Assembly (NCBI RefSeq): GCF_018881595.1
Contig: NZ_JACVQA010000001.1
Coordinates: 61,625 to 125,624, forward strand
Direction of reading: 5' to 3'
DNA: 64,000 bases
Source of the DNA: Polynucleobacter sp. UK-Gri1-W3
Lineage (GTDB): Bacteria > Pseudomonadota > Gammaproteobacteria > Burkholderiales > Burkholderiaceae
The notes below the pieces were generated by a model that saw nothing but the letters and a program-made list of their open reading frames with translations, was not told where the DNA came from and ran no database searches. The number at the start of each line of letters is the position of its first letter. Position 1 is the stretch's first letter. A program made the position numbers and the translations under genes. Shown here piece after piece: positions 1 through 64,000 of this stretch.

Positions 1-450
1 GCAGCTCAGGTAATAAAGTACTTTGGGTTCGATCTTGGCCAGTAATGAATCGTTTCATCTTCATGAACATCCGTTAATTAGTGATACTGAATTAACGTTT
101 GAGGGTGCTTAGGTGTTTACAAAAACAGGGGGATTATTGGGGGTTTTTACACAGCCTCGGCCAGCAGGAGACTTCTGGATTCCCCCTAGTAGCGACTCTA
201 CCAAGTTAATAAGTATTAAAAGGATTTAAGCCCTTATTTTTGTATTGACGGCGCATTTCTCCGCGAAGTCGCGCCCGCTATCGCCCAAAGGGTATCCAAA
301 CAACTCAAAATCACTTTATTGGTGCTAGGGGTATTCATAGGGTACCGGTTGGCTTAAAAGCCTAATGCTCTATACAATGTTTGCAGAAAAATCCTGATCC
401 TGCAGCCAGCCCGCTACCGCCTCAAGATAAAACTCAACCTTAGGCGAAGT
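1..450. other. Leading non-coding stretch
   Basis: No convincing gene lies here. One plus frame is open from base 1 to a TAA at 43-45 and could be the last 14 codons of a gene outside the window, but nothing identifies it. A TTGACG hexamer near 255 and short G-rich and T-rich runs near 127-150 are visible. No tRNA, terminator or convincing promoter could be assigned. Confidence 0.4.
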
Positions 451-1797
451 ATGAAAATCCGATCCAATAAATCCCTAAAGGGGTATTTTTTAATCACTGC
501 ATTCGTATTTATGTGGTGCTTTGTTTTTGCAAGAGCTACCCAAGCGCAGACGCAGTATGGAGTCGGCGCTACAGCTTCAGGAAGTCAATCAACTGCAATA
601 GGTCAGTCCTCAACATCTGCGGTAAATTCCACTGCTGTAGGGGCTTCATCAAGCGCATCCGGAAACACTTCCGTAGCAATTGGTACACAATCTTCTGCAA
701 CAGCATCTTCCTCAACCGCTCTCGGTGCAAGTTCTAGTGCTACTGCGTTTAACTCAGTAGCTTTGGGTGTTAACTCTTTAGCGAATAGATCTAACTCTGT
801 GTCCGTGGGTAGCGTTGGCTCTGAGAGGCAGATCACCAATGTTGCTGCCGGTACATTAGCAACGGATGCCGTGAATCTAGGGCAGTTGCAAAGTGGCTCT
901 ACAAATATTTCTGTGGGAAATGCTGCCGTAGCAGGCAATTTGGGAGTAACTGGATCTACCACCACCAATAGAATTACTAATACTGGTGCTATTACGACAT
1001 CTACACTTAATGCAACTGGGGCTGCGACTGTTGGTAGTCTTAATGCTGGATCAGGCGCTATCCAAACGACCGGCACTATTCAAGCTGGATCTTTAACTAC
1101 AACTGGCATTTCTGTGGGAAATGCTGCCGTAGCAGGCAATTTGGCAGTAACTGGATCTACCACCACCAATGGAATTACTAATACTGGTGCTATTACGACA
1201 TCTACACTTAATGCAACTGGGGCTGCGACTGTTGGTAGTCTTAATGCTGGATCAGGCGCTATCCAAACGACCGGCACTATTCAAGCTGGATCTTTAACTA
1301 CAACTGGCAATACAACCATTGGCTCAGCAGCAAATTCAACAGTCACCGTTGGTAATCAAGCTGGTGGAGTGGGAACTTCAACCGTAAGTTTTAATAACAA
1401 CCGTATTCAAAATGTTGCGGCTGCTTCAGCAGTTACGGATGCAGTCAACTTAGGACAAGTCAATCAATTGATTGCTAATGCGGGAGGCGCATTACCCGCA
1501 CTTCAGAATCAAGTTAATGGCATTCAGAATCAAGTAAATAATTTACAGACTCAAGTGAATCAAAATAATTTAATAGCGCAACGAGGAGTTGCTGGTGTTA
1601 GTGCGATTGCAAATATTCCAGCCTTAGAAGCTAACAAGCAATTTGCACTTGGGGTTGGAGTTGGTAACTACATTAGCGCCAGTGCAATAGCAATTGGTGC
1701 ACAAGCCAGACTCTCTGAGAACGTTGTTTTTAAAGTATCAGGCAGCTCATCAACCGGAAGTTATTCTGCAGGTGCTGGTTTAGGTGTGAGCTTCTAA
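451..1797 (+). CDS. YadA-like trimeric autotransporter adhesin
   Basis: This is a predicted surface adhesin of the trimeric autotransporter (type Vc) family, 448 aa. A long signal peptide ends near residue 33 (..TQAQ). Residues 40-110 carry the S-x-A-x-G head repeats of YadA left-handed beta-rolls. Two neck-like motifs with the core TDAVNLGQ lie near 140 and 333. A short Q/N-rich coiled-coil stalk spans about 350-375. The last 65 residues are a YadA anchor ending in Phe. Between the necks, residues 153-219 and 220-286 are a nearly exact 67-residue tandem repeat. A small exported-protein gene follows 2 bp later, so the two are probably co-transcribed. The ligand cannot be inferred. Confidence 0.88.
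   Translation: MKIRSNKSLKGYFLITAFVFMWCFVFARATQAQTQYGVGATASGSQSTAIGQSSTSAVNSTAVGASSSASGNTSVAIGTQSSATASSSTALGASSSATAFNSVALGVNSLANRSNSVSVGSVGSERQITNVAAGTLATDAVNLGQLQSGSTNISVGNAAVAGNLGVTGSTTTNRITNTGAITTSTLNATGAATVGSLNAGSGAIQTTGTIQAGSLTTTGISVGNAAVAGNLAVTGSTTTNGITNTGAITTSTLNATGAATVGSLNAGSGAIQTTGTIQAGSLTTTGNTTIGSAANSTVTVGNQAGGVGTSTVSFNNNRIQNVAAASAVTDAVNLGQVNQLIANAGGALPALQNQVNGIQNQVNNLQTQVNQNNLIAQRGVAGVSAIANIPALEANKQFALGVGVGNYISASAIAIGAQARLSENVVFKVSGSSSTGSYSAGAGLGVSF
907..1308 (+). repeat. 201-bp tandem duplication inside the adhesin gene
   Basis: Copy 1 is 907-1107 and copy 2 is 1108-1308. Comparing the two by eye shows only two base differences (gg/gc in the glycine-leucine codons near 942/1143, and a/g in the asparagine-arginine/glycine codons). 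The period is 67 codons, so gain or loss of a copy keeps the frame. Confidence 0.9.
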
Positions 1798-1799
1798 CT

Positions 1800-2105
1800 A
1801 TGAAGAACATTACCAAACTACCCTTTGCAATTTGCTGCCTACTTATGTCTTCTGCTTATGCTCAAAATAGCCAAACCCAGCCAAAGTCTCAAATGCAGTA
1901 CGTGGGCACCTTTGAGGCAGGCCAACCCGGAGCAGGTATTTATAAACTTTATGACCAGTCCGATGATGTGATTTGTTATGTATTGATGCCCGATACGGCC
2001 TCAAGAAAACAGGTTGATGGCAAGTGGGTTTATGAATCAAATTCACTGGGCTCAATAAGCTGCCTTAAGGCTAATTCGACCCCAAAATCTGTAGTTAAAA
2101 AATAA
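1800..2105 (+). CDS. Small exported protein of unknown function
   Basis: This 101-aa protein has a typical Sec signal peptide (MKNITKLPF..., cleavage after AYA-Q near residue 21). The mature part is short and hydrophilic with a central CYVLMP segment and a second Cys near the C-terminus that could form a disulfide. It starts 2 bp after the adhesin stop codon, so it probably shares the adhesin mRNA. It may be periplasmic and help adhesin export or folding, but only position suggests that. No family was recognised. Confidence 0.6.
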   Translation: MKNITKLPFAICCLLMSSAYAQNSQTQPKSQMQYVGTFEAGQPGAGIYKLYDQSDDVICYVLMPDTASRKQVDGKWVYESNSLGSISCLKANSTPKSVVKK

Positions 2106-2256
2106 CCAAATTATCCAGAACCAACGGCAGCTGTGGGTCGATATTTGCCTCCAGTAGCTAACTAGCTTGAATGACTGCTTTTGAGATTTCTAGAGTCCTT
2201 GCTGATGCCATTAATTCAGCGCAAAGTGGTATTCCCTTTCACATAAGGAGAATGTC

Positions 2257-2880
2257 ATGGAACAGCTTATTGCAACTACGCATAAAGAACCCTGGAACAA
2301 AGGCAAACTGACAGGGCAGAAAGCACCACTTAAGTTAAAAGATATTTGGGCCATTCGGGTCCGACTTCAACTAAATGGCAACAAGCGGGATTTAGCTTTA
2401 TTTAATTTGGCTATCGACAGCAAATTAAGAGCTTGTGACCTAGTTAAGTTAAAAGTTCGAGATATCGCGACTGGTGACCATGTTTCATCTAGAGCCAACA
2501 TATTGCAACAAAAGACCCATCGACCAGTTCAGTTTGAAATTACTGAATTAACAAGGACTGCAGTTGAGCAATGGATTCATTCTGATGGTTTGCACTTGGA
2601 GGATTATCTATTCCCCAGTCGGATTAAAGAATCCCCACATTTATCGACTAGGCAGTATGCTAGGATTGTGCATAGTTGGGTTAGCTCTATTGGCTTGGAA
2701 TCAGCAAACTATGGAACGCACACCATGCGCCGCACTAAGGTTTCTTTAATCTATCGCCGGACTAAAAACCTACGAGCAATTCAGTTGCTGCTGGGTCATA
2801 CCAAGCTGGAAAGTACAGTTCGTTACCTAGGCATTGAAGTTGATGATGCTTTAGAGATGGCAGAACAAACTGAGGTTTGA
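2257..2880 (+). CDS. Short tyrosine recombinase without a core-binding domain
   Basis: This 207-aa protein is the catalytic half of a phage-type integrase. The tyrosine-recombinase residues are in order: Arg in KLRACDLVKL, Lys in QQKTHRP, the HTMRR box, the GH of LLLGHTKL and the nucleophile Tyr in STVRYLG. The N-terminal SAM-like DNA-binding domain of full integrases is absent. Such short recombinases are common in proteobacterial chromosomes and need not mark an active element. A good ribosome-binding site (AAGGAG) lies 8 bp before the ATG. No att repeats were found around it. Confidence 0.8.
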   Translation: MEQLIATTHKEPWNKGKLTGQKAPLKLKDIWAIRVRLQLNGNKRDLALFNLAIDSKLRACDLVKLKVRDIATGDHVSSRANILQQKTHRPVQFEITELTRTAVEQWIHSDGLHLEDYLFPSRIKESPHLSTRQYARIVHSWVSSIGLESANYGTHTMRRTKVSLIYRRTKNLRAIQLLLGHTKLESTVRYLGIEVDDALEMAEQTEV

Positions 2881-3027
2881 AATTGGGGAGGCTGCGTTAA
2901 TGCCATCGCCGCAGTCTACCCCTCTCTCATAAGCAGACAGTCAGATGGACTTTGGGCGATAGGCTCAATCCGACCCATAGCGGGCCATGATGGACGCTCT
3001 TTATCCGCAAATAAGTGCTGCATTCAA

Positions 3028-3597
3028 TTAATAGCTGATCTTTTGCGTCGCCCAAGACTGACAATACTCTACAGGATTCACACTACCGCCCTGGCTATTT
3101 GCAAGGCCAGACATCATGCATGAACTGTAATACCACTGCTTATCAGCAATGCATTGTATCCGTACGGAAGATAAAGACTGCCGAGATACATTACATGTAA
3201 TACCAGGTGCAGTGGTCGGCTGGCCTGGAGGAAGAGCACCATTAATTACTATATCGACAGGCTGCTCCACATAAGGCCACTCTGAAACAGATTGGGCGGT
3301 GATTTGCACATTAGAGCGAACCACCCATGGACCCTGAATAGTGTTTGCAACAATAGAATAAGGCATGCCATTGTTGTCTATGATTAAAGGATTATTGGGA
3401 TTTGATCGAATTGATTCGGGGGCCCTAGTAGAGGCATTTTGAGGGAAATTCAGTTGATTGATTGCTGGATTATTTATTCCCGCGACTTCCTGGCAGCGAC
3501 CTTCCAATGGAAGCATATTACCTGGACAGCCATCTAATGCAAATGCAGAAAATGGGAATATTGATAATGTAAAAACTAGGTAGCTAAATTTTTTCAT
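3028..3597 (-). CDS. Exported protein of unknown function
   Basis: This 189-aa protein has a clear Sec signal peptide (MKKFSYLVFTLSIFPFSAFA, cleavage before LDG). Six or more cysteines in the mature part suggest a disulfide-stabilised periplasmic or secreted protein. The middle contains an IRSNPNNPLII stretch and a VIVNGALPPGQP-like loop. It lies 19 bp downstream of a lipoprotein gene on the same strand and probably shares its transcript. No family was recognised. Confidence 0.6.
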   Translation of the reverse strand: MKKFSYLVFTLSIFPFSAFALDGCPGNMLPLEGRCQEVAGINNPAINQLNFPQNASTRAPESIRSNPNNPLIIDNNGMPYSIVANTIQGPWVVRSNVQITAQSVSEWPYVEQPVDIVINGALPPGQPTTAPGITCNVSRQSLSSVRIQCIADKQWYYSSCMMSGLANSQGGSVNPVEYCQSWATQKISY

Positions 3598-3616
3598 TTG
3601 CGCTCTTTTTAATGAT

Positions 3617-4840
3617 TTATCTTAATAAAATTCCTGGGGAGGTCGGAATACTGCCAGGTATCTTATTCAGGCTCAGCAATGACGAGATGATCTTAATAAC
3701 CATAGGAGAATATCCATTACCTTCGGAAGGTATGTTGTAAGTATTACCATCAAGATTTTTCACGCTAGCAAAACTTTTACTGCTTGAATCATTCTTACGG
3801 ACTACAAGCAATGCATATTGGTTCTCTTGGCCAACTTTTCGCGCATAAGTTGATTCAGAGGGTGGCAAAGTAACCATATATGGCTTAGGTTGATTTTGAG
3901 CGGCCACTACCTGACCAAGAAACTCAAAAACACTATTGGTTGATCTAACGGTCAAAATTAATTCAGCCTTCGAGCTTTTTTTCTTGCTGACAGCTGAACT
4001 TGATTTGCAAAATATTTCAGGGCTAAATTCTTCTTTAACAAAGTTAGCAAACTTGTTTTCGTCAACACAAACCTTATATTGTGTGTGAGGCTGTGTTTGC
4101 CCATACATCCCTCCTCCACCATACCCACCCACACCACCATACCCACCCATACTCGGATAGGTAGCATATGGATTAGGTTGCGGATAGTTCGGCATACCGC
4201 CTAACGGAGGCTGGCTAAGTTTATTTGGCTCTTCTTGGACCTGGTCTACTGTTAACCCATAACTAAGCAAGCGATACAGTTCCGCCTGAAATGCAGGATA
4301 TTCAGGAAGTAAAGGGTTATTCATGTACTTCACTGAAGTACCATCTGCCTTCTTAATTTGAATCGAGCTAATAATTAAACTAAACATTACCTCTCTGGGC
4401 AAGTTATCAGAGATAAAGAACTTGGCTGTTTCAATGGGGATTTGCGATAAAAACCCACGCAAGAATGTTGCGTTATCTAAAGAGGATTGTGAAAAGTTAA
4501 AACTGTTACCAAAAGATAAATTCAGGCTTGGGCTAATTGATGCAATTCCAGCAGGACCACCAGCCAACCCACCAATAAAGCCATTCATTGATCCGCTGAT
4601 AGAAGGAGATGTTGTAACGCTCCCAGAACCGTTGATGCTTGGAATATCCAAAAAGCTTAACGGCCTCTCATTTGAAGCTCGAACAATATTGATCAAAATA
4701 CTATTGAGCTGATATTGCTCCAAGATACCAGCATAATTTGCTGACATCTCTGTAAAGTCTGGCGTAACAGGAGTGGTGCAGCCTCCAACTGTTAGAGCGG
4801 CAAATGTAGCAGCAAAAATTCGTTTGAGCGGTAAAGTCAT
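3617..4840 (-). CDS. Predicted lipoprotein of unknown function
   Basis: This 407-aa protein has a lipobox (ALTVGGC, Cys near residue 21), so it should be lipidated and anchored in a membrane. An N-terminal segment NSILINIVRASNERPLSF is followed by a glycine/serine-rich region (about 70-115), an alpha/beta-looking middle, a Pro/Tyr/Gly-rich linker (about 215-250, GGYGGVGGYGGGGMYG) and a conserved-looking C-terminal half. It is transcribed with the exported protein downstream and the two membrane proteins upstream. No enzyme motif is visible. Confidence 0.6.
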   Translation of the reverse strand: MTLPLKRIFAATFAALTVGGCTTPVTPDFTEMSANYAGILEQYQLNSILINIVRASNERPLSFLDIPSINGSGSVTTSPSISGSMNGFIGGLAGGPAGIASISPSLNLSFGNSFNFSQSSLDNATFLRGFLSQIPIETAKFFISDNLPREVMFSLIISSIQIKKADGTSVKYMNNPLLPEYPAFQAELYRLLSYGLTVDQVQEEPNKLSQPPLGGMPNYPQPNPYATYPSMGGYGGVGGYGGGGMYGQTQPHTQYKVCVDENKFANFVKEEFSPEIFCKSSSAVSKKKSSKAELILTVRSTNSVFEFLGQVVAAQNQPKPYMVTLPPSESTYARKVGQENQYALLVVRKNDSSSKSFASVKNLDGNTYNIPSEGNGYSPMVIKIISSLLSLNKIPGSIPTSPGILLR

Positions 4841-4853
4841 AAGGGCTTAGGTA

Positions 4854-5327
4854 TTAAATAGGTAAAAGTAGCAATACAGTGAGAGATGCTGACACACCAA
4901 AATCCCAAATAAGAATTAGCGTGTTATTTGGAGCAAAATTTCTATTAATTATGATTTCCTTGAGATGATTTATACCAGCAAAAAATAGAAACGTAACCAC
5001 TGGAATGGAAATGGAGATCTGGGCAGTCCTGCCCCAATAAAGTGAATAAAAACAAGAGACGCCAAGCCCTAATGAGACAGCTGCAATTTCGTACTGAAAT
5101 CCGTTTGTTACCCACCCAATAGTCTTAGCCATCTTTTTAGCAAAAATAGAGTGCATCACTGAGGCAGATAAAAAAGCAAACCCGCAAAAATATAAGAGCC
5201 AATTAATCGCGTATTGTGCAAACTGGTTAGCCTCACTCATACCAGGAGGAATCGAACCAGAGATAGCCAATCCCCATGCCATAAAAAATAAACCAGGAAA
5301 AACAAATCCCGATACTTTTTCACTCAT
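4854..5327 (-). CDS. Integral membrane protein of unknown function
   Basis: This 157-aa protein is almost entirely hydrophobic, with about four to five predicted membrane helices (GLFFMAWGLAISG, WLLYFCGFAFLSASV, IAAVSLGLGVSCFY, IPVVTFLFFAGINHL, ASLTVLLLLPI). Its ATG overlaps the last 8 bp of the upstream HXXEE-domain gene, so the two are translationally coupled and may form one complex. No functional residues were recognised. Confidence 0.6.
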   Translation of the reverse strand: MSEKVSGFVFPGLFFMAWGLAISGSIPPGMSEANQFAQYAINWLLYFCGFAFLSASVMHSIFAKKMAKTIGWVTNGFQYEIAAVSLGLGVSCFYSLYWGRTAQISISIPVVTFLFFAGINHLKEIIINRNFAPNNTLILIWDFGVSASLTVLLLLPI

Positions 5328-5955
5328 GCGGCAATTGCCTTTCGGTTGGAATTAAAAATCGCCTTGAGAAAACATATGGCGTATCTTTATCGGCCAACCA
5401 AATAATCATCTTATATACACCGAAATAATTAAGAATTAACCCAAAGCAAATCCCTAGAGCCCAATCCAATCGACTTGCAAGATTTTCTGTAATAACCATA
5501 TCAAAGAAGAAATACACGATGGGTGCAAAGCATAACCAAGAAGTAATCAACCCTGGGTTGTATAAAGTCTTGCCTTTGATATTAAAAATAATGGTGTGAG
5601 CAACAATATTTCCAATCGATACCATCATGGTTGCAAATGCCAACCAAATAGCTTGCTGCCAAAATAGGGCTGCCAACACATAACTACCCCAGCCAAAAAA
5701 GACATTGACGATCATGCCGCTGTTGGTGTTTAGCGGATAACGATCAGGAATATCGCTACTGAACAGCGCAGTATTAAGCATTCCTGGAAAGTATCCTGGA
5801 TAACGCCACTCTTCTATCTGGTGCAAAAACAAAGATCCAAGACTAAGCCATAAAAGCAAAGTCATGCCAGATGGCTGGGTAATATAAAGTGCACCAGCCA
5901 AAGCAATTACTAAGGCAATTGCTAGATCAAACCAGTGGTAGCGAAGATAGTTCAA
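5320..5955 (-). CDS. HXXEE-domain membrane protein
   Basis: This 211-aa protein has several membrane helices. The segment LHQIEEWRYPGYFPG near residue 45 contains the His-x-x-Glu-Glu signature of the HXXEE family (known from family knowledge; biochemical role unsettled). It overlaps the downstream membrane-protein gene by 8 bp. The four-gene minus-strand run from 5955 down to 3028 (HXXEE, membrane protein, lipoprotein, exported protein) looks like one envelope-associated operon. Confidence 0.65.
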   Translation of the reverse strand: MNYLRYHWFDLAIALVIALAGALYITQPSGMTLLLWLSLGSLFLHQIEEWRYPGYFPGMLNTALFSSDIPDRYPLNTNSGMIVNVFFGWGSYVLAALFWQQAIWLAFATMMVSIGNIVAHTIIFNIKGKTLYNPGLITSWLCFAPIVYFFFDMVITENLASRLDWALGICFGLILNYFGVYKMIIWLADKDTPYVFSRRFLIPTERQLPHE

Positions 5956-5958
5956 GTC

Positions 5959-6162
5959 CTAATAGCCCTCAGTTTTTCTAAACTGGTTACCAACACAGCT
6001 TAAGGCTCTCTGAACAATTGACTGGCAAAGATTGATAACTACATTTTGGCAACCTTGTGCCTTGAACTGTCTTTCGATTTCTATATAGCAACCAGAGTAC
6101 ATACGATCCATCAATTGGCATCCTAGATTAGTAGAACAATGGGGGGTCCTGATGATTCGCAC
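5959..6162 (-). CDS. Small cysteine-rich open frame
   Basis: This 67-aa frame starts at GTG and has no signal peptide. It has five cysteines (HCSTNLGCQL, GCYIE, QGCQ, LCQ, SCVG). It ends 3 bp before the HXXEE gene, so it could be the first gene of that operon or the decayed tail of a longer exported protein whose upstream part is no longer open. Coding status is uncertain. Confidence 0.35.
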   Translation of the reverse strand: MRIIRTPHCSTNLGCQLMDRMYSGCYIEIERQFKAQGCQNVVINLCQSIVQRALSCVGNQFRKTEGY

Positions 6163-6502
6163 TAGTTTTAAGCTTCAATCCTAATAACGTCAGCTAGTGA
6201 TATGAACTAAACTGAGCTAATGCAAGATGTAATAAGAAAGGTAATTATTCCGAGAATTTCTCTATTCTTCATTTAATTAGCTCTTAATTTTTATTCTTAA
6301 TAAGTTTACAAACCATAGGTTTTACAAGCTTGAACTCTTTGCTTTATATAATCGCATGAAGTCGGATTGCAAGTTATTTTCCAGTCTCATATAAGTTTAC
6401 TTTTTAAAGGCAGATTAGAAACGATTTTGTCAGATATCTCCCCGCCTCCCTTAATCGCTTTACAAATATGATGACGTTATCAGGACAACCGAAATATTTA
6501 CT
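6163..6502. other. AT-rich intergenic region
   Basis: These 340 bp are strongly AT-rich and hold no open frame with a credible start. They separate two minus-strand transcription units, so they probably contain the promoter of the 5.9-3.0 kb operon and the end of the 6.8 kb gene. No clear hairpin terminator was found. Confidence 0.4.
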
Positions 6503-6847
6503 TTAACGTAATCGATTTTTCATCCGTGATTCAAATATCAGAGAGGGCGAATTGCCCGCAAATGCATTAGCGTTAACCTTTGCTTGCCACCTATACACGC
6601 TTGGACAATTCAATGTCTCAAAATATTCACGGTTTATCGCAACACACTGTGATTGGCCATAGTTTACCCAGTTAGGCTGACAATCCATATAGTCATCAAA
6701 CATGCTCACACATGCTTGATATCCAGGCACCACTGGCGGTGGCATATACGGATTATATGATGGATCAATTATTCCCACCATGCCGTTTTGAGCAGAAGTG
6801 CTACTACAAAAACTCAAAGCAACTATTATTAAGGCTATTTTTTTCAT
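6503..6847 (-). CDS. Small exported protein of unknown function
   Basis: This 114-aa protein has a short Sec signal peptide (cleavage near TSA-Q, residue 19). A Pro/Tyr-rich segment (SYNPYMPPPVVPGYQ) follows, then four cysteines (QACV, MDCQ, QCVA, LNCP) that probably form disulfides. It sits 79 bp downstream of the GH5 gene on the same strand. No family was recognised. Confidence 0.5.
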   Translation of the reverse strand: MKKIALIIVALSFCSSTSAQNGMVGIIDPSYNPYMPPPVVPGYQACVSMFDDYMDCQPNWVNYGQSQCVAINREYFETLNCPSVYRWQAKVNANAFAGNSPSLIFESRMKNRLR

Positions 6848-6926
6848 AACGAATTCCTCATCAAAACCTTTCTAGTTCCTAAAAATTTAGTCTTAAAGTC
6901 AGTTGCTTGTCAGATAATGCTTGTTT

Positions 6927-8453
6927 TCATAGTCCCTTAACTAAAATTTTCACATTTTTAGCATCACTCTGATTTAATAAAACTAATAGATTGGCATTTC
7001 GCGTCGACACAACTTTTGCGCCCTCAACGAATACCTCATAGCCATTTTTAAATCTTTCAGAGGGAAGGATAATTTCAGTGCGTGCATTAATATCAAGCCG
7101 CTGACCGGATGGACTATTTGTAGAGTAGCTCAACTGAAATAGTTGACGCTCAGGATGAAATGACCACTCAAGAGGCGTTCCTGAAACCGCCTGAGGATAA
7201 GGCCATGTAAGCGCATTTAATCGATCAACCATCAAATTTGGCGTAGTTCGCGGTTTGTTTAAATCCCATACCAAACCCTGTCTAAAGGCACCCGGCAAAA
7301 AACTTGATGGAGCAGGATTGGCATAAGTCCAATAGATTGCTGGCATCATGGCCTTATCCAAACGCATAGAGCCTGCAGTAATTTCAGCGGGTACCATATT
7401 TTCAGTCAATGGTTTGTCGCCAGTAAAGGCACCCCATTCAGTAGCTAGCAATGGTAAATTTGGAAACTTGTTGTGGTAAACAAATGTATTTGCCAATACA
7501 TGGCCCATCGTAAGATAGGGATGAAAAGAGAAGCCTAAATTTGGTACGTTAGGTGGTGTGACGTGAGTGGCTGTACCAAAATCAAAAAATACACTGGGCT
7601 CAAAAAATATCAATGTTTTTGAGTCAACATTTCGGATTTTGCTACTAACTTTTTCAATAAATTTTGCATAAACCCCTTGATCGAAGAGGATACATTCATC
7701 ACCTAACATTTTTGCTTTACATACAGTCCCTGGATAAGGCTCATTCATGATTTCATATCCAACTATTCCCGGTGTGCCGCCAATAGATTTAACTACGTAA
7801 GCCCATGTTTCGGCATAGCGATCCTGCAAGCCAACCAAACCGGTTGATGCAGAATTTTTGTTTTGCCAAAATCCATCCCAGGCATCAGATACGCTAAGAT
7901 CCGTCAACTCTCCCTTTGGGAATGGCAATTTATTTGGATTACAGCCTTTAGGAAATTTTGCAAAATTGACAATAGTTGCCCAGTCTGGAGCTCCAACACC
8001 ATTGCAAGACGTTGAATACTGATCTTGATGCATGTCTAGCAAGGTATTGATTCCGTAGGTCTTTAGCATCGTAATCGTATTAGAGATGTCTTTGAGATAT
8101 ACGTCATTATATTGTCCGGGACTCGGCTCAATAGCGCCCCAAATAATTCCAAGTCGTACGATATTCATACCTGCGGCGCGAATGATTCTGGCATCTTCCT
8201 CAGTAATGCCCGAGCTTAAATATGTATAAGGTGAGTTTTTGTTAACTAAATTTACGCCTCGAAAGATTACTACCCTCCCCTGTTGATCAGTCATCCATCT
8301 ACCACTTGCTACAAGAGGGGTAGGCAAGGCTCCTATTTTTTCGGCTAATGAGGTAGATGGCTTGTCATTGCTGCAAGCACTTAAAAAAAATGTTGCCAAA
8401 ATCACTATGATGCTTCCCATCAAATTTTGCAACTGAAGTACATGCCTCATCAT
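6927..8453 (-). CDS. GH5-family glycosidase lipoprotein (endoglycoceramidase-like)
   Basis: This 508-aa protein has a lipobox (TFFLSAC, Cys27) and a TIM-barrel glycoside hydrolase family 5 domain. The acid/base Glu is E238 in GYEIMNEP and the nucleophile Glu is E339 in LLATEWGAF. The FRGVNLV strand, the DMHQD strand and the SFHPY strand also match the family. The extra C-terminal beta domain (about 420-508) and overall length resemble the endoglycoceramidase subgroup that cleaves glycolipid or glycoside linkages. The substrate is unproven. It would act from a membrane-anchored position facing the periplasm or the outside. Confidence 0.8.
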   Translation of the reverse strand: MMRHVLQLQNLMGSIIVILATFFLSACSNDKPSTSLAEKIGALPTPLVASGRWMTDQQGRVVIFRGVNLVNKNSPYTYLSSGITEEDARIIRAAGMNIVRLGIIWGAIEPSPGQYNDVYLKDISNTITMLKTYGINTLLDMHQDQYSTSCNGVGAPDWATIVNFAKFPKGCNPNKLPFPKGELTDLSVSDAWDGFWQNKNSASTGLVGLQDRYAETWAYVVKSIGGTPGIVGYEIMNEPYPGTVCKAKMLGDECILFDQGVYAKFIEKVSSKIRNVDSKTLIFFEPSVFFDFGTATHVTPPNVPNLGFSFHPYLTMGHVLANTFVYHNKFPNLPLLATEWGAFTGDKPLTENMVPAEITAGSMRLDKAMMPAIYWTYANPAPSSFLPGAFRQGLVWDLNKPRTTPNLMVDRLNALTWPYPQAVSGTPLEWSFHPERQLFQLSYSTNSPSGQRLDINARTEIILPSERFKNGYEVFVEGAKVVSTRNANLLVLLNQSDAKNVKILVKGL

Positions 8454-8573
8454 TGAACCGCCCCTAATCTATTTGGATTTGGGCATTAGCCCAAGGAATA
8501 ACGAATGTTGTAATTGATATAGAATTCAAAAACAAGCGATAAATTTGAATCAAGCGGTCGGTTTTGAAAGAAA

Positions 8574-9278
8574 GTGACTATGGCAAGCAAGCAAAAAGTA
8601 TCCAAACCCCTGCATAAATCCAATTCTCCTGTTGCTAGAACAGGTCAAGGCAGTACGCTTAAGAAGCGTCTTTTAAATGCCAAAGAAGGGGATCTTTTAA
8701 GCGGTAGAGAAAAGATTTTGGTGGCGGCCAGGGCCTGCTTTGCCAAACAAGGCTTTGCTGGCACCTCCATGAAGGATATTCAAGTGGCCGCAGACTGTTC
8801 GCGTGGAAACTTGTATCACCACTTCAAAGCCAAAGAAGAGATAGTTCAAATCATTACGTCGCAAAACTTGGGTCGGTTCTGCGATCGGATCGAGGCCATT
8901 CTCAAGGAATCCGATGAACGTGACTTTAGTCTGTTAGAGATTATTCAAGAATTAGCCGCTTTTGCTGAAGAAATCACCAAGGGTCCCGGCAAAGGGATTG
9001 CATTTCATGTGTGGTCACTGTCAATGGTTGAACCTGAAGTACGCAAAACTACGCTGATCTACTTTGAACGGATTCGTAGCGGCTTAGAGCAAAAAATTAT
9101 TCTCTTGATGAAAAAAGGCAAGTTGGAAAAAAATAAAAATTCTGAACAGTTATCCGTAGCTCTATTTGGATTAGTCATACCCGGCTTTACTGTACAAAGC
9201 GTATTTATGGATAAAAAAGCAATTGATTCTTTGCAGTATGCCGAATCGCTAGATTTATTATTGAAGAGTAGTTCGTAA
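8574..9278 (+). CDS. TetR-family transcriptional regulator
   Basis: This protein is 234 aa from GTG at 8574, or 232 aa from the ATG at 8580, which is better spaced from an AAGAAAG ribosome-binding site. After a basic tail, residues 43-90 form the TetR helix-turn-helix (ILVAARACFAKQGFAGTS, then SRGNLYHHFKAKEEIV). The rest is a helical ligand-binding domain. It is divergent from the GH5 lipoprotein gene across 120 bp, so it may repress that gene. That is inference only. Confidence 0.85.
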   Translation: MTMASKQKVSKPLHKSNSPVARTGQGSTLKKRLLNAKEGDLLSGREKILVAARACFAKQGFAGTSMKDIQVAADCSRGNLYHHFKAKEEIVQIITSQNLGRFCDRIEAILKESDERDFSLLEIIQELAAFAEEITKGPGKGIAFHVWSLSMVEPEVRKTTLIYFERIRSGLEQKIILLMKKGKLEKNKNSEQLSVALFGLVIPGFTVQSVFMDKKAIDSLQYAESLDLLLKSSS

Positions 9279-9297
9279 AGTTATCGACAGCCCTCTA

Positions 9298-9319
9298 TTG
9301 GCCGATTTGAGACGGCCAA
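9298..9319. terminator. Dyad after the TetR gene
   Basis: TTGGCCG (9298-9304) and CGGCCAA (9313-9319) form a perfect 7-bp stem with an 8-nt loop, 20 bp after the TetR stop codon. There is no long T run, so termination is possible but weak. Confidence 0.4.
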
Positions 9320-9382
9320 ATCTATAAAATTTCCCAGCTTTAATGGCTGCAATTGCTTAAATAAGGGGCTAGAGCTTGCTGG

Positions 9383-10126
9383 CTAGGGCGCTTCAAAAAC
9401 GCGAATTACCTGAACATTTTGAATGCTCTTGAGCGCCACTAAAAAACACTCCTGACCAAAATCCCCCAGCCTTTCCTCGAAATAATCTCTTAATGCATCT
9501 GTATGAAGCTTAAGGACCCGCTCAGATCTGGCTGCTATTGTTATTTTAACAAAAAAATAGAAAAGTATTGTCAGATACATCCAAGTAATTTTGTTTAAAT
9601 TTGCCGCCTGTAAACCTAGCATCTCCAATGGGCTTACTGGATGCTGAACATCTATCTCGGGATTTCTTCCGTAACGCCAGCTTTCAATCTGCGGGAGGGG
9701 GTGTCGTTTCACTTGATGATCAAGAAACACCTCGTCAATTCGCTTAAGTACCTCTGCTTCACTAATTGAGTTCAGCTCAAATAAGTCCCAAAGCCTGGAA
9801 TTGAAAACAATCGAGGTGCCCTGAAAATCAGGATGCATCTCTACAACTTCAACCAGCTCTTCAATACCTCTTCTATGGCCAGCTTCCCGAGGATATATTC
9901 CACGTCGCCATATTTTTTCAAATGCTTTAGGGGGCTCAAAAAAAACTTCCCCAGGATCCTTGCCCAAGAACATCTCGTCCAGCGCCTTATAGGGAAGGGC
10001 TGTGCGCTCTTTTACCTCCAGGCACCATAACTTAGCCCGCGCTATTGCAAGGGATGTCTTTCTTTGTCCGCCTCTAGACTTTTTTACTTCCAATTCCATG
10101 GGCAGGGGCGATTGAATCTGATTCAT
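9383..10126 (-). CDS. Hypothetical protein with one possible membrane segment
   Basis: This 247-aa protein has a basic N-terminus (KKSRGGQRKTS), a mixed helical middle rich in Trp and Glu, and one hydrophobic stretch near residue 183-197 (TWMYLTILFYFFVKI). No catalytic motif or family was recognised. It faces away from the Tn7-like module. It lies between the TetR gene and the candidate transposon end, so it is probably chromosomal or from an older insertion. Confidence 0.5.
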   Translation of the reverse strand: MNQIQSPLPMELEVKKSRGGQRKTSLAIARAKLWCLEVKERTALPYKALDEMFLGKDPGEVFFEPPKAFEKIWRRGIYPREAGHRRGIEELVEVVEMHPDFQGTSIVFNSRLWDLFELNSISEAEVLKRIDEVFLDHQVKRHPLPQIESWRYGRNPEIDVQHPVSPLEMLGLQAANLNKITWMYLTILFYFFVKITIAARSERVLKLHTDALRDYFEERLGDFGQECFLVALKSIQNVQVIRVFEAP

Positions 10127-10416
10127 TGTTCCTTGAGTTTATGTGAACCCCGTCCCAAAATGAGCGAAATTTTGATACTCGCTAAATGATAAGAAACCCA
10201 GTTAATCAGGTTTGCCCATCTCAATAGGCTATAGCGCGCCTAAAGTTGGGCTGCCTCAAGTACCCAACGACCCATTCAACTATTTACACGGGGCCAGTCA
10301 ATACCCCCCATGCGCCTAAAGAGCCTTATGAACACACCAGAAAAATACCGTACCTTAAGCAGGCCATTCCACTGGCCAACAAGCTCTAAAATTATTTGTT
10401 CAAAATTTAGAAAAAG
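10127..10416. other. Intergenic region left of the candidate transposon end
   Basis: No credible gene is present. A plus open frame beginning at 10310 runs through the candidate transposon end and has no family resemblance, so it was rejected. If the module inserted here, this stretch is the chromosomal target flank. No tRNA, rRNA or conserved gene end was recognised in it. Confidence 0.4.
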
Positions 10417-10521
10417 TGTTGACATTTACAAAATTATCATGCGGGGTATTGACAAATCGACGATCTTGGATTATGATGGCTACTCTCTCATAGCAAATCG
10501 TCGTCCTTCAAGGGGATGGCT
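10417..10521 (+). repeat. Candidate end of the Tn7-like element with putative TnsB sites
   Basis: TGTTGACA (10417-10424) begins with the TGT typical of TnsB-family ends and is echoed by TATTGACA 30 bp later (10447-10454). A second pair of imperfect direct repeats follows, CAAATCG..CG..CTT..GATGGCT at 10453-10481 and 10494-10521 (about 19 of 28 positions match). Spaced repeats like these are how TnsB sites look in Tn7 relatives. The matching inverted end was not found in the window, so the call is tentative. Confidence 0.38.
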
Positions 10522-10566
10522 CTTCGGAAAGTCAGCAATTAATATGAATGCATCGAGCATCATTAC

Positions 10567-10596
10567 AACCCGGTTCAACACTTGTGCAACCTGGTT
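10567..10596. promoter_or_regulatory. Two 9-bp palindromes 21 bp apart
   Basis: AACCCGGTT (10567-10575) and AACCTGGTT (10588-10596) are palindromes of the form AACC-N-GGTT whose start points are 21 bp apart, close to two helical turns. This is the geometry of a paired operator for a dimeric repressor. They lie between the candidate transposon end and tnsA. Confidence 0.4.
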
Positions 10597-10792
10597 TCAA
10601 TATCCAAAAGCTTCTCAACAATATGGCAAGCTAATCAATAAGGCTCTCATAAGCCTCTTATCTCGCGTTTACACAATTAACGCATCTTCGAAAAAATTGC
10701 AGTATTTAGCACCAACAAAGCTCTTGCATGGACAAAGCCGTCCAAGCCTGCCCCTCGAATTCAACTCAGAAGAAAACGAGGCACCCAAAATG

Positions 10793-10859
10793 TAAAAAGC
10801 CGAGTTAACCTTGAGGGTTAAACCGGCTTGTCCGATTAAATCGGGTTACTGCGTATCGT
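10793..10859 (-). ncRNA. Candidate small RNA opposite tnsA
   Basis: On the minus strand a good sigma-70-like promoter is visible: TTGCTT (plus 10889-10894), a 17-bp spacer, then TATACT (plus 10866-10871). About 67 bp downstream an intrinsic terminator ends the unit: stem AGCCG plus GGTTAA/TTAACC (10798-10828) followed by five T on the minus strand. Between them is a second hairpin, CCGAT-TTA-ATCGG. No start codon with a usable frame lies in the unit. Promoter and terminator are seen directly, but transcription is not shown. Confidence 0.4.
10798..10828 (-). terminator. Intrinsic terminator of the candidate small RNA
   Basis: The stem arms are AGCCG (10798-10802) with CGGCT (10824-10828), and TTAACC (10805-10810) with GGTTAA (10816-10821). 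They enclose the loop TTGAG with a 2x2 internal loop. A-tract 10794-10798 reads as a T tract on the minus strand, so it should stop leftward transcription. Confidence 0.6.
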
Positions 10860-11000
10860 AGCGAAAGTATACCCGCTTCTTTTTTGACAAGCAAATAAAT
10901 TCCCTCAATTTTTTTAATGAAAAACGCTCTATCGAGCGAGGGGGATTCTTTACCTAAAAAACAAAGAATTCGCAAAGTAAATGTCATGAAGGAGAAATAC

Positions 11001-11699
11001 ATGAACACAATTAATGCAACATCAAACGGAAATTTAATTTCCACTAAAAACCAAGTAAGCACAACTTACAAACCTGCAAGACAACCCGGAGGCAAAAGAA
11101 AAGCGCCACATCGCCGGATTAACTACCTCAATATTCCAGCGCTACAAGATGACCTCATCATCTGCGAATCCATCCTAGAGCGTGATTGCGCCTTAATTCT
11201 TGCACTCAACCCAGAAGTAGTTCGCATTGAGTGTCAGCCCGAGACCATCAGCTTAGGTGAATGCGGGGAATATACACCTGATTTTCGGGTTATCTATAAG
11301 TCAGGGCCACCATCTTATGTAGAAGTAAAGCCAACTGTATTTGCATACGAGAAAAAAATGTGGGCAAAGATTTGCGCTGCCTTTGAATACTACAAATCTC
11401 AAGGAATCCATTATGAGTGGATATCGGACTGGGAAATAGAAAAGAAAGATAGGCATCTCAGAGCCGCATATATTCATCGTTGCGCAAGATTATTAATACC
11501 TGTAGAGCAAAGTCAAAAAATCATTCAAGCAGTGAGCAATTACCCTCAGGGAATACGAATGGATGATTTGCAAGCTATTACTGGCCTATTAACTGACCAT
11601 ATTCTTCACTGCGTTGGCCTGCGTCAACTCAAGCTCAATCATTTTTTTGAGTACTCCCTAGACAGTCTTGTATTTCCATTGAAAGGAGAATGCAAATGA
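11001..11699 (+). CDS. tnsA: TnsA-like endonuclease of a Tn7-like transposon
   Basis: This 232-aa protein should nick the 5' ends of the transposon, allowing cut-and-paste movement with TnsB. The PD-(D/E)XK nuclease residues are visible: E56 in ESILERD, D94 in YTPDF and E108-x-K110 in SYVEVK. The C-terminal part (about 150-232) looks like the winged-helix TnsA C-domain that contacts TnsC. The frame is open from 10917, but AAGGAG ends 8 bp before the ATG at 11001, so that start is preferred. Its TGA overlaps the tnsB start as ATGA. Confidence 0.85.
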   Translation: MNTINATSNGNLISTKNQVSTTYKPARQPGGKRKAPHRRINYLNIPALQDDLIICESILERDCALILALNPEVVRIECQPETISLGECGEYTPDFRVIYKSGPPSYVEVKPTVFAYEKKMWAKICAAFEYYKSQGIHYEWISDWEIEKKDRHLRAAYIHRCARLLIPVEQSQKIIQAVSNYPQGIRMDDLQAITGLLTDHILHCVGLRQLKLNHFFEYSLDSLVFPLKGECK

Positions 11700-13663
11700 T
11701 TGGGTATTCAATTCAAAACGGATTTTCAGCAAGCTATGGCGGCGTAGAGTTTTCATTCGAACGTATGAGCGCCCCTGGACCACAAGAACGTACCGTATCA
11801 CTCATTAATCGGGCAGAAAACCGACCCGTTGAATTTTTAGAGCATGAAATTTGCCAAAAGATTGACCATGGCGAAATGAAAGTACTCACCAGCGGGCTAA
11901 TGACCAAGCCAGGCCAAGTTGAGAATGTACACATACAAAAATCTCCATACCAGCTCCACTACGAAGCCCAAGTCTATGCCTACTGCAAAGGATTAGAGCA
12001 AAGAGGCATCTCCAAAGGGATGCGCAAACAAATTGAGGCAGCAATACGACAGATTGCTCAAGAAATTGTAGATGACAAACCGCCCAGCACATCAACCGCA
12101 ATGCGCTGGATGCGAGAAGCCGGCGGAAATCCCGCCAACTATAAAAACGTCACCCAGAGCTTCCTATTGCAAAAAAGAGCCTCCAAGAAACCACTAGCAA
12201 TTCTTGAAATTGCCAAAGAAATTCTTGATGACTACTATTTCATCCCTAAAACAGGCATCCAAAAACCGGATGATATTGAAACCTGTACCGCGAGAATTAA
12301 TCTAGAGTTTGAAAGACGCGGCATTGACGAGAGCATGAGCATGAGCGCTGTCAAAAGAATGATTTACAGAGTGCCAGCTTACGAAAGAGACCGCATTCGC
12401 CTTGGAACGGCAGAGGCAAAGTACAAACATCGCCACTCATCAGGTGGCAGATGGCCAACCAGAGCTTTTGAAACGGTTGAGCTTGACCATACCGTGCTGG
12501 ACTTAAATGTAGTAGACCGCCTTACAGGAAAGCAAATGGCAAGGCCTACGATTACGGTTCTCAAAGACCGCTATACGGGCTACATCCTTAGTATGTGGAT
12601 TGGCTATGAAGGCGAATCGATTGGGCGAATTGTAAGGGCCATTAGCGGGGCATTAGAAGACAAGAGGCATCTTAAAGATGAATATGGACTTTCGCACGAA
12701 TGGCTCACTACACCCATCATTTGGGAAAAACTGGTTCTAGATAACGCCTTATCTCATCACTCCGAGATTTTGCACTCGATGGCTAAAAACCTTGGATTTA
12801 GTATCGAGTTTTCTGCAGTTCGTTCGCCATGGGAAAAAGGTTCTGTTGAAAATTTAATGCTGCAATTTACTAGAGCGCTGCCACATCATGGTCGCCCCAC
12901 TAAGCCCACTGAAGTTAAGTCAAAGCAGTCCAAGAAACTAGAAAAGGCTCGGGTGTATTTTGATGATTTAGTTCAATACCTTCATCAGTTTGTAGTGGAT
13001 ATTTATCCCCACAAACTGAATAAGAGAACTAATACCAGCCCTTATATAGAGATGGAGAAGGCTCTGAGAGAGCATGGCAGTCTACCTAAGATTCATTTCA
13101 CCCCCTTATCGGATGAATTAAGAATCCTCACCTCCCGCTCTTTTGACAGAGCTTGCAAGCATGGAGGGATTGAGCTCAATGGGCTAACTTACAGAAGTCG
13201 CGAGTTAAGCGAACTAGTCCACTCTATAGGCCCTAAGCAAAAACTGAGAATTTGCCAAGACGTCAATGATATTGGCGAGGTTTTTGTGCTACACCCAAAA
13301 TCTAATCAATGGATTAGCGTTCCAGAAAAAAACTATTCCCAGGCCAAAGGCAAGCCCCTTTACAAACATAAGTTAGAGCGTAAAAAAATAAATCAAGACC
13401 TTCTTACTAATGGCATTAAGCAAAAGGACTGGAATGCACGCATTGAGCAATCTGATGCTGTAACGCAACTCGTTGCAAATGGGGTAAGACCCGAAAAAAT
13501 TAGCGGCAAAGAAGCAAGGGCTAGCAATATTCATGGGGGTAGTCCGAACGGTGATAGAGGGCTTATCGATGTCGAGGTAAAGGAAATTACCCAAAACACA
13601 ATTGGGCGAGACTTTATGCCCGAGACTGTTGGCACATCCAATAACAAACTTATCGAAGAATAA
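11696..13663 (+). CDS. tnsB: TnsB-like DDE transposase
   Basis: This 655-aa transposase of the TnsB/TniA/MuA group binds the transposon ends and performs 3' strand cleavage and transfer. The catalytic triad reads D264 (VELDHTVLD), D349 (LVLDNALSHHS) and E385 (SPWEKGSVENL). Helix-turn-helix DNA-binding regions precede the core (about 80-240), and a beta-barrel and a charged tail follow. AAGGAG at 11683-11688 favours the ATG at 11696 over 11690. That start overlaps the tnsA stop by 4 bp, so the two are translationally coupled. Confidence 0.9.
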   Translation: MIGYSIQNGFSASYGGVEFSFERMSAPGPQERTVSLINRAENRPVEFLEHEICQKIDHGEMKVLTSGLMTKPGQVENVHIQKSPYQLHYEAQVYAYCKGLEQRGISKGMRKQIEAAIRQIAQEIVDDKPPSTSTAMRWMREAGGNPANYKNVTQSFLLQKRASKKPLAILEIAKEILDDYYFIPKTGIQKPDDIETCTARINLEFERRGIDESMSMSAVKRMIYRVPAYERDRIRLGTAEAKYKHRHSSGGRWPTRAFETVELDHTVLDLNVVDRLTGKQMARPTITVLKDRYTGYILSMWIGYEGESIGRIVRAISGALEDKRHLKDEYGLSHEWLTTPIIWEKLVLDNALSHHSEILHSMAKNLGFSIEFSAVRSPWEKGSVENLMLQFTRALPHHGRPTKPTEVKSKQSKKLEKARVYFDDLVQYLHQFVVDIYPHKLNKRTNTSPYIEMEKALREHGSLPKIHFTPLSDELRILTSRSFDRACKHGGIELNGLTYRSRELSELVHSIGPKQKLRICQDVNDIGEVFVLHPKSNQWISVPEKNYSQAKGKPLYKHKLERKKINQDLLTNGIKQKDWNARIEQSDAVTQLVANGVRPEKISGKEARASNIHGGSPNGDRGLIDVEVKEITQNTIGRDFMPETVGTSNNKLIEE

Positions 13664-13677
13664 AAAAGGAGGCACAT

Positions 13678-14535
13678 ATGAACATCATCAAACCAATCTC
13701 AGTAGCCGAGCAGATGAGAAATGTAATTATTACCCATGATGCCTATGCAAAAGTGGTTAATGGGTGCATTAAGATTATCCAATCTGGCGAGCGCATTAAT
13801 CGCTCAAATAAAGGTATCGCCATTATGGGTAGCGGTGGTACCGGCAAATCCACCGCCATAGAACACCTTAAGAGCTATCTAAATAAAAAGTATGCCGGGC
13901 AATTTAATGCCCCCGTATTGCTTACCAAGGTTTCTAGCGATACAACTATCAAATCTTTTTACATTGGTATTTTGGGCGAACTTAACCATCCCATTACCGA
14001 CAAGCGAGAAGATAAAAACATTACGGCAGATAAGCTACAAAAGCTTGTGGTATGCGCACTTAAAGGGCATGTTGGCACGCTCTTTATTGACGAAGTCAGC
14101 GATGTCTTTAGTAATCGCAATAAAAAACAATTTGCACAAGACTTCTTGGTGATGATTAAGCATCTGCTGAGCGATACCTCAATCAACATTATTTTGGTTG
14201 GAACGCCAGCTCTTGAACAATTGTTTGAAATTGCAGATGAACAATTTCGTACTCGATTTCCATCAAAGTTTGAGTTGCCGATATTCGCAATGGATACCAG
14301 CTGGGTGCGTCTTTTAAATGATTATGTTGCACAAACAACCAAAATCTATGACATCAGCATCCTTCCAAATCTATTTTCAGAACTGCATGAGTGGACTGGG
14401 GGCAACCTGCGTAACTTAGCCAATCTGCTAACTACTGCGTTTGATGTGGCTGAGCAGGAAAAGGCGCCAGCATTAACGGCGCAGCACCTGCTAGATGCAA
14501 GAGACCTAATCTTTCCATCCCTCATGGCCGCTTAA
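13678..14535 (+). CDS. tnsC: TnsC-like AAA+ ATPase
   Basis: This 285-aa AAA+ regulator links target selection by TniQ to the TnsAB transposase. Walker A is GSGGTGKST (residues 51-59, K57) and Walker B is LFIDEV (D137, E138). The arginine and sensor region follows around IILVGTPAL and FRTRFPSKFEL. At 285 aa it is close to the short TniB/TnsC forms and much shorter than Tn7 TnsC. A strong AAAGGAGG lies just upstream, 14 bp after tnsB. Confidence 0.88.
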   Translation: MNIIKPISVAEQMRNVIITHDAYAKVVNGCIKIIQSGERINRSNKGIAIMGSGGTGKSTAIEHLKSYLNKKYAGQFNAPVLLTKVSSDTTIKSFYIGILGELNHPITDKREDKNITADKLQKLVVCALKGHVGTLFIDEVSDVFSNRNKKQFAQDFLVMIKHLLSDTSINIILVGTPALEQLFEIADEQFRTRFPSKFELPIFAMDTSWVRLLNDYVAQTTKIYDISILPNLFSELHEWTGGNLRNLANLLTTAFDVAEQEKAPALTAQHLLDARDLIFPSLMAA

Positions 14536-14536
14536 G

Positions 14537-15550
14537 ATGCAATTGGACTGGCTAAGGCCTATTACCTTTCCCAATCATGACCAGATTCACGACGAGGAAT
14601 CGGGCCCTGGCTACGTCCTGCGCATGTGCGATTTAAATCTTGTGCAATTTTGCGATATCTCCAATATTTTGGGATTAACTGGCTTTACTTACATTCCCGA
14701 TAATCGCATTCCTGAGATTTGCAGGCTATTTGGAGCCAACCACTTTAAGCTTGTGCCCAGATTTGTCGCTCAATCTAAACAAAAGAGCATTGTTACCACT
14801 TTTGTAATGGGTCATAAGCTTCAAAAGCCATACTTAGCACGTCAGCGTCACCCGCAGATATGTCCACATTGCTTGGCAAGCAAGCGCATTGTGCAATTAG
14901 CGTGGGATATTACGCTAGTGACCGCCTGTCACATTCACCACAATCAACTCATTGATAGCTGTGCCCAATGTGGACGGAAAATCACATGGCGTAGAAGTAG
15001 CCTAATCAACTGCCAATGCGGGGCATCTTTTTTGCCCATGCATCAACCAAGTAAATTGGCTAGCAAAGCAGAAATATACGTATCTCGATTAATTTGGGAA
15101 AAACTATTTGGGATTTTTGAACCAAAAAATCACTCCCTATCATTTCTAAATAATCTTCAATTAGATACGGCTTTACGCCTCATTTGGTCATTTGGACAGT
15201 TAGAAGACGATGGGCGTAGCCTTTCAGTTCGGCCCGGAAAGGTTCCAAGCACTGCTATTGCGGGGCAAGTGGTGAAAAACGGGATTGAGCGTATTTATAA
15301 AACCCTGAATCACCAAGAAAATAGGAGTAATTTCACATCAAGTATTTATATCAATGGAATCAAACAACTTAAGAAAGATACCCCATGGAATGACCAGCTA
15401 AAAATTCAATACCTAATTAACTTAATTGTCGAAAAAGACCTCACTACGTCAAAGCTACCTAGCTTGACCACTCACAATCAACTTACTCTTTTCGGAACTT
15501 CTACACATGAGAAAACACTACAGACTTTTAACCGCCCCGCGCGTTATTGA
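14537..15550 (+). CDS. tniQ: TniQ-family target-selection protein 1
   Basis: This 337-aa protein has an N-terminal TniQ fold (about 1-100) and Cys/His zinc-binding motifs: C109-P-H-C112, then C131 and nearby His, C142-x-x-C145-G, and a C-x-C-G pair near 155. It starts 1 bp after the tnsC stop codon. TniQ/TnsD proteins recognise the insertion target and recruit TnsC. The target of this one cannot be read from sequence. It overlaps the next gene by 44 bp. Confidence 0.85.
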   Translation: MQLDWLRPITFPNHDQIHDEESGPGYVLRMCDLNLVQFCDISNILGLTGFTYIPDNRIPEICRLFGANHFKLVPRFVAQSKQKSIVTTFVMGHKLQKPYLARQRHPQICPHCLASKRIVQLAWDITLVTACHIHHNQLIDSCAQCGRKITWRRSSLINCQCGASFLPMHQPSKLASKAEIYVSRLIWEKLFGIFEPKNHSLSFLNNLQLDTALRLIWSFGQLEDDGRSLSVRPGKVPSTAIAGQVVKNGIERIYKTLNHQENRSNFTSSIYINGIKQLKKDTPWNDQLKIQYLINLIVEKDLTTSKLPSLTTHNQLTLFGTSTHEKTLQTFNRPARY

Positions 15551-16319
15551 GACAGAATCACCTGCTTCTTGGCTACTAAGATTATGTTATTTACATCAAA
15601 TGAAATTCGATGATGTATTTACCTCTCACAGATTAGGCCCGCCAAAAGATATTGATATTGCCTCTTATTGCAAATTATTCAAACGATTTGCCTACAGCGG
15701 CGATATACCGCCAAGCCACCTAGATGCAATAGCAAAATGGTTTGAGCCCTTAGTGAGAAGCTCACGAGCCAAACCAGCAGTTTTAAAGGAAATTAATAAA
15801 ACCCCTTATTCTCGCTTTTGTCCTCACTGCCTAGAACAAGACAAGATTCCGCACTTTCGCCCAGAGTGGCGCCTCAAATTTTGGACAGTCTGCCCAGAGC
15901 ATCAAAGCAAAATGCACGATGAATGCCCAGAATGCGGGGAACATCAACATACAAATAAGGTCAACCTCAAGCTTGATGCGCAGAAAAATGAACGAGCCTT
16001 GCAATACTGTCTCCATTGCAATGCAGACCTTACGAAATCATGCGCTCGACACCGTTCCGACAAGGAAACCCATGACAAGCTGATTGCGCAAGATTACCTG
16101 CTCAAAATTTGCCGATTCGGTAAATATTCAGTAGAGCCCTACATTATGAATCCAGAAAATCAAGCAATCTCAATAAATTCTAGCTATGCCCTCACTGATA
16201 CTCAGCGACTGATAGTTAATTTTCACATGGCTTATATTGAATGCTCAGAAAACAACCGCATCTTTATTGGCTTTAAAAATCCAATCAGAAAGAGAAGCAG
16301 CGAAGAACTCTATATGTAG
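15507..16319 (+). CDS. TniQ-family target-selection protein 2
   Basis: This 270-aa protein is a second TniQ. Its N-terminus (APRVIETESPASWLLRLC) aligns in pattern with the first TniQ (ESGPGYVLRMC). Zinc motifs FCPHC (about 111), VCPEH, ECPECG and YCLHC follow. It begins inside the end of the first tniQ (44-bp overlap), so the pair is co-translated. Two TniQ proteins in one element suggest either two target pathways or a heteromeric target complex. Both are inference. Confidence 0.82.
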   Translation: MRKHYRLLTAPRVIETESPASWLLRLCYLHQMKFDDVFTSHRLGPPKDIDIASYCKLFKRFAYSGDIPPSHLDAIAKWFEPLVRSSRAKPAVLKEINKTPYSRFCPHCLEQDKIPHFRPEWRLKFWTVCPEHQSKMHDECPECGEHQHTNKVNLKLDAQKNERALQYCLHCNADLTKSCARHRSDKETHDKLIAQDYLLKICRFGKYSVEPYIMNPENQAISINSSYALTDTQRLIVNFHMAYIECSENNRIFIGFKNPIRKRSSEELYM

Positions 16320-16340
16320 ATAGAGTGTCAGCTAGACTAG

Positions 16341-16365
16341 AGACTGCTTCGGCGGTCTTTTTTTT
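16341..16365 (+). terminator. Intrinsic terminator of the transposition operon
   Basis: AGACTGC (16341-16347), the tetraloop TTCG, GCGGTCT (16352-16358) and then a run of T to 16365. The stem is 7 bp including one G-T pair. It lies 22 bp after the second tniQ stop codon. Confidence 0.85.
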
Positions 16366-16672
16366 GCGCCTCATCCCAAAAAAGTATGATCGCTATCGAA
16401 CTTTTTACTCATAAGTTCATTCGTTAACGAACCATATCAAGAGGTATCTTTTTTTGGGTAATTTGGTACCTCATTGTTTTTAAAGAGAATCTTTGTTTTT
16501 AAGAATTCAATCCTTAAAGAACTCCAACAGCAGATCCCCATAAATTCTTTAAGGATTTAGCCTCTATCTATACTTTGGACAGGCTGGTAGGACTATTCCT
16601 ACAGATAAATCAGCTTAAAGCCCTTACCGCTCCAATCCGTCCTGCCTAGACTGGACAGTCACCGATTGGAGA
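16366..16672 (+). promoter_or_regulatory. Dyad-rich regulatory region before the phosphorelay operon
   Basis: This region has no gene but several dyads. TTCGTTAACGAA (16420-16431) is a perfect 12-bp palindrome. AATCCTTAAAGAA (16509-16521) and TTCTTTAAGGATT (16545-16557) form a perfect 13-bp inverted repeat with a 23-bp gap. GTAGGA-CTAT-TCCTAC (16587-16602) is a small hairpin. Such symmetric A/T-rich sites would suit a dimeric response regulator of the NarL/BvgA class, encoded two genes downstream. Binding is inference. Confidence 0.5.
16630..16671 (+). promoter_or_regulatory. mRNA leader hairpin that hides the ribosome-binding site
   Basis: CTCCAATC (16630-16637) pairs perfectly with GATTGGAG (16664-16671). 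The right arm contains GGAG, the Shine-Dalgarno sequence placed 7 bp before the ATG at 16679. GTCC and GGAC inside the loop can add a nested stem. Folding would block initiation, so translation of the operon's first gene may need an activator or a competing structure. Confidence 0.5.
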
Positions 16673-16678
16673 ATGCTG

Positions 16679-17521
16679 ATGAGCCCGAAATCCCGGCTGT
16701 ACACGCTTGTAAAGGCATGGAAGAACAAACCCTTCCAAGAAGTACGAGACGCCTGTGGCGACCCCTGGCTTGGTTTAAGTAACCAAGCCCTTGAAGAACA
16801 CCAATCCTGGTCCAAGCGACAAGCGATTAGTCATGAACCCATTTTTAACTGCAAGGGAACAAAACTGACAGGATCTTTATTTAGACCACTTCTTACTACA
16901 TCGGACATGCAATTACTGCGCCTTTTTATGGAAGGCTTAGACACCATTGCATATTGGTATAGAAGCGGACGATTTACTCCCGGTATCTTGCCCATACCGA
17001 CGCATGCCATAGCCACAAGTGGATATGTAGATGCGATGAGTGAGCTCATTTTGAACTCACGCCTACCGGTGGGCTTGGTAAGTATTGGCATTCAAACAAT
17101 TCCTGAGCCTGCAATAGCAGATGCTTTTAAAGAAGGATTATTACGTTTACGTCGGCTTGGCGTCTTACTGCACTTCCTCAAATTCACCGGCAGCATTGAA
17201 GAGCTTCAGTGGATCACTGAGATGCAATTAGAAGGCGTACATATTGATATGAGTCAGATTCGCGAGCGCGAACTGGCAGGCGATATGCTTTCGCAACTCA
17301 GACAATCGCCGTATTCCCCTACACAGATTTATGCCAGCAATATCGGATTGGTAAAGGATTTAGAAAACGCCTCCAATCTTATTGCCGATCATTCTTATGG
17401 AGGCCTCATGATGCCACCTGTCAGCCGCCATCAGATGCTACAGATTAACGATAGCCGTATCGCTAAAGCCATTTTTTCGCTGCACCCTCATCAACACCCA
17501 AACCAAAACGGAGACAAGTAA
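16679..17521 (+). CDS. Degenerate EAL-domain protein
   Basis: This 280-aa protein is a single EAL-like domain. Matching elements are PIFNCKGTKLTGS (in place of the substrate-binding EALLR strand), GLVSIGIQTIPE, a LGVLLHFLKFTGS segment where DDFGTG normally sits, LEGVHIDMSQIRE (for the KIDRSF strand) and YGGLMMPPVS near the end. The catalytic Glu of EAL and the Asp pair are missing, so c-di-GMP hydrolysis is unlikely. It may sense c-di-GMP or act through protein contacts. It is the first gene of a three-gene operon and shares one base with the next start (TAATG). ATG 16673 is an alternative start. Confidence 0.65.
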   Translation: MSPKSRLYTLVKAWKNKPFQEVRDACGDPWLGLSNQALEEHQSWSKRQAISHEPIFNCKGTKLTGSLFRPLLTTSDMQLLRLFMEGLDTIAYWYRSGRFTPGILPIPTHAIATSGYVDAMSELILNSRLPVGLVSIGIQTIPEPAIADAFKEGLLRLRRLGVLLHFLKFTGSIEELQWITEMQLEGVHIDMSQIRERELAGDMLSQLRQSPYSPTQIYASNIGLVKDLENASNLIADHSYGGLMMPPVSRHQMLQINDSRIAKAIFSLHPHQHPNQNGDK

Positions 17522-18144
17522 TGAGAAAACGCGTGATGTTGGTAGATGACCATCCAGCAATGCTGATGGCTCTTAAAAGTATGTTGCAAGATCAGTTGTT
17601 ATTTGAAATCGCAGGACAAGCCCAGAATGGCGAAGAGTGCCTCAGATCCATGAAAGAGGTTAATCCGAATATGGTAATTCTAGATCTAGATATGCCCAAG
17701 ACAGATGGCTTTGATGTCATACGCCGAATCGGATTAATGTACCCCGAAGTTCGAATGCTTGTTCTCTCTAGCATGGACGAAGCAGTTTACGGAGGTAGAG
17801 TGCGCTCATTAGGCGGGCATGGCTTTGTAAATAAAACTGCCGGGGCAGATGTGATTTTAGCCGCCTGTGTTGCCATCTCTCAAGGTTATAACTTTTTCAC
17901 TCATGGCAAAAATGGTAATAGCTCATTAGCTGACAACGATAAGCTCGCCTTGATTTCTGATCGAGAATTACAAGTTATGAAATACCTCGGCAAAGGCAAT
18001 ACCAATCAACAGATTTCTGACATGTTACACATCAGCAATAAGACGGTTGCAACCTATAAGACTAGAGTCTTTGACAAACTAGGGATTAATAATATCGCCG
18101 ACCTCATCTTGTTTTGCCGCATGAACAACATTATCGAAAGCTGA
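17521..18144 (+). CDS. NarL/LuxR-type response regulator (BvgA-like)
   Basis: This 207-aa protein has an N-terminal receiver domain with the acidic pair DD (9-10), phospho-acceptor D55 (MVILDLDMP) and the Lys of the NKT motif near 104. A C-terminal LuxR helix-turn-helix spans about 140-205 (SDRELQVMKYL, then ISDMLHISNKTVATYKTRVFDKLG). It sits between an EAL-like protein and a hybrid kinase, so it is the output DNA-binding protein of that phosphorelay. The domain order and pairing resemble BvgA/EvgA. Confidence 0.88.
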   Translation: MRKRVMLVDDHPAMLMALKSMLQDQLLFEIAGQAQNGEECLRSMKEVNPNMVILDLDMPKTDGFDVIRRIGLMYPEVRMLVLSSMDEAVYGGRVRSLGGHGFVNKTAGADVILAACVAISQGYNFFTHGKNGNSSLADNDKLALISDRELQVMKYLGKGNTNQQISDMLHISNKTVATYKTRVFDKLGINNIADLILFCRMNNIIES

Positions 18145-18150
18145 TTCAGC

Positions 18151-20577
18151 ATGCGTCGGTCCATCACCCGTATTGCCCTTTTTATCCTCTTAAATGGGGT
18201 ATTAAGCAATACTTATGCGAACTTACTGAATTCAGCAGAGCAACGATGGATCGATGCCCATCCCATAGTACGTTTTAGTATTCATGAAAAATACGCGCCT
18301 TACTTAGATGTGAATGAAAAGGGTGAGCCTGGAGTTTTTCATAACTTTCTAAAAAAGCTCAGCGAATTTACCCAACAAGAATTTTTACCGACGTGGCGAA
18401 AGAGTGATCAGGAGGGGCTTGAGCAACTAGCTAATGGAGAGGTGGATTTCATTATTGATCCGCCCACTCTAGATGACGAGTATCTGAAGTTTGGCTCCTT
18501 ATCAGAAGCAATCTTTTGGGGGCATGACGCTATTCTGACTAAACGATCAAAAAACGAAGCGCCGATTGAGCCAATTAATATCGCCTACTTCGACCGTGGC
18601 TTTGAAAATCCGCCAATACCCAATCACCCCCAAGCCAGCGTATCAGGTCATGCAGAAAAATTGATATTCGCCCTACTCAAAAACGATATTGAAGCGCTTG
18701 TCTTACCGCTTCGTCTTGCGCAACAACTCATTCAGAAATTAAACGCAGATAAGTTACAAGTTGATGGGCTTTATAGCAGAGAGCCCTTTGAATATCGCTG
18801 GCTTATCTCGAATCAAGATGAAGCATTGCATGGAGTACTTGAGCAGTTTCTTAATAATCTAGATCCAATCGCATCAAGAGATCTTTTTAACATCAACGTG
18901 TCTACTTTTGAAAGAGGCCGCTTATCCCCACCCAACCATTTACCTTGGCTCTTCACTTTAGTAATCCTACTGATAGGCTCTACCTTGCTTTGGCGCATGC
19001 ATCGGAGACAAATAATTCAAAAACAAGAAGCGAAACATCTTATTTCATCGAAAGAGCAAGCAGAAAATGCAAACGCTGCAAAGTCTGCCTTCCTAGCCAC
19101 AATGAGTCATGAGATTCGCACGCCAATGAATGCAATTTTAGGAGTGCAGGAGTTATTACTCAGCAGCCCCCTACCTGCAAATGAAAAAACTTTGCTCAAG
19201 AGTGCACACTCATCAGCAGAATCTCTTCTGGGAATCCTAAATCAGGTTTTAGATCTCTCCAAGATAGAGGCAGGCAAGCTGACCCTTAATATTGAGCCTT
19301 GTAATCTCAATGCTTTAATTGATGATATCGATTCGGCATTCTCGACCGTTGCCCATAGGCAGAGTCTCACGCTGCATACTTCAAAAGATCCACGCATTGC
19401 AGAGGTCTTGTTGTTGGATTCATTACGTCTACGCCAAATACTGCAGAACCTGATTAGTAACGCTATTAAGTTCACCGATCATGGTGAAATCTATTTCTCT
19501 ATCAGCGTGCTGGCAGATGATCATGCTGGACAACTGATTGAATTCAGAGTCATTGATACCGGTGTTGGCATGGGTAAAGAAGAGATTACCCTAGCACTGC
19601 AAGCTTTTGAGCAAATTCCGGGTAATACTGAACAAGTTAATGGTACTGGGCTTGGCCTAACCATTACCAATCACTTAGTTACCTCCATGAACAGCCAGCT
19701 CTACCTTGAGAGCGCACCTGGCTTTGGTAGCAATATTCATTTTTGCGTTGCATTCCCACGTACCAGCATTGCCACAACCAGAGCCTCAAGACCTGAACAT
19801 AGCAATATATCCAGAAAGCTGGTCTCCAAGCATGCTCAAAATAATGAGCGACTATTACAAGCCTTGGTAGTGGAAGATCACCCAGCAAGCCGCCAAATTA
19901 TCTCTCTTCAACTTCAAGCCTTAGGTATTGAGGTATCGGTTTGCGATAACGCCACCACAGCTCTAGATCTCATCAGTCAACGTCACCTTGATCTTCTGCT
20001 AACCGATCAATCTATCCCGGGTATGCAGGGTTCAGAGCTTGCCAAGCACATACGCAATACAGGCAATCAAGACCTCATCATCATCGGCATTACTGCGGAT
20101 ATCTATGCCCTAGATTCACGCTATCAATTCTTGGAGGCTGGTATGAATGGCGTCCTAATTAAACCTTTAAGTCTCATGACTTTAGAGAATGAGCTTTCTC
20201 GCTATTTTCAGGTCGAAGACTCCACAAAAAACACAACACAATCAAACTATCAGGAGGAATATTCATTTGACGCCTTCGGAAACCTCCTCAGAAATAGCCC
20301 AGAGTACATTCTGGTGATCTTGGAGGAAATTAAAAAGGTGCATGATGAGACCCTTCTCACCCTAAGAAATGAAGCTGTAGATAAAGACACTTTCAGTAGC
20401 ATGATTCATAAAGTCAAAGGAGGGGCGCAGCTTCTGAGTGCCGCAAAGTTTATTGAGGCCTGCGAAGCTTTAGAGCAAGCAGAGTCTCTAGACCCTCAAA
20501 TTCAAGCCTTTATCCAGTTACTTGAAGAGCAAAATCAAATGATTGGTAGGTATCAATCTCGATATACAAAGCTTTAG
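18151..20577 (+). CDS. Hybrid sensor kinase with periplasmic binding domain and Hpt (BvgS/EvgS-like)
   Basis: This 808-aa unorthodox kinase has a signal segment (1-23), one periplasmic solute-binding-protein type 3 domain (about 25-255), a membrane helix (about 263-282), HisKA with H320 (MSHEIRTPMN), HATPase with an N box near 437 and DTGVGM/GTGLGL boxes, a receiver domain with D619 (LLLTDQSIPG), and a C-terminal Hpt with H753 (MIHKVKGG). Phosphate would pass H320-D619-H753-D55 of the neighbouring regulator. BvgS usually has two binding domains and a PAS, so this is a shorter version. The signal is unknown. Confidence 0.87.
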   Translation: MRRSITRIALFILLNGVLSNTYANLLNSAEQRWIDAHPIVRFSIHEKYAPYLDVNEKGEPGVFHNFLKKLSEFTQQEFLPTWRKSDQEGLEQLANGEVDFIIDPPTLDDEYLKFGSLSEAIFWGHDAILTKRSKNEAPIEPINIAYFDRGFENPPIPNHPQASVSGHAEKLIFALLKNDIEALVLPLRLAQQLIQKLNADKLQVDGLYSREPFEYRWLISNQDEALHGVLEQFLNNLDPIASRDLFNINVSTFERGRLSPPNHLPWLFTLVILLIGSTLLWRMHRRQIIQKQEAKHLISSKEQAENANAAKSAFLATMSHEIRTPMNAILGVQELLLSSPLPANEKTLLKSAHSSAESLLGILNQVLDLSKIEAGKLTLNIEPCNLNALIDDIDSAFSTVAHRQSLTLHTSKDPRIAEVLLLDSLRLRQILQNLISNAIKFTDHGEIYFSISVLADDHAGQLIEFRVIDTGVGMGKEEITLALQAFEQIPGNTEQVNGTGLGLTITNHLVTSMNSQLYLESAPGFGSNIHFCVAFPRTSIATTRASRPEHSNISRKLVSKHAQNNERLLQALVVEDHPASRQIISLQLQALGIEVSVCDNATTALDLISQRHLDLLLTDQSIPGMQGSELAKHIRNTGNQDLIIIGITADIYALDSRYQFLEAGMNGVLIKPLSLMTLENELSRYFQVEDSTKNTTQSNYQEEYSFDAFGNLLRNSPEYILVILEEIKKVHDETLLTLRNEAVDKDTFSSMIHKVKGGAQLLSAAKFIEACEALEQAESLDPQIQAFIQLLEEQNQMIGRYQSRYTKL

Positions 20578-20608
20578 TCTTTGATGCGCTGGGTTTATCC
20601 TATGGGAG

Positions 20609-22138
20609 ATGCGTTTATCTCCTTTTCGCCCATCCGCCTTTATCACAATCCTCCTTTGGACGGCTAGCTCTTTGGCCTTTGCCGGCGAGACTACATCCCC
20701 AGCAATTCCTCCATCCGTAGCGAGTAGCCTCGAACACAATCAAATCCCTCTTGATACGGTAAGTATTTCAGTTGTAGAGATTGAACCTGGTCGCCCCGGA
20801 AAAAACGTAGCCAAGAAAGTTTTGGACTGGCGTGGTGGCGACCCAATGAACCCCGCCTCCACCATGAAGCTACTCACTACGCTTTCTGGTTTAGACATCT
20901 TAGGTCCGCAATATCGTTGGCGCACTAATGTCTATACAGATGGAGTGATTCGTCAGGGGGTATTGAAGGGCAATCTCTATTTGCAAGGTACGGGTGATCC
21001 AAAACTCGTTCCGGAAGAGTTAGCTAAGATGATGAAGGGCCTTCAAGGTCTGGGTATCCAGAAGATTGATGGCAACCTATTCTTTGATCGAAGTGCTTAT
21101 GCGGCTAGTGTCATGGAGCACAATACTATTGATGGCGAAGCTCTGCGTGCATACAACGTTCCGCCAGATCCTCTGCTCTATGCATTTAGAACTTTGTCGT
21201 TTCAACTAGGTAAGTCACGCACCGCGGATTTTATTGACATTAGTTACACCCCCTCCCTCTCCCAGCTAAAGGTATCCAACCAAATGCAGTTGGTCGATCG
21301 CTCATGCGATAACTGGAAAAGCAATATCCGCTTTAATTTAGATCCCGAAGGTGTCACCAATACCGATCAGCCTTTGACTGCCCAGTTCTCTGGTACATTC
21401 CCTAGCGCTTGTAAGGGTGTGAACTTTAATGTCGTTGCGCTTGATGCTAATACCTTTCTAACGCAAGGCTTTGCTGCCGCCTGGGAATTGGCTAGTGGCA
21501 GCTGGGCACAAGCCCCTATCGGCAAAGATGGTTCAGTTCCTTTAGCCGCTCGACTCCTATTGCAATTTGAAGGCAGCAAGCTTACCGATGATGTTGTTGA
21601 TATCAACAAGTACTCCAATAACGTCATGGCCCGCCAAGTTCTTTTGACTATGGCTCTAGAAAAAATGGGTAAGCCAGCAACGACTGCGAATGGTGAGTTA
21701 GTCATTCAGAGCTGGCTCAAACAAAATGGCTTGGACTTTCAGGGGCTAGTGATTGAGAATGGCTCAGGACTATCTCGCAATGAAGCGATCTCTGCAAGTC
21801 AGATGAATCAACTCTTATTGACTGCACGCAATCTCCCAGTGGGTGATATTTTTTATAACAGCCTACCAATTGCTGGCACAGATGGCACGATGCGCAATCG
21901 CTTAATGGTTCAACTACGTAAATTTTTACATCTCAAGAAAAAACCAGAAGCCAGAATTAAAACCGGCTCTCTTGCTGATGTGCGAGCGATCTCAGGCTAT
22001 GTAATGAGTAAATCCGGAAAGATGTATGCGGTGACTTCATTCATCAACCACCCCAATGCTTGGAGAGGTCTAGAGGCGCACGATCAGTTACTATCGTGGC
22101 TGCTTGAAGATGGCCCAGAACCAAAGCATGCGCGCTGA
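20609..22138 (+). CDS. dacB: D-alanyl-D-alanine carboxypeptidase/endopeptidase (PBP4)
   Basis: This 509-aa periplasmic penicillin-binding protein of the S13 family trims or cleaves peptidoglycan crosslinks. It has a signal peptide ending near residue 25 (SLAFA-GE). The active-site motifs are S-x-x-K in ASTMKLLTT, S-x-N in KYSNNVM and KTG in ARIKTGSLA. A large insert between the first two motifs is typical for PBP4. Its 3' end overlaps the 3' end of the convergent tsaC gene by 55 bp. Confidence 0.92.
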   Translation: MRLSPFRPSAFITILLWTASSLAFAGETTSPAIPPSVASSLEHNQIPLDTVSISVVEIEPGRPGKNVAKKVLDWRGGDPMNPASTMKLLTTLSGLDILGPQYRWRTNVYTDGVIRQGVLKGNLYLQGTGDPKLVPEELAKMMKGLQGLGIQKIDGNLFFDRSAYAASVMEHNTIDGEALRAYNVPPDPLLYAFRTLSFQLGKSRTADFIDISYTPSLSQLKVSNQMQLVDRSCDNWKSNIRFNLDPEGVTNTDQPLTAQFSGTFPSACKGVNFNVVALDANTFLTQGFAAAWELASGSWAQAPIGKDGSVPLAARLLLQFEGSKLTDDVVDINKYSNNVMARQVLLTMALEKMGKPATTANGELVIQSWLKQNGLDFQGLVIENGSGLSRNEAISASQMNQLLLTARNLPVGDIFYNSLPIAGTDGTMRNRLMVQLRKFLHLKKKPEARIKTGSLADVRAISGYVMSKSGKMYAVTSFINHPNAWRGLEAHDQLLSWLLEDGPEPKHAR

Positions 22139-23190
22139 AGACGATCTCTAACGCCGTCCCACTCCTCGCCTGCTGGCGGTTCAGGGAACAAAATCAAATC
22201 CCAGCCCTGCTGATCTAAATCACGCAAGAAGCGATATAGCCGACTCGCAAAAGCACCACTATCACTTGGAACCTCAACCTCTTCAAAGTGGGCCGAAGGA
22301 TGCCCATCTTCGCTTAAGGAGGATTCTGAATCCCACACCGCTACAGCAACACGCGATTTAATATCTGGATATTCGCTCAAGGCATCCAAGACACGACCTG
22401 GAGCATATAGGCGCAAAGGCGTGGTTGGTGCGTAATGGGCTTTAAGACTTCCAGATACCCTTGGTAGATCTGTCGTTGCTTTATTGGCCGCTTCATTCCC
22501 TTTTACTTCTCCAGGCTGATAAACCTTCACACCTGTCTTGGCAAAGATCTCACTTGGAGTAATGGCGCCCGGTCTAAGAAGTATGGCCTTATCGCCCGAA
22601 GATAAATCAATGATGGTTGACTCAATGCCAACTTCGCAATCGCCGCCATCCAACACCATTAAATCCAACATGCCTTCAAATTCATGACGGACATCTGCAG
22701 CGCTTGTGGGGGAAACTTTACCAAAGCGATTTGCTGAGGGCGCGACAACACCACCTTTAAATTTACGCAATAACTCTTGAGCAATTGGGTGAGAGGGCGC
22801 ACGAATGGCCACAGTGTCTTGCCCACCTGTCAGCTCATTTAAAACGCTTTTATCTTTCTTGAAGACTAGCGTTAATGGGCCAGGCCAAAATGAATTGATT
22901 AACTTGATTGCCTCTTCGGATAAATCTCTCACCCATGGTGTCAATAGGGAGACCCAATCAATCTGGGTTTGATCGAATTTATCTGGCGCAGCTAAGTGAA
23001 CAATGAGGGGGTGGTTAGATGGACGACCCTTAGCAGAAAAGATTTTCTTAATTGCTTCAGGATTTTTAGCGTCCGCGCCCAAGCCATAAACAGTCTCTGT
23101 GGGGAATGCAACTAAACCACCATCACGCAAGTTTTGCACTGCTTCATTAATTACTGCTGATATTTGCAGCGGGGTACTGTCTGCAGACAT
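22084..23190 (-). CDS. tsaC: L-threonylcarbamoyladenylate synthase (Sua5 type)
   Basis: This 368-aa enzyme makes threonylcarbamoyl-AMP for the t6A37 modification of ANN-decoding tRNAs. The YrdC domain spans about 10-200 (PTETVYGLGADA, KGRPSNHPLIVH, APSANRFGKVSPT), and a Sua5 C-terminal domain follows, making it the long form rather than the short TsaC. It follows purK after 2 bp in the same transcript. Its end overlaps dacB by 55 bp on the opposite strand. Confidence 0.9.
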   Translation of the reverse strand: MSADSTPLQISAVINEAVQNLRDGGLVAFPTETVYGLGADAKNPEAIKKIFSAKGRPSNHPLIVHLAAPDKFDQTQIDWVSLLTPWVRDLSEEAIKLINSFWPGPLTLVFKKDKSVLNELTGGQDTVAIRAPSHPIAQELLRKFKGGVVAPSANRFGKVSPTSAADVRHEFEGMLDLMVLDGGDCEVGIESTIIDLSSGDKAILLRPGAITPSEIFAKTGVKVYQPGEVKGNEAANKATTDLPRVSGSLKAHYAPTTPLRLYAPGRVLDALSEYPDIKSRVAVAVWDSESSLSEDGHPSAHFEEVEVPSDSGAFASRLYRFLRDLDQQGWDLILFPEPPAGEEWDGVRDRLQRACFGSGPSSSSHDSN

Positions 23191-23192
23191 CT

Positions 23193-24377
23193 CTAGGGCT
23201 CGATCCCCAATTCAAGGGCAACAGCTGCGCAATTTTTCCGAGCCTCATTAAGATTCTCGCCCAAGCAGTTAATGTGACCCATTTTTCTGCCGATGCGCGG
23301 TGCAGACTTGCCATAGAGATGCAACTTGGCATCAGGATGGGCCAGTACTTTATCCCAAGCAGGCTCTTTTGACTGATCTTCTTTACCTTCAAACCAAAGA
23401 TCGCCTAATAAGTTCAACATAGATACAGGAGCTAACTGACGGGTATCGCCTAAGGGCAATCTAGCCATTGCCCTAACCTGCTGTTCAAATTGGCTGCTCA
23501 CACAAGCATCCATGGTGTAGTGACCAGAATTATGTGGGCGTGGGGCGATTTCATTCGCAACAATGTCGCCATTCTTGAGAACAAAGAACTCGACACAAAG
23601 AACGCCAACGTAATCAATCTTGCGAATGAGAGCCTTAGCCGCATCAATGATTTTTTTTTCTTGAGCAGGCTTGAGTGACGGAGCTGGCACAGTCGAGGTG
23701 TGCAAAATACCATCGCGATGAATATTTTGAGCAACTGGATAAGCCACTACAGCATCATCATAGCCACGCACCACCAAAGCTGATACTTCAAAATCTAACT
23801 CCATACGTTTTTCAAGCACACATGGTACGCACCCGAATTCATTCCATGCAGTAGTTAATTCTTCTGAGCTGTAAACAGTCGCCTGACCTTTTCCGTCATA
23901 GCCCATGCGTGCTGTCTTTAAGATCCCAGGAAAGAGATCTTTTGGAGTATGGGCAATATCAGCCTCATACTCAATGACAAAGTTAGGGGCTGGGCCAATA
24001 TTGGTTTCCGACTTCCAGGTAGCTAAGAAATTTTTCTCAGCAACGCGGTTTTGAGCCAATGAAACACAACTACTACGCGGCGCCACAAAGACACCCAAAG
24101 ATTCCAACTCATCCAAAGCTTGAGCAGGAACGTTTTCAAATTCAGTACTCACTGATGAACACAATGCGGCCATCTCTTTTAAAGCGGCACTATCCGTGTA
24201 ATCAGCTTGAATAAACTTTTCCGCAATGGAACCCGCAGGACTATCAGAACCTGGATCAAGTACGCAAACCTTATAGCCCATCGCTTGAGCAGCCTGAGTG
24301 AACATTCGCCCCAATTGACCGCCACCTAAAATTCCTAAATACGAACCCGGCAAAATGGGCTCCATACGATCTGCCAT
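23193..24377 (-). CDS. purK: 5-(Carboxyamino)imidazole ribonucleotide synthase
   Basis: This 394-aa ATP-grasp enzyme carboxylates AIR to N5-CAIR in purine synthesis, using ATP and bicarbonate. The N-terminal GILGGGQLGRM dinucleotide-like motif, the ATP-grasp strand LKTARMGYDGKGQ and the EIAPRPHNSGHYT metal-binding segment are all present. It lies 4 bp after purE in the order purC-purE-purK-tsaC. Confidence 0.95.
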   Translation of the reverse strand: MADRMEPILPGSYLGILGGGQLGRMFTQAAQAMGYKVCVLDPGSDSPAGSIAEKFIQADYTDSAALKEMAALCSSVSTEFENVPAQALDELESLGVFVAPRSSCVSLAQNRVAEKNFLATWKSETNIGPAPNFVIEYEADIAHTPKDLFPGILKTARMGYDGKGQATVYSSEELTTAWNEFGCVPCVLEKRMELDFEVSALVVRGYDDAVVAYPVAQNIHRDGILHTSTVPAPSLKPAQEKKIIDAAKALIRKIDYVGVLCVEFFVLKNGDIVANEIAPRPHNSGHYTMDACVSSQFEQQVRAMARLPLGDTRQLAPVSMLNLLGDLWFEGKEDQSKEPAWDKVLAHPDAKLHLYGKSAPRIGRKMGHINCLGENLNEARKNCAAVALELGIEP

Positions 24378-24381
24378 GTAA

Positions 24382-24876
24382 TTAATATCCCGGCAAATTC
24401 ATTGAACGCGCAGCATCAGATTGCTTTATACGGAACTCTTCTAAGCGTTTTGCCAAATCAGCGTCATGCAAAGCTAAACCAGCAATCACATGCAGGGCAG
24501 CATTAGCAGCACCAGCCTCTCCAATTGCGAAAGTAGCAACAGGTATACCCTTTGGCATCTGCACTATGGAATAGAGAGAATCTTCACCGCGCAAATATTT
24601 ACTTGCAACAGGAACGCCATAAACCGGAACAATAGTCTTGGATGCGAGCATGCCTGGTAAATGGGCTGCGCCACCTGCTCCAGCAATAATCGCCTGCAAG
24701 CCATTGGCTTGCGCTTTTTCTGCATACTGGAACATATCGTCAGGCATGCGATGCGCGGAGAGGACTTTAGCTTCGTGAGCAATACCAAATTGCTCAAGCA
24801 TTTGAGCAGCGTGCTGCATGGTGTCCCAATCTGAATTGGATCCCATGACTATTCCGACGATTGGCTTCTTACTCAT
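24382..24876 (-). CDS. purE: N5-CAIR mutase
   Basis: This 164-aa class I PurE converts N5-CAIR to CAIR. The substrate loop [16 protein letters not shown] with the catalytic His, and the [12 protein letters not shown] segment are visible. It is coupled to purK 4 bp downstream. Confidence 0.95.
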
Positions 24877-24938
24877 TTACCTCTCCACATGCCTTATATC
24901 TATCAAGGACTCTATTATCCTCGAGTTACACCTATCCG

Positions 24939-25838
24939 TTAAGCAGTCTCAGTAAGCCGGGTAAGGGCTTCACGATACTTTTGGGCAGTCTTTTCAATGA
25001 CATCTGCTGGTAATTGCGGTGCAGGTGCTGTTTTAGGCCATAGCTTGCCATCCACCATGGCGGTTTCAAGCCAATCTCGCACAAACTGCTTGTCATAAGA
25101 GGGTGGGTTTGAGCCCACATAGTAGGTCTCCGCTGGCCAGAAACGTGAAGAATCTGCAGTCAAGATTTCGTCCATCAATACTAATTGGCCATTTGCATCT
25201 AAACCGAACTCAAACTTGGTGTCTGCAATGATGATTCCACGAGTGGCGGCGTATTCAGAAGCTTCTTTATACAAACGAATACTCACTTCGCGAATTTGGT
25301 TAGCCAATTTTTCGCCAATAACCTCGATCACTTTTTCAAATGAGATATTTTCATCGTGCTCACCCACCTCAGCTTTTGCAGCGGGAGTAAAAATAGGCTC
25401 AGGTAACTTCTGGGCATTCTCTAAACCCTCTGGCAATGCAATGCCGCAAACTTTGCCAGTTTCTTTGTAATCTTTCCAGCCGCTTCCTGCTAGATAACCG
25501 CGAACTACCGCTTCAACCAAAATTGGTTTAAGGCGTTTAGCCACAACAGCGCGACCTTTCACCTGATCAACTTCACCAGGAGCGACAACAGTGGCTGGGT
25601 CAATACCGGTCAAATGATTTGGAATAACAGAAGCTAATTTATCAAACCAAAAATTTGCCATTTGATTGAGAACTACGCCCTTCTCAGGAATAGGCTCACC
25701 CATGACTACATCAAATGCAGAGAGACGATCAGTTGTAATCATTAGCAACTTGTCGTCATCTAAAGCATAAACGTCACGTACTTTGCCCTTTGACAGCAAA
25801 GGCAATGATTTAATGGAGGTAGCGTAAAGAGCTGGCAT
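24939..25838 (-). CDS. purC: Phosphoribosylaminoimidazole-succinocarboxamide synthase
   Basis: This 299-aa SAICAR synthase joins CAIR and aspartate with ATP. It has [25 protein letters not shown]-type N-terminal strands (positions 17-41), the [17 protein letters not shown] loop, and DTKFEFGLD plus the [12 protein letters not shown] motifs. The length fits the proteobacterial/eukaryote-like long PurC. It lies 7 bp after the aldolase gene. Confidence 0.95.
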
Positions 25839-25845
25839 ATTTAAA

Positions 25846-26910
25846 TCACTTCACAATTTGAGTTAATTTGCCGCTCTTGTATAGCTCAGCCATCTTCTCT
25901 AAAGAAATTGATTTGATTTTGGATGCTTGACCAGCAGAACCAAAAGCTTGAAAACGCGCAATGCATACCTTCTTGGCAGCTTCACGAGCGGGCTTCAAAT
26001 AATCGCGTGGATCAAACTTAGTTGGATTTTCAATTAGGTAACGGCGAATCGCACCAGTCATCGCCAAACGGATATCCGTATCGATATTGATCTTACGAAC
26101 ACCGTTCTTAATGCCTTCTTGAATCTCTTCAACAGGAACGCCATAAGTCTCTTTCATATCGCCACCAAATTCACGAATCTCAGCTAGTAACTCTTGGGGA
26201 ACGCTAGAAGAGCCATGCATTACTAAATGCGTATTCGGAATACGAGCATGAATTTCTTTGATGCGATCGATTGCCAAAATATCGCCTGTTGGCTTTTTTG
26301 TGAACTTATATGCCCCATGGCTAGTACCAATCGCAATAGCCAAAGCATCGCATTGGGTTGCCTTCACAAAATCAGCAGCTTGTTCCACATCAGTCAGCAA
26401 CTGCTCGCGCGTCATCTTCCCATCGGCACCATGACCATCTTCTTTATCACCCTGCATAGTCTCAAGTGAGCCCAAAACACCGAGCTCAGCTTCAACCGTA
26501 ACCCCAATAGAGTGAGAAAACTTTACTACTTCTTTAGATACGTCAACGTTGTACTCATAGCTAGCAACGGTCTTTCCGTCTGCTTCTAATGAACCATCCA
26601 TCATTACGCTAGTAAAGCCACTCTTGATCGCAGCCATACATACTGCTGGGCTTTGACCATGGTCTTGGTGCATCACAACTGGAATATGGGGGTAAGCCTC
26701 AACCGCAGCAGAGATCAAATGACGTAAGAATGCTTCACCAGCATATTTGCGGGCACCTGCTGAAGCCTGCATGATGACTGGAGAGTCGGCTTCATTCGCC
26801 GCTTCCATAATCGCCGTTACTTGCTCTAAGTTATTCACGTTAAATGCTGGCAGGCCGTAACCGTTTTCAGCAGCATGATCCAAGAGTTGTCTTAAAGATA
26901 CTAAAGCCAT
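25846..26910 (-). CDS. fba: Class II fructose-bisphosphate aldolase
   Basis: This 354-aa zinc-dependent aldolase interconverts fructose-1,6-bisphosphate with the triose phosphates. Visible motifs are [12 protein letters not shown] with zinc-ligand His, [20 protein letters not shown] and [11 protein letters not shown] with a zinc His. The sequence is of the Calvin-cycle (CbbA-like) subtype. It lies between pyk and purC on one strand. Confidence 0.93.
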
Positions 26911-26976
26911 GATGTTCTCTTAATAAATAGTAATGAGGTTAAAAATAAATCTGTTTTGAATCTTTTTCAATGTGAA

Positions 26977-28413
26977 TTACTTCACATGAATAATCTTGAG
27001 GGTATTGGTACCACCAGGCTCACCCATGGGCTCTCCTGAAGTAAGCACAACGGTATCGCCCTTTTTAACCGCGCCCGATTTTTTTAAGCAAGTCTCTACC
27101 TCTTGCAAAGCAGTATCACGATCTTTGGTGTAATCCAATCCTATCGGCGTGACATTACGATACGTGCTTAAAGCGCGCTGGGTTGCGATCTTAGAAGTAA
27201 GCGCAAAGATTGGCACATGAATATTGTGGCGACTCATCCAAATCGCGGTTGATCCGGAATCGGTCAAGGCTGCAATTGCGTCTGCATTTAAATGATGGGC
27301 AGTAAACAAAGCACCCAAAGCAATCGTTTGATCGATACGCGTAAAGGTCTGATCTAAGAAGTCAGTATCAAGCTTTACAAGATCAGATTTCTCCGCCTCC
27401 ACACAAATCTCTGCCATCGCTTTGATGGTCTGCACTGGATACATGCCGGCAGCAGACTCAGCAGATAACATCACCGCATCAGTGCCATCCAATACGGCAT
27501 TAGCAACGTCACTCACTTCAGCACGCGTTGGCACTGGAGCATTAATCATGGACTCCATCATTTGCGTAGCAGTAATTGTAAATTTATCCGCTTCACGCGC
27601 CCACTTAATCATGCGCTTTTGCAAAGCAGGTACTGCAGCATTGCCAACCTCAATAGCAAGGTCGCCACGAGCAACCATAATGCCGTCACTCTCAGCAATA
27701 ATGCTTTTCAGCGCTTCGGGTTCTATCGCCTCTGCACGCTCTACTTTAGCAATCGTCCTAACTTTACCAACCCCATGCTTAGCGCTTGCAGCGTCTGCCA
27801 GCTTACGGGCATAGGCCATATCAGCACCATCTTTGGGAAAGCTGATTGCTAAGAAATCAACGCCCATAGCAATCGCAGCATCTAAATCGGCAATATCTTT
27901 TTCAGTCAGTGCGGGCGCAGTCAAACCGCCGCCAGCACGATTGATACCTTTGTTATTGGAGAGTGGCCCACCCTGCTCAACGATGGTAAAAATCTCTCCG
28001 CCCTTAACGCTCTCAACGGTAAGAACAACTAAACCATCATTCAATAAAAGACGGTCGCCAGGTTTTACATCGCCTGGGAGCTCTTTGTAATCAAGACCTA
28101 CTTTAGTTTGATCCCCGAGCTCACAAGCTACGTCCAGAGTAAATTTATCGCCTTCTTTTAGAAGAATTTTGCTATCGACAAATTTACCGACACGAATTTT
28201 AGGGCCCTGTAAGTCAGCCATGATGCCGACTTCTTTGCCAGCTTCAGCGGAAATTGTGCGCACTAAGTCATGACGCGCCTTATGGTCGGCAACAGTGCCG
28301 TGAGAGAAGTTCATCCGCACAACATCTACACCAGCACGGATCATGTCACGCAAGATTTCAGGCTTTTCGGAAGCAGGCCCTAAGGTTGCAATGATCTTTG
28401 TTGCTCTCAACAT
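26977..28413 (-). CDS. pyk: Pyruvate kinase
   Basis: This 478-aa enzyme transfers phosphate from phosphoenolpyruvate to ADP. It starts RATKIIATLGPAS with the typical N-terminus. MNFSHG, the IAKVERAEAIE motif with the catalytic Lys, MVARGDLAIE and TATQMMESM are all present. It lies 2 bp after pgk, so expression is coupled. Confidence 0.95.
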   Translation of the reverse strand: MLRATKIIATLGPASEKPEILRDMIRAGVDVVRMNFSHGTVADHKARHDLVRTISAEAGKEVGIMADLQGPKIRVGKFVDSKILLKEGDKFTLDVACELGDQTKVGLDYKELPGDVKPGDRLLLNDGLVVLTVESVKGGEIFTIVEQGGPLSNNKGINRAGGGLTAPALTEKDIADLDAAIAMGVDFLAISFPKDGADMAYARKLADAASAKHGVGKVRTIAKVERAEAIEPEALKSIIAESDGIMVARGDLAIEVGNAAVPALQKRMIKWAREADKFTITATQMMESMINAPVPTRAEVSDVANAVLDGTDAVMLSAESAAGMYPVQTIKAMAEICVEAEKSDLVKLDTDFLDQTFTRIDQTIALGALFTAHHLNADAIAALTDSGSTAIWMSRHNIHVPIFALTSKIATQRALSTYRNVTPIGLDYTKDRDTALQEVETCLKKSGAVKKGDTVVLTSGEPMGEPGGTNTLKIIHVK

Positions 28414-28415
28414 AT

Positions 28416-29627
28416 TTATTCTTTCGCTCTTTCAGCAAGTACTGCAAAGGCTGGCAAGGTTTTGCCTTCTAAAAATTCTAAGAACGCACCACCACCAGTT
28501 GAGATGTAATCAACTTGATTCTCAATACCGTATTTCGCAATTGCTGCCAAAGTATCGCCACCACCAGCAATAGAAAATGCAGGTGAGTGTGCAATAGCTG
28601 CAGCTAACATCTTGGTGCCACCGCCAAATTGATCAATTTCAAATACGCCCAGTGGGCCATTCCAAACAATAGTGCCGGCATGAGCGAGCATGATCGATAA
28701 GCGTGCAGCGGTCTTTGGACCAATATCCAAAATCATGTCATCTTCTGCCACCTGATCAGATGGAACACGGTTTGCGCGGGCCAACGGAGATAATTCATTC
28801 GCAACCACAACATCTTCTGGAATCGGAACATGGGCACCACGCTTTTCCATGATCTCCATAATCTCTCTAGCCTCATTAACCAAGTCAGGCTCAGCAAGTG
28901 ATTTACCAATAGGTAAACCTTTAGCTAGCATGAAAGTATTCGCAATGCCACCACCAACAATCAGCTCATCCACCTTTTCTGACAAGGCTTTCAGAATGGT
29001 GAGCTTAGAAGAAACTTTAGAGCCAGCAACAATCGCCACCAACGGACGTTTTGGACTGGCTAATGCACGACTCAACGCATCTAATTCAGCAGCCATCAAA
29101 GGACCGGCGCAAGCGACTGGCGCAAACTTGGCTACACCATATGTAGTAGCTTCAGCGCGGTGAGCGGTGCCGAATGCATCGTTTACATAGACATCGCACA
29201 AGGCAGCAATCTTTTTAGCTAACTCGTCACTATTCTTTTTCTCGCCAACATTAAGGCGGCAGTTTTCGAGCAACACAATCTCACCAGGATTTACTTCAAA
29301 TCCTCCATTCACCCAATCACTAATGAGTGGAACTTTGCGATTCAGTAAGTTGGCAATGCGATCAGCAACAGGAGCCAAACTATCTTCTGGTTTAAATTCC
29401 CCTTCGGTTGGACGCCCCAAATGGGAGGTCACCATCACAGCTGCTCCAGCATCCAAACACATTTGTACTGCCGGCATCGATGCCCGAATGCGAGTGTCTT
29501 CGGTAATGTTTCCAGCTTCGTCTTGAGGAACATTGAGGTCGGCACGGATAAATACCCGCTTACCCTTTAATTGACCTGATTGGGCTAATTCGCTTAAACG
29601 CTTAACTTTAAATAAGGAATCCGGCAT
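28416..29627 (-). CDS. pgk: Phosphoglycerate kinase
   Basis: This enzyme is 403 aa from the ATG at 29627 ([15 protein letters not shown]). The longer open frame to 29750 adds 41 residues that look unlike the family. Family motifs are [47 protein letters not shown] and the nucleotide loop [13 protein letters not shown]. It is the first gene of the pgk-pyk-fba-pur block. Confidence 0.93.
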
Positions 29628-29815
29628 GAGTTTGGGTAAATAAGATGGTTTATGGGGAATGCTCCATTCTAAAGGCTCTGGCCCAGCTACCTCTAAGGAT
29701 CGGAGCCAACAGACTGCCCTGCCTGCTCTACAATAAGGACTTAAATGCATTCTGGGCCCAGTGCCCCGCTTAAACCGCTTTTACAGATAATTAATAGACA
29801 CAAAAGGTAAAGAAA

Positions 29816-30739
29816 ATGTCGATGTCCGACCGCGATGGCTTTATTTGGACTGATGGGAAGCTAATCCCTTGGCGTGAGGCTAACGTTCACGTGTTAACCC
29901 ATAGTTTGCACTATGGAATGGGCGTTTTTGAGGGTATCCGAGCCTATAAAACCCCCCAGGGAACCGCTATTTTCCGCCTCCCGGAGCACGTAAAGCGCCT
30001 TTTTAACGGCACCAAGATCTTCCAAATGAACATGCCTTTTAGCCCTGAAGAGATCACCAAGGGCATTATTGAGGTGGTCAACAGCAATAAGCTCGAAGCC
30101 TGCTATATCCGCCCAATTATCTTTATTGGCTCGCAAAAGCTTGGAATCTCCCCAAAAGGTAACAGCATCCACACCTCGATAGCCGCCTGGGAATGGGGTG
30201 CCTATTTGGGTGAAGATGGCCTAAACAAGGGTATTCGGGTTAAAACCTCCTCATTTACACGCCACTTTGTTAATTCTTCATTGGTTCGCGCCAAGGCATC
30301 TGGCTACTACATCAACTCCATTTTGGCCAATCAAGAAGTAACCGCCAATGGCTACGATGAAGCTTTATTGCTTGATACCGAAGGCTATGTTTCTGAAGGC
30401 TCAGGTGAAAATCTCTTTATGGTTCGTAACGGCATCGTTTACACGCCAGATTTGGCTTCATGCTTAGATGGCATTACCCGTGATTCCGTTATTCAGATCG
30501 CAAAAGATTTGGGATATGAAATTCGCGAAAAACGCATCACACGTGATGAAGTCTATTCTGCTGATGAAGCATTCTTTACCGGCACTGCCGCTGAAGTTAC
30601 CCCAATCCGTGAATTGGATGACCGCACAATTGGCGACGGTAAGCGTGGCCCGATCACTGAGAAGATTCAGAAGACGTATTTTGATGCGGTTTATGGCAGA
30701 AACGATCAGTACAAATCTTGGCTCACTTACGTTAAGTAA
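29816..30739 (+). CDS. ilvE: Branched-chain amino acid aminotransferase
   Basis: This 307-aa fold-type IV PLP enzyme interconverts Leu, Ile and Val with their 2-oxo acids. HSLHYGMGVFEGIRAY, the PLP-lysine region SSLVRAKASGYYINS, EALLLDTEGYVSEGSGENLF and FFTGTAAEVTPI match the family. It is divergent from pgk. The next gene is a CHCC zinc protein 35 bp downstream. Confidence 0.94.
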   Translation: MSMSDRDGFIWTDGKLIPWREANVHVLTHSLHYGMGVFEGIRAYKTPQGTAIFRLPEHVKRLFNGTKIFQMNMPFSPEEITKGIIEVVNSNKLEACYIRPIIFIGSQKLGISPKGNSIHTSIAAWEWGAYLGEDGLNKGIRVKTSSFTRHFVNSSLVRAKASGYYINSILANQEVTANGYDEALLLDTEGYVSEGSGENLFMVRNGIVYTPDLASCLDGITRDSVIQIAKDLGYEIREKRITRDEVYSADEAFFTGTAAEVTPIRELDDRTIGDGKRGPITEKIQKTYFDAVYGRNDQYKSWLTYVK

Positions 30740-30774
30740 TGCGTTAAGTTATTTCAGTAATTAGGAAACAGCAC

Positions 30775-30963
30775 ATGACTCAAGCTCAGGTTGTAATGGT
30801 GGATGGCAAAGATTTGCCGCTGCACTGCCCCACTAATAAAACACCAGCATGGAACTCGCATCCACGAGTTTTCTTAGACATTACTGAAACCGGTGAAGCC
30901 AAGTGCCCATACTGCGGCACTGAGTACAAACTCATTCCCGGCACTGAGCCACACGGTCACTAA
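30775..30963 (+). CDS. CHCC-type zinc-finger protein
   Basis: This 62-aa protein has the zinc ligands of the zf-CHCC family: LHCPT, WNSHPRV, then AKCPYCGTEY (Cys-His-Cys-Cys). The fold is related to the NDUFS6 subunit of complex I. In Burkholderiales this gene commonly sits between ilvE and waaF. Its role is not settled. Confidence 0.85.
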   Translation: MTQAQVVMVDGKDLPLHCPTNKTPAWNSHPRVFLDITETGEAKCPYCGTEYKLIPGTEPHGH

Positions 30964-30970
30964 GCCTTAT

Positions 30971-30993
30971 CAGCACCTCTTCTTGAGGTGCTG
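30971..30993 (+). terminator. Perfect hairpin before waaF
   Basis: CAGCACCTC (30971-30979) and GAGGTGCTG (30985-30993) form a 9-bp stem with a TTCTT loop. There is no T tract. It ends only a few bases before the waaF start and could attenuate or stabilise the mRNA. Confidence 0.45.
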
Positions 30994-31000
30994 AGTCGGG

Positions 31001-32050
31001 ATGCATTACATGCACGGTATTCTGATCATTGCCCCAAACTGGATTGGGGATGCTGTAATGACTCAGCCATTGCTGGCATCGCTCAAAGAACAATATCCAG
31101 AAGCAAACATTGATGTTCTAGCGAGCACTTGGGTAGCCCCAATTTATCGCGCTTGCTCTGAAGTACATGAAGTCATTGAAGCGAAGTTTGAACACAAAAA
31201 ATTACAGTGGGACCTTCGTAAACAACTAGCAAAAAAGTTGGCGACAAAAAAATATCAAGCCTGTTTTGTATTACCTAATAGTCTTAAGTCAGCGCTCATT
31301 CCTTGGCTTGCTAACATTCCTTTTCGAGCTGGCTATCGCGGAGAATTACGCTTTGGTCTCATTAATGTAGCGCTAGGTAATCCAAGCAAAGTAAATCGCC
31401 CGCCAATGGTCGAGCACTATCTTGCATTAAGCCAAGCCCTCAATCAAGAGCAGGCAGTAGCCACGGCAATCGATCTCACTCCAAAGTTAAATGTATCTGC
31501 TGCTGCAAATCATTCAGTACAGGCCAAATTACTCAGCGCCAATATTGATACAGCCAACATTTATGTGATGTGTCCCGGCGCCGAATATGGCCCAACCAAA
31601 CGCTGGCCAAGTAGTCACTTTGCACAATTGGCGCAAAAACTCATTGCCAGTAATCCACATAGTCAGATCATTCTTTTGGGAAGCAAAGGTGATCATGCGC
31701 TTGCCCAAGAAATCCGCTCCCAGACCAAGCAAGATGCCCCCATACATAACTGGTGTGGAGATACCTCGCTGGATGAAGCGATTGCCCTGATTGGTATGGG
31801 CAAAGCGGTCATTAGCAATGACTCGGGCTTAATGCATATTGCAGCAGCCCTCAAAACTCCTCAAGTTGCCATCTTTGGATCAAGCGACCCAGCACATACT
31901 CCGCCATTGTCAGATAAAGCCAAGGTAATTTGGCTCAACCTGCCTTGCAGCCCATGCCATAAAAAAGAATGTCCACTGGGTCACTTAAAGTGCTTAAACG
32001 ACATCTTGCCGGAACAAGTATTCGCTACACTGAATACCTTGCAGCCATAA
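31001..32050 (+). CDS. waaF: Lipopolysaccharide heptosyltransferase II
   Basis: This 349-aa glycosyltransferase family 9 enzyme adds the second heptose to the lipopolysaccharide inner core at the cytoplasmic face. ILIIAPNWIGDAVMTQPLL is the family N-terminus. CPGAEYGPTKRWP and ISNDSGLMHIAAAL followed by VAIFGSSDP are its nucleotide-sugar motifs. ATG 31010 is an equally good start. Confidence 0.92.
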   Translation: MHYMHGILIIAPNWIGDAVMTQPLLASLKEQYPEANIDVLASTWVAPIYRACSEVHEVIEAKFEHKKLQWDLRKQLAKKLATKKYQACFVLPNSLKSALIPWLANIPFRAGYRGELRFGLINVALGNPSKVNRPPMVEHYLALSQALNQEQAVATAIDLTPKLNVSAAANHSVQAKLLSANIDTANIYVMCPGAEYGPTKRWPSSHFAQLAQKLIASNPHSQIILLGSKGDHALAQEIRSQTKQDAPIHNWCGDTSLDEAIALIGMGKAVISNDSGLMHIAAALKTPQVAIFGSSDPAHTPPLSDKAKVIWLNLPCSPCHKKECPLGHLKCLNDILPEQVFATLNTLQP

Positions 32051-32067
32051 CCTAGGAACAGTAAGCT

Positions 32068-32502
32068 ATGACCAAACTTGCCAGACTCTTTCACAATGCA
32101 GATGAAGTTGTAGAGGCGTGGCGAGATGCACTACGTCATCGCGATGTTCAGGGTGCCCTAGATATTTGGTTGGATGATGACTCGATCACCTGCGTTCTTC
32201 CAGAAGGTCATCGCCTGACTGGTCATGCAGAAATTCGAGAGGGCTTAGAAAGGCTACTTGCCAAGCAACCTTTATTTTTAGAGCCTATTGCTTGTATTAG
32301 TCACTCGGTCTTAGGTGCTGCTGTATATGACACAACCGAAGCAGTACACCTGCGAGCAGATCAAGTTGAAGCAGAATTTTTTCTCAATATCACGCTCGTG
32401 CTACTGCAAGATAGTCAGGGTTGGCGTATTGCACACTTACATGCCAGCCACTCTACCGAAGACACTTTCGACGCTCCTTCTACGCCTCACGGCCTGCATT
32501 AA
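32068..32502 (+). CDS. SnoaL/NTF2-like protein
   Basis: This 144-aa protein has the cone-like alpha+beta pattern of the NTF2 superfamily: an N-terminal helix with VEAWRDALRHRDVQGALDIW, a SITCVLPEGHRLTGHAEIREGL segment (about residues 40-61) and a C-terminal strand GWRIAHLHASHS. Such proteins are ligand-binding or degradative accessory enzymes. The substrate is unknown. The next gene follows after 5 bp. Confidence 0.75.
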   Translation: MTKLARLFHNADEVVEAWRDALRHRDVQGALDIWLDDDSITCVLPEGHRLTGHAEIREGLERLLAKQPLFLEPIACISHSVLGAAVYDTTEAVHLRADQVEAEFFLNITLVLLQDSQGWRIAHLHASHSTEDTFDAPSTPHGLH

Positions 32503-32507
32503 GCATC

Positions 32508-33128
32508 ATGGATGATCAAGTACTTCGGTCACTGATGAAGTGGCCAAATGTGCCTGATTGCTATGGCTGGCTTGCCTTGGATCGTCGCGGTCAATGGCGT
32601 ATGCGAGATGAGTTCACACAACTCAACAATCTCCCAGGTCAGGTAATTGAACACACCGCTCTGAAAGAATTTATCGCTCGTAACTATGCCTGTGATGCAG
32701 TTGGCAGATACTTTTTTCAGAATGGGCCGCAACGCGTTCATATAACACTAGCTGCTACTCCTTGGATTGTAAGAATTCTTCCTAGCAACAAAGGTCTCAA
32801 TTTTATTAACCAATGCCATCAAAATATGGATCCAGCTGGCGCACTGAGTGATGAGAAGGGCAATATCTATATTGCCGGAAACCTAAATCAAATAATTTAT
32901 AACAGCAGCGATCGTAAGAACGGTCAATTTACTGAGCGCAATAGTCAAACAATCGCTTTGTTGCATGATCACGATTTAGATCAGTTTTCTGGGCTAGCCA
33001 AGTTACATGAAGAAGCTTGTAGTTTTGGGGGGTCATGGGTTTGGCAAGGAAAACAATTGCCCTTGGACCCCATTCACTCTGAGGAGCTTGCTTCCCGCTT
33101 CCACTACATAGCAAAACCACAGCCTTAA
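32508..33128 (+). CDS. Conserved betaproteobacterial protein of unknown function
   Basis: This protein is 206 aa from the ATG at 32508, 5 bp after the previous stop. The longer open frame from 32421 overlaps the preceding gene and was not chosen. The N-terminus WPNVPDCYGWLALDRRGQWRM and the YFFQNGPQRVHI segment are features I associate with a DUF family restricted mainly to beta- and gammaproteobacteria. No catalytic motif is visible. It is convergent with the M48 protease gene, with a 4-bp overlap. Confidence 0.7.
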   Translation: MDDQVLRSLMKWPNVPDCYGWLALDRRGQWRMRDEFTQLNNLPGQVIEHTALKEFIARNYACDAVGRYFFQNGPQRVHITLAATPWIVRILPSNKGLNFINQCHQNMDPAGALSDEKGNIYIAGNLNQIIYNSSDRKNGQFTERNSQTIALLHDHDLDQFSGLAKLHEEACSFGGSWVWQGKQLPLDPIHSEELASRFHYIAKPQP

Positions 33129-34825
33129 CCCGGAGCTTTTTTCCCTTGCTCTTTGAGCTCATCGTAATACTGCCTTTGCATTTCACGCAAACGCGCATCA
33201 ATACTAGAGCCTTGATAAAAATCGGCGCCACCGGCAGCGCGAGCAATTCTCAACTGCTCAATTGCTGAGGGCCAAGCGCCCTCTAAGGCATATTTTTCAC
33301 CGAGAGCGTAATGTCGCATAGGGATATTCTTGGCCTGATCATAGGATTGAGAAAGCAAGGTCCACCAAACAATTTCATCGGGCTGAGATCTTGTACGAGC
33401 CTTTAACCATGTAATGGCATCATTGGTGCGACCTAGTTTTAGCTCAGCATTAATCATGGCAGCGCCAGCGGCATAAGACTGGGGATACGCGCGTAATGTA
33501 GCTTGGGCAATTTGTAATGCTTCTTCGCCCTTTCCTTTTGCTAAGGCTAGCTCTGAGGCAGTGATGTCTAGAGATAGGCTTTGTCTTTGGATGGGCGATC
33601 CCGGTGCGCTTGCCTTCTGAGCCAAATTGCGAGCTTGTTGCAAATCAGCCTCTGCCTGGTCAATTTTTCCTTGGCGTTGCGCTATTAATGCCAGCCCATA
33701 GAAGCCTTCTAATTGCTTGCCAATTGGTTGTTGCTTACTGTAGCTCTCAAAAGTATTTTTCAAGTCATACATTCCGCTAGATGTACCTGATTGTTCCATG
33801 CGAGCTCGTGCTTTGATGAAATAAAACTCGACAGAAGTTGGGACGTTACGTGCCCCTACGGTCCTAGCTCTATCTTGCATATCTGCAATACGATCTGTTG
33901 TTAAGGGGTGGGTTCGAACATAGCCAGGCACCCCTTTATCCATAATCCCGGTAGCTTTTTGCAGGCGCTGGAAGAATCCTGGCGCACCATTGACATCGTA
34001 TCCACTTGCATCCAGAATCTGAAATCCAATACGATCCGCTTCACGCTCCGCATCACGGGAGTATGACAGCTGGTTATTCACTGCAACCGCTTGACCGCCC
34101 TGCATTAGACCGGCAGCAGCAGAAGGATTGCGGGAAGCTGCTAAAGCCCCCAGAACCATGCCTGCCAATGCAATCATCATATTGGTGGTTTGCTTATCCA
34201 TTTGACGTGCCAAATGGCGTTGCAATACGTGACCAGTCTCATGCCCCATCACTGATGCAACCTCAGAATCAGATTCAGCACTCACGATCAGTCCCGTATG
34301 AAAGCCAATAAATCCGCCAGGCAATGCAAACGCATTAATACTGCTATCTTTTACAGCGAAGACTTCAAAGTTATAAGCGCCACTTCCCTGCTCATTTGCG
34401 CCCCCAAGTTGCAACTTTCTAGCAGCTTGCAAAAGACGGCGCTCCATTTGATTTAAAAAATCATAGAGTGGTAAATCATTTGAATAATCGGGATCCGGAC
34501 GAATCTGGCGCATGATCATTTCGCCATACTTGCGTTCATCCATTCTGCTTAAGGCATCTCCGCCAGGATCGCCCATGTCAGGCAAAATAATCGTTGGCTG
34601 ACTTTGCATAGAGTTACGTGTAGGTGCATTAGCGGGACGCGCATCAGGCGACTGCATTGCCCTACCGATATTCTGAATGGCGGCTGAATTACCCTCAACA
34701 GACACGTCCCCAGCAGGAGTAGCTGCATATGCAGGAAATCCAGAGCAAGCCAGCCCGACCATCAGCTGAACGGCTAAAGCACGGCGCAATAAAGAGGTTT
34801 TTGTAACGGACTTTATGTCTTGCAT
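33125..34825 (-). CDS. bepA: M48-family metalloprotease with TPR repeats (BepA-like)
   Basis: This is 566 aa from the ATG at 34825. Family members act in the periplasm on outer-membrane protein assembly. After a signal peptide (cleavage near AYA-A), the HETGH zinc motif lies at residues 195-199, with the third ligand in [13 protein letters not shown]. The C-terminal half (about 330-560) is helical TPR. The longer frame to 34876 overlaps the divergent moaC start and is not preferred. Confidence 0.88.
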
Positions 34826-34848
34826 CTCTATATGGTAAAACTTATCCC

Positions 34849-35325
34849 ATGAACAAACTAACTCATTTTGACGCAAGCGGGCAAGCCCACATGGTAAACG
34901 TAGGTGATAAGCCTAACACCCACCGCATAGCCATCGCCACCGGCAAAATCACCATGCTGCCAGAAACCTTCAAAATGGTAGAAGTAGGCACCCATAAAAA
35001 GGGTGATGTCCTAGGTATTGCCCGAATTGCAGGCATTCAGGCATCAAAAAGAACATCAGACCTTATTCCTTTATGCCATCCATTGGCGCTGACTCACGTT
35101 AGCCTGGAATATAAAAGCAATCCCCAAGAAAGTAGCGTCACCTGCCAAGTCAGAGCAGAGACTACAGGACCAACAGGCGTTGAGATGGAAGCCCTCACTG
35201 CAGTCCAAGTAGCCCTACTGACAATCTACGATATGTGCAAAGCAGTAGACCGAGGCATGGTCATGGGTGATGTGAAGCTACTTGAGAAGAGTGGCGGGAA
35301 GTCTGGAGAATGGAAATCTTCCTAA
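34849..35325 (+). CDS. moaC: Cyclic pyranopterin monophosphate synthase
   Basis: This 158-aa enzyme makes cPMP in molybdenum cofactor synthesis. [20 protein letters not shown], the [13 protein letters not shown] substrate motif, [14 protein letters not shown] and [14 protein letters not shown] all match MoaC. It is divergent from the M48 gene across 23 bp. Confidence 0.95.
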
Positions 35326-35345
35326 AGACCTTGGGACTGATTAAT

Positions 35346-35382
35346 CTAATAAAAAGCCGCTTCGTGAGCGGCTTTTTATTAG
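35346..35382. terminator. Bidirectional terminator between moaC and the pilin gene
   Basis: CTAATAAAAAGCCGCT and AGCGGCTTTTTATTAG form a perfect 16-bp stem with a TCGTG loop. A and T tracts on both sides make it usable for both convergent genes. Confidence 0.92.
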
Positions 35383-35387
35383 AAATT

Positions 35388-35915
35388 TTACTTACCTATT
35401 CTGCATTCCGAAGGCAATAACTGAGGAATTAAATTTGTTTCAGTAGATCGACATGACCAACCGCCCGCCCAGGTTGCACCTTCTGGTTTAGATAAATCAA
35501 TAGGTCTAGGAGAATTGGCATCAGGCTCATTTGTTGGTACTAAATGAAGTGTATTTTTACCGTCAGGCGCTACACTCACTTGATAGTCAATCGCAATAGC
35601 ACCTGATGTAGTGATTTCAATTAACTTCACACTGCGTGTTGGCGTAAATGTAAATGATCCATGCGTTGCTTCATCCATAGGAACAGTCCCGCGACTTGCA
35701 AAAGCTTCCGTCACTGCAAGCTTGGCACTAGAGGACAAATTCATGCCTTCCACAACCCGACTTCTAGCAATGTAATCTTGGTATTGTGGCACTGCCACTG
35801 CAACCAAGATACCAATGATGGCTACAACGACCATCACTTCAATCAAGGTAAAGCCCGCCTCTTGATTGCTATTTGTATTTTGAGTATCTCGAATATCTTT
35901 ACTGTGCTTCTGCAT
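35388..35915 (-). CDS. Type IV pilin / prepilin-like protein
   Basis: This 175-aa protein has a long leader (1-21) with the prepilin peptidase site G-FTLIEVMVVVAIIGILVAV near residue 21 and Glu at mature position 5. The mature part ends with two Cys (SCRSTETN and SECRIGK) that can form the pilin D-loop. It is a single gene with its own terminator, which fits a major pilin or competence/T4P subunit. Confidence 0.9.
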   Translation of the reverse strand: MQKHSKDIRDTQNTNSNQEAGFTLIEVMVVVAIIGILVAVAVPQYQDYIARSRVVEGMNLSSSAKLAVTEAFASRGTVPMDEATHGSFTFTPTRSVKLIEITTSGAIAIDYQVSVAPDGKNTLHLVPTNEPDANSPRPIDLSKPEGATWAGGWSCRSTETNLIPQLLPSECRIGK

Positions 35916-35990
35916 CTTCTAATTCCCCCATGTGAAATACTCAATCATCTAATTTTACGCGGCCACTCACAAGGGAATGAGTAACAAAAA

Positions 35991-36011
35991 AGCCGGCATA
36001 TTGAGCCGGCT
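35991..36011. terminator. Terminator between the pilin and TerC genes
   Basis: AGCCGGC (35991-35997) and GCCGGCT (36005-36011) are flanked by A6 on the left and TTTT on the right. It serves the minus-strand TerC transcript and could act in both directions. Confidence 0.85.
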
Positions 36012-36033
36012 TTTCTGATTTAACGCGGAGAAA

Positions 36034-36741
36034 TTACGCAGCTTCTTTATTCTTCTGCTTCTTTTTAAGATAAGTGCCAACTAAAAGTACGATAGCAACC
36101 CCAATACCCTCAAAAATCATATGCGCATCTTCAAAGGCAGCCTGCATAGAGTCTTTGATTGCAGGGTCTTCAACTAACATTCCGCCTGCAAGCAAGCCCA
36201 ATAAGCCAGCCCCCAAAGTAATGATGATCGGGAAGCGATCCATCACCTTTAAAAGCAAAGCGCTCCCAAAAATAATCAACGGAATAGATAAACCCAAGCC
36301 AACAATGAGTAACACCAAGCGAGTTTCTTCTGGACCTTTTTGAGCAGCGGCGGCTACTGCCAACACGTTATCTAGACTCATAACTAAGTCAGCTACCAAG
36401 ATAGTGCGAATCGCGCCCCAAATATTTGGATGCGCTTGCATATCTTCTTCTTCACCGCTATCAGCCAAAAGCTGAACGCCAATATAAAGCAACAAAATAG
36501 CGCCAACAATCTTGAGATACGGCAATGTCAATAATTGAACTGCGGTAATAGTGAGGAATACGCGCAAAATAATCGCGGCAGCACTGCCCCAAAAAATGGC
36601 TTTCTTCTGCTGTACCGGTGGCAAATTACGTGAAGCGAGCGCAATCACAACTGCGTTATCACCAGACAACAAAATATTCGCAACAATAATTGATAAAAGA
36701 GCGGCCCAGAATGCCGGTCCAGAAAATATTGATAAATCCAT
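36034..36741 (-). CDS. TerC-family membrane protein
   Basis: This is 235 aa from the ATG at 36741 (MDLSIFSGPAFW). It has about seven membrane helices with the family motifs LLSGDNAVVIALA and ADLVMSLDNVLAVAA, which carry the conserved acidic residues. Family members are implicated in metal-ion efflux, chiefly manganese, from related proteins. The frame from 36810 adds a non-conserved extension. Confidence 0.88.
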   Translation of the reverse strand: MDLSIFSGPAFWAALLSIIVANILLSGDNAVVIALASRNLPPVQQKKAIFWGSAAAIILRVFLTITAVQLLTLPYLKIVGAILLLYIGVQLLADSGEEEDMQAHPNIWGAIRTILVADLVMSLDNVLAVAAAAQKGPEETRLVLLIVGLGLSIPLIIFGSALLLKVMDRFPIIITLGAGLLGLLAGGMLVEDPAIKDSMQAAFEDAHMIFEGIGVAIVLLVGTYLKKKQKNKEAA

Positions 36742-36784
36742 CTTGTCTCCTACGTTTTTTATGTTTTCACAACTATTTGCTACC

Positions 36785-36817
36785 AAAAAAGGATGCTGAA
36801 TAAACAGCATCCTTTTT
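36785..36817 (-). terminator. Terminator of the sucCD operon
   Basis: AAGGATGCTG and CAGCATCCTT form a 10-bp stem around AATAAA, with an A run to the left that reads as T on the minus strand. It lies just after the sucD stop codon. Confidence 0.85.
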
Positions 36818-36828
36818 CTTGCGGCTAA

Positions 36829-37722
36829 TTACAACATGGCCTTCAACAAAGCAGCCATTTCTGATGGGTTCTTTGTTACCTTGAAGCCACACTCTTCCAT
36901 AACGGCAAGTTTGGCATCTGCAGTATCAGCACCACCAGAAATCAACGCACCTGCGTGACCCATACGCTTGCCTGGAGGCGCTGTTACACCCGCAATGAAT
37001 CCAACTACAGGCTTCTTCATATTGTCTTTGCACCAGCGAGCAGCTTCAGCTTCATCTGGACCGCCGATTTCGCCAATCATAATGACAGCGTCAGTCTCTG
37101 GATCTTCATTGAACATTCTCATGATGTCGATGTGCTTCAAACCGTTGATTGGGTCGCCACCGATACCAACTGCTGTGGACTGACCTAAGCCAATGGATGT
37201 CAACTGACCAACAGCTTCATAAGTCAATGTACCGGAACGGCTAACAACGCCAATGCGGCCTTTCTTATGAATATGACCAGGCATGATGCCGATCTTGATT
37301 TCATCTGGAGTAATGATGCCAGGACAGTTAGGGCCTAGTAACAAAGTTTTCTTGCCACCAGCAGCCTCTTTAGCATGCATCTTGTTGCGTACTTCAAGCA
37401 TGTCACGCACTGGAATGCCTTCAGTAATACAAATCACAAAGTCGAGGTCAGCTTCAACGGCTTCCCAAATCGCAGCAGCTGCACCAGGAGGCGGAACATA
37501 AATTACAGAAGTAGTTGCACCAGTTTGCTGAGCTGCTTCTTTAACTGTTCCGTAAATTGGAATATTAAAAATGGACTCGCCAGCTTTTTTAGGATTTACA
37601 CCAGCAACAAAACAGTTTTTGCCGTTTGCGTATTCCTGACATTTTTCAGTATGAAACTGACCGGTCTTACCAGTAATTCCTTGTGTAATGACTTTGGTGT
37701 TTTTATTGATCAAAATAGACAT
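36829..37722 (-). CDS. sucD: Succinyl-CoA synthetase alpha subunit
   Basis: This 297-aa subunit holds the CoA-binding Rossmann domain and the phosphohistidine. It starts [20 protein letters not shown]. The active-site segment is [14 protein letters not shown] with its His. SRSGTLTYE and [14 protein letters not shown] are also present. It lies 15 bp after sucC. Confidence 0.96.
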
Positions 37723-37737
37723 ATCGAAATTCCTGGA

Positions 37738-38907
37738 TTATTTGTTTTTGGCAACAGCAGCAACTACCTTAGTAGCAGCTTCAGCCATTGAATCGGCGCT
37801 AATGATTGGCAAACCAGAGTCTGCAAGAATCTTCTTGCCCAACTCTTCGTTTGTACCCTTCATACGCACAACCAAAGGTACTGTCAGGTTTACTGCTTTA
37901 CATGCAGTAACAACACCATCAGCAATCACGTCGCAACGCATAATGCCGCCGAAGATGTTTACCAAAATTGCTTCGACGCTCTTGTTCTTGAGCATGATCT
38001 TGAATGCTTCGGTTACTTTTTCTGCGGTAGCACCACCACCAACGTCTAAGAAGTTTGCTGGCTCGCCGCCGAACAACTTAATGGTATCCATCGTAGCCAT
38101 TGCTAGACCTGCACCATTCACTAAACAGCCAATATTGCCGTCCAATGAGATGTAAGCAAGATCAAATTTAGAGGCTTCGATTTCAGCAGCATCTTCTTCG
38201 TCGATATCACGGTACGCAACGATCTCTGGATGACGGAACAATGCATTTGGATCAAAGTTGAACTTTGCATCCAAGGCCTTGATCTTGCCGTTACCTTCAA
38301 GAATCAATGGGTTGATTTCAACCAATGAAGCATCGGTATCCCAGTATGTCTTGTACAAGTTTTTAAATACGTCACGCGCCATTGGAATAGACGCCTCTGG
38401 AACGCCAATACCTTTAGCAACAATGTCGCAATCCGTATCTGTCAAACCAATCATTGGATCAACAAATACTTTGATAATTTTTTCTGGATGGGATTCTGCA
38501 ACTTCCTCAATGTCCATACCGCCTTCGCTAGAAGCCATGATCACATTCTTTTGTGTGCCACGGTCTGTAACGATGCTGAAGTAATACTCTTTTTTAATGT
38601 CCGCGCCATCTTCGATCAAGAGGCGATTAACTTTTTGACCATTTGGACCAGTTTGATGGGTCTTGAGCTGCATTCCCAAAATTTCTGAAGCATATTTCTT
38701 CACCTCGTCCATGCTTCTAGCCAATTTCACGCCGCCGCCTTTACCGCGACCACCCGCATGAATTTGCGCCTTCACTACCCACACCGGACCACCGAGTTTT
38801 TCAGCAGCCTTCACTGCCTCATCAACACTAAACGCAGGGATGCCATTAGGGACTGGCACATTAAATTGGCGAAGAAGTTCTTTGCCTTGGTACTCGTGAA
38901 TTTTCAT
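37738..38907 (-). CDS. sucC: Succinyl-CoA synthetase beta subunit
   Basis: This 389-aa ATP-grasp subunit of the TCA-cycle enzyme starts [20 protein letters not shown]. It has [21 protein letters not shown], and the [13 protein letters not shown] and [10 protein letters not shown] loops. The order sucC-sucD is standard. Confidence 0.96.
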
Positions 38908-39095
38908 AATTACTCCGAAACGGTATCTTTTTTAGCAAGTGATGAGGATTAGTAAAACCGATGTTGCCTTGATCCCATACTTACTCTAGAAATAGCTAAA
39001 TTAGCCAAATTTGAATAAATGCGAACGGCTTGACCGACTCCATTAGTCTAGCATGCTGCAACGCCGCAAATTGCCTATGCTGATCCGTAATTGCC

Positions 39096-39617
39096 CTAAT
39101 CAGGGCTCTGGCCGCTGATCACTTTTGCAACTACTTCGGAGCCAAAACCCTTAGAAGCCAAAAAACGATACTGCCTAGCTTTCTCCTTTTGGTCCTGTGG
39201 TTGCACCCCATATTTTCTAGTCCAGAGATCAAATGCACGCTGAAATTCCGTCTCTTTGAGGCTCCCAAGAAGCTTGGCTGACTGTTTTGCATCCACGCCA
39301 GCCCTTTCTAGCTCATCGGCAATCTTTCGCATCCCGTAGCGCTCACTCCTGCGACGAACCAGGGCCTCTGCAAAGCGCTCGTCGGATAACCATCCACGAG
39401 CTTCAAAATCATCTAAAACCGCCTCAATTTGAGAATTTCTGGATTCGGGAGTCTGCTCTGCCTGCTCACCCCCTAGCTTGCCCCATCTCGCCTCTGATTC
39501 CGTCAGTTTGGCAGCCAGGCCTTTGCGACTGTATTCCCGCTGTGACAAAAGGCGCAAAGCCCGAGCTTTGAGACTCGGGCTTTGCTTGACCTTCTTGTTA
39601 CTGCTTAATTCTGACAT
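39096..39617 (-). CDS. recX: RecX regulatory protein
   Basis: This is 173 aa from the ATG at 39617; a TTG 12 bp upstream gives 177 aa. RecX binds the RecA filament and limits its activity. The family pattern of three-helix repeats is visible: ALRLLSQREYSRKGLAAKL, WLSDERFAEALVRRRSERYG, and KARQYRFLASKGFGSEVV. It directly follows recA, so it is probably under the same LexA control. Confidence 0.9.
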   Translation of the reverse strand: MSELSSNKKVKQSPSLKARALRLLSQREYSRKGLAAKLTESEARWGKLGGEQAEQTPESRNSQIEAVLDDFEARGWLSDERFAEALVRRRSERYGMRKIADELERAGVDAKQSAKLLGSLKETEFQRAFDLWTRKYGVQPQDQKEKARQYRFLASKGFGSEVVAKVISGQSPD

Positions 39618-39634
39618 TGAGTTATTCAACGCGG

Positions 39635-40726
39635 TTATTCGACTTCTTCTTCCTCGCTCAGCACATCAGTTACAACTGCTGAACCAGATTTAACGCCTAA
39701 TTTCTCACGAATTCTTGTTTCGATATCTTTAGCAATCGCTGGATTCTCTTTTAAGAATTCGCGCACATTATCCTTACCTTGACCAATACGATCACCGTTA
39801 TAGCTATACCAAGATCCTGACTTATCAACGAGCTCAGCTTCAACACCCATGTCAATGATCTCGCCTTCTCTAGAAATACCGGCACCATACATGATGTCAA
39901 AAATTGCTTCGCGGAATGGAGGAGAAACTTTGTTCTTCACAACCTTCACACGGGTTTCATTACCAACAACCTCATCACCTTTTTTGATACTACCGATACG
40001 GCGGATATCTAAACGCATAGAAGCGTAAAACTTCAGAGCATTACCACCAGTAGTGGTTTCTGGGGAACCAAACATCACACCAATCTTCATACGAATTTGG
40101 TTAATGAAGATCACAGTAGTGTTGGTACGCTTGATAGCGCCAGTCAACTTACGCAAAGCTTGACTCATCAAACGAGCTTGCAAGCCCGGCAAAGAGTCAC
40201 CCATATCGCCTTCGATCTCGGCTCTTGGAACCAAAGCAGCAACCGAGTCAATAACGATCAGATCAATCGAGCCAGAGCGCACTAAAGCATCTGCGATTTC
40301 TAATGCTTGCTCACCAGTATCAGGCTGAGAGATTAAAAGATTATTTACATCTACACCGAGACGTGACGCGTACTGCACATCCAGAGCATGTTCCGCATCA
40401 ATGAACGCGCAAGTGCCACCAAGCTTTTGCATTTCTGCAATCGCATGCAAGGTCAATGTTGTTTTACCGGAAGACTCTGGTCCGTAGATTTCAATCACGC
40501 GACCGCGTGCAAGACCACCAACTCCAAGGGCGATATCTAAACCGAGTGAACCACTAGATACCACCTGAATATCTTGACTAATTTCAGCATCGCCCAATCT
40601 CATGATTGAACCTTTGCCAAACTGTTTCTCAATTTGTGCCAGCGCTGCTGTGAGTGCTTTTTGTTTGTCTCCGCTCATTCCTTCAAATTCTGAAGAGGCT
40701 GATTGCTTTTTGTTATCCAAGGCCAT
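39635..40726 (-). CDS. recA: Recombinase A
   Basis: This 363-aa protein drives homologous recombination and triggers LexA self-cleavage. GPESSGKTT (Walker A), [12 protein letters not shown] (Walker B), the [21 protein letters not shown] region (L2 loop) and an acidic C-terminal tail (SEEEEVE) are present. An SOS box lies 72 bp upstream. Confidence 0.98.
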
Positions 40727-40798
40727 TTTTTGATTCCCTTTTCACTATGTACTGGGCTTTTTCCCGAAGTTTTATCTACTGTGTAACAACTTAGGAGT

Positions 40799-40818
40799 TA
40801 CTGTATATAAAAACAGTA
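40799..40818. promoter_or_regulatory. LexA (SOS) box upstream of recA
   Basis: TACTGTATATAAAAACAGTA matches the enterobacterial and betaproteobacterial LexA palindrome (CTGT-N8-ACAG) with full half-sites. It lies 73-92 bp upstream of the recA start codon on the same transcription side. Confidence 0.85.
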
Positions 40819-40835
40819 CTCTTTGCAAGTGACTT

Positions 40836-41378
40836 TTAAACTGAATTTACGGATTCTTGACTAGGCTGCACTTGATTGACTCGGTCCCAGTAGAAAAACA
40901 GGGGTATAGCAACCGCCCAGACCACTCCCACTAGGATAAATCCAGTTACTTCGCTGCCAGGAACCCAAGATCCAGCCCCCATCCGAATACCCGCCTCATA
41001 AGACATGGGGCCAGCAATGCCCCCTAAAACAGCCCCTAAAACAGGTCTGCCGCGTAACCAGGTCAAGGAGCCATTAACGGTAGTGGCTACCAATACCCAT
41101 AAGACCCACATCCAGAGCGGCGATAAATACGGCGCCGGCCAATCATCCCGAAAATCCAGGTAGCCCAAATGCATGATGAGGGTGTCGGCCATCAAGCCAA
41201 AGATGAAGGCCTTCAATAAAAGGCTAATTTCTGTTTTGGGGGAAGGTGAGCGCCAAACGTGGAAGGCGATATAGGCCAGGGTGGCCACTACCGCCCAAAG
41301 CACTTGTTTATTGGCCGCGCCCAGCACACAGGCAAACCAACCAAGCTGGAAAATAACAAAGTTCCACAATTTCGCCAT
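40836..41378 (-). CDS. DUF2878-type membrane protein
   Basis: This is 180 aa from the ATG at 41378 (MAKLWNFVIFQLGWFACV); the frame to 41417 is 13 residues longer. Five or six hydrophobic helices and the LGYLDFRDDWPAPYLSPLWMW-type loop (around residues 72-92) fit the DUF2878 family of inner-membrane proteins. Function is unknown. It is the last chromosomal gene before Island A. Confidence 0.75.
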   Translation of the reverse strand: MAKLWNFVIFQLGWFACVLGAANKQVLWAVVATLAYIAFHVWRSPSPKTEISLLLKAFIFGLMADTLIMHLGYLDFRDDWPAPYLSPLWMWVLWVLVATTVNGSLTWLRGRPVLGAVLGGIAGPMSYEAGIRMGAGSWVPGSEVTGFILVGVVWAVAIPLFFYWDRVNQVQPSQESVNSV

Positions 41379-41430
41379 ACCCAGCACCCTAAGAAAAAGG
41401 CCACTGCCGGTGGGCAATGGCCTTTAGATT

Positions 41431-41444
41431 TGGTGGCGAATCAG
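41431..41444. repeat. Island A distal attachment site
   Basis: TGGTGGCGAATCAG duplicates the last 14 bases of the tRNA-Met gene (including CCA) and marks the far end of the element. Confidence 0.8.
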
Positions 41445-41597
41445 ACATTCATACTAGGCTTGTAACCTATTGATTTATATAACTGTCTTAACTCACCTAT
41501 TAATTTATTACTCACAAAGTTACTCACAATCCTCAATGTACCCCCTTAAAAACTGGTTTTTTGAGGTGTTGTATTTATTCACTCCATTATCCATAGA

Positions 41598-41771
41598 TTA
41601 GGAGGTTTTCGACTTTCGGTGTCTTTCCTCAAACTCTAGTGCCTCTTGGAATAAAGCCAATTCTTTGACCTTATCCTCTTTCTGCTTAATCAGGTCTTTT
41701 CCTGTGATGACCTGACTTTCCTTCAAAAGACTTTCAAGGGTAGGTTTAGGTTTCTTCAGGGAATCTTTCAT
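41598..41771 (-). CDS. Small charged protein of Island A (57 aa)
   Basis: An ATG at 41771 opens a 57-aa frame that overlaps the end of the preceding 60-aa gene by 26 bp. The product is highly charged and helical (MKDSLKKPKP..., LLKESQVITGKDLIKQKEDK, EALEFEERHRKSKTS). It has no recognised family. Tight packing with the upstream gene argues that it is real. Confidence 0.45.
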   Translation of the reverse strand: MKDSLKKPKPTLESLLKESQVITGKDLIKQKEDKVKELALFQEALEFEERHRKSKTS

Positions 41772-41928
41772 AGACTGTTTCTGCTGGCTCAGGTTTTAGC
41801 TTACCTGCCCTTCTTAGGGCATTTCGCTTGTCATCCTCTTGCATCTGTTTTCGCCATGCCTTGAAATCCTCATCCAAAGAGGTAAGTTTTTTGGGGCTTA
41901 ACTTAGCAAAGTATTCAATATTTGACAT
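41746..41928 (-). CDS. Small hydrophilic protein of Island A (60 aa)
   Basis: This 60-aa charged protein (MSNIEYFAKLSPKKLTSLDE...) has a central amphipathic helix. It overlaps the next small gene and follows the lipoprotein gene by 19 bp, so it is probably the tail of the same transcript. No family was recognised. Confidence 0.5.
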   Translation of the reverse strand: MSNIEYFAKLSPKKLTSLDEDFKAWRKQMQEDDKRNALRRAGKLKPEPAETVYERFPEET

Positions 41929-41947
41929 TACAAAAGAATCTTCAAAA

Positions 41948-42298
41948 TCATTTCATCTGAATAACAGTATTAGGAACAGGTTGTAGTTTTGGACGCTGAA
42001 GTTCTTTATCCCCAGCATTAAGGCACATAAATTCAATTTCTGACCTTGGATAGTTGCCAAGAATATAAGGTGGCTGAGTTTCTTTGGTTGAGGTTATCTG
42101 AAACTCCTTACCTTGCTTTGCACAGAATTGAACACCCTCAGTAATGATTTCCCCTTTCATTGTGCCAAGCCCTGGAAAGCCTGAACCTTGCTCTTTAGCA
42201 ATCATGTAAGTATCACGACCCATTGGAATAATTCCAGTTGAAGATGCAACGCAACCAGCCAATAAGGTAATTAGCAATGTTGGTAATAGGATTCTCAT
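41948..42298 (-). CDS. Island A lipoprotein 1
   Basis: This 116-aa protein has a lipobox (TLLAGC, Cys16). The mature part contains two further Cys, in QFCAKQG and FMCLNAG. It follows the same plan as the next lipoprotein upstream: lipobox, a central YMIAKEQ/YQVSAQY strand, a helix with F/Y-C-x-x-x-GK/GKEF/GKQF, then a late Cys. This suggests paralogy. It is probably an outer-membrane or surface lipoprotein. The role is unknown. Confidence 0.65.
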   Translation of the reverse strand: MRILLPTLLITLLAGCVASSTGIIPMGRDTYMIAKEQGSGFPGLGTMKGEIITEGVQFCAKQGKEFQITSTKETQPPYILGNYPRSEIEFMCLNAGDKELQRPKLQPVPNTVIQMK

Positions 42299-42332
42299 AT
42301 ATTTCTTATTTAGTTAGTTATTGTTAAGCCAC

Positions 42333-42650
42333 TTATCCACCATTGATATTGGTAATGGGAGGGGTGCTATCCCCACAATCAAAATTAATAACTGATTCCT
42401 GAGGAGACCAACCAACCACCCCAGACCTTTGCTCATTCAGAAATACAAACTGCTTACCTAAAGCCTGACAATATGCAATTGCTTTTTCCCCAGCCTCTTT
42501 ACTTGCCCTTCCCCAGCTACCATTGAAAGCACCATATTGAGCGGAAACTTGATAAGAATTGGTAGCGGTATTTTTTATGACCTCCGTCGTTCCGCAGGAA
42601 GATAAAGCCAAAGGAATACAAATTGCCAATAGGTATTTAACTTTTTTCAT
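42333..42650 (-). CDS. Island A lipoprotein 2
   Basis: This 105-aa protein has a lipobox (LALSSC, Cys19). The mature part has NSYQVSAQYGAF, AIAYCQALGKQFVFL and INFDCGD, parallel to Island A lipoprotein 1. Its ATG lies 1 bp before the stop codon of the coiled-coil exported protein gene, so they are coupled. Function is unknown. Confidence 0.65.
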   Translation of the reverse strand: MKKVKYLLAICIPLALSSCGTTEVIKNTATNSYQVSAQYGAFNGSWGRASKEAGEKAIAYCQALGKQFVFLNEQRSGVVGWSPQESVINFDCGDSTPPITNINGG

Positions 42651-43352
42651 TTAGTAAGTAGTGCAATTCATCGTGTTGCCAATCATTCGGCAGTTTGTAT
42701 TCGTAGGGCTATTTATATGAGGTGCAACCAATGGTGCGGTTTGCATTGGCACGAATGGTGCTTGATATGGCTTATTGTTCAAAATCATTTGGGTGGCTAA
42801 AGCATTTCTTTGGGCTTGATTTTGTGCCTCTGCCTGCTGTGCTTGTTGGTTTAACTGTTGCTGTCTTTGCTTATTTTGAGCATTGGCATTCTGATTTTGT
42901 TGGTCAAGATTAACCGCTTCGGCTTTCGCATTATCCGCATTGGCTTGTCTAGCTTTTGCAAACTGACCATAAGTAATCTTGCCAGCATATAAGTCTGCTA
43001 GATTGCTCTTGAATTGACTTATCAACCTTTCAAGAATTACAGCCACATTAGGGGCATAGTGGGAATGACTCCATTCAAGGCTTTGCTGAATACAGGGCTG
43101 TCTAGAAGAATCCCATTTAGCTAGGGCAGATTTTTCTGCTGGTGAAGGCTTTTTATCATTAGCAAGTATTTCAAGACTTTGCCCACTAACATTACCTAGG
43201 GCTACTTTGCCCTTTAGGACTTGAAGCTCAGGATTACTTTCCAAAGCACTAAAACATTCGGCACTTGGGTCTGTAGCCTGAGCAAATACAAATAAAGGCA
43301 TAAACAGGACAAAACCCAGCAAAGTTAGTTTTCTTATAGTTTTCATCATCAC
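42651..43352 (-). CDS. Exported Gln/Asn-rich coiled-coil protein
   Basis: This 233-aa protein has a signal peptide ending near FAQA (residue 26). Residues 60-130 are helical. Residues 145-195 are a Gln/Ala/Asn-rich coiled coil (NKQRQQQLNQQAQQ). The C-terminus has Cys in TNCRMIGNTMNCTTY. The C-terminal motif resembles small periplasmic proteins associated with envelope or secretion. It is first of a three-gene exported block in the island. Confidence 0.6.
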   Translation of the reverse strand: MMMKTIRKLTLLGFVLFMPLFVFAQATDPSAECFSALESNPELQVLKGKVALGNVSGQSLEILANDKKPSPAEKSALAKWDSSRQPCIQQSLEWSHSHYAPNVAVILERLISQFKSNLADLYAGKITYGQFAKARQANADNAKAEAVNLDQQNQNANAQNKQRQQQLNQQAQQAEAQNQAQRNALATQMILNNKPYQAPFVPMQTAPLVAPHINSPTNTNCRMIGNTMNCTTY

Positions 43353-43393
43353 CCCTTAATACTTCCATCTTAGCAATTCTTGGGTGACCATAG

Positions 43394-43603
43394 TCAATCT
43401 ATTAGCTTCTTTTCTTCCCTGAGCATTTGATTTAACTCCCTAAGCAATGCTTTGGTTTCGGCAAACCCATGCTTATAGGCATTTTTACTGGACTTCGCCT
43501 TACCCTTCAGTGTTTTAGCCCCTGTGGACTTCTCCCAAGGCTTCCAGTTCTGAATTAACTCCCTTTGCTTTTGCTTTCTTTCCTCTGTCCAGCCATTTGC
43601 CAT
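43394..43603 (-). CDS. Small basic protein typical of phage-like elements
   Basis: This is 69 aa from the ATG at 43603 (MANGWTEERKQKQRELIQNW). The pattern KPWEKSTGAKTLKGKAKSSKNAYKHG is a common small protein of proteobacterial phages and satellites, of unknown function, that often sits beside packaging or replication genes. It overlaps the upstream gene by 89 bp in another frame. A longer frame to 43696 is not preferred. Confidence 0.65.
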   Translation of the reverse strand: MANGWTEERKQKQRELIQNWKPWEKSTGAKTLKGKAKSSKNAYKHGFAETKALLRELNQMLREEKKLID

Positions 43604-44120
43604 CTTGAACCTCCAAAAGTTCGTTTGTCTGATTTGATAAATTTTCTGGAGAAGATTGAGCAACTCCATTATTGATTTGTTGATGCCCATGGGCAATGTT
43701 TGCCTGCTTGATAAAAGAGGTCTGGGAAGGTTGCTTCAGATTGATAAGTGTCTGAATCGTGTTTCTACTTTGGTTCTGGGCTTTGAAGCAAAGGTTCGTT
43801 AAGGTGGCTTTGATGTCCACATTCGTTTGAAGTGATGCCCTTCTTGATAAATTGCTAAACATCATATTGAGGGCTACTGCTTGGGAATAAAGCATTTCCT
43901 CCAATTTGGATAAGTCCCCTTTCTTAACCTCATCTATGCCTTGCCCAATTACTTCTCTTGCATATTCCATATCAACTTGAGTAGATACATTGGAGTTGTT
44001 TCCATCAATGATTAAAGCCCCCAATGTCTTAGGGTCTAGGATGTATTCAGTCGAAGCCTGCTCTAGGCTTTGACCTTCTTTGTAGGGAAGTCTAATTTGT
44101 TTTGTTTCTTTATCTACCAT
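43515..44120 (-). CDS. Hypothetical Island A protein (201 aa)
   Basis: This 201-aa soluble protein is helical in the middle: YAREVIGQGIDEVKKGDLSK and LEEMLYSQAVALNMMFSNL. Its C-terminal 60 residues are Gln/Asn-rich and basic. The pattern resembles a small phage-type protein often found upstream of the preceding ORF. It overlaps that gene by 89 bp and the upstream gene by 7 bp. No function can be assigned. Confidence 0.55.
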   Translation of the reverse strand: MVDKETKQIRLPYKEGQSLEQASTEYILDPKTLGALIIDGNNSNVSTQVDMEYAREVIGQGIDEVKKGDLSKLEEMLYSQAVALNMMFSNLSRRASLQTNVDIKATLTNLCFKAQNQSRNTIQTLINLKQPSQTSFIKQANIAHGHQQINNGVAQSSPENLSNQTNELLEVQDGKWLDRGKKAKAKGVNSELEALGEVHRG

Positions 44121-44380
44121 TCATTACTCCAATCTTCATTTGTCATTGCTCGCCCTGCCTCGCAAGCATTCTGTAAAGCCCTTAAACAGCCTATGGTGAG
44201 TTTTTTATCCTCAGCAAGGTCTAAGCACCAAGCGACATAGTCAGCTTCACTCCAATCGTTTTTAGGGGCAAGGAGGTTGTATAAATCCTCAAACTCCGCA
44301 ACATCCCTACTTGTTGGCTTAGCCTTACTGGGTGATTGCATAGACCGATTCAATTCCAGTCGTTCCGAAAGTTTTGTCAT
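44114..44380 (-). CDS. Small acidic protein of Island A (88 aa)
   Basis: This 88-aa protein has a helical middle (DLYNLLAPKNDWSEADYVAWCLDLAED, residues about 30-56). It starts just beyond the 9-bp repeat array and ends overlapping the next gene by 7 bp. No family was recognised. Confidence 0.5.
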   Translation of the reverse strand: MTKLSERLELNRSMQSPSKAKPTSRDVAEFEDLYNLLAPKNDWSEADYVAWCLDLAEDKKLTIGCLRALQNACEAGRAMTNEDWSNEW

Positions 44381-44393
44381 ATACCTGCATTAC

Positions 44394-44454
44394 TGCGATT
44401 CATGCGAATCATGCGATTTAGACATCTTGAATCGCACAAATCGCACCAATCGCA
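44394..44454. repeat. Symmetric 9-bp repeat array (possible replication origin)
   Basis: Three 9-bp-spaced copies of TGCGATT/TGCGAAT start at 44394, 44403 and 44412. After a short centre, three 9-bp-spaced inverted copies of AATCGCA start at 44430, 44439 and 44448. The array is just downstream of the primase-like gene's stop codon. Iterons beside a replication gene suggest an origin or a binding array for an element-encoded protein. Confidence 0.6.
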
Positions 44455-45990
44455 CTATCTGCCCCCCAGTAAATTTGGATTAATTGCCATCCATTCAATT
44501 TGGTTAATGATTGCGGTCTGTACTAGACCTTGTTCAATCAAGTATTCAATTGCTGGATTTACCCTGTCTGCTTTGCGAATGCTTGAGTTTTTACCTACCA
44601 GCTTTTTTTCATATGGATGTATGCCTATTGTTCTTACTAGCCAATTCAAAATCTTCTCTGCATCAATCTGCACCTGTGGCAAAGCCATTTTTAGGGCTTC
44701 ATTTAAGTAGTAATTTGCAACCTCTTTAGCAGATACCATGGTTTCTGCCGATATTTCATTGGCATTGGGTTCTATAGCCACTTGAAAATTTGCGGCAATA
44801 CGAAGGAGGTTTTCAGCAGATTTAGCCGCAATGCTCTTGATGGTTTGGTAGTCACCCTCAAAGCCCAAACCTTCCTCAACTAGGTTATGAAACTCAATCC
44901 ACTCCACCTTTGCTTCTGGCGATAGGTTGAGAACTGCAGGCTTAAGAACCCCATCCTCTAGGTTCATTGGCTTATCCAAGAATTGAGTAAGTATTTTTGT
45001 AAACCTATTAATGCGATTTATGCGATTTGGAGGTTCAGAGTAAAACCGCATGCCCATAGTTGATTCTGGCTGACACACTAAAAATCGACTGGTTAAGCCA
45101 ATTCCTTGAGCCATACCATTACCAATGCCTAGTAGCGACTTGTAAATTGATTCCTGCAACATCAATTGGAAGGTGAATCTGGGGCTGGCTACAAACCTAG
45201 TTCCTTCACCTCGTGTCACATCCTTAACGGACTGCCCATCCCATAACTTATTCCAAGTTGCAAAAGTTCTTTGGACATTTTCTGGTTTCGTTGCATAACC
45301 ACCCAACAATGTTCCAGCTTCATTTACACATCCATAGGCAATCGGAAATCCTGATAAATGCTTAATCAAGGCTTCAGTAGTAAATGTTTCCCATAGAATA
45401 ATTTTCTCAATTGGCGGTTCAGGCATTTTTAACCTGCGCAATTGATGCATTATTTCTTCAGGTGACTGCTTCTTACTACCAGACTTAATAGCACTTTTAG
45501 CCACTTCATAGGCTTCTAGCTCTAGCTTGTATTCCTGCATCTGATTTGAATACTCAAGATGCTGATTTGATTCCCAGACTTTAAAAGGCTCAAAACAAAA
45601 CCTATCAGCCGAAGATTTCCGCTCACCTGATTCAGCGACAGTCATAAACCATAACGAAATTGGAATGTTTGTATTGGCATCCCTAGCTACATCAAAATGG
45701 GCTTGTGCTGCACCACTTAACGCACCTAATGCACTATTCACCGCCAAAGCAATTGGGCATTGAGTAATTTCTACAACCTCTTGAACATGCTCACGAATAA
45801 TGTCAGGCAAAGCATCTAATGGAAATAGATTTCTGGCTGTAGTTTTGACATCCGGCTCAAACCATTCAAGGTTTTTTACCCAGCCGACCTCATCCCCATA
45901 AAATACTTTTGGTCTATCTTTATCCATCAACTTACTAGCTGCGGAATACATGGCTATAGCAGCAGTACCTCTATCTTGTATTGAAGTCAT
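44455..45990 (-). CDS. DUF3987 primase/helicase-like protein
   Basis: This 511-aa protein fits the DUF3987 family found in phages and integrative elements, thought to act in replication initiation. A P-loop-like segment VAESGERKSS lies near residue 130. An N-terminal PLDALPDIIREHVQEV and CPIALAVNSALGALS region precedes it, and a GRL-type ATPase region follows. Residues NRINRINR are encoded by the same 9-bp unit found in the repeat array downstream (plus strand, about 45006-45028). It is coupled by ATGA to a 36-codon frame. Confidence 0.75.
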   Translation of the reverse strand: MTSIQDRGTAAIAMYSAASKLMDKDRPKVFYGDEVGWVKNLEWFEPDVKTTARNLFPLDALPDIIREHVQEVVEITQCPIALAVNSALGALSGAAQAHFDVARDANTNIPISLWFMTVAESGERKSSADRFCFEPFKVWESNQHLEYSNQMQEYKLELEAYEVAKSAIKSGSKKQSPEEIMHQLRRLKMPEPPIEKIILWETFTTEALIKHLSGFPIAYGCVNEAGTLLGGYATKPENVQRTFATWNKLWDGQSVKDVTRGEGTRFVASPRFTFQLMLQESIYKSLLGIGNGMAQGIGLTSRFLVCQPESTMGMRFYSEPPNRINRINRFTKILTQFLDKPMNLEDGVLKPAVLNLSPEAKVEWIEFHNLVEEGLGFEGDYQTIKSIAAKSAENLLRIAANFQVAIEPNANEISAETMVSAKEVANYYLNEALKMALPQVQIDAEKILNWLVRTIGIHPYEKKLVGKNSSIRKADRVNPAIEYLIEQGLVQTAIINQIEWMAINPNLLGGR

Positions 45991-46097
45991 ACTGCACCTC
46001 CAATAAAAGTGTTGTTAACTAGTTTTAATTTAGATTTAGAATTAGGCTTGCCAAGGTCGCTTATTCTTGAAGTTTTGGAATAGGCGATTTTTTTCAT
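45987..46097 (-). CDS. 36-aa coupled small open frame
   Basis: An ATG at 46097 overlaps the stop of the upstream 70-aa gene (ATGA), and its own TGA overlaps the primase-like ATG (ATGA). The product is basic (MKKIAYSKTSRISDLGK..., KSKLKLVNN). Perfect coupling on both sides makes it likely to be translated, at least as a coupling leader. Confidence 0.5.
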   Translation of the reverse strand: MKKIAYSKTSRISDLGKPNSKSKLKLVNNTFIGGAV

Positions 46098-46306
46098 TCT
46101 GTTAATGCCCTCGCAAATGCTTCTAGCATTACCTTGTGGCGAAGCCCTACATCACCAATCTCTGCCAGACCATTGATATACACAGATTCATCACCCACCA
46201 GTATCGGAAAACTTTTTTCGATACTCTGGTTTAGTTCTGCAATAAGCAGCAATGTTCGGTATAGGAAGTCTTTTTTGATGCTTTGTGGAATATTGATTGG
46301 TTTCAT
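46094..46306 (-). CDS. Small protein of Island A (70 aa)
   Basis: This 70-aa protein (MKPINIPQSIKKDFLYRTLL...) has two amphipathic helices. It starts inside the end of the AlpA-like gene (4-bp overlap) and stops inside the next start. It belongs to the same transcript as the primase-like gene. No function was recognised. Confidence 0.55.
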   Translation of the reverse strand: MKPINIPQSIKKDFLYRTLLLIAELNQSIEKSFPILVGDESVYINGLAEIGDVGLRHKVMLEAFARALTE

Positions 46307-46536
46307 TTCTCCTCCGATACATATATAAGAGGGTTGGAAAGGAAGCGGTGCAGTTCCTCATTTCGATACATGGTTAGCCGAGAACCCATACGAATGCCTT
46401 TGGGGGCTTTCCCAGCTTTGGATAGTTGGCGGAATTTCTCTCTTGAAAGAGGGAGAAACTTTTTGAACTGGCTGAACCTACTCATCCCAATTATGGGGAG
46501 GGTTTCAACTTCTTGAATTACATTCCTATTACTCAT
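46303..46536 (-). CDS. AlpA-type helix-turn-helix regulator
   Basis: This is 77 aa from the ATG at 46536 (MSNRNVIQEVETLPIIGMSR). The winged-helix pattern (SREKFRQLSKAGKAPKGIRMGSR) and a short C-terminal helix match the AlpA/excisionase family, which regulates integrase or acts as a directionality factor in P4-like elements. It heads the AlpA-primase operon and is divergent in order from the integrase operon. Confidence 0.7.
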   Translation of the reverse strand: MSNRNVIQEVETLPIIGMSRFSQFKKFLPLSREKFRQLSKAGKAPKGIRMGSRLTMYRNEELHRFLSNPLIYVSEEK

Positions 46537-46651
46537 TTTGCACCTCATTTGCTAGCGGTTACTAGGGTTAGCAACCATGGGGTGATGATGAGTTTTTAGG
46601 GTATCTAGGTGGGAGGTAAAAAAGTTTGAAAGTTAAGCTAAAAACTTCCCC

Positions 46652-47491
46652 TTATTTAGCTTTCTCGTAGGTTCTATTCTTTCTTACCTTGTCTTTGTCC
46701 CATGAATCTACATCCAAGATAGCGTTAATGATTCTGGCTACATAGTCGTCTAAGTCTTTGCCATAAATCTGATTCATTAACCAAGATAAACCTCGGCTTA
46801 ATTGGGAGGTGTCCTTTGCATAATGGTCTTTGTAAGTCTTGGAGTAATCGCCCATTCTTTCTGAGTAGTAGCCCAGAATGTCGGTTAGCTGAAGTGTCAT
46901 AGCTTCCCTAGTCCACCAGCCTAAGCGTTGTAGTGGATACCTATCCCTCCAAGGCATATGCTCATCTAATGCTATTTGGCTTAATTCAGCATTGGCATTG
47001 ATGTCTATAAATTTGAAGTAATTTGGTGACTGTGAGCCAATTTGTTCGCCATGCTGATTTCTATATTCAATATTCCTCTTATGAAGGATAGTTTTTAGAA
47101 TCTGCCCATCTTCGTATGATGCTTCTTTTGATTTGTTAATCAGCCTTTGAAGTTCCTTAATCTTTTCTGCTATTTCCCCTAATTGCTCATCCTTATCAGA
47201 GGGTCTGACTTGTGGTTCACCAAAGGGGTTAATCCATATTTGCTCCAGAATCCCACCTACTAGGGCGAGTTCCTTATCGACTGGATAAACAATCATGTCA
47301 GCATCTTTAGAAAGCAACTTTTCCCATACCGCTTTCATATCTGGATAAGTCCCAAGGCGATAGAGGGCTTCAATCTTTCTTTCTTGGACTTCTTTTTGCT
47401 TAAGATTTAATTCACCATGGGTGAGTTTATCGACCTCGTGTTTATAGAGTTTATGGAGGTAGTCAGGTGACCAGCTTTGCAATGGTTTCAT
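46652..47491 (-). CDS. Hypothetical protein coupled to the integrase
   Basis: This 279-aa protein has no signal peptide. It is helical and charged, with aromatic-rich segments (YLHKLYKHEVDKLTHGE at the N-terminus). It starts 2 bp after the integrase stop codon, so the two are co-translated. No family was recognised. It may be an accessory of the integrase or a cargo gene. Confidence 0.55.
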   Translation of the reverse strand: MKPLQSWSPDYLHKLYKHEVDKLTHGELNLKQKEVQERKIEALYRLGTYPDMKAVWEKLLSKDADMIVYPVDKELALVGGILEQIWINPFGEPQVRPSDKDEQLGEIAEKIKELQRLINKSKEASYEDGQILKTILHKRNIEYRNQHGEQIGSQSPNYFKFIDINANAELSQIALDEHMPWRDRYPLQRLGWWTREAMTLQLTDILGYYSERMGDYSKTYKDHYAKDTSQLSRGLSWLMNQIYGKDLDDYVARIINAILDVDSWDKDKVRKNRTYEKAK

Positions 47492-47493
47492 GG

Positions 47494-48726
47494 TTAAGCC
47501 TGCTTTATGTTGATAACTTCAGCACCAGCCTTAATGCCATCTAGGTAGTCCGCCCATGCTTGAAGCATCTTGGCTCTAGGCTCTAAATACTCTGCATAGT
47601 TGTAGGCACTTGATACCTTGTCCTTTTCAGAGTGGGCGAGTTGTAATTCAATATGAGCATGGGGAAAGCCTTGTTCATGCAAGATAGTTGAAGCAATGCC
47701 CCTGAAGCCATGCCCAGTCATTTTGGAGTGATACCCAAGGCGGTAGAGTGCATAAATCAAAGTGTTATTGCTCATCGTCTTTTTAGGACTTTTCGCATTT
47801 GGGAATACCAAGTCCCTTCCACCAGTTATATCCTGCAGTCTTTCAAAGATTGCTAGGGCTTGCTTGGATAACTTAACGATATGAGGATTTCTCATCTTCA
47901 TTCTTTCGGCTGGAATCTGCCATATACCCTTCTTAAGGTCTATTTCATCCCATCTTGCACCGATTAACTCTGAAGTCCTAACAAAGGTATAGGCAAGCAA
48001 CTGCAAGCCAAGGCGAGTGAGTTCAGTCCCAGCAACTTCATCACCATAGCCATCAATAGCCCTAAGCAATGCAGGCAACTCCTTTGCACTAACTCTTTTG
48101 AAATTCTTTTCTACATGGGGCTTAAAGGCTAACTTAGCATCAATGTTTGTAGCTGGATTGATGTCCATTAACTCCTCATGGACTGCAAAGCCAAAAACTT
48201 GTGAGCAGGTATTTAAAACCCTTCTTGTCATAGAGGTAGCATCCCTGTCCTCCAATTTCTGAATGATTCCTTTTAAAGCCTTGGGAGTAATTTCAGATAT
48301 GGGGATATTTTGGACATGGGGAAATATGTTCAGTTCTAACCTTCTCCACACCCTCTCAGCGTGTTCAGGAGTTTTATCTGCCTTCCATCTTTCGTGCCAT
48401 TCCCCAGCTATTGCTTCAAAGGTATTGGCTTGAGCCTTAATCTTCTCTTTGCTTGCTTGCTGGCGAAAAAGGGAGGGGTCTTTGCCTGACTGGAGGATTT
48501 TCTTAAGTTCATCCCTATTCTCCCTAGCTTGCTTGAGTGTTACTTCAGGGTAGCTTTTGAGGGAAAGCATCTTAGCCTTGCCTGCATAGCGATACCGATA
48601 CCGCCAACTCATCACCCCATTTGGCAAAACAAGCAGGGAAAGCCCATCACCATCGCTATATCCCTTGGGGGTGGGCAATGGCTTGATTGCCTTAATAAAT
48701 GAATCTGTAAGCAGTTTTGAAGCCAT
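47494..48726 (-). CDS. int: P4-type tyrosine integrase of Island A
   Basis: This is 410 aa from the ATG at 48726; the frame to 48789 adds 21 residues. An N-terminal DUF4102-type domain (SDGDGLSLLVLPNGVMSWRYRY, near 21-42) is followed by a SAM-like core-binding domain and the catalytic domain: Arg in VRTSELIGARW, HGFRG, and LAHSEKDKVSSAYNYAEY with the Tyr. This family integrates at tRNA 3' ends, which is where it is found. Confidence 0.9.
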   Translation of the reverse strand: MASKLLTDSFIKAIKPLPTPKGYSDGDGLSLLVLPNGVMSWRYRYRYAGKAKMLSLKSYPEVTLKQARENRDELKKILQSGKDPSLFRQQASKEKIKAQANTFEAIAGEWHERWKADKTPEHAERVWRRLELNIFPHVQNIPISEITPKALKGIIQKLEDRDATSMTRRVLNTCSQVFGFAVHEELMDINPATNIDAKLAFKPHVEKNFKRVSAKELPALLRAIDGYGDEVAGTELTRLGLQLLAYTFVRTSELIGARWDEIDLKKGIWQIPAERMKMRNPHIVKLSKQALAIFERLQDITGGRDLVFPNAKSPKKTMSNNTLIYALYRLGYHSKMTGHGFRGIASTILHEQGFPHAHIELQLAHSEKDKVSSAYNYAEYLEPRAKMLQAWADYLDGIKAGAEVINIKQA

Positions 48727-48835
48727 TTTGAAGCCTTTTTGTGAGTAACTTTTATGAGTAGATTGCGAATTACTCACATTTCTACTCACATGGGACTGAT
48801 ATTACTCACATTTCCTAGGGTTGGCTACAGAAAGC

Positions 48836-48873
48836 AAAAAACCCCTGAAGGCTTTAATCTTCAAGGGTTTTCT
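48836..48873. terminator. Dyad between the integrase and tRNA-Met genes
   Basis: AAAACCC and TGAAG on the left pair with CTTCA and GGGTTTT on the right, with one mismatch around the loop GCTTTAAT. T or A runs flank both sides, so it can stop the tRNA transcript. Confidence 0.7.
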
Positions 48874-48904
48874 GGGTGATGCTAGGTATCGTTAAAACTA
48901 AATA

Positions 48905-48981
48905 TGGTGGCGAATCAGGGATTTGAACCCCGGACCTGCGGATTATGATTCCGTCGCTCTAACCAGCTGAGCTAATTCGCC
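48905..48981 (-). tRNA. tRNA-Met (anticodon CAT)
   Basis: The 77-nt cloverleaf on the minus strand starts GGCGAATTAGCTCAGCTGG, has a loop with CAT, a T-arm around GGTTCAAAT, and ATTCGCC pairing with the 5' acceptor strand, then encoded A-CCA. It is the elongator-like form, not the initiator (the 5' end pairs). One A-C mismatch sits at the top of the anticodon stem. It is the shared integration site of two elements. Confidence 0.93.
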
Positions 48982-49002
48982 GAACTCGCTATTGTAAATG
49001 AT
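48943..49002. repeat. Island B attachment repeat, left copy
   Basis: These 60 bp comprise the anticodon-loop-to-5'-end half of the tRNA-Met gene plus 21 bp upstream, including the TACAAT promoter hexamer. They are identical in 59 of 60 positions to 55103-55162. Confidence 0.88.
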
Positions 49003-49149
49003 TACAGTGGTGCTGTGCAAATGTGCAAGTCTGTGAAAACTCTGTCTATTTAAGCCGTCCGTAGGTTTCTTTACGGTGCTAAATCCTGCTTAACGGTGTG
49101 CGACTGGCAAAGATATGAGAATCCTCTCTTTATCAAATGAAATTGTGGT

Positions 49150-49706
49150 TTAGGGCTTATACATGCCCTTCCAGTCCTCAGTTTTCCTCATTTTAGAAAT
49201 GCCAGGCTTAATGCTGTCAGCAATTTGATAGTAGCTATCTTCATAAGAACTTGCATTAACAACGGCAACTCGAACACCTAAATCCTCAAGCATATTTAAT
49301 TTGACTCGATCCCTGTCACCAATCTTTTTGCCCACTACTACATGATGGTATGTAGCGCCGCCAACATAACTTGGATACTTCATCTGTAAGGCAAATTTTT
49401 CAACCAAAAGCCACCACAAGATTGATTCTGTGTACTCCATTCCCAAACCAATCATATGAATATGATCTCTTAAAAATAGGTCAACCCAAGAATATGGAGC
49501 GCTTTTTTTTCAAATTCAAAAATAGGAATGCCTCTGTATAAAGGGGAATTAGGGATTTTTACCTTACTGTACTCAACGCCACCAGTTAGATAATTTTTGA
49601 TTTGGGTTTGATATCGAGCATATTGTCTATAGCCCAATGCAATGCTCGTAGGCTGTATAGCTTCGCCATTAATCCTCCATAAAACTTTTTTTCTTGACTG
49701 CCTACC
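49150..49706 (-). pseudogene. SIR2-like protein, C-terminal fragment with a frameshift
   Basis: Reading leftward from the IS end, frame 1 encodes KVLWRINGEAIQPTSIALGY, which fits the W-x-x-x-G-E..SI-x-x-GY pattern of SIR2-like domains. At a run of eight A (plus-strand T8, 49503-49510) the frame shifts and continues as HIHMIGLGMEYTESILWWLL to a stop at 49150. The N-terminal part is missing, cut by the IS. SIR2-like domains often occur in NAD-consuming defence proteins, so this may be a dead defence gene. The family assignment is moderate. Confidence 0.5.
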
Positions 49707-49769
49707 TGAATCGCTACCACTTCTATAGACACTTTCTAGCCTAATATTTAGTCTATTAGGAGGTGTGTA

Positions 49770-50051
49770 ATGAGTACAAGAAGACGGTTTACTGAAGAGT
49801 TCAAGTTAGAGGCAGTCAAGCAAATCGTTGAGCGAGGATTTGGGGTTCGAGATGTGGCTGCTAGGCTGGGCACCTCACCCCATAGTCTGTATGCCTGGAT
49901 TAATAAATATGGTATTCCAGCCGAGCAGCGCTTAGTTCAAGATGATCAATTAGCTAAGCTTAAAAGACTGGAGGCGGAGCTGCGGCGGGTTACCGAAGAG
50001 CGCGACATCCTAAAAAAGGCCGCTGCGTACTTTGCCAAGGAGTCCGGTTAA
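49770..50051 (+). CDS. IS3-family OrfA
   Basis: This 93-aa protein has an N-terminal helix-turn-helix (RRRFTEEFKLEAVKQIVERG) and a leucine zipper (LKRLEAELRRVTEERDILKKA). GGAGG lies 5 bp before the ATG. It binds the IS ends and is the first part of the OrfAB fusion transposase. Confidence 0.9.
   Translation: MSTRRRFTEEFKLEAVKQIVERGFGVRDVAARLGTSPHSLYAWINKYGIPAEQRLVQDDQLAKLKRLEAELRRVTEERDILKKAAAYFAKESG
50012..50018 (+). promoter_or_regulatory. Programmed -1 frameshift site A6G
   Basis: A-AAA-AAG at 50012-50018 lies where the orfA frame and the -1 orfB frame overlap. Slippage here yields the OrfAB transposase, as known for IS3-family elements. Confidence 0.8.
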
Positions 50052-50923
50052 AGTACGCCTTCATCAAAAAGCACCAGAATGAGCATGCCATCCGCACGAT
50101 GTGCAAGGTTTTGCGAGTCCACCACAGTGGCTATTACGCTTGGCTTAAAGAGCCGCTCTCGTCTCGAGCGTATGAGAACCAGATGATCGTAGGTCAAATT
50201 AAGCAAGCGTGGCTGGCAAGCGGCACCATCTATGGTTATCGCAAGATCCATGATGACCTGCAAGATCTGGGGATTGCTTGTGGAGGGCAACGGGTGTATC
50301 GATTGATGAAGGCACAGGGCCTGCGTTCCCAAACAGGCTACAAGCGTAAACCACGGCACCATACTGGTAAGCCTCATGTGGCAGCCCCCAATCACTTGGG
50401 TCAGCAGTTTGATGTTTTAGAACCTAATGAGACCTGGGTAACGGACATTACTTATATCCGCACGCATGAGGGTTGGCTGTACTTGGCGGTGGTCTTGGAT
50501 TTATTCTCCCGCCAGATTGTAGGCTGGTCGATGCAAGGTCAAATGGATAAGGAGTTGGTGGTCAGCGCCTTGCTGATGGCTTTATGGAAACGAAAACCCA
50601 AGCAGACAGTGATGATCCACTCGGATCAAGGCAGTCAATTTTCTAGTTACGAGTGGCAAGCGTTCTTAAAAGAACATAACCTCAAACAAAGCATGAGTCG
50701 GCGCGGAAACTGCCATGACAATGCCGTAGTGGAGAGCTTTTTCCAACTACTCAAGCGGGAGCGGATTAAACGTAAAACCTATGCCAGCAGAGCAAAAGCA
50801 AGAGAAGATATTTTTGATTACATCGAAATGTTTTACAACCCGGTTAGACGCCATAGTTACAACAATGGACTTTCTCCGGTAAGATTTGAAGAGCAGTACC
50901 AAGCGAGGTTGGGAAGTGTCTAA
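50018..50923 (+). CDS. IS3-family OrfB (DDE transposase domain)
   Basis: The frame is open from the slippage site. Its first ATG is at 50099, but the conserved KYAFIKKHQNEHAIRTMCKVL begins upstream, showing that expression is by frameshift. The rve domain carries D in VTDITYIR, D in IHSDQGSQF and E in VVESFFQLLK. The stop codon TAA overlaps the inner part of the right inverted repeat. Confidence 0.9.
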   Translation, partial: GRCVLCQGVRLKYAFIKKHQNEHAIRTMCKVLRVHHSGYYAWLKEPLSSRAYENQMIVGQIKQAWLASGTIYGYRKIHDDLQDLGIACGGQRVYRLMKAQGLRSQTGYKRKPRHHTGKPHVAAPNHLGQQFDVLEPNETWVTDITYIRTHEGWLYLAVVLDLFSRQIVGWSMQGQMDKELVVSALLMALWKRKPKQTVMIHSDQGSQFSSYEWQAFLKEHNLKQSMSRRGNCHDNAVVESFFQLLKRERIKRKTYASRAKAREDIFDYIEMFYNPVRRHSYNNGLSPVRFEEQYQARLGSV

Positions 50924-50941
50924 GATATTGGTAGCGATTCA

Positions 50942-51336
50942 ATACCCGCTTTCTTATAAAGCCAAAAGAAGTGCTGGCATAAGGTATTAGGCGTCCAGCC
51001 CAAACGCTTAGATGTATGGAATAAGGGAATATCAGGCATGGTGATATGTCGAGTTTTGAGATACACAGCCAATTCTTCTTTTAGCTTTGCTGGCAAGAAC
51101 ACCGTTCTGCCGTCATTCCCCTTAGTTTGCTGTGCACTTAAACGAATTTCACTTTTAATCGAGCCATCGTCATTTAATACATCTCCCATTTTTAATTGGG
51201 CAATTTCTTTAACGCGAAGTCCTGCCCAATATCCCATGAGCAACATTGCGCGATTGCGTTCCGCATAAGTTGTGCTACTGATGTAGCGTAAGACTTGTTC
51301 TAATTCGTTTGTGGTGAGTGCTTTTGCTTGAGCCAT
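50942..51336 (-). pseudogene. Tyrosine recombinase truncated by the IS
   Basis: About 131 native residues remain from MAQAKALTTNELEQVLRY. The catalytic Arg is in YWAGLRVKEIAQL and the Lys in QTKGNDGRTVFLP. The HxxR box and Tyr are gone, because the frame enters the IS after KKAGI and ends there. Short recombinases of this type usually continue with GATSHSGRRT. Confidence 0.75.
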
Positions 51337-51442
51337 TTTTGTCCTTTAGATAAATAAAACTGTGTATGCAGTTTGTATTCTTTTGCTCAAAAGAACGACC
51401 AAAATGTGTGATCAATAATCTTTCCAAGAATCAATGACTTAG

Positions 51443-51492
51443 CATTTAGCTCCGCCAAAGAAAATAGCAATAATCTTTGGTGGTGCTAAATG
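51443..51492. repeat. 19-bp imperfect inverted repeat
   Basis: Left arm 51443-51461 (CATTTAGCTCCGCCAAAGA) and right arm 51474-51492 match in 17 of 19 paired positions, with a 12-nt loop. It forms a stable hairpin whose right arm ends with the ATG of a small frame. It may be a recombination or regulatory site. Confidence 0.6.
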
Positions 51493-51627
51493 TATTTATT
51501 CAAATCGTGGGATAAAGACGACAGAATTAAGAAAATGCCTCAAATCCAAGCTACAAGCTTAAAACAGGGGCTCTCTGATGCACAGCTATTTGGCGCGCCA
51601 AATGATTTGCGTATAGACGATTTTTGA
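51490..51627 (+). CDS. 45-aa small open frame beside the hairpin
   Basis: The frame begins at the ATG at the end of the hairpin's right arm and encodes MYLFKSWDKDDRIKKMPQ... to LRIDDF. It has no ribosome-binding site of usual form, and the hairpin would block any. It may be a fragment of a lost gene. Confidence 0.25.
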   Translation: MYLFKSWDKDDRIKKMPQIQATSLKQGLSDAQLFGAPNDLRIDDF

Positions 51628-51647
51628 AGTGGATTTAAAGGGGCTGT

Positions 51648-51670
51648 GGTGTCGTGTGCAACACGACACC
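51648..51670 (-). terminator. Perfect 10-bp dyad downstream of the autotransporter (repeat copy 1)
   Basis: GGTGTCGTGT-GCA-ACACGACACC lies 10 bp after the stop codon of the minus-strand autotransporter gene. It probably terminates transcription, although the T run is weak. The core GTCGTGT-N3-ACACGACACCTT recurs upstream of the same gene. Confidence 0.65.
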
Positions 51671-51679
51671 TTAATATAC

Positions 51680-53539
51680 TTAGAAATGTGAACTCAAACT
51701 GACAATGGCGTTATAACTATTCACACTCTGCTGCGCCACTTGCTCAGTAAAGCTAGCCCTGATTACAGTCTTAGGATCAATTTGATAGCCAATACCAGCC
51801 GTTAGGTTTGTCCAATTTCTGCCATAACCCATTGCCGGCATCGTATAGCTTGGCGCCGCCACCGTAGTTAATGTAGTTGTTACCAAACGATCTAAGTTAC
51901 CAAGCTGGCTGTTATAGATTGCTTTAGCAAATGGAAGCCAATCACCCACTTTTGCCTGAACCTGATACCCAACCGAGCCTACTTGTGCATTGATATTCTG
52001 ACTGCCAAATTGCAAGCTATTGAAGTTGCCTGATTCAGTAAAACCATTAATGCTGGTATTGACATACGCATAGCCGATAACAGGGCCGTGATTGATTACG
52101 CTGTAGTCAAAGTTATAGCCTGTTTGTACTGCTACAGAAGTATTGGAGCCATTAACCGTTGAGGCGTTTGAGAATGAAGTAATGCCAATTGGAGTAATGC
52201 GATTGACATTGCTATTTAACCAATTGTAAGCAACCAACCCATTAGCCCATATACCACCATCCTTATAGCTTGAGTACGCCCCCAAGGTTGTACCGGACTG
52301 TGTAAAGTTGCCACTAGTGTTGTAATTCACCTGCGCTTGACCGTAGCCAACAAAACCGCCTAGTAAGATATTTTGGTTGTACTGATAATCCATACCAGCG
52401 GCACCGTTGTAGGGCGCACTGCTAGTGCTGGTTTGACTACCAGTCATATTGACCTGTTGCGCACCGCCTAATACCCAAGCACCCAATGTTTGAGGGGCGT
52501 TAGCGCGAAAACTATAGCCTGCCTGATCTAAATAAGAATTGTTCATTGCGATCTGACCAATCGAGGCTTGATTAGCAAGCATCGAGACTTGACCTGGCGC
52601 AACTAAAAGACCGTAGTAGTAATCGGTTTCAATTTTTTGACCTGCCGTAGTTAAATGTCCACCTCCATTTGACGATAATGGACCGTCGGCATACAAATAT
52701 GTTTGATCTGCTGTGGGGGTGACATAGTTGGATGGGCCACAGTTGATTGACGCAGTAGTCGTGCCACAAGCAGGAGTATTAACGTTTGTGTTTGTAATAC
52801 CAAACCGTGCAGGGTTTAGTGCAATGTAGTTGTATACCGTACTCCAATCAGCAGGCACAAAATTAATGCCCTGGGCCGCAACATTATTCCAAACAGTTTG
52901 GCTATATAAGTCACGAGAAGCTACCTGAACAGCGTTATACGAATACCCCGCGGCCGATGCTGCTGCGGCGGATTTAAAAGCATTCATATTAGGTATTAAG
53001 AAATTTCTAGCGCCGGCCGAGTAAAGACTACCAACTAAATTAGCCGTTTGCCGACCAAGGGTGGTAATTGCCGATATATTTTGAGGATCAACTATATTGC
53101 CAGCGCCCCCAGTTGTAGTTGTCTTAAGGTCATTAACACCAATTGACATGATATATAGGGCATTTGGATCGGCAATACTTGAATTAGTTGCTAGATAAGC
53201 ACTAACCTGAGAGGTTGCAGACCAAGCATTACTGTTCGCGGCAGTATATGAAACGCGAGCACCTCCAGCCGCATAGTTATTGCCACCGCCAGGTGCTGAG
53301 GTTGGAATAACAGTCACACCAAATTTTTGCCCCAAACCCACCGTCCACTCAGCCCCTGGATTTGTAGTGAACGCTCCATATGTTGCAAGTGCTCCCCCTG
53401 TGTATGACGGTATGTATTTATATCTACCGCTATCTGAATTACTGTCACCAAAGATAATAAGGTTCGAATAACTTTGTGCGAAGGCTTGTCCTGAAAATAA
53501 AACTGCCGAAATAAGTGCGAAAGTTAGTTTGCGCTTCAA
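51680..53539 (-). CDS. GDSL-family autotransporter esterase
   Basis: This 619-aa protein has a signal peptide (1-21, cleaved before QSYSN) and a SGNH/GDSL hydrolase passenger with S33 in FGDSNSDSG, the IGVNDL block near 135, and a late Asp-His pair in YADGPLSSNGGGHLT. A C-terminal autotransporter beta-barrel (about 330-619) ends in SHF. The plan matches EstA-type outer-membrane esterases with the catalytic domain outside the cell. It is probably cargo of Island B and is bracketed by two copies of one dyad repeat. Confidence 0.87.
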   Translation of the reverse strand: MKRKLTFALISAVLFSGQAFAQSYSNLIIFGDSNSDSGRYKYIPSYTGGALATYGAFTTNPGAEWTVGLGQKFGVTVIPTSAPGGGNNYAAGGARVSYTAANSNAWSATSQVSAYLATNSSIADPNALYIMSIGVNDLKTTTTGGAGNIVDPQNISAITTLGRQTANLVGSLYSAGARNFLIPNMNAFKSAAAASAAGYSYNAVQVASRDLYSQTVWNNVAAQGINFVPADWSTVYNYIALNPARFGITNTNVNTPACGTTTASINCGPSNYVTPTADQTYLYADGPLSSNGGGHLTTAGQKIETDYYYGLLVAPGQVSMLANQASIGQIAMNNSYLDQAGYSFRANAPQTLGAWVLGGAQQVNMTGSQTSTSSAPYNGAAGMDYQYNQNILLGGFVGYGQAQVNYNTSGNFTQSGTTLGAYSSYKDGGIWANGLVAYNWLNSNVNRITPIGITSFSNASTVNGSNTSVAVQTGYNFDYSVINHGPVIGYAYVNTSINGFTESGNFNSLQFGSQNINAQVGSVGYQVQAKVGDWLPFAKAIYNSQLGNLDRLVTTTLTTVAAPSYTMPAMGYGRNWTNLTAGIGYQIDPKTVIRASFTEQVAQQSVNSYNAIVSLSSHF

Positions 53540-53656
53540 ATTTATCCCCTAGTCATTATTATGATTACAAGTACTGTAACTATATAAATATTATAATAAA
53601 TCCTGGTTTCTACTTATTTTCAATTTGGATGCTATGGGCTGCACAACATCCTGTCT

Positions 53657-53678
53657 GTCGTGTCAAACACGACACCTT
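53657..53678. repeat. Dyad repeat upstream of the autotransporter (repeat copy 2)
   Basis: GTCGTGT-CAA-ACACGAC followed by ACCTT repeats the core of the downstream dyad (51651-51672) in the same orientation. It lies 118 bp upstream of the gene start and 11 bp beyond the integrase 3' end. Confidence 0.65.
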
Positions 53679-53688
53679 TGCCCCTTGT

Positions 53689-54900
53689 TTATGCCAGCTT
53701 CTCAGCATTCATCATTGGGGTTATCTTGCTGTAATGCCGCTCAATCATTAAGACGCTTGTACCCATCTGCTTAGCCAGCGTGTGAATGTCCACCCCACTA
53801 GCCAATGCTTGCGTAGCGTAGGTATGCCTCAAGCTGTATAGCGTTCTGTTTTGCCCAGCACCATTTTTAAGCAATCCACTCTTTTTCATTAAGTGTCGAA
53901 AGATGTTTTCCAGTAAATGGGGCATTTCACCTGTGGGGAGCGTAAATATCTTTTTATCGAGCTTTATGTCGATGATTTCCCCCAAACTGGCATATGGGAG
54001 CTTCTGCCAGTGCATTAACCCCTCCAAAACGTCTAAAACAGCGTTTTTAGCGATTAAATTCCTCTGCCCTGTCTTCCCACTCACCCATATACGTAAATAC
54101 CGCTTATCGCCGATAAAGTGCCATTGCAGGTGCTTCCACCTAAGCGGCATAGATTCGGTGCTGTGCCTAATACCTGTATTCACCAAAAACTGAATGTAAG
54201 CGGCACACAGCACCCTAACTTCACCCGAATGTCTGTGGTGCACGTCTTTTTGCCAAATCGGAAAGAAGGCATACAACTGCTCTAACTCTTCTTGCGAGAA
54301 AGCGGGACGAGGCTCACTCTTTGCACCAGCAATGTTTAGCAATGGAACAATCTTGTTTTGAGAAATCTATCCAAGCTCTTTAGCCAACGTCACCACTCTG
54401 TTGTATGCCAGTGCGTGATGTTTTTTGGTGATTGCTTTTGACTCTTTGCCCATTACCGAAGTTCTCCACGCTTCAAAGTCTGCAACTAACTCTTGCGTGA
54501 TTTCACCTACCTTGTATTTGCCGAAAAATGGAATGAGATATTTTTGCCAGATAAAAAAATAATCTTTGTAGTTGCGTTCACCTCTTTTTCCATTCGAAGT
54601 ACGACGCATATTTGCCATCTCTTCTAATGCTAACTGTCCAAATGTTTTTTCTGTGAGTGCTAACCCTGCATCGATTTTGATACGCACAGTTTCATAAAGA
54701 ACTATGGCATTGCGTCTTGCTTCAGTTAGCTCGTCTGTACCAGTACTTGCCGAATGCCACTTGTTATTTGCCAGCTTAAAGCGGCATTGCCATTGTGCCG
54801 ACTGGGGACGCTTATAGACAGTAACCTTCCCATCTATAAGCCTTATAGCCTTTGGGGTTGCGGGGATGGGGTTTGCAAAGAGTTGATTGAGATTAGACAT
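53689..54900 (-). pseudogene. int: Island B tyrosine integrase with an in-frame TAG
   Basis: The N-terminal part (177 codons, MSNLNQLFANPIP..., ending LAKELG) is followed by TAG at 54367-54369. The same frame continues without a gap through NKIVPLLNIAGAKSE to the catalytic domain, ending at 53689. Catalytic residues are Arg in NTGIRHSTES, YSLRHTYAT and the Tyr in IERHYSK. The full product would be about 403 aa. Reading through the TAG would restore it. Otherwise it is dead. It is adjacent to the right attachment repeat. Confidence 0.82.
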
Positions 54901-54931
54901 ACACGCTTAGTGTGCTGTCGTCTTGCATTTT

Positions 54932-54957
54932 CTACGACGATTATTTTTTCTTCGTAG
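54932..54957. promoter_or_regulatory. Dyad upstream of the Island B integrase
   Basis: CTACGA (54932-54937) and TCGTAG (54952-54957) form an inverted repeat 32 bp before the integrase start codon. It may be an operator or a leader hairpin. Confidence 0.35.
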
Positions 54958-55102
54958 TCAAAATCTCACACGATGTTCTGCGAACGCAGATTAATGCCTG
55001 CAAGTATTTTTTGATGCCAATATTTTTGGTGTGTAGTGAACGGCAGAATTTGAGTATGCTTAAATCAATGTTTTAGAACTGAGTTAGCACTCACAAACAT
55101 TT

Positions 55103-55162
55103 TTATGATTCCGTCGCTCTAACCAGCTGAGCTAATTCGCCGAACTCACTATTGTAAATGAT
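55103..55162. repeat. Island B attachment repeat, right copy (tRNA-Met 5' half and promoter)
   Basis: It is identical to 48943-49002 except one base (55148 A versus 48988 G). It contains the 5' half of the tRNA up to the anticodon loop and the TACAAT hexamer, but no 3' half, so it cannot make a tRNA. Confidence 0.88.
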
Positions 55163-55220
55163 CAGAGCCTATCTGTCTAAAGGAAACGGGGTTGCCATCC
55201 CCAAAGCCCCCGTTGAGCCT

Positions 55221-55655
55221 TTATTTAATCTGGAAGGTGCTAAGCGCCTCGTCGCGACCATAAAGCACATTAAATTCTATTTTCTTAGCTAAAAAGAGCT
55301 TTTTCAGCACTTCATCCTTGTTTTCAAAAACAATGGCTGTTTGCTCGGGGTAGCGCGAAAAAGGGTCGCTTGTGACATCCACGGCTACACCATCAATCTT
55401 AATTTGCTTAATAGAGCGCTTATAAAACTTATCGGGGCGTATAAAAATAAGGCGTTTTACATACTTATCCAATACAAGCTTTTGATCTTGATCATTGGTC
55501 TTGTAGTAGTAAACCAATTCCTCTTTGCCATTAGTAGTCATGTCACGTTCTGCATCCCACTTGGCATGTACGCTTTGATTCGTCATGACAGCAAAAATTA
55601 GCAGGGCTAACCGACTAAGCGTGGGGGCAATTTTCTTTTGAGAGAAATACTTCAT
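55221..55655 (-). CDS. Exported protein of unknown function
   Basis: This 144-aa protein has a signal peptide (cleavage near residue 31, VHA-KWD). The mature part contains a basic loop KTNDQDQKLVLDKYVKRL and an IKIDGVAVDV strand, so it looks like a small periplasmic beta protein. It is divergent from the DUF6150-like gene. No family was recognised. Confidence 0.55.
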   Translation of the reverse strand: MKYFSQKKIAPTLSRLALLIFAVMTNQSVHAKWDAERDMTTNGKEELVYYYKTNDQDQKLVLDKYVKRLIFIRPDKFYKRSIKQIKIDGVAVDVTSDPFSRYPEQTAIVFENKDEVLKKLFLAKKIEFNVLYGRDEALSTFQIK

Positions 55656-55709
55656 ATATTCATATTATCCCAAGCTACGGATAAAAAGCAGAAGGCGTAA
55701 TATTCTTAA

Positions 55710-56033
55710 ATGAAGAATCGATTTCTCTCTTGCCTTTTAATTTCCCTACTATTGAGCTTGTGCATACCTCTTTGCGCTTCAGCAGCCCAAATCTTCGTCA
55801 CCAATTACCCGTCTGAAGCCAATGCTAAAGTCTTTGTCACCAAGTACCCATCAGAGGCAAACTGCATTGTGTATGACACTCAATACTCCAGCGATAGCGA
55901 GCCGGGCGTTTGGTTCTATACAAAATACAAGGGTGATGCACGTGCAGTAATTTATTACACCCAATATAAGTCTGAAGCAGATCTCATTGTGTATTTCACT
56001 AAATACAAGAGTGATGCACGCTGCCGCTACTAA
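55710..56033 (+). CDS. DUF6150-like exported repeat protein
   Basis: This 107-aa protein has a signal peptide (1-25, ending SAA). The mature part has five imperfect repeats of 16-18 residues, each a V-x-V/Y-x-T-x-Y-x-S-x-A unit (IFVTNYPSEANAK, VFVTKYPSEAN, and WFYTKYKGDAR, VIYYTQYKSEAD, IVYFTKYKSDAR). The pattern fits the DUF6150 family. It was probably built by internal duplication. Function is unknown. Confidence 0.6.
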   Translation: MKNRFLSCLLISLLLSLCIPLCASAAQIFVTNYPSEANAKVFVTKYPSEANCIVYDTQYSSDSEPGVWFYTKYKGDARAVIYYTQYKSEADLIVYFTKYKSDARCRY

Positions 56034-56051
56034 TTATCACTTCCTCACCCT

Positions 56052-56663
56052 ATGAGACTAATTTCAATATCCGCTGGCAAAGTAGCCCCTTTATTTGGCA
56101 ATCATCATCCTAACTACAAGTCAGTTGCTTCAGCAATTCGCAAGAAAGCAGTAAGCGACCTAGAAAATTTCACCCCAATTGAAATTACCCCACTGGGCGT
56201 CAAGGGTGATGAGCAGGCTGACCTATCGGTGCATGGCGGTATTGAAAAGGCAATTTATGTTTATCCAGCTGAGCACTACGCTTTCTGGAATGATCTACTC
56301 ACCCGCGAAACCAAAAGCCCCGTCGATTTGCAATATGGCGCTATCGGCGAGAACTTCACGATCGAGGGCCTACTAGAGACGGAAGTATTTGTTGGCGATA
56401 GACTACAGATTGGCGATTTAGAATTCATAGTTGCAAAACTACGCGAGCCTTGTTTCAAATTCAATGCAGCCGTTGGCTACAAAGGCGCAAGCAAGGCAAT
56501 GCTTCAATCTGGCTTTAGCGGTTGGTATTTACGTGTATTAAAGACTGGGGTAATTTCTGCTGGCGCTCAAATTACCGTAATCCCAGGCTCAAGAGAAACC
56601 TCTATTGCTCAGCAAAATCAAAAGCTCTTAAACAATCGCAATCAAAAAGATTTGTGGGAATAA
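56052..56663 (+). CDS. MOSC-domain protein
   Basis: This 203-aa protein has the MOSC fold seen in molybdenum-cofactor sulfurase and YiiM-like proteins. GVKGDEQADLSVHGGIEKAIYVYP and the LREPCFKFN segment with the conserved Cys are diagnostic. YiiM-like members reduce N-hydroxylated bases. The cofactor link to moaC is only thematic. Confidence 0.85.
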   Translation: MRLISISAGKVAPLFGNHHPNYKSVASAIRKKAVSDLENFTPIEITPLGVKGDEQADLSVHGGIEKAIYVYPAEHYAFWNDLLTRETKSPVDLQYGAIGENFTIEGLLETEVFVGDRLQIGDLEFIVAKLREPCFKFNAAVGYKGASKAMLQSGFSGWYLRVLKTGVISAGAQITVIPGSRETSIAQQNQKLLNNRNQKDLWE

Positions 56664-56665
56664 AA

Positions 56666-56691
56666 AAACCCGACCATTTCTGATCGGGTTT
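56666..56691. terminator. Bidirectional terminator
   Basis: AAACCCGA (56666-56673) and TCGGGTTT (56684-56691) sit between the convergent MOSC and MFS genes, with A and T runs at the sides. Confidence 0.8.
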
Positions 56692-56715
56692 CTTATTTGA
56701 TGCAAACTAAATGAC

Positions 56716-58386
56716 TTAGTCTTTTGCGTAGATATCTACGTCTTTTGTTTCTTTAATAAACAGTGTACCGATTACCAATGTCATCGCAGCGATGATGATT
56801 GGGTACCAGAGACCATAGTAAATATTGCCGTTTTGCGCTACCAAGGCAAAGGAGATTGTTGGCAATAAGCCACCGAACCAACCGTTACCAATATGGTATG
56901 GCAAGGACATCGAGGTATAACGAATGCGAGTTGGGAACATCTCAACTAACATCGCGGCGATTGGGCCATAAACCATGGTTACCAAGAGCACCAGGATTAC
57001 CAAGATACCAAGAACTGCAGCATAGTTAATTGCAGCAGGGTCAGCCTTTACAGGATAGCCAGCAGCATTTAACGCGTCACGAATTTGCTTCTTGAACTCA
57101 GCATCTTTCGCTTTTGCTTCAGCAGGCTCAAGACCCTTCGCAGTGTAGCCAGTGATTTCTGTATCACCAATCTTCACAACCGCTGTACCACCTGCAGGAC
57201 CGGCAATGGTGCTGTAGCTAGCAGAGTTAGAAGCCATCACCTGCTTTGCAATATCGCAAGAGCTTGTGAACTTCGCTGTGCCAGTTGGGTTGAACTGGAA
57301 TGTACATTCATTCACATCAGCAGTAATAGTCGCTGGTGCAGTTGCCATTGCTTTTTCCAATGCTGGGTTAGCAAAGTGGGTTAAGCCATTGAACAATGAA
57401 ACTGGTGTGTTAGGGATGTACAAAATGATAGCAATTAACAAGCCACCCATGATGATCACTTTGCGGCCAATCTTGTCAGACCATGAGCCGAAAATAACGA
57501 AGAATGGTGTACCGATTACCAATGAAGCAGCAATCAACAAGTTTGCAGACTTAGGATCCACCTTCAACACTTGGGTGAGATAGAACAAAGCATAGAACTG
57601 GCCTGTATACCAAACCACTGCCTGACCTGCAACCAGACCAAACAATGCCAAGATAACAATCTTCAAGTTCTTCCACTGACCGAATGACTCTGTCAAAGGA
57701 GCTTTAGACAATTTGCCTTCTTCTTTCATCTTCTTGAAAGCTGGTGATTCATTCATGGACAAACGAATCCATACAGAAACCGCCAACAATGCGATAGAAA
57801 CAATGAAAGGAACACGCCAGCCCCAAACATCAAAGTCTGGACCAGTGAATTCACGTGTGAATAAAATCACGAGCAAGGAGAGGAACAGGCCAAGAGTAGC
57901 TGTTGTCTGAATCCAAGCTGTGTAGGCACCACGCTTACCATTAGGGGCATGTTCTGCAACATAAGTAGCAGCACCACCGTACTCACCACCCAAAGCCAAA
58001 CCTTGAAGCATACGCAATGCGATCAAGATCACTGGAGCGGCAACACCGATAGTTGCGTAATTAGGCAGAATACCTACGATGAAGGTCGCACCACCCATCA
58101 ATAAGATGGTTACCAAGAAGGTGTACTTACGACCAATCAAATCGCCTAAGCGACCGAATACCAATGCGCCGAATGGGCGAACGATAAAACCAGCAGCAAA
58201 CGCTAACAAAGCGAAAATGAAGGCAGAGCCAGCATCTAGGCCTGAGAAGAATTGCTTAGCAATAATTGCCGCAAGTGAACCGTACAAGTAAAAGTCGTAC
58301 CACTCAAAAACCGTACCTAAAGATGAAGCAAAAATAACTTTGCGTTCTTCAGCGGTCATTGGGGCTGCTTTAGTTGATGTTGACAT
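56716..58386 (-). CDS. MHS-family MFS transporter with a large extracytoplasmic insert
   Basis: This 556-aa transporter resembles the metabolite:H+ symporter group (ShiA, ProP, citrate carriers). GTVFEWYDFYLYGSLAA, FGRLGDLIGRKYTF and LGGEYGGAATYVAEH are group signatures. Between the second-half helices lies an insert of about 110 residues (approximately 340-450) with Cys in NECTFQ and SSCDIAK. This is longer than usual members. The substrate is unknown. Confidence 0.85.
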   Translation of the reverse strand: MSTSTKAAPMTAEERKVIFASSLGTVFEWYDFYLYGSLAAIIAKQFFSGLDAGSAFIFALLAFAAGFIVRPFGALVFGRLGDLIGRKYTFLVTILLMGGATFIVGILPNYATIGVAAPVILIALRMLQGLALGGEYGGAATYVAEHAPNGKRGAYTAWIQTTATLGLFLSLLVILFTREFTGPDFDVWGWRVPFIVSIALLAVSVWIRLSMNESPAFKKMKEEGKLSKAPLTESFGQWKNLKIVILALFGLVAGQAVVWYTGQFYALFYLTQVLKVDPKSANLLIAASLVIGTPFFVIFGSWSDKIGRKVIIMGGLLIAIILYIPNTPVSLFNGLTHFANPALEKAMATAPATITADVNECTFQFNPTGTAKFTSSCDIAKQVMASNSASYSTIAGPAGGTAVVKIGDTEITGYTAKGLEPAEAKAKDAEFKKQIRDALNAAGYPVKADPAAINYAAVLGILVILVLLVTMVYGPIAAMLVEMFPTRIRYTSMSLPYHIGNGWFGGLLPTISFALVAQNGNIYYGLWYPIIIAAMTLVIGTLFIKETKDVDIYAKD

Positions 58387-58632
58387 CAGTAGCTCCTAAC
58401 TATTTTTATTAAATAAAAAACAACAAATCGATTATGCTTTGAAAAAATTCAAAGAAATCCACTAGTTAGGGTAATTCCCCATCAATTAGGATCGGGGTTT
58501 TCCCGAGAAATGAGAAAACTAGAGGCAATTTCACAACAAGTACTAGCCTCACGTCTAATGCAAGGCATGGCTTATATCTTGCGGATATAAAAAACCGTGT
58601 AACAAAAATGGGAAATTAGGGGAATGACGCTG

Positions 58633-59262
58633 TTAGCGCGTTTTAGTAATAAACATTTTGGGTACGCGCAGATCCCAGCAAATAGCTGCTGCGCGTAGTC
58701 CAAAAATTCCGAGCATACAAATCACGGAACCCTCAACTACATACTGAGGTAAGAAGTTCAATATCAGAACATAGGCACAACATCCCAGGGTTACTGGAAT
58801 TGCATAAAGCTCATGTGACATGATGAGTGTTTTTCTGCCAGCCAAAACATCGCGCAATAAACCACCACCGATTGCCGTAACAACACCCAAAATAACGGGC
58901 GCTACTGGTAGGCCATAACCCATACTCCAGGCCTTATCAGCCCCCTGAATAGCAAAGAGTGCCGCACCAAAACCGTCCATATATAGCATCCAGCGATAAA
59001 TTTGCGGTTGCGTGAAGAAAGACTCTGCGAAGAAAGTAACAACACTGGCGCCTAGTGCAAGCCACACATAAAGTTGATTCTCGGACCAGAAAATAGGGGC
59101 TTCCAAAATGATGTCGCGAATAGTACCTCCGCCAATCGCAGTGATAAGCCCAAGCACCAAAACACCAAAAAGATCAACGCCACGATCTGCAATCGCCAAA
59201 ACCCCTGTCACAGCAAAGGCCATAGTTGCGATGATGCCAATCCAGAAATTAATATCTTCCAT
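58633..59262 (-). CDS. TRIC-type cation channel family protein (YicG-like)
   Basis: This is 209 aa from the ATG at 59262 (MEDINFWIGIIATMAFAVTG). It is built of two repeated three-helix units with GGGTIRDIIL and GGGLLRDVLAG, the paired motifs of the trimeric intracellular cation channel / UPF0126 family. Bacterial members are small cation channels or transporters. The longer frame to 59310 is not preferred. Confidence 0.82.
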   Translation of the reverse strand: MEDINFWIGIIATMAFAVTGVLAIADRGVDLFGVLVLGLITAIGGGTIRDIILEAPIFWSENQLYVWLALGASVVTFFAESFFTQPQIYRWMLYMDGFGAALFAIQGADKAWSMGYGLPVAPVILGVVTAIGGGLLRDVLAGRKTLIMSHELYAIPVTLGCCAYVLILNFLPQYVVEGSVICMLGIFGLRAAAICWDLRVPKMFITKTR

Positions 59263-59351
59263 AGGAATAAGTCTAAAGCACTTTGCATGAATTAAGACTG
59301 CAATGTCCATCTCAACATACCGATAGCCATCAGATTAAATGTGGTGTTGAT

Positions 59352-59498
59352 ATGACTCCCAAGCTTTATAGCTTTTGGAGAAGCTCTGCCGCGTTTAGTG
59401 TTCGTATTGCGCTGAACCTTAAAGGCATCTTGGAAAAAACAAATCGATGCGGAGGGATTAAACCCCGTTGCTCCACCACAAAAATAATGAGAGCGTGA
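59352..59498 (+). pseudogene. Remnant of maleylacetoacetate isomerase (zeta GST)
   Basis: From the ATG at 59352 the product MTPKLYSFWRSSAAFSVRIA matches the zeta-class glutathione transferase N-terminus (SSxAxxVRIALNLKG). After about 27 residues, similarity ends (LEKTNRCGGIKP...) and the frame stops at 59498. The rest of the gene is absent and the adjacent AEC gene now occupies the space. Confidence 0.6.
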
Positions 59499-60387
59499 GT
59501 AATGAGCTCACAGTTGTTATTAAAACCACTCTAGAAATCACGCTGCCGTCAGCTTTGTAATATTGCGCCAACATAAAAGGCCCGGTACCAGTAGGTAGTG
59601 CACTCAAAATCACAATTGTGCTCACCCATAATGCTGGTAAATCCAAAATTAGCGCTGCAGTGATCCAGGCAATTAAGGGCTGAAAAATCAGCTTTGCCAA
59701 GCTAATACCCCAAGCTTGCGCTGGAGCGGCAGTACTTTTTTGTATTAGAAATAAACCAATGGAGACCAATGCACAAGGTGTCGATGCAGCAGCCAAGAAT
59801 GCAATCACCTGCGCAATCGGATCATACAAAGTCAAGCCACTAGAAGCCCATATCAAACCAGCAACCGGGGCAATTAATAATGGATTGCTACAAAGCGATT
59901 TGATGACACTCAACACAATCTCATGCGATTTCTTATGCGACAAAATGCCAATTTCAATCAGCACTGTCGCCAAAGCAAACATGACAAACACAATGAATGT
60001 AGCAATAATCGCAGGCGCCAGACCATCTTGACCCAAGGCAAGTGCGCACAAGGGTATGCCCATATACCCAGTGTTTGAGTAAGAAGCGCTAAGACCATCG
60101 AAGCTGGCTGCAGCTAAATCTCGATTGCGTATCCAGCTAATCGAAAGCACTAGGACGAAAACAATCAAACAACTCAGAAAAAATGCAGTGATAAAACCTG
60201 GCTGCCAGAGGGTTTGCCAACCGCTATTAGCAGCAAAGTTAAAGAGCTGAGCCGGCAATGCCAACCAGACAACAAATCGGTTTAACTCTATGGAGGCATT
60301 AATACCTAACTTACCTGCACGCCCACCAACATACCCAATCAGAATGAGTAAAAAGACTGGAAGAACTACATTAAATACGTAGAGCAA
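59458..60387 (-). CDS. AEC-family transporter
   Basis: This 309-aa membrane protein has about ten helices and a repeated two-domain plan. PVFLLILIGYVGGRAGKLG at the start and LPTGTGPFMLAQYY near the end fit the auxin efflux carrier family, which exports organic acids in bacteria. Its 3' end overlaps the isomerase remnant by about 40 bp. Confidence 0.8.
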   Translation of the reverse strand: MLYVFNVVLPVFLLILIGYVGGRAGKLGINASIELNRFVVWLALPAQLFNFAANSGWQTLWQPGFITAFFLSCLIVFVLVLSISWIRNRDLAAASFDGLSASYSNTGYMGIPLCALALGQDGLAPAIIATFIVFVMFALATVLIEIGILSHKKSHEIVLSVIKSLCSNPLLIAPVAGLIWASSGLTLYDPIAQVIAFLAAASTPCALVSIGLFLIQKSTAAPAQAWGISLAKLIFQPLIAWITAALILDLPALWVSTIVILSALPTGTGPFMLAQYYKADGSVISRVVLITTVSSLLTLSLFLWWSNGV

Positions 60388-60413
60388 AATATTTAACGGA
60401 TGAGAGTGGCGGG

Positions 60414-60938
60414 TTAGGAAATCTTCTTCAACGTCTTGACATAACGCTGAGCATTTTTGACATAACGTCCAGCGATATCGTGGATGCCAGCAATTTGCTC
60501 TGAGGTCAATTCTTTAACTGCTTTGGCAGGCGTTCCCAAAATCATGGAACCATCTGGAAATTCTTTTCCTTCGGTAACGAGCGCGCCCGCACCAACCAAA
60601 CAGTTTTTACCAATCTTGGCGCCATTTAAAACAACCGCGCCAATGCCAATCAAACTACCATCCCCAATTTGGCAACCATGCAACATGACTTGATGACCTA
60701 CAGTGACATGCTTACCAATGATGAGTGGGAAACCTGGGTCGGTATGCAGTACAGATGCGTCTTGCACATTACTACCTTCTCCAATTTGAATGAGGTCGTT
60801 ATCGCCGCGGATAACTACCTTGGGCCAAATACTCGCATCTAGATGGAGCTCTACTTTGCCGATCACTTCTGCGCTCTCGGCAACCCAAGCACCCGCAGCC
60901 AATTGTGGGGCGTTTCCGTCTAGTTCAAATATAGCCAT
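60414..60938 (-). CDS. Gamma-class carbonic anhydrase-like protein
   Basis: This 174-aa protein has left-handed beta-helix hexapeptide repeats. The zinc His residues appear in VLHTDPG and [10 protein letters not shown]. It could be a carbonic anhydrase or a member of the related acyltransferase-like group (PaaY/YrdA). It lies 26 bp from the AEC gene on the same strand. Confidence 0.85.
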
Positions 60939-61303
60939 GACTCATTATAGGTATGAATCAGGCTATAAATAAACAGCAATACTGTAACCAATAAAGATGT
61001 AATTGTTGAAACGGTAAAGCCCACTAAGATTTTGACCAAAGCATTTACTTGGTTTTTCTTGTTACAGATCCTAGCTCTAAGAACTCAAAGTCCGCGTGCA
61101 GGGTCAGAAACCTAATGCCGCATGGGAAGATGAATAAAGCATCCCTACCTGACTTCAAATTTTTCATGACATTTCCCCCTTATTTTTTTGGATCGTTATG
61201 AGGAATTAAAAATCTGAAAAATGGGCATATTGCCCTTTTTTAGTGCATATATAGGAATTTATATGGTTTATTATCATTCCTACATACATCTAAGGGAGAA
61301 CCC
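60939..61303. other. Intergenic region with an isolated terminator
   Basis: It holds a plus-strand terminator (GGGCA-TAT-TGCCC-T6, 61223-61241) and no credible long gene. Short frames of 20-30 codons lie near 61110-61195. The terminator implies a short plus transcript or a leftover gene end. Confidence 0.45.
61223..61241 (+). terminator. Isolated intrinsic terminator
   Basis: GGGCA (61223-61227), TAT, TGCCC (61231-61235), then six T. It is 63 bp before the Rap1a-like gene, with no gene directly upstream on the plus strand. Confidence 0.7.
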
Positions 61304-61666
61304 ATGAAAAAATTCCTCATTGCATTAGCCGCTTTAGCTTCATTTTCCGGCTTTGCCCAAGCCCAAGAAACCATCAAAGTATTAAGCACTCAAGAGCTTG
61401 CGAACGTTTGCAAACTCCCAGCAAGCCCAGAATCACGAAGCTTTTGTATTGGCTTTACTACTGCTGTGTATGAAACCTATTTAGCTACACGCCACCCACA
61501 ACGTGCAAAGCCATTTATTTGCGTTAAGCAACCTGCGCCAGCACGTGATGAAGTTATTGGTGATTTTGTAAAGTTTGCACAAAGCAATCCGCAGGTTGCT
61601 GACAAGCCAGCATCAGGGGTTTTCTTGGGCTTCTTGGCGTCACGCTTCCCTTGCGCCAGAAAATAA
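61304..61666 (+). CDS. Rap1a/Tai-domain exported protein
   Basis: This 120-aa protein has a signal peptide ending AQA near residue 21. Four Cys (VCKL, FCIG, ICVK, PCAR) and the FCIGFTTAVYE plus FLGFLASRFPC pattern match the Rap1a/Tai family. Some members are type VI effector immunity proteins, but family members occur widely without effectors. No effector gene is next to it. Confidence 0.7.
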   Translation: MKKFLIALAALASFSGFAQAQETIKVLSTQELANVCKLPASPESRSFCIGFTTAVYETYLATRHPQRAKPFICVKQPAPARDEVIGDFVKFAQSNPQVADKPASGVFLGFLASRFPCARK

Positions 61667-61713
61667 TCCAAGCAACTTAACCAAACCAATACACATTTAA
61701 AGGAACAGTTGAG

Positions 61714-62001
61714 ATGAAAAAAATTATCGCAATTACTGCAGCAACTTTAGCAATCGCTGGTTGCTCAAACATGAGTAACACTGAGCAACGTACACTTTCA
61801 GGCGCAGGCATTGGCGCAGCAGCCGGCGCTGTTGGCACTGCAATCTTCCACGGCAACCCTATCTGGGGTGCAGTTGGCGGTGCAGCAGTTGGTGCAGCAT
61901 CTGGATATGTCTATGATGCATACAAGAAAAATGAAGGCGCAAATTACAATGCTGGCTACAACGCCGGCAAAAATAATCAGCCAGCGCAAGCACCAAATTA
62001 A
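61714..62001 (+). CDS. Glycine-zipper lipoprotein
   Basis: This 95-aa protein has a lipobox (AIAGC, Cys17). Residues 30-70 are a Gly/Ala-zipper (GAGIGAAAGAVGTAI, IWGAVGGAAVGAASG) like the YMGG/SlyB family of outer-membrane-associated lipoproteins. It ends with an Asn/Tyr/Gly tail. Confidence 0.75.
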   Translation: MKKIIAITAATLAIAGCSNMSNTEQRTLSGAGIGAAAGAVGTAIFHGNPIWGAVGGAAVGAASGYVYDAYKKNEGANYNAGYNAGKNNQPAQAPN

Positions 62002-62041
62002 GCTACATCACTCGGTCTAAAAAGGCCGTAGTTAGCAACAC

Positions 62042-62075
62042 AAACCCAGCTCGTATTAATTTACCAGCTGGGTTT
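62042..62075. terminator. Terminator between the glycine-zipper lipoprotein and OsmC genes
   Basis: AAACCCAGCT and AGCTGGGTTT form a 10-bp stem with a TTTTT run after it. The OsmC stop codon lies in its loop, so it serves both convergent transcripts. Confidence 0.8.
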
Positions 62076-62445
62076 TTATTTGAATCTGACCAGCTAAGGC
62101 TTTATGTATTGGGCACTTACCTGCAATTTCCAGTAAGCGATCTTTTTCTTCTACGCTTAAATTTCCTTGGAGCTCAATCTCTCGGGAGAACGTTTCAATA
62201 TCATCAGCCCTCTCAATATCTACAGTCACAATCGCATTCTCCAATTTTATTTCTTTGCGCTCTGCGTACATCTTTAAAGTCATCGATGTGCAGGCAGCCA
62301 AAGCAGCGCCCAGATACTCATGAGGACTCGGCCCAGTTCCAGAGCCTCCTTTAGAAATTTCTGCATCGGCTAAAAAATGGAGATCTCCAGCGGTTAATTT
62401 CTGCTGAAGTGGGCCTTGGCCAAACTGCGAGACTACTTTTCTCAT
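62056..62445 (-). CDS. OsmC-family peroxiredoxin-like protein
   Basis: This 129-aa protein has the two reactive Cys of the OsmC/Ohr fold: ALAACTSMTLKMYAE and AGKCPIHKAL. It detoxifies organic or hydrogen peroxide in the cytoplasm. The rhodanese-like gene lies 47 bp upstream on the same strand. Confidence 0.9.
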   Translation of the reverse strand: MRKVVSQFGQGPLQQKLTAGDLHFLADAEISKGGSGTGPSPHEYLGAALAACTSMTLKMYAERKEIKLENAIVTVDIERADDIETFSREIELQGNLSVEEKDRLLEIAGKCPIHKALAGQIQIKTQLVN

Positions 62446-62492
62446 GATGGTCCTAAAAAAATTATTTCAATGAGTTCAATTAGGGAATTACT

Positions 62493-62906
62493 TTAACTGG
62501 AATGGGATTTGCTTGCTTTATCTACAGTAGGTAATTGCGCTTTCTTCCATGCGCTAAAGCCACCCTCTAAATGACAGATATTGGGCACGCCCATTCTTTG
62601 TAGAGTTTGCGTGGCCAATGCCGAACGCCATGCAGAGGCGCAATACAACACTAATCTTTTCCCCTCGCCAAAGATGGGCTTGTAGTAGGGGCTATCTGGA
62701 TCAACCCAAAACTCCAGCATACCCCTGGGAGCATGCAGAGCATTTGGAATCATGCCCTCTCGCTCTAATTCGCGAATATCACGAATGTCCACAAATACTA
62801 CACGGGGGTCAGCTAATAATTCCTGCGCCTTTTCCATGGGCAGAGTCTCAATTTCAGACATTGCCTCCTGAATGAGCTCCTGATATCCAACCTTTAATTT
62901 CATCAA
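62493..62906 (-). CDS. Rhodanese-like protein
   Basis: This 137-aa single rhodanese domain has VFVDIRDIRE near 33 and the active-site Cys in LVLYCASAWRSALA near 88. It transfers sulfur. It is probably cotranscribed with OsmC. Confidence 0.88.
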   Translation of the reverse strand: MMKLKVGYQELIQEAMSEIETLPMEKAQELLADPRVVFVDIRDIRELEREGMIPNALHAPRGMLEFWVDPDSPYYKPIFGEGKRLVLYCASAWRSALATQTLQRMGVPNICHLEGGFSAWKKAQLPTVDKASKSHSS

Positions 62907-62961
62907 TATCTCCTAAATTAACAATGCCTAAGTTTTGTCAAGCACCTGCTACCATTCTGTT

Positions 62962-64000
62962 ATGAACTTTACCCCCACAGAACTTGGCGCAAGCGTTATT
63001 TTTGCAGTTGCCGTTTTGCACACCTTTTGCACTGGCTATTTTGAATCTATCGCTAAAAAATCCCCACGGCATGCTGGCCTATGGCACCTCCTTGGCGAAG
63101 TGGAGATTGTTTTTGGTTTTTGGGCGGCCGTCTTGGTTATTTTCATTTCTTTTTACGATGACTTAAGTACTGCCAAAGCTTTTCTCAATAAACGCAATTT
63201 CACGGAACCACTCTTTGTCTTTGCCATCATGATTGTGGCGGGTACAAAACCCATTCTTCATATTTCTACTCAAATTTTGCATGCGCTTGCTAAGTTCTTG
63301 AAATATGTATTTCGCGTTCGTAGCGCTCCTGCCTTGTATTTTTTAATACTCGGGGCAACACCACTCTTAGGCTCCTTAATTACCGAGCCCGCAGCAATGA
63401 CTCTGGCCGCTTTTTTATTGCGTGATCTAGTCTATCGCCATCAATGCTCTAAAGCGCTTCTATTTGGAACTCTTGGCGTGCTATTTGTAAACATTTCCAT
63501 TGGGGGCACGCTCACTAACTTTGCTGCTCCACCGGTTCTCATGGTCGCCTCTACTTGGGGATGGAGTTCGGCATTTATGTTTAGTAACTTTGGCCTAGAG
63601 TCTTGTATTGCCATTTTTATTAATGCTTTCGCAGCGACCCTTATCTTTCATCGACAACTCATCGAACCGAACGAAAATAGAAAAGAGGCGAAGATCCCGT
63701 TAGCAGTGATCTTGATGCATCTACTGTTCTTATTTGGAGTGGTTTTCTTTGCGCATGATCCAGTTATTTTTATGTGGATTCTGCTGTTCTTTATTGGCTT
63801 TACCACTGCCTACCCTAAACATCAAAGCCCTCTGATTCTGAAAGAGGCACTCTTGGTGGGATTCTTCTTGGGTGGCTTAGTTGTATTGGGCGCACTACAG
63901 GGTTGGTGGTTACAACCGATTCTCGAAATGATGAGTCCTACTGCAGTCTTTTATGGCAGCCTTGTGTTAACCGCGTTTACAGATAATGCCGCCCTCACCT
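62962..64000 (+). CDS. Putative Na+/H+ antiporter, runs off the window
   Basis: An open frame begins at ATG 62962 and has no stop before the end of the window (346 residues). It has many hydrophobic helices (EVEIVFGFWAAVLVIFISF, PALYFLILGATPLLGS) and LITEPAAMTLAAFLLRD plus FTDNAAL motifs that fit the putative sodium/proton antiporter group (Na_H_antiport_3-like). The gene is incomplete here. Confidence 0.75.
   Translation, partial: MNFTPTELGASVIFAVAVLHTFCTGYFESIAKKSPRHAGLWHLLGEVEIVFGFWAAVLVIFISFYDDLSTAKAFLNKRNFTEPLFVFAIMIVAGTKPILHISTQILHALAKFLKYVFRVRSAPALYFLILGATPLLGSLITEPAAMTLAAFLLRDLVYRHQCSKALLFGTLGVLFVNISIGGTLTNFAAPPVLMVASTWGWSSAFMFSNFGLESCIAIFINAFAATLIFHRQLIEPNENRKEAKIPLAVILMHLLFLFGVVFFAHDPVIFMWILLFFIGFTTAYPKHQSPLILKEALLVGFFLGGLVVLGALQGWWLQPILEMMSPTAVFYGSLVLTAFTDNAALT

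Follow-up and report, generated by a model that had tools for sequence, protein, structure and literature searches.

The stretch of 64,000 nucleotides from the freshwater bacterium Polynucleobacter sp. UK-Gri1-W3 analysed here (hereafter the window) contains an intact five-gene operon, tnsA-tnsB-tnsC-tniQ1-tniQ2, on the forward strand at 10917-16319. The product of tnsA (10917..11699; 260 aa, with an alternative start at 11001) matches the Pfam family PF08722 (Tn7_TnsA-like_N) at 2e-9 and has no match in the PDB at 0.01; its E/D/K residues are E84/D122/K138 in the long ORF, or E56/D94/K110 when counted from Met29, which is the numbering that the start at 11001 gives. The transposase gene tnsB (11690..13663; 657 aa) recovers PF09299 (Mu-transpos_C, 2.6e-6) and the PseCAST TnsAB fusion from the PDB (3.9e-24), and its DDE residues D266/D351/E387 become D264/D349/E385 when counted from the second methionine. 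The third gene, tnsC (13678..14535; 285 aa), codes for an AAA+ ATPase of the PF05621 (TniB) family (3.1e-18; best PDB match 30ga TnsC, 2.3e-8), which carries the motifs GSGGTGKST and LFIDE, the Walker labels being our own assignment. The ORFs, Pfam matches and residue positions hence bear out the gene order and the retention of catalytic residues proposed in the preliminary description, as expected of the TnsA, DDE TnsB and AAA+ TnsC of a Tn7-like element.

Comparison with empty sites delimits a Tn7-like transposon of 18,353 bp, with its left end at G000:C1:59801, 1,824 bp to the left of the window, and its right end at window position 16529, such that 1..16529 is the part inside the window. 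Its ends display the inverted repeats and 5-bp target duplication typical of Tn7-like elements: the repeats start TGTTGGAG, the right one (TTCAATCCTTAAAGAACTCCAACA, 16506..16529, reverse strand) matches the left end at 25 of 30 bases, and the right copy of the duplication, GCAGA (16530..16534), is identical to the left copy. Exact 5-bp duplications flank four of the five elements examined. Position 10417 (TGTTGACA), with which the preliminary description began the module, is ruled out as the left end by the same comparison, and no second copy of this sequence occurs in the window at up to 3 mismatches. The element further carries a gene for a 207-aa tyrosine recombinase at 2257-2880, remote from the tns operon.

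Upstream of tnsA lies a leader cassette (10473..10914, forward strand), comprising a conserved 5' block, a variable middle with a short ORF, and a conserved 3' block. Its 3' part folds better than shuffled sequences (z -2.79), unlike the 5' part (z -0.32), with the counterpart in the G149 genome falling between them (z -1.73). A promoter-like TTGACA-17-TATGAT at 10449..10477 (forward strand) agrees with the consensus at 11 of 12 positions, this being a consensus match only, and such sites are no commoner in the tnsA upstream region than in shuffles. Divergent from tnsA is the accessory gene orfX (9383..10126, reverse strand; 247 aa), which is found again next to tnsA in a number of related elements; it belongs to no Pfam, NCBIfam or PADLOC family and has no match in plasmids or phages.

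Two small TniQ proteins

The genes tniQ1 (14537..15550; 337 aa) and tniQ2 (15507..16319; 270 aa), both on the forward strand, overlap by 44 bp at 15507-15550, as previously noted, and both products contain the TniQ domain (PF06527; 8.3e-10 and 3.5e-16, respectively) characteristic of Tn7-like target selectors. Their zinc-finger-type cysteines are kept across relatives of both proteins, which upholds their description as two zinc-finger TniQs. The model of TniQ1 (pLDDT 80.5) finds the TniQ 6v9p as its best fold match (3.2e-7), and its predicted fold resembles that of the TniQs of I-F3 CASTs. TniQ2 (pLDDT 72.6), which matches TnsD 8v32 (1.4e-4) and the V-K TniQ 8bd5 (7.3e-4), is modelled as a minimal TniQ core plus a low-confidence tail, nearly all of residues 206-270 having pLDDT below 50. 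It had been suggested that both TniQs may bind DNA. Since the TniQ2 model is a minimal core and TniQ1 is like the I-F3 CAST adaptor TniQ, the models lend this no support: neither shows a TnsD-like or otherwise recognizable DNA-binding extension, and both proteins are shorter than 400 aa.

In a phylogenetic tree, TniQ1 and TniQ2 form separate lineages split by a branch with 100/98 support, and identical small groups recur on the two sides. Both genes are present and open in 14 of the 15 members in which no contig end cuts the TniQ region. At the level of sequence, this establishes that TniQ1 and TniQ2 have been inherited as a pair. Judging from substitutions relative to the G150 genome, constraint acts on both tniQ genes (dN/dS 0.18 and 0.22, on few changes, with 8 synonymous ones in tniQ2), more weakly than on tnsABC. 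The data support the view that the Tn7-like module is intact and that its two TniQs are real and each conserved in its own right. Three other genera of the family also carry the five-gene operon. A relative in Burkholderia stagnalis has tnsABC and tniQ2 without tniQ1 and represents a nested loss; if that element is still alive, the pair is therefore not an absolute requirement. A homologue with a single TniQ, which would have weakened the idea of a pair, thus does exist, but with a TnsB identity of 33% it is not part of an otherwise identical element.

The region beside groES and the search for a guide

Within Polynucleobacter, seven of the nine loci of the element family occupy a single interval, bounded by groES and the neighbouring gene; in all 12 aligned relatives this interval is empty. 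All seven placed loci share this chromosomal interval and occupy three different positions within it, so that the fixed attachment site of Tn7-like elements here takes the form of one interval with three positions. The host flank from the insertion point to the 282-aa gene at 16673 (16535..16672, forward strand), i.e. the attachment region, is conserved in the empty-site relatives. Window positions 9293-16993 are 96.7% identical to G150, as against about 75% for the right host flank, which speaks for spread of the element; the left flank common to both counts in the other direction, being 90% identical over 893 bp, although this stretch takes in groES and the left end of the element. One element type thus occurs in almost identical form in two species, which would be an indirect sign of transposition. 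No report of Tn7-like insertion at groES was among the literature matches listed, which were a part of the search results.

In line with the earlier description, no CRISPR system was detected in the element, including the part left of the window, where further Cas genes might have lain. No Cas effector was found among 18 of its proteins searched with Pfam and 10 with PADLOC (ORFs of at least 100 aa, and of at least 60 aa left of the window); PADLOC returned CAST models of TnsB, TnsC and TniQ and weak ATPase matches to TnsC. Close-spaced repeats typical of a CRISPR array were likewise not found in the element, which accordingly shows neither of the components that mark a CAST. Searches for RNA families gave a best E of 0.063 within 1-24000 and nothing in 10100-11000. 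With regard to an RNA guide, the tnsA leader shares no stretch of 10 or more bases with the 1,000 bp that surround the empty site in the G145 genome. With the G145 empty-site region the right element end shares 11 bases, equal to the 95% level of its single-base shuffles, and the left end shares 12, above the 95% level of 11, with 13 being the largest value in the single-base shuffles. The 12-base match of the left end lies towards the 282-aa gene.

Dual TniQ-TnsD transposons, whose tnsC loci hold tniQ/tnsD genes as a tandem pair, are described in the available text of Faure et al. 2023 (PMC10293859), which counts 998 dual loci, including a branch mostly without Cascade; the tests on dual pairs presented there concern CASTs. 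The Polynucleobacter element shares the tandem genes, but one member of the pair usually, though not by definition, exceeds 400 aa, whereas here they have 337 and 270 aa. Among solved structures, I-F3 CASTs (PseCAST Tn7016, Tn6677) provide the closest TnsB and TnsC, and their TniQs are the best match of both the TniQ1 profile and model; unlike them, our element has no detected Cascade or array and has a second TniQ. The Tn6022 family, which has TniQ and TnsF and targets comM (PMC10293859, available text), is similar in its small TniQ, fixed site and lack of CRISPR, but in our element no TnsF-like gene follows tniQ2, only the right end and then host DNA. With the V-K CAST TniQ (ShCAST), the TniQ2 model has a minimal core in common (TM normalised to the target 0.64), whereas Cas12k is missing and TnsA is present. 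Hence, dual TniQs without Cas have already been reported; new here is the combination of two small TniQs, no TnsD and one fixed chromosomal site.

Models for target choice

These observations raise two questions: by what means small TniQs select a site when they have neither a DNA-binding extension nor Cas, and for what reason roughly a thousand surveyed Tn7-like loci retain two of them (PMC10293859, available text). As this element and its relatives repeatedly insert beside groES, it lends itself well to studying how small TniQs find a fixed site. Site choice can be tested directly in this family, for its five-gene system is compact and its ends are exactly known; the insertion region is defined and unoccupied in many relatives, the element types differ in where they land within it, and a variant with TniQ2 alone occurs in nature.

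We consider it probable that this is an intact transposon homing, with no CRISPR found, to the groES interval by a protein-guided choice in which TniQ1 and TniQ2 act jointly on TnsC. By analogy with Tn7, TnsA and TnsB would form a cut-and-paste transposase with TnsC as regulator; TniQ1 might be the more complete adaptor and TniQ2 a minimal core, and the insertion site would be read by the two together or by a partner that they bind. We venture only tentatively that the two small TniQs form a heteromer defining the fixed region, by itself or via a host protein resident near the groES promoter, for instance a repressor bound to the CIRCE-like operator. If true, such reading would be a CRISPR-free targeting mode without description in the literature we found.

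Alternatively, the work might be divided, as it is between TnsD and TnsE in Tn7 and also in dual CASTs, with one TniQ serving the groES region and the other a second target class, for example plasmids. This is the usual logic of Tn7-like elements (PMC11406308, available text), and the same operon resides on a plasmid of Comamonas testosteroni and on a 2.5-Mb replicon of Paraburkholderia caribensis. Nevertheless, the confinement of all placed Polynucleobacter loci to one chromosomal interval, the want of a TnsD-type extension in both TniQs, and the recovery of one ordinary plasmid case from the three of four viewed plasmid regions that were scanned make two pathways possible but doubtful. We likewise deem it unlikely that a third partner, be it orfX or a host protein near groES (e.g. 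at the CIRCE-like operator), reads the sequence with the small TniQs as adaptors. Small TniQs are indeed described as typical of elements that have further target selectors (PMC10293859, available text), orfX occurs in 9 of the 186 genomes of the genus, and 7 of these also carry the element family, and the distance between type A insertions and a CIRCE-like repeat is 33-34 bp; for types B and C, however, it is 51 and 190 bp. Moreover, orfX is absent from G035, beside G013 C8, and from the Cupriavidus, Trinickia and G208 regions, and a related protein occurs apart from tns genes, which lowers its standing as an obligatory component.

That one TniQ is a dispensable relic, as the Burkholderia stagnalis element might suggest, seems improbable to us given that both genes stay open in nearly all uncut members. 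Descent from a CAST through loss of the Cas genes would agree with the proximity of TnsB, TnsC and TniQ1 to I-F3 CASTs among solved structures, but is most improbable: no Cas remnant persists in the window's element, the one element scanned, and the TniQ pairing is old and common to several genera.

Architecture and limits of the element

The transposon is a structurally intact dual-TniQ Tn7-like element that occupies a fixed chromosomal region, with no CRISPR system found. ORF calls, Pfam matches and a residue check confirmed the five ORFs of the preliminary description, the order tnsA-tnsB-tnsC-tniQ1-tniQ2 (window 10917-16319, + strand), the catalytic residues and the 44-bp overlap of the tniQ genes. 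The proposed start at 10417 did not survive: this coordinate is merely a TGTTGACA string, present in 2 copies in the window against 2.2 expected; a promoter-like pair lies downstream of it, at 10449-10477. The absence of a CRISPR system was upheld, with no array-like repeats found in the element and no Cas effector among the element proteins scanned with Pfam and PADLOC. PADLOC does match TniQ1, TniQ2, TnsB and TnsC to their counterparts in CRISPR-associated transposons, as expected from homology.

Close relatives match the window rightwards of about 16530; in these genomes the unoccupied site is bordered on one side by groES-groEL, recognised by reading the translations alone, and on the other by the gene that starts at window 16673, whose 282-aa product has no Pfam match. 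The window spans C1:61625-125624 of its own genome, G000; because the groES-side match there stops at C1:59796, the insert measures 18,353 bp. Its ends are TGTTGGAGTTTCTTAAGGATTGAA and TTCAATCCTTAAAGAACTCCAACA, both flanked by GCAGA, and its cargo includes genes for a DDE transposase (with a run of X inside its translation), a YadA-like adhesin, a 207-aa tyrosine recombinase, a GH5 cellulase, a TetR regulator and unknowns.

The element is a new variant of an architecture already known. PMC10293859 counts 998 dual TniQ-TnsD loci, proposes direct and indirect targeting for them, and describes one branch mostly without Cascade, the Cas complex; one of their two proteins usually exceeds 400 aa, unlike the 337 and 270 aa of TniQ1 and TniQ2. 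PMC11406308 takes a two-pathway view of Tn7-like elements and reports that the TnsD of Tn7 additionally relies on two proteins of the host, L29 and ACP. The main text of PMC8649781 mentions neither groES nor groEL, and no description of this family appeared among the papers listed by literature searches outside supplements.

The groES interval as insertion region

A TniQ search of 186 genus genomes recovered 25 places in 13 genomes, of which 16, with profiles built on this dual-TniQ family, constitute eight TniQ1-TniQ2 pairs (G000, G035, G137, G149, G150, G013 C1, G013 C8 and G169 C154, where only a partial tnsC precedes the pair). The remaining nine are single TniQs in G019 (twice), G169 C538, G044, G065, G079 and G163 (contig-cut), and two places in G071 unmatched by these profiles. 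A ninth locus, in G020, meets the contig end directly after tnsC. Comparison of the insertion sites of close homologues, as the preliminary description had proposed, places seven of the nine loci in the groES interval, with both flanks on a single contig in G000, G035, G137 and G150 and on separate contigs in G149, G013 C1 and G020; G013 C8 and G169 C154 are the two without placement. The site is empty in all 12 aligned relatives, drawn from 14 loci (L010-L023, leaving out L020, and L017, which is without the anchor string).

An exact 5-bp target duplication accompanies four of five elements examined (G000 GCAGA, G149 GCAAA, G137 TCAAA, G035 GAAAT); the G150 flanks, CAAAT and GCAAA, are offset by one base. 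A CIRCE-like repeat lies 33 bp from the duplication in G000 and G149, 34 in G150, 51 in G137 and 190 in G035. We name these positions type A (G000, G149, G150), type B (G137) and type C (G035, inside the opening codons of the 282-aa gene); the G013 and G020 junctions, judged by eye, show two differing end types.

Two genomes that have no TniQ match, G076 (L072) and G008 (L073), carry different inserts in this interval, of about 14.7 and 2.5 kb respectively; G008 retains what looks like a type-C end. An apparently decayed element marks the same site in G140:C5 (L124/L125): a short palindrome there resembles a fusion of the two type-A ends, and an orfX interrupted by stop codons lies about 21 kb from it, but the genome has no TniQ. 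The 13 bases of host flank at window 16545-16557, TTCTTTAAGGATT, recur in the element right end (16506-16529, read inward); as the match in the relative G145, 11 bases, reaches only the 95% level of shuffles, this sharing is perhaps due to chance.

G150 shares 96.7% identity with window 9293-16993, a stretch that takes in 464 bp of host flank. The longer right host flank is 75% identical, and the left stretch, which includes groES and the element left end, 90% over 893 bp; the cargo left of orfX is not the same.

Two TniQ lineages and their constraint

In a tree of 34 hand-chosen rows, omitting near-duplicates and weaker matches of the Burkholderiaceae search, a 100/98 branch separates TniQ1 from TniQ2. 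Other features of this tree speak against a simple picture: TniQ2 as a single group has support of only 86/59, and single TniQs fall on both sides, two with TniQ1 and ten with TniQ2. The same small groups appear on either side, their deeper order differing or unsettled. A TniQ2-like protein is also the sole TniQ of eleven further operons, and all four of these placed in the TnsB tree lie outside the dual clade. The TniQ search of 299 family genomes matched 70, mostly weakly and often through proteins above 400 aa. Other dual loci, from the separate search that gave the Cupriavidus member below (e.g. Thiobacillus, Azonexus, Paraburkholderia ginsengiterrae), have bigger proteins of TniQ/TnsD size and far lower scores.

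Fourteen members have both TniQs: the eight Polynucleobacter pairs, G311, G208, G283 (Trinickia), Cupriavidus pinatubonensis, plasmid pNFYY023-1 of Comamonas testosteroni, and Paraburkholderia caribensis. The preliminary description had held that one-TniQ homologues in otherwise identical elements would speak against it; the one exception, Burkholderia stagnalis LMG 28156, is not otherwise identical and has tniQ2 alone 139 bp after tnsC, and 14 of 15 members (G020 excluded) keep both. As its TnsB groups with that of Trinickia (SH-aLRT 99), its state reads as a loss of tniQ1. Two different dual-TniQ operons coexist in the Polynucleobacter genome G013 (L074 and L030, contigs C1 and C8). In G311 (Burkholderiaceae), the gene after tniQ2, which has the same orientation, encodes a 667-aa tyrosine recombinase (DUF3701 and Phage_integrase; L095 581-2584), an arrangement that recalls TnsF.

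Between G000 and G150, dN/dS is 0.015 for tnsA, 0.067 for tnsB, 0.059 for tnsC, 0.176 for tniQ1 and 0.221 for tniQ2; on these small counts of changes, both tniQs are constrained, though less than tnsABC. The divergent gene orfX has 0 synonymous and 1 nonsynonymous change, and against G149 dS is saturated in four of six genes and above 1.7 in the remaining two. The structure models come from shallow alignments, of 12 rows for TniQ1 and 18 for TniQ2. The TniQ1 model (pLDDT 80.5) best matches I-F3 TniQ folds (3.2e-7); that of TniQ2 (72.6, with residues 206-270 almost entirely below 50) has its closest folds in TnsD (1.4e-4) and V-K TniQ (7.3e-4).

Leader cassette and orfX

Upstream of tnsA lies a leader cassette (window 10473-10914), in which conserved 5' and 3' blocks enclose a variable middle with a short ORF that starts MNA and ends PKM or TKM. 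It occurs in four of 186 genomes, the window's own, G149, G150 and G035, with copies at L068 6554-7178 and L204 7984-8581; the G035 island bearing it has no tns gene in the 18 kb examined. In several elements a member of the orfX family stands next to tnsA in divergent orientation (window 9383-10126, - strand). G150 encodes an orfX-related 331-aa protein (L127 1694-2689) remote from its tns genes, and Lysobacter chinensis a weak 424-aa relative (L193 5261-6532) upstream of tnsA.
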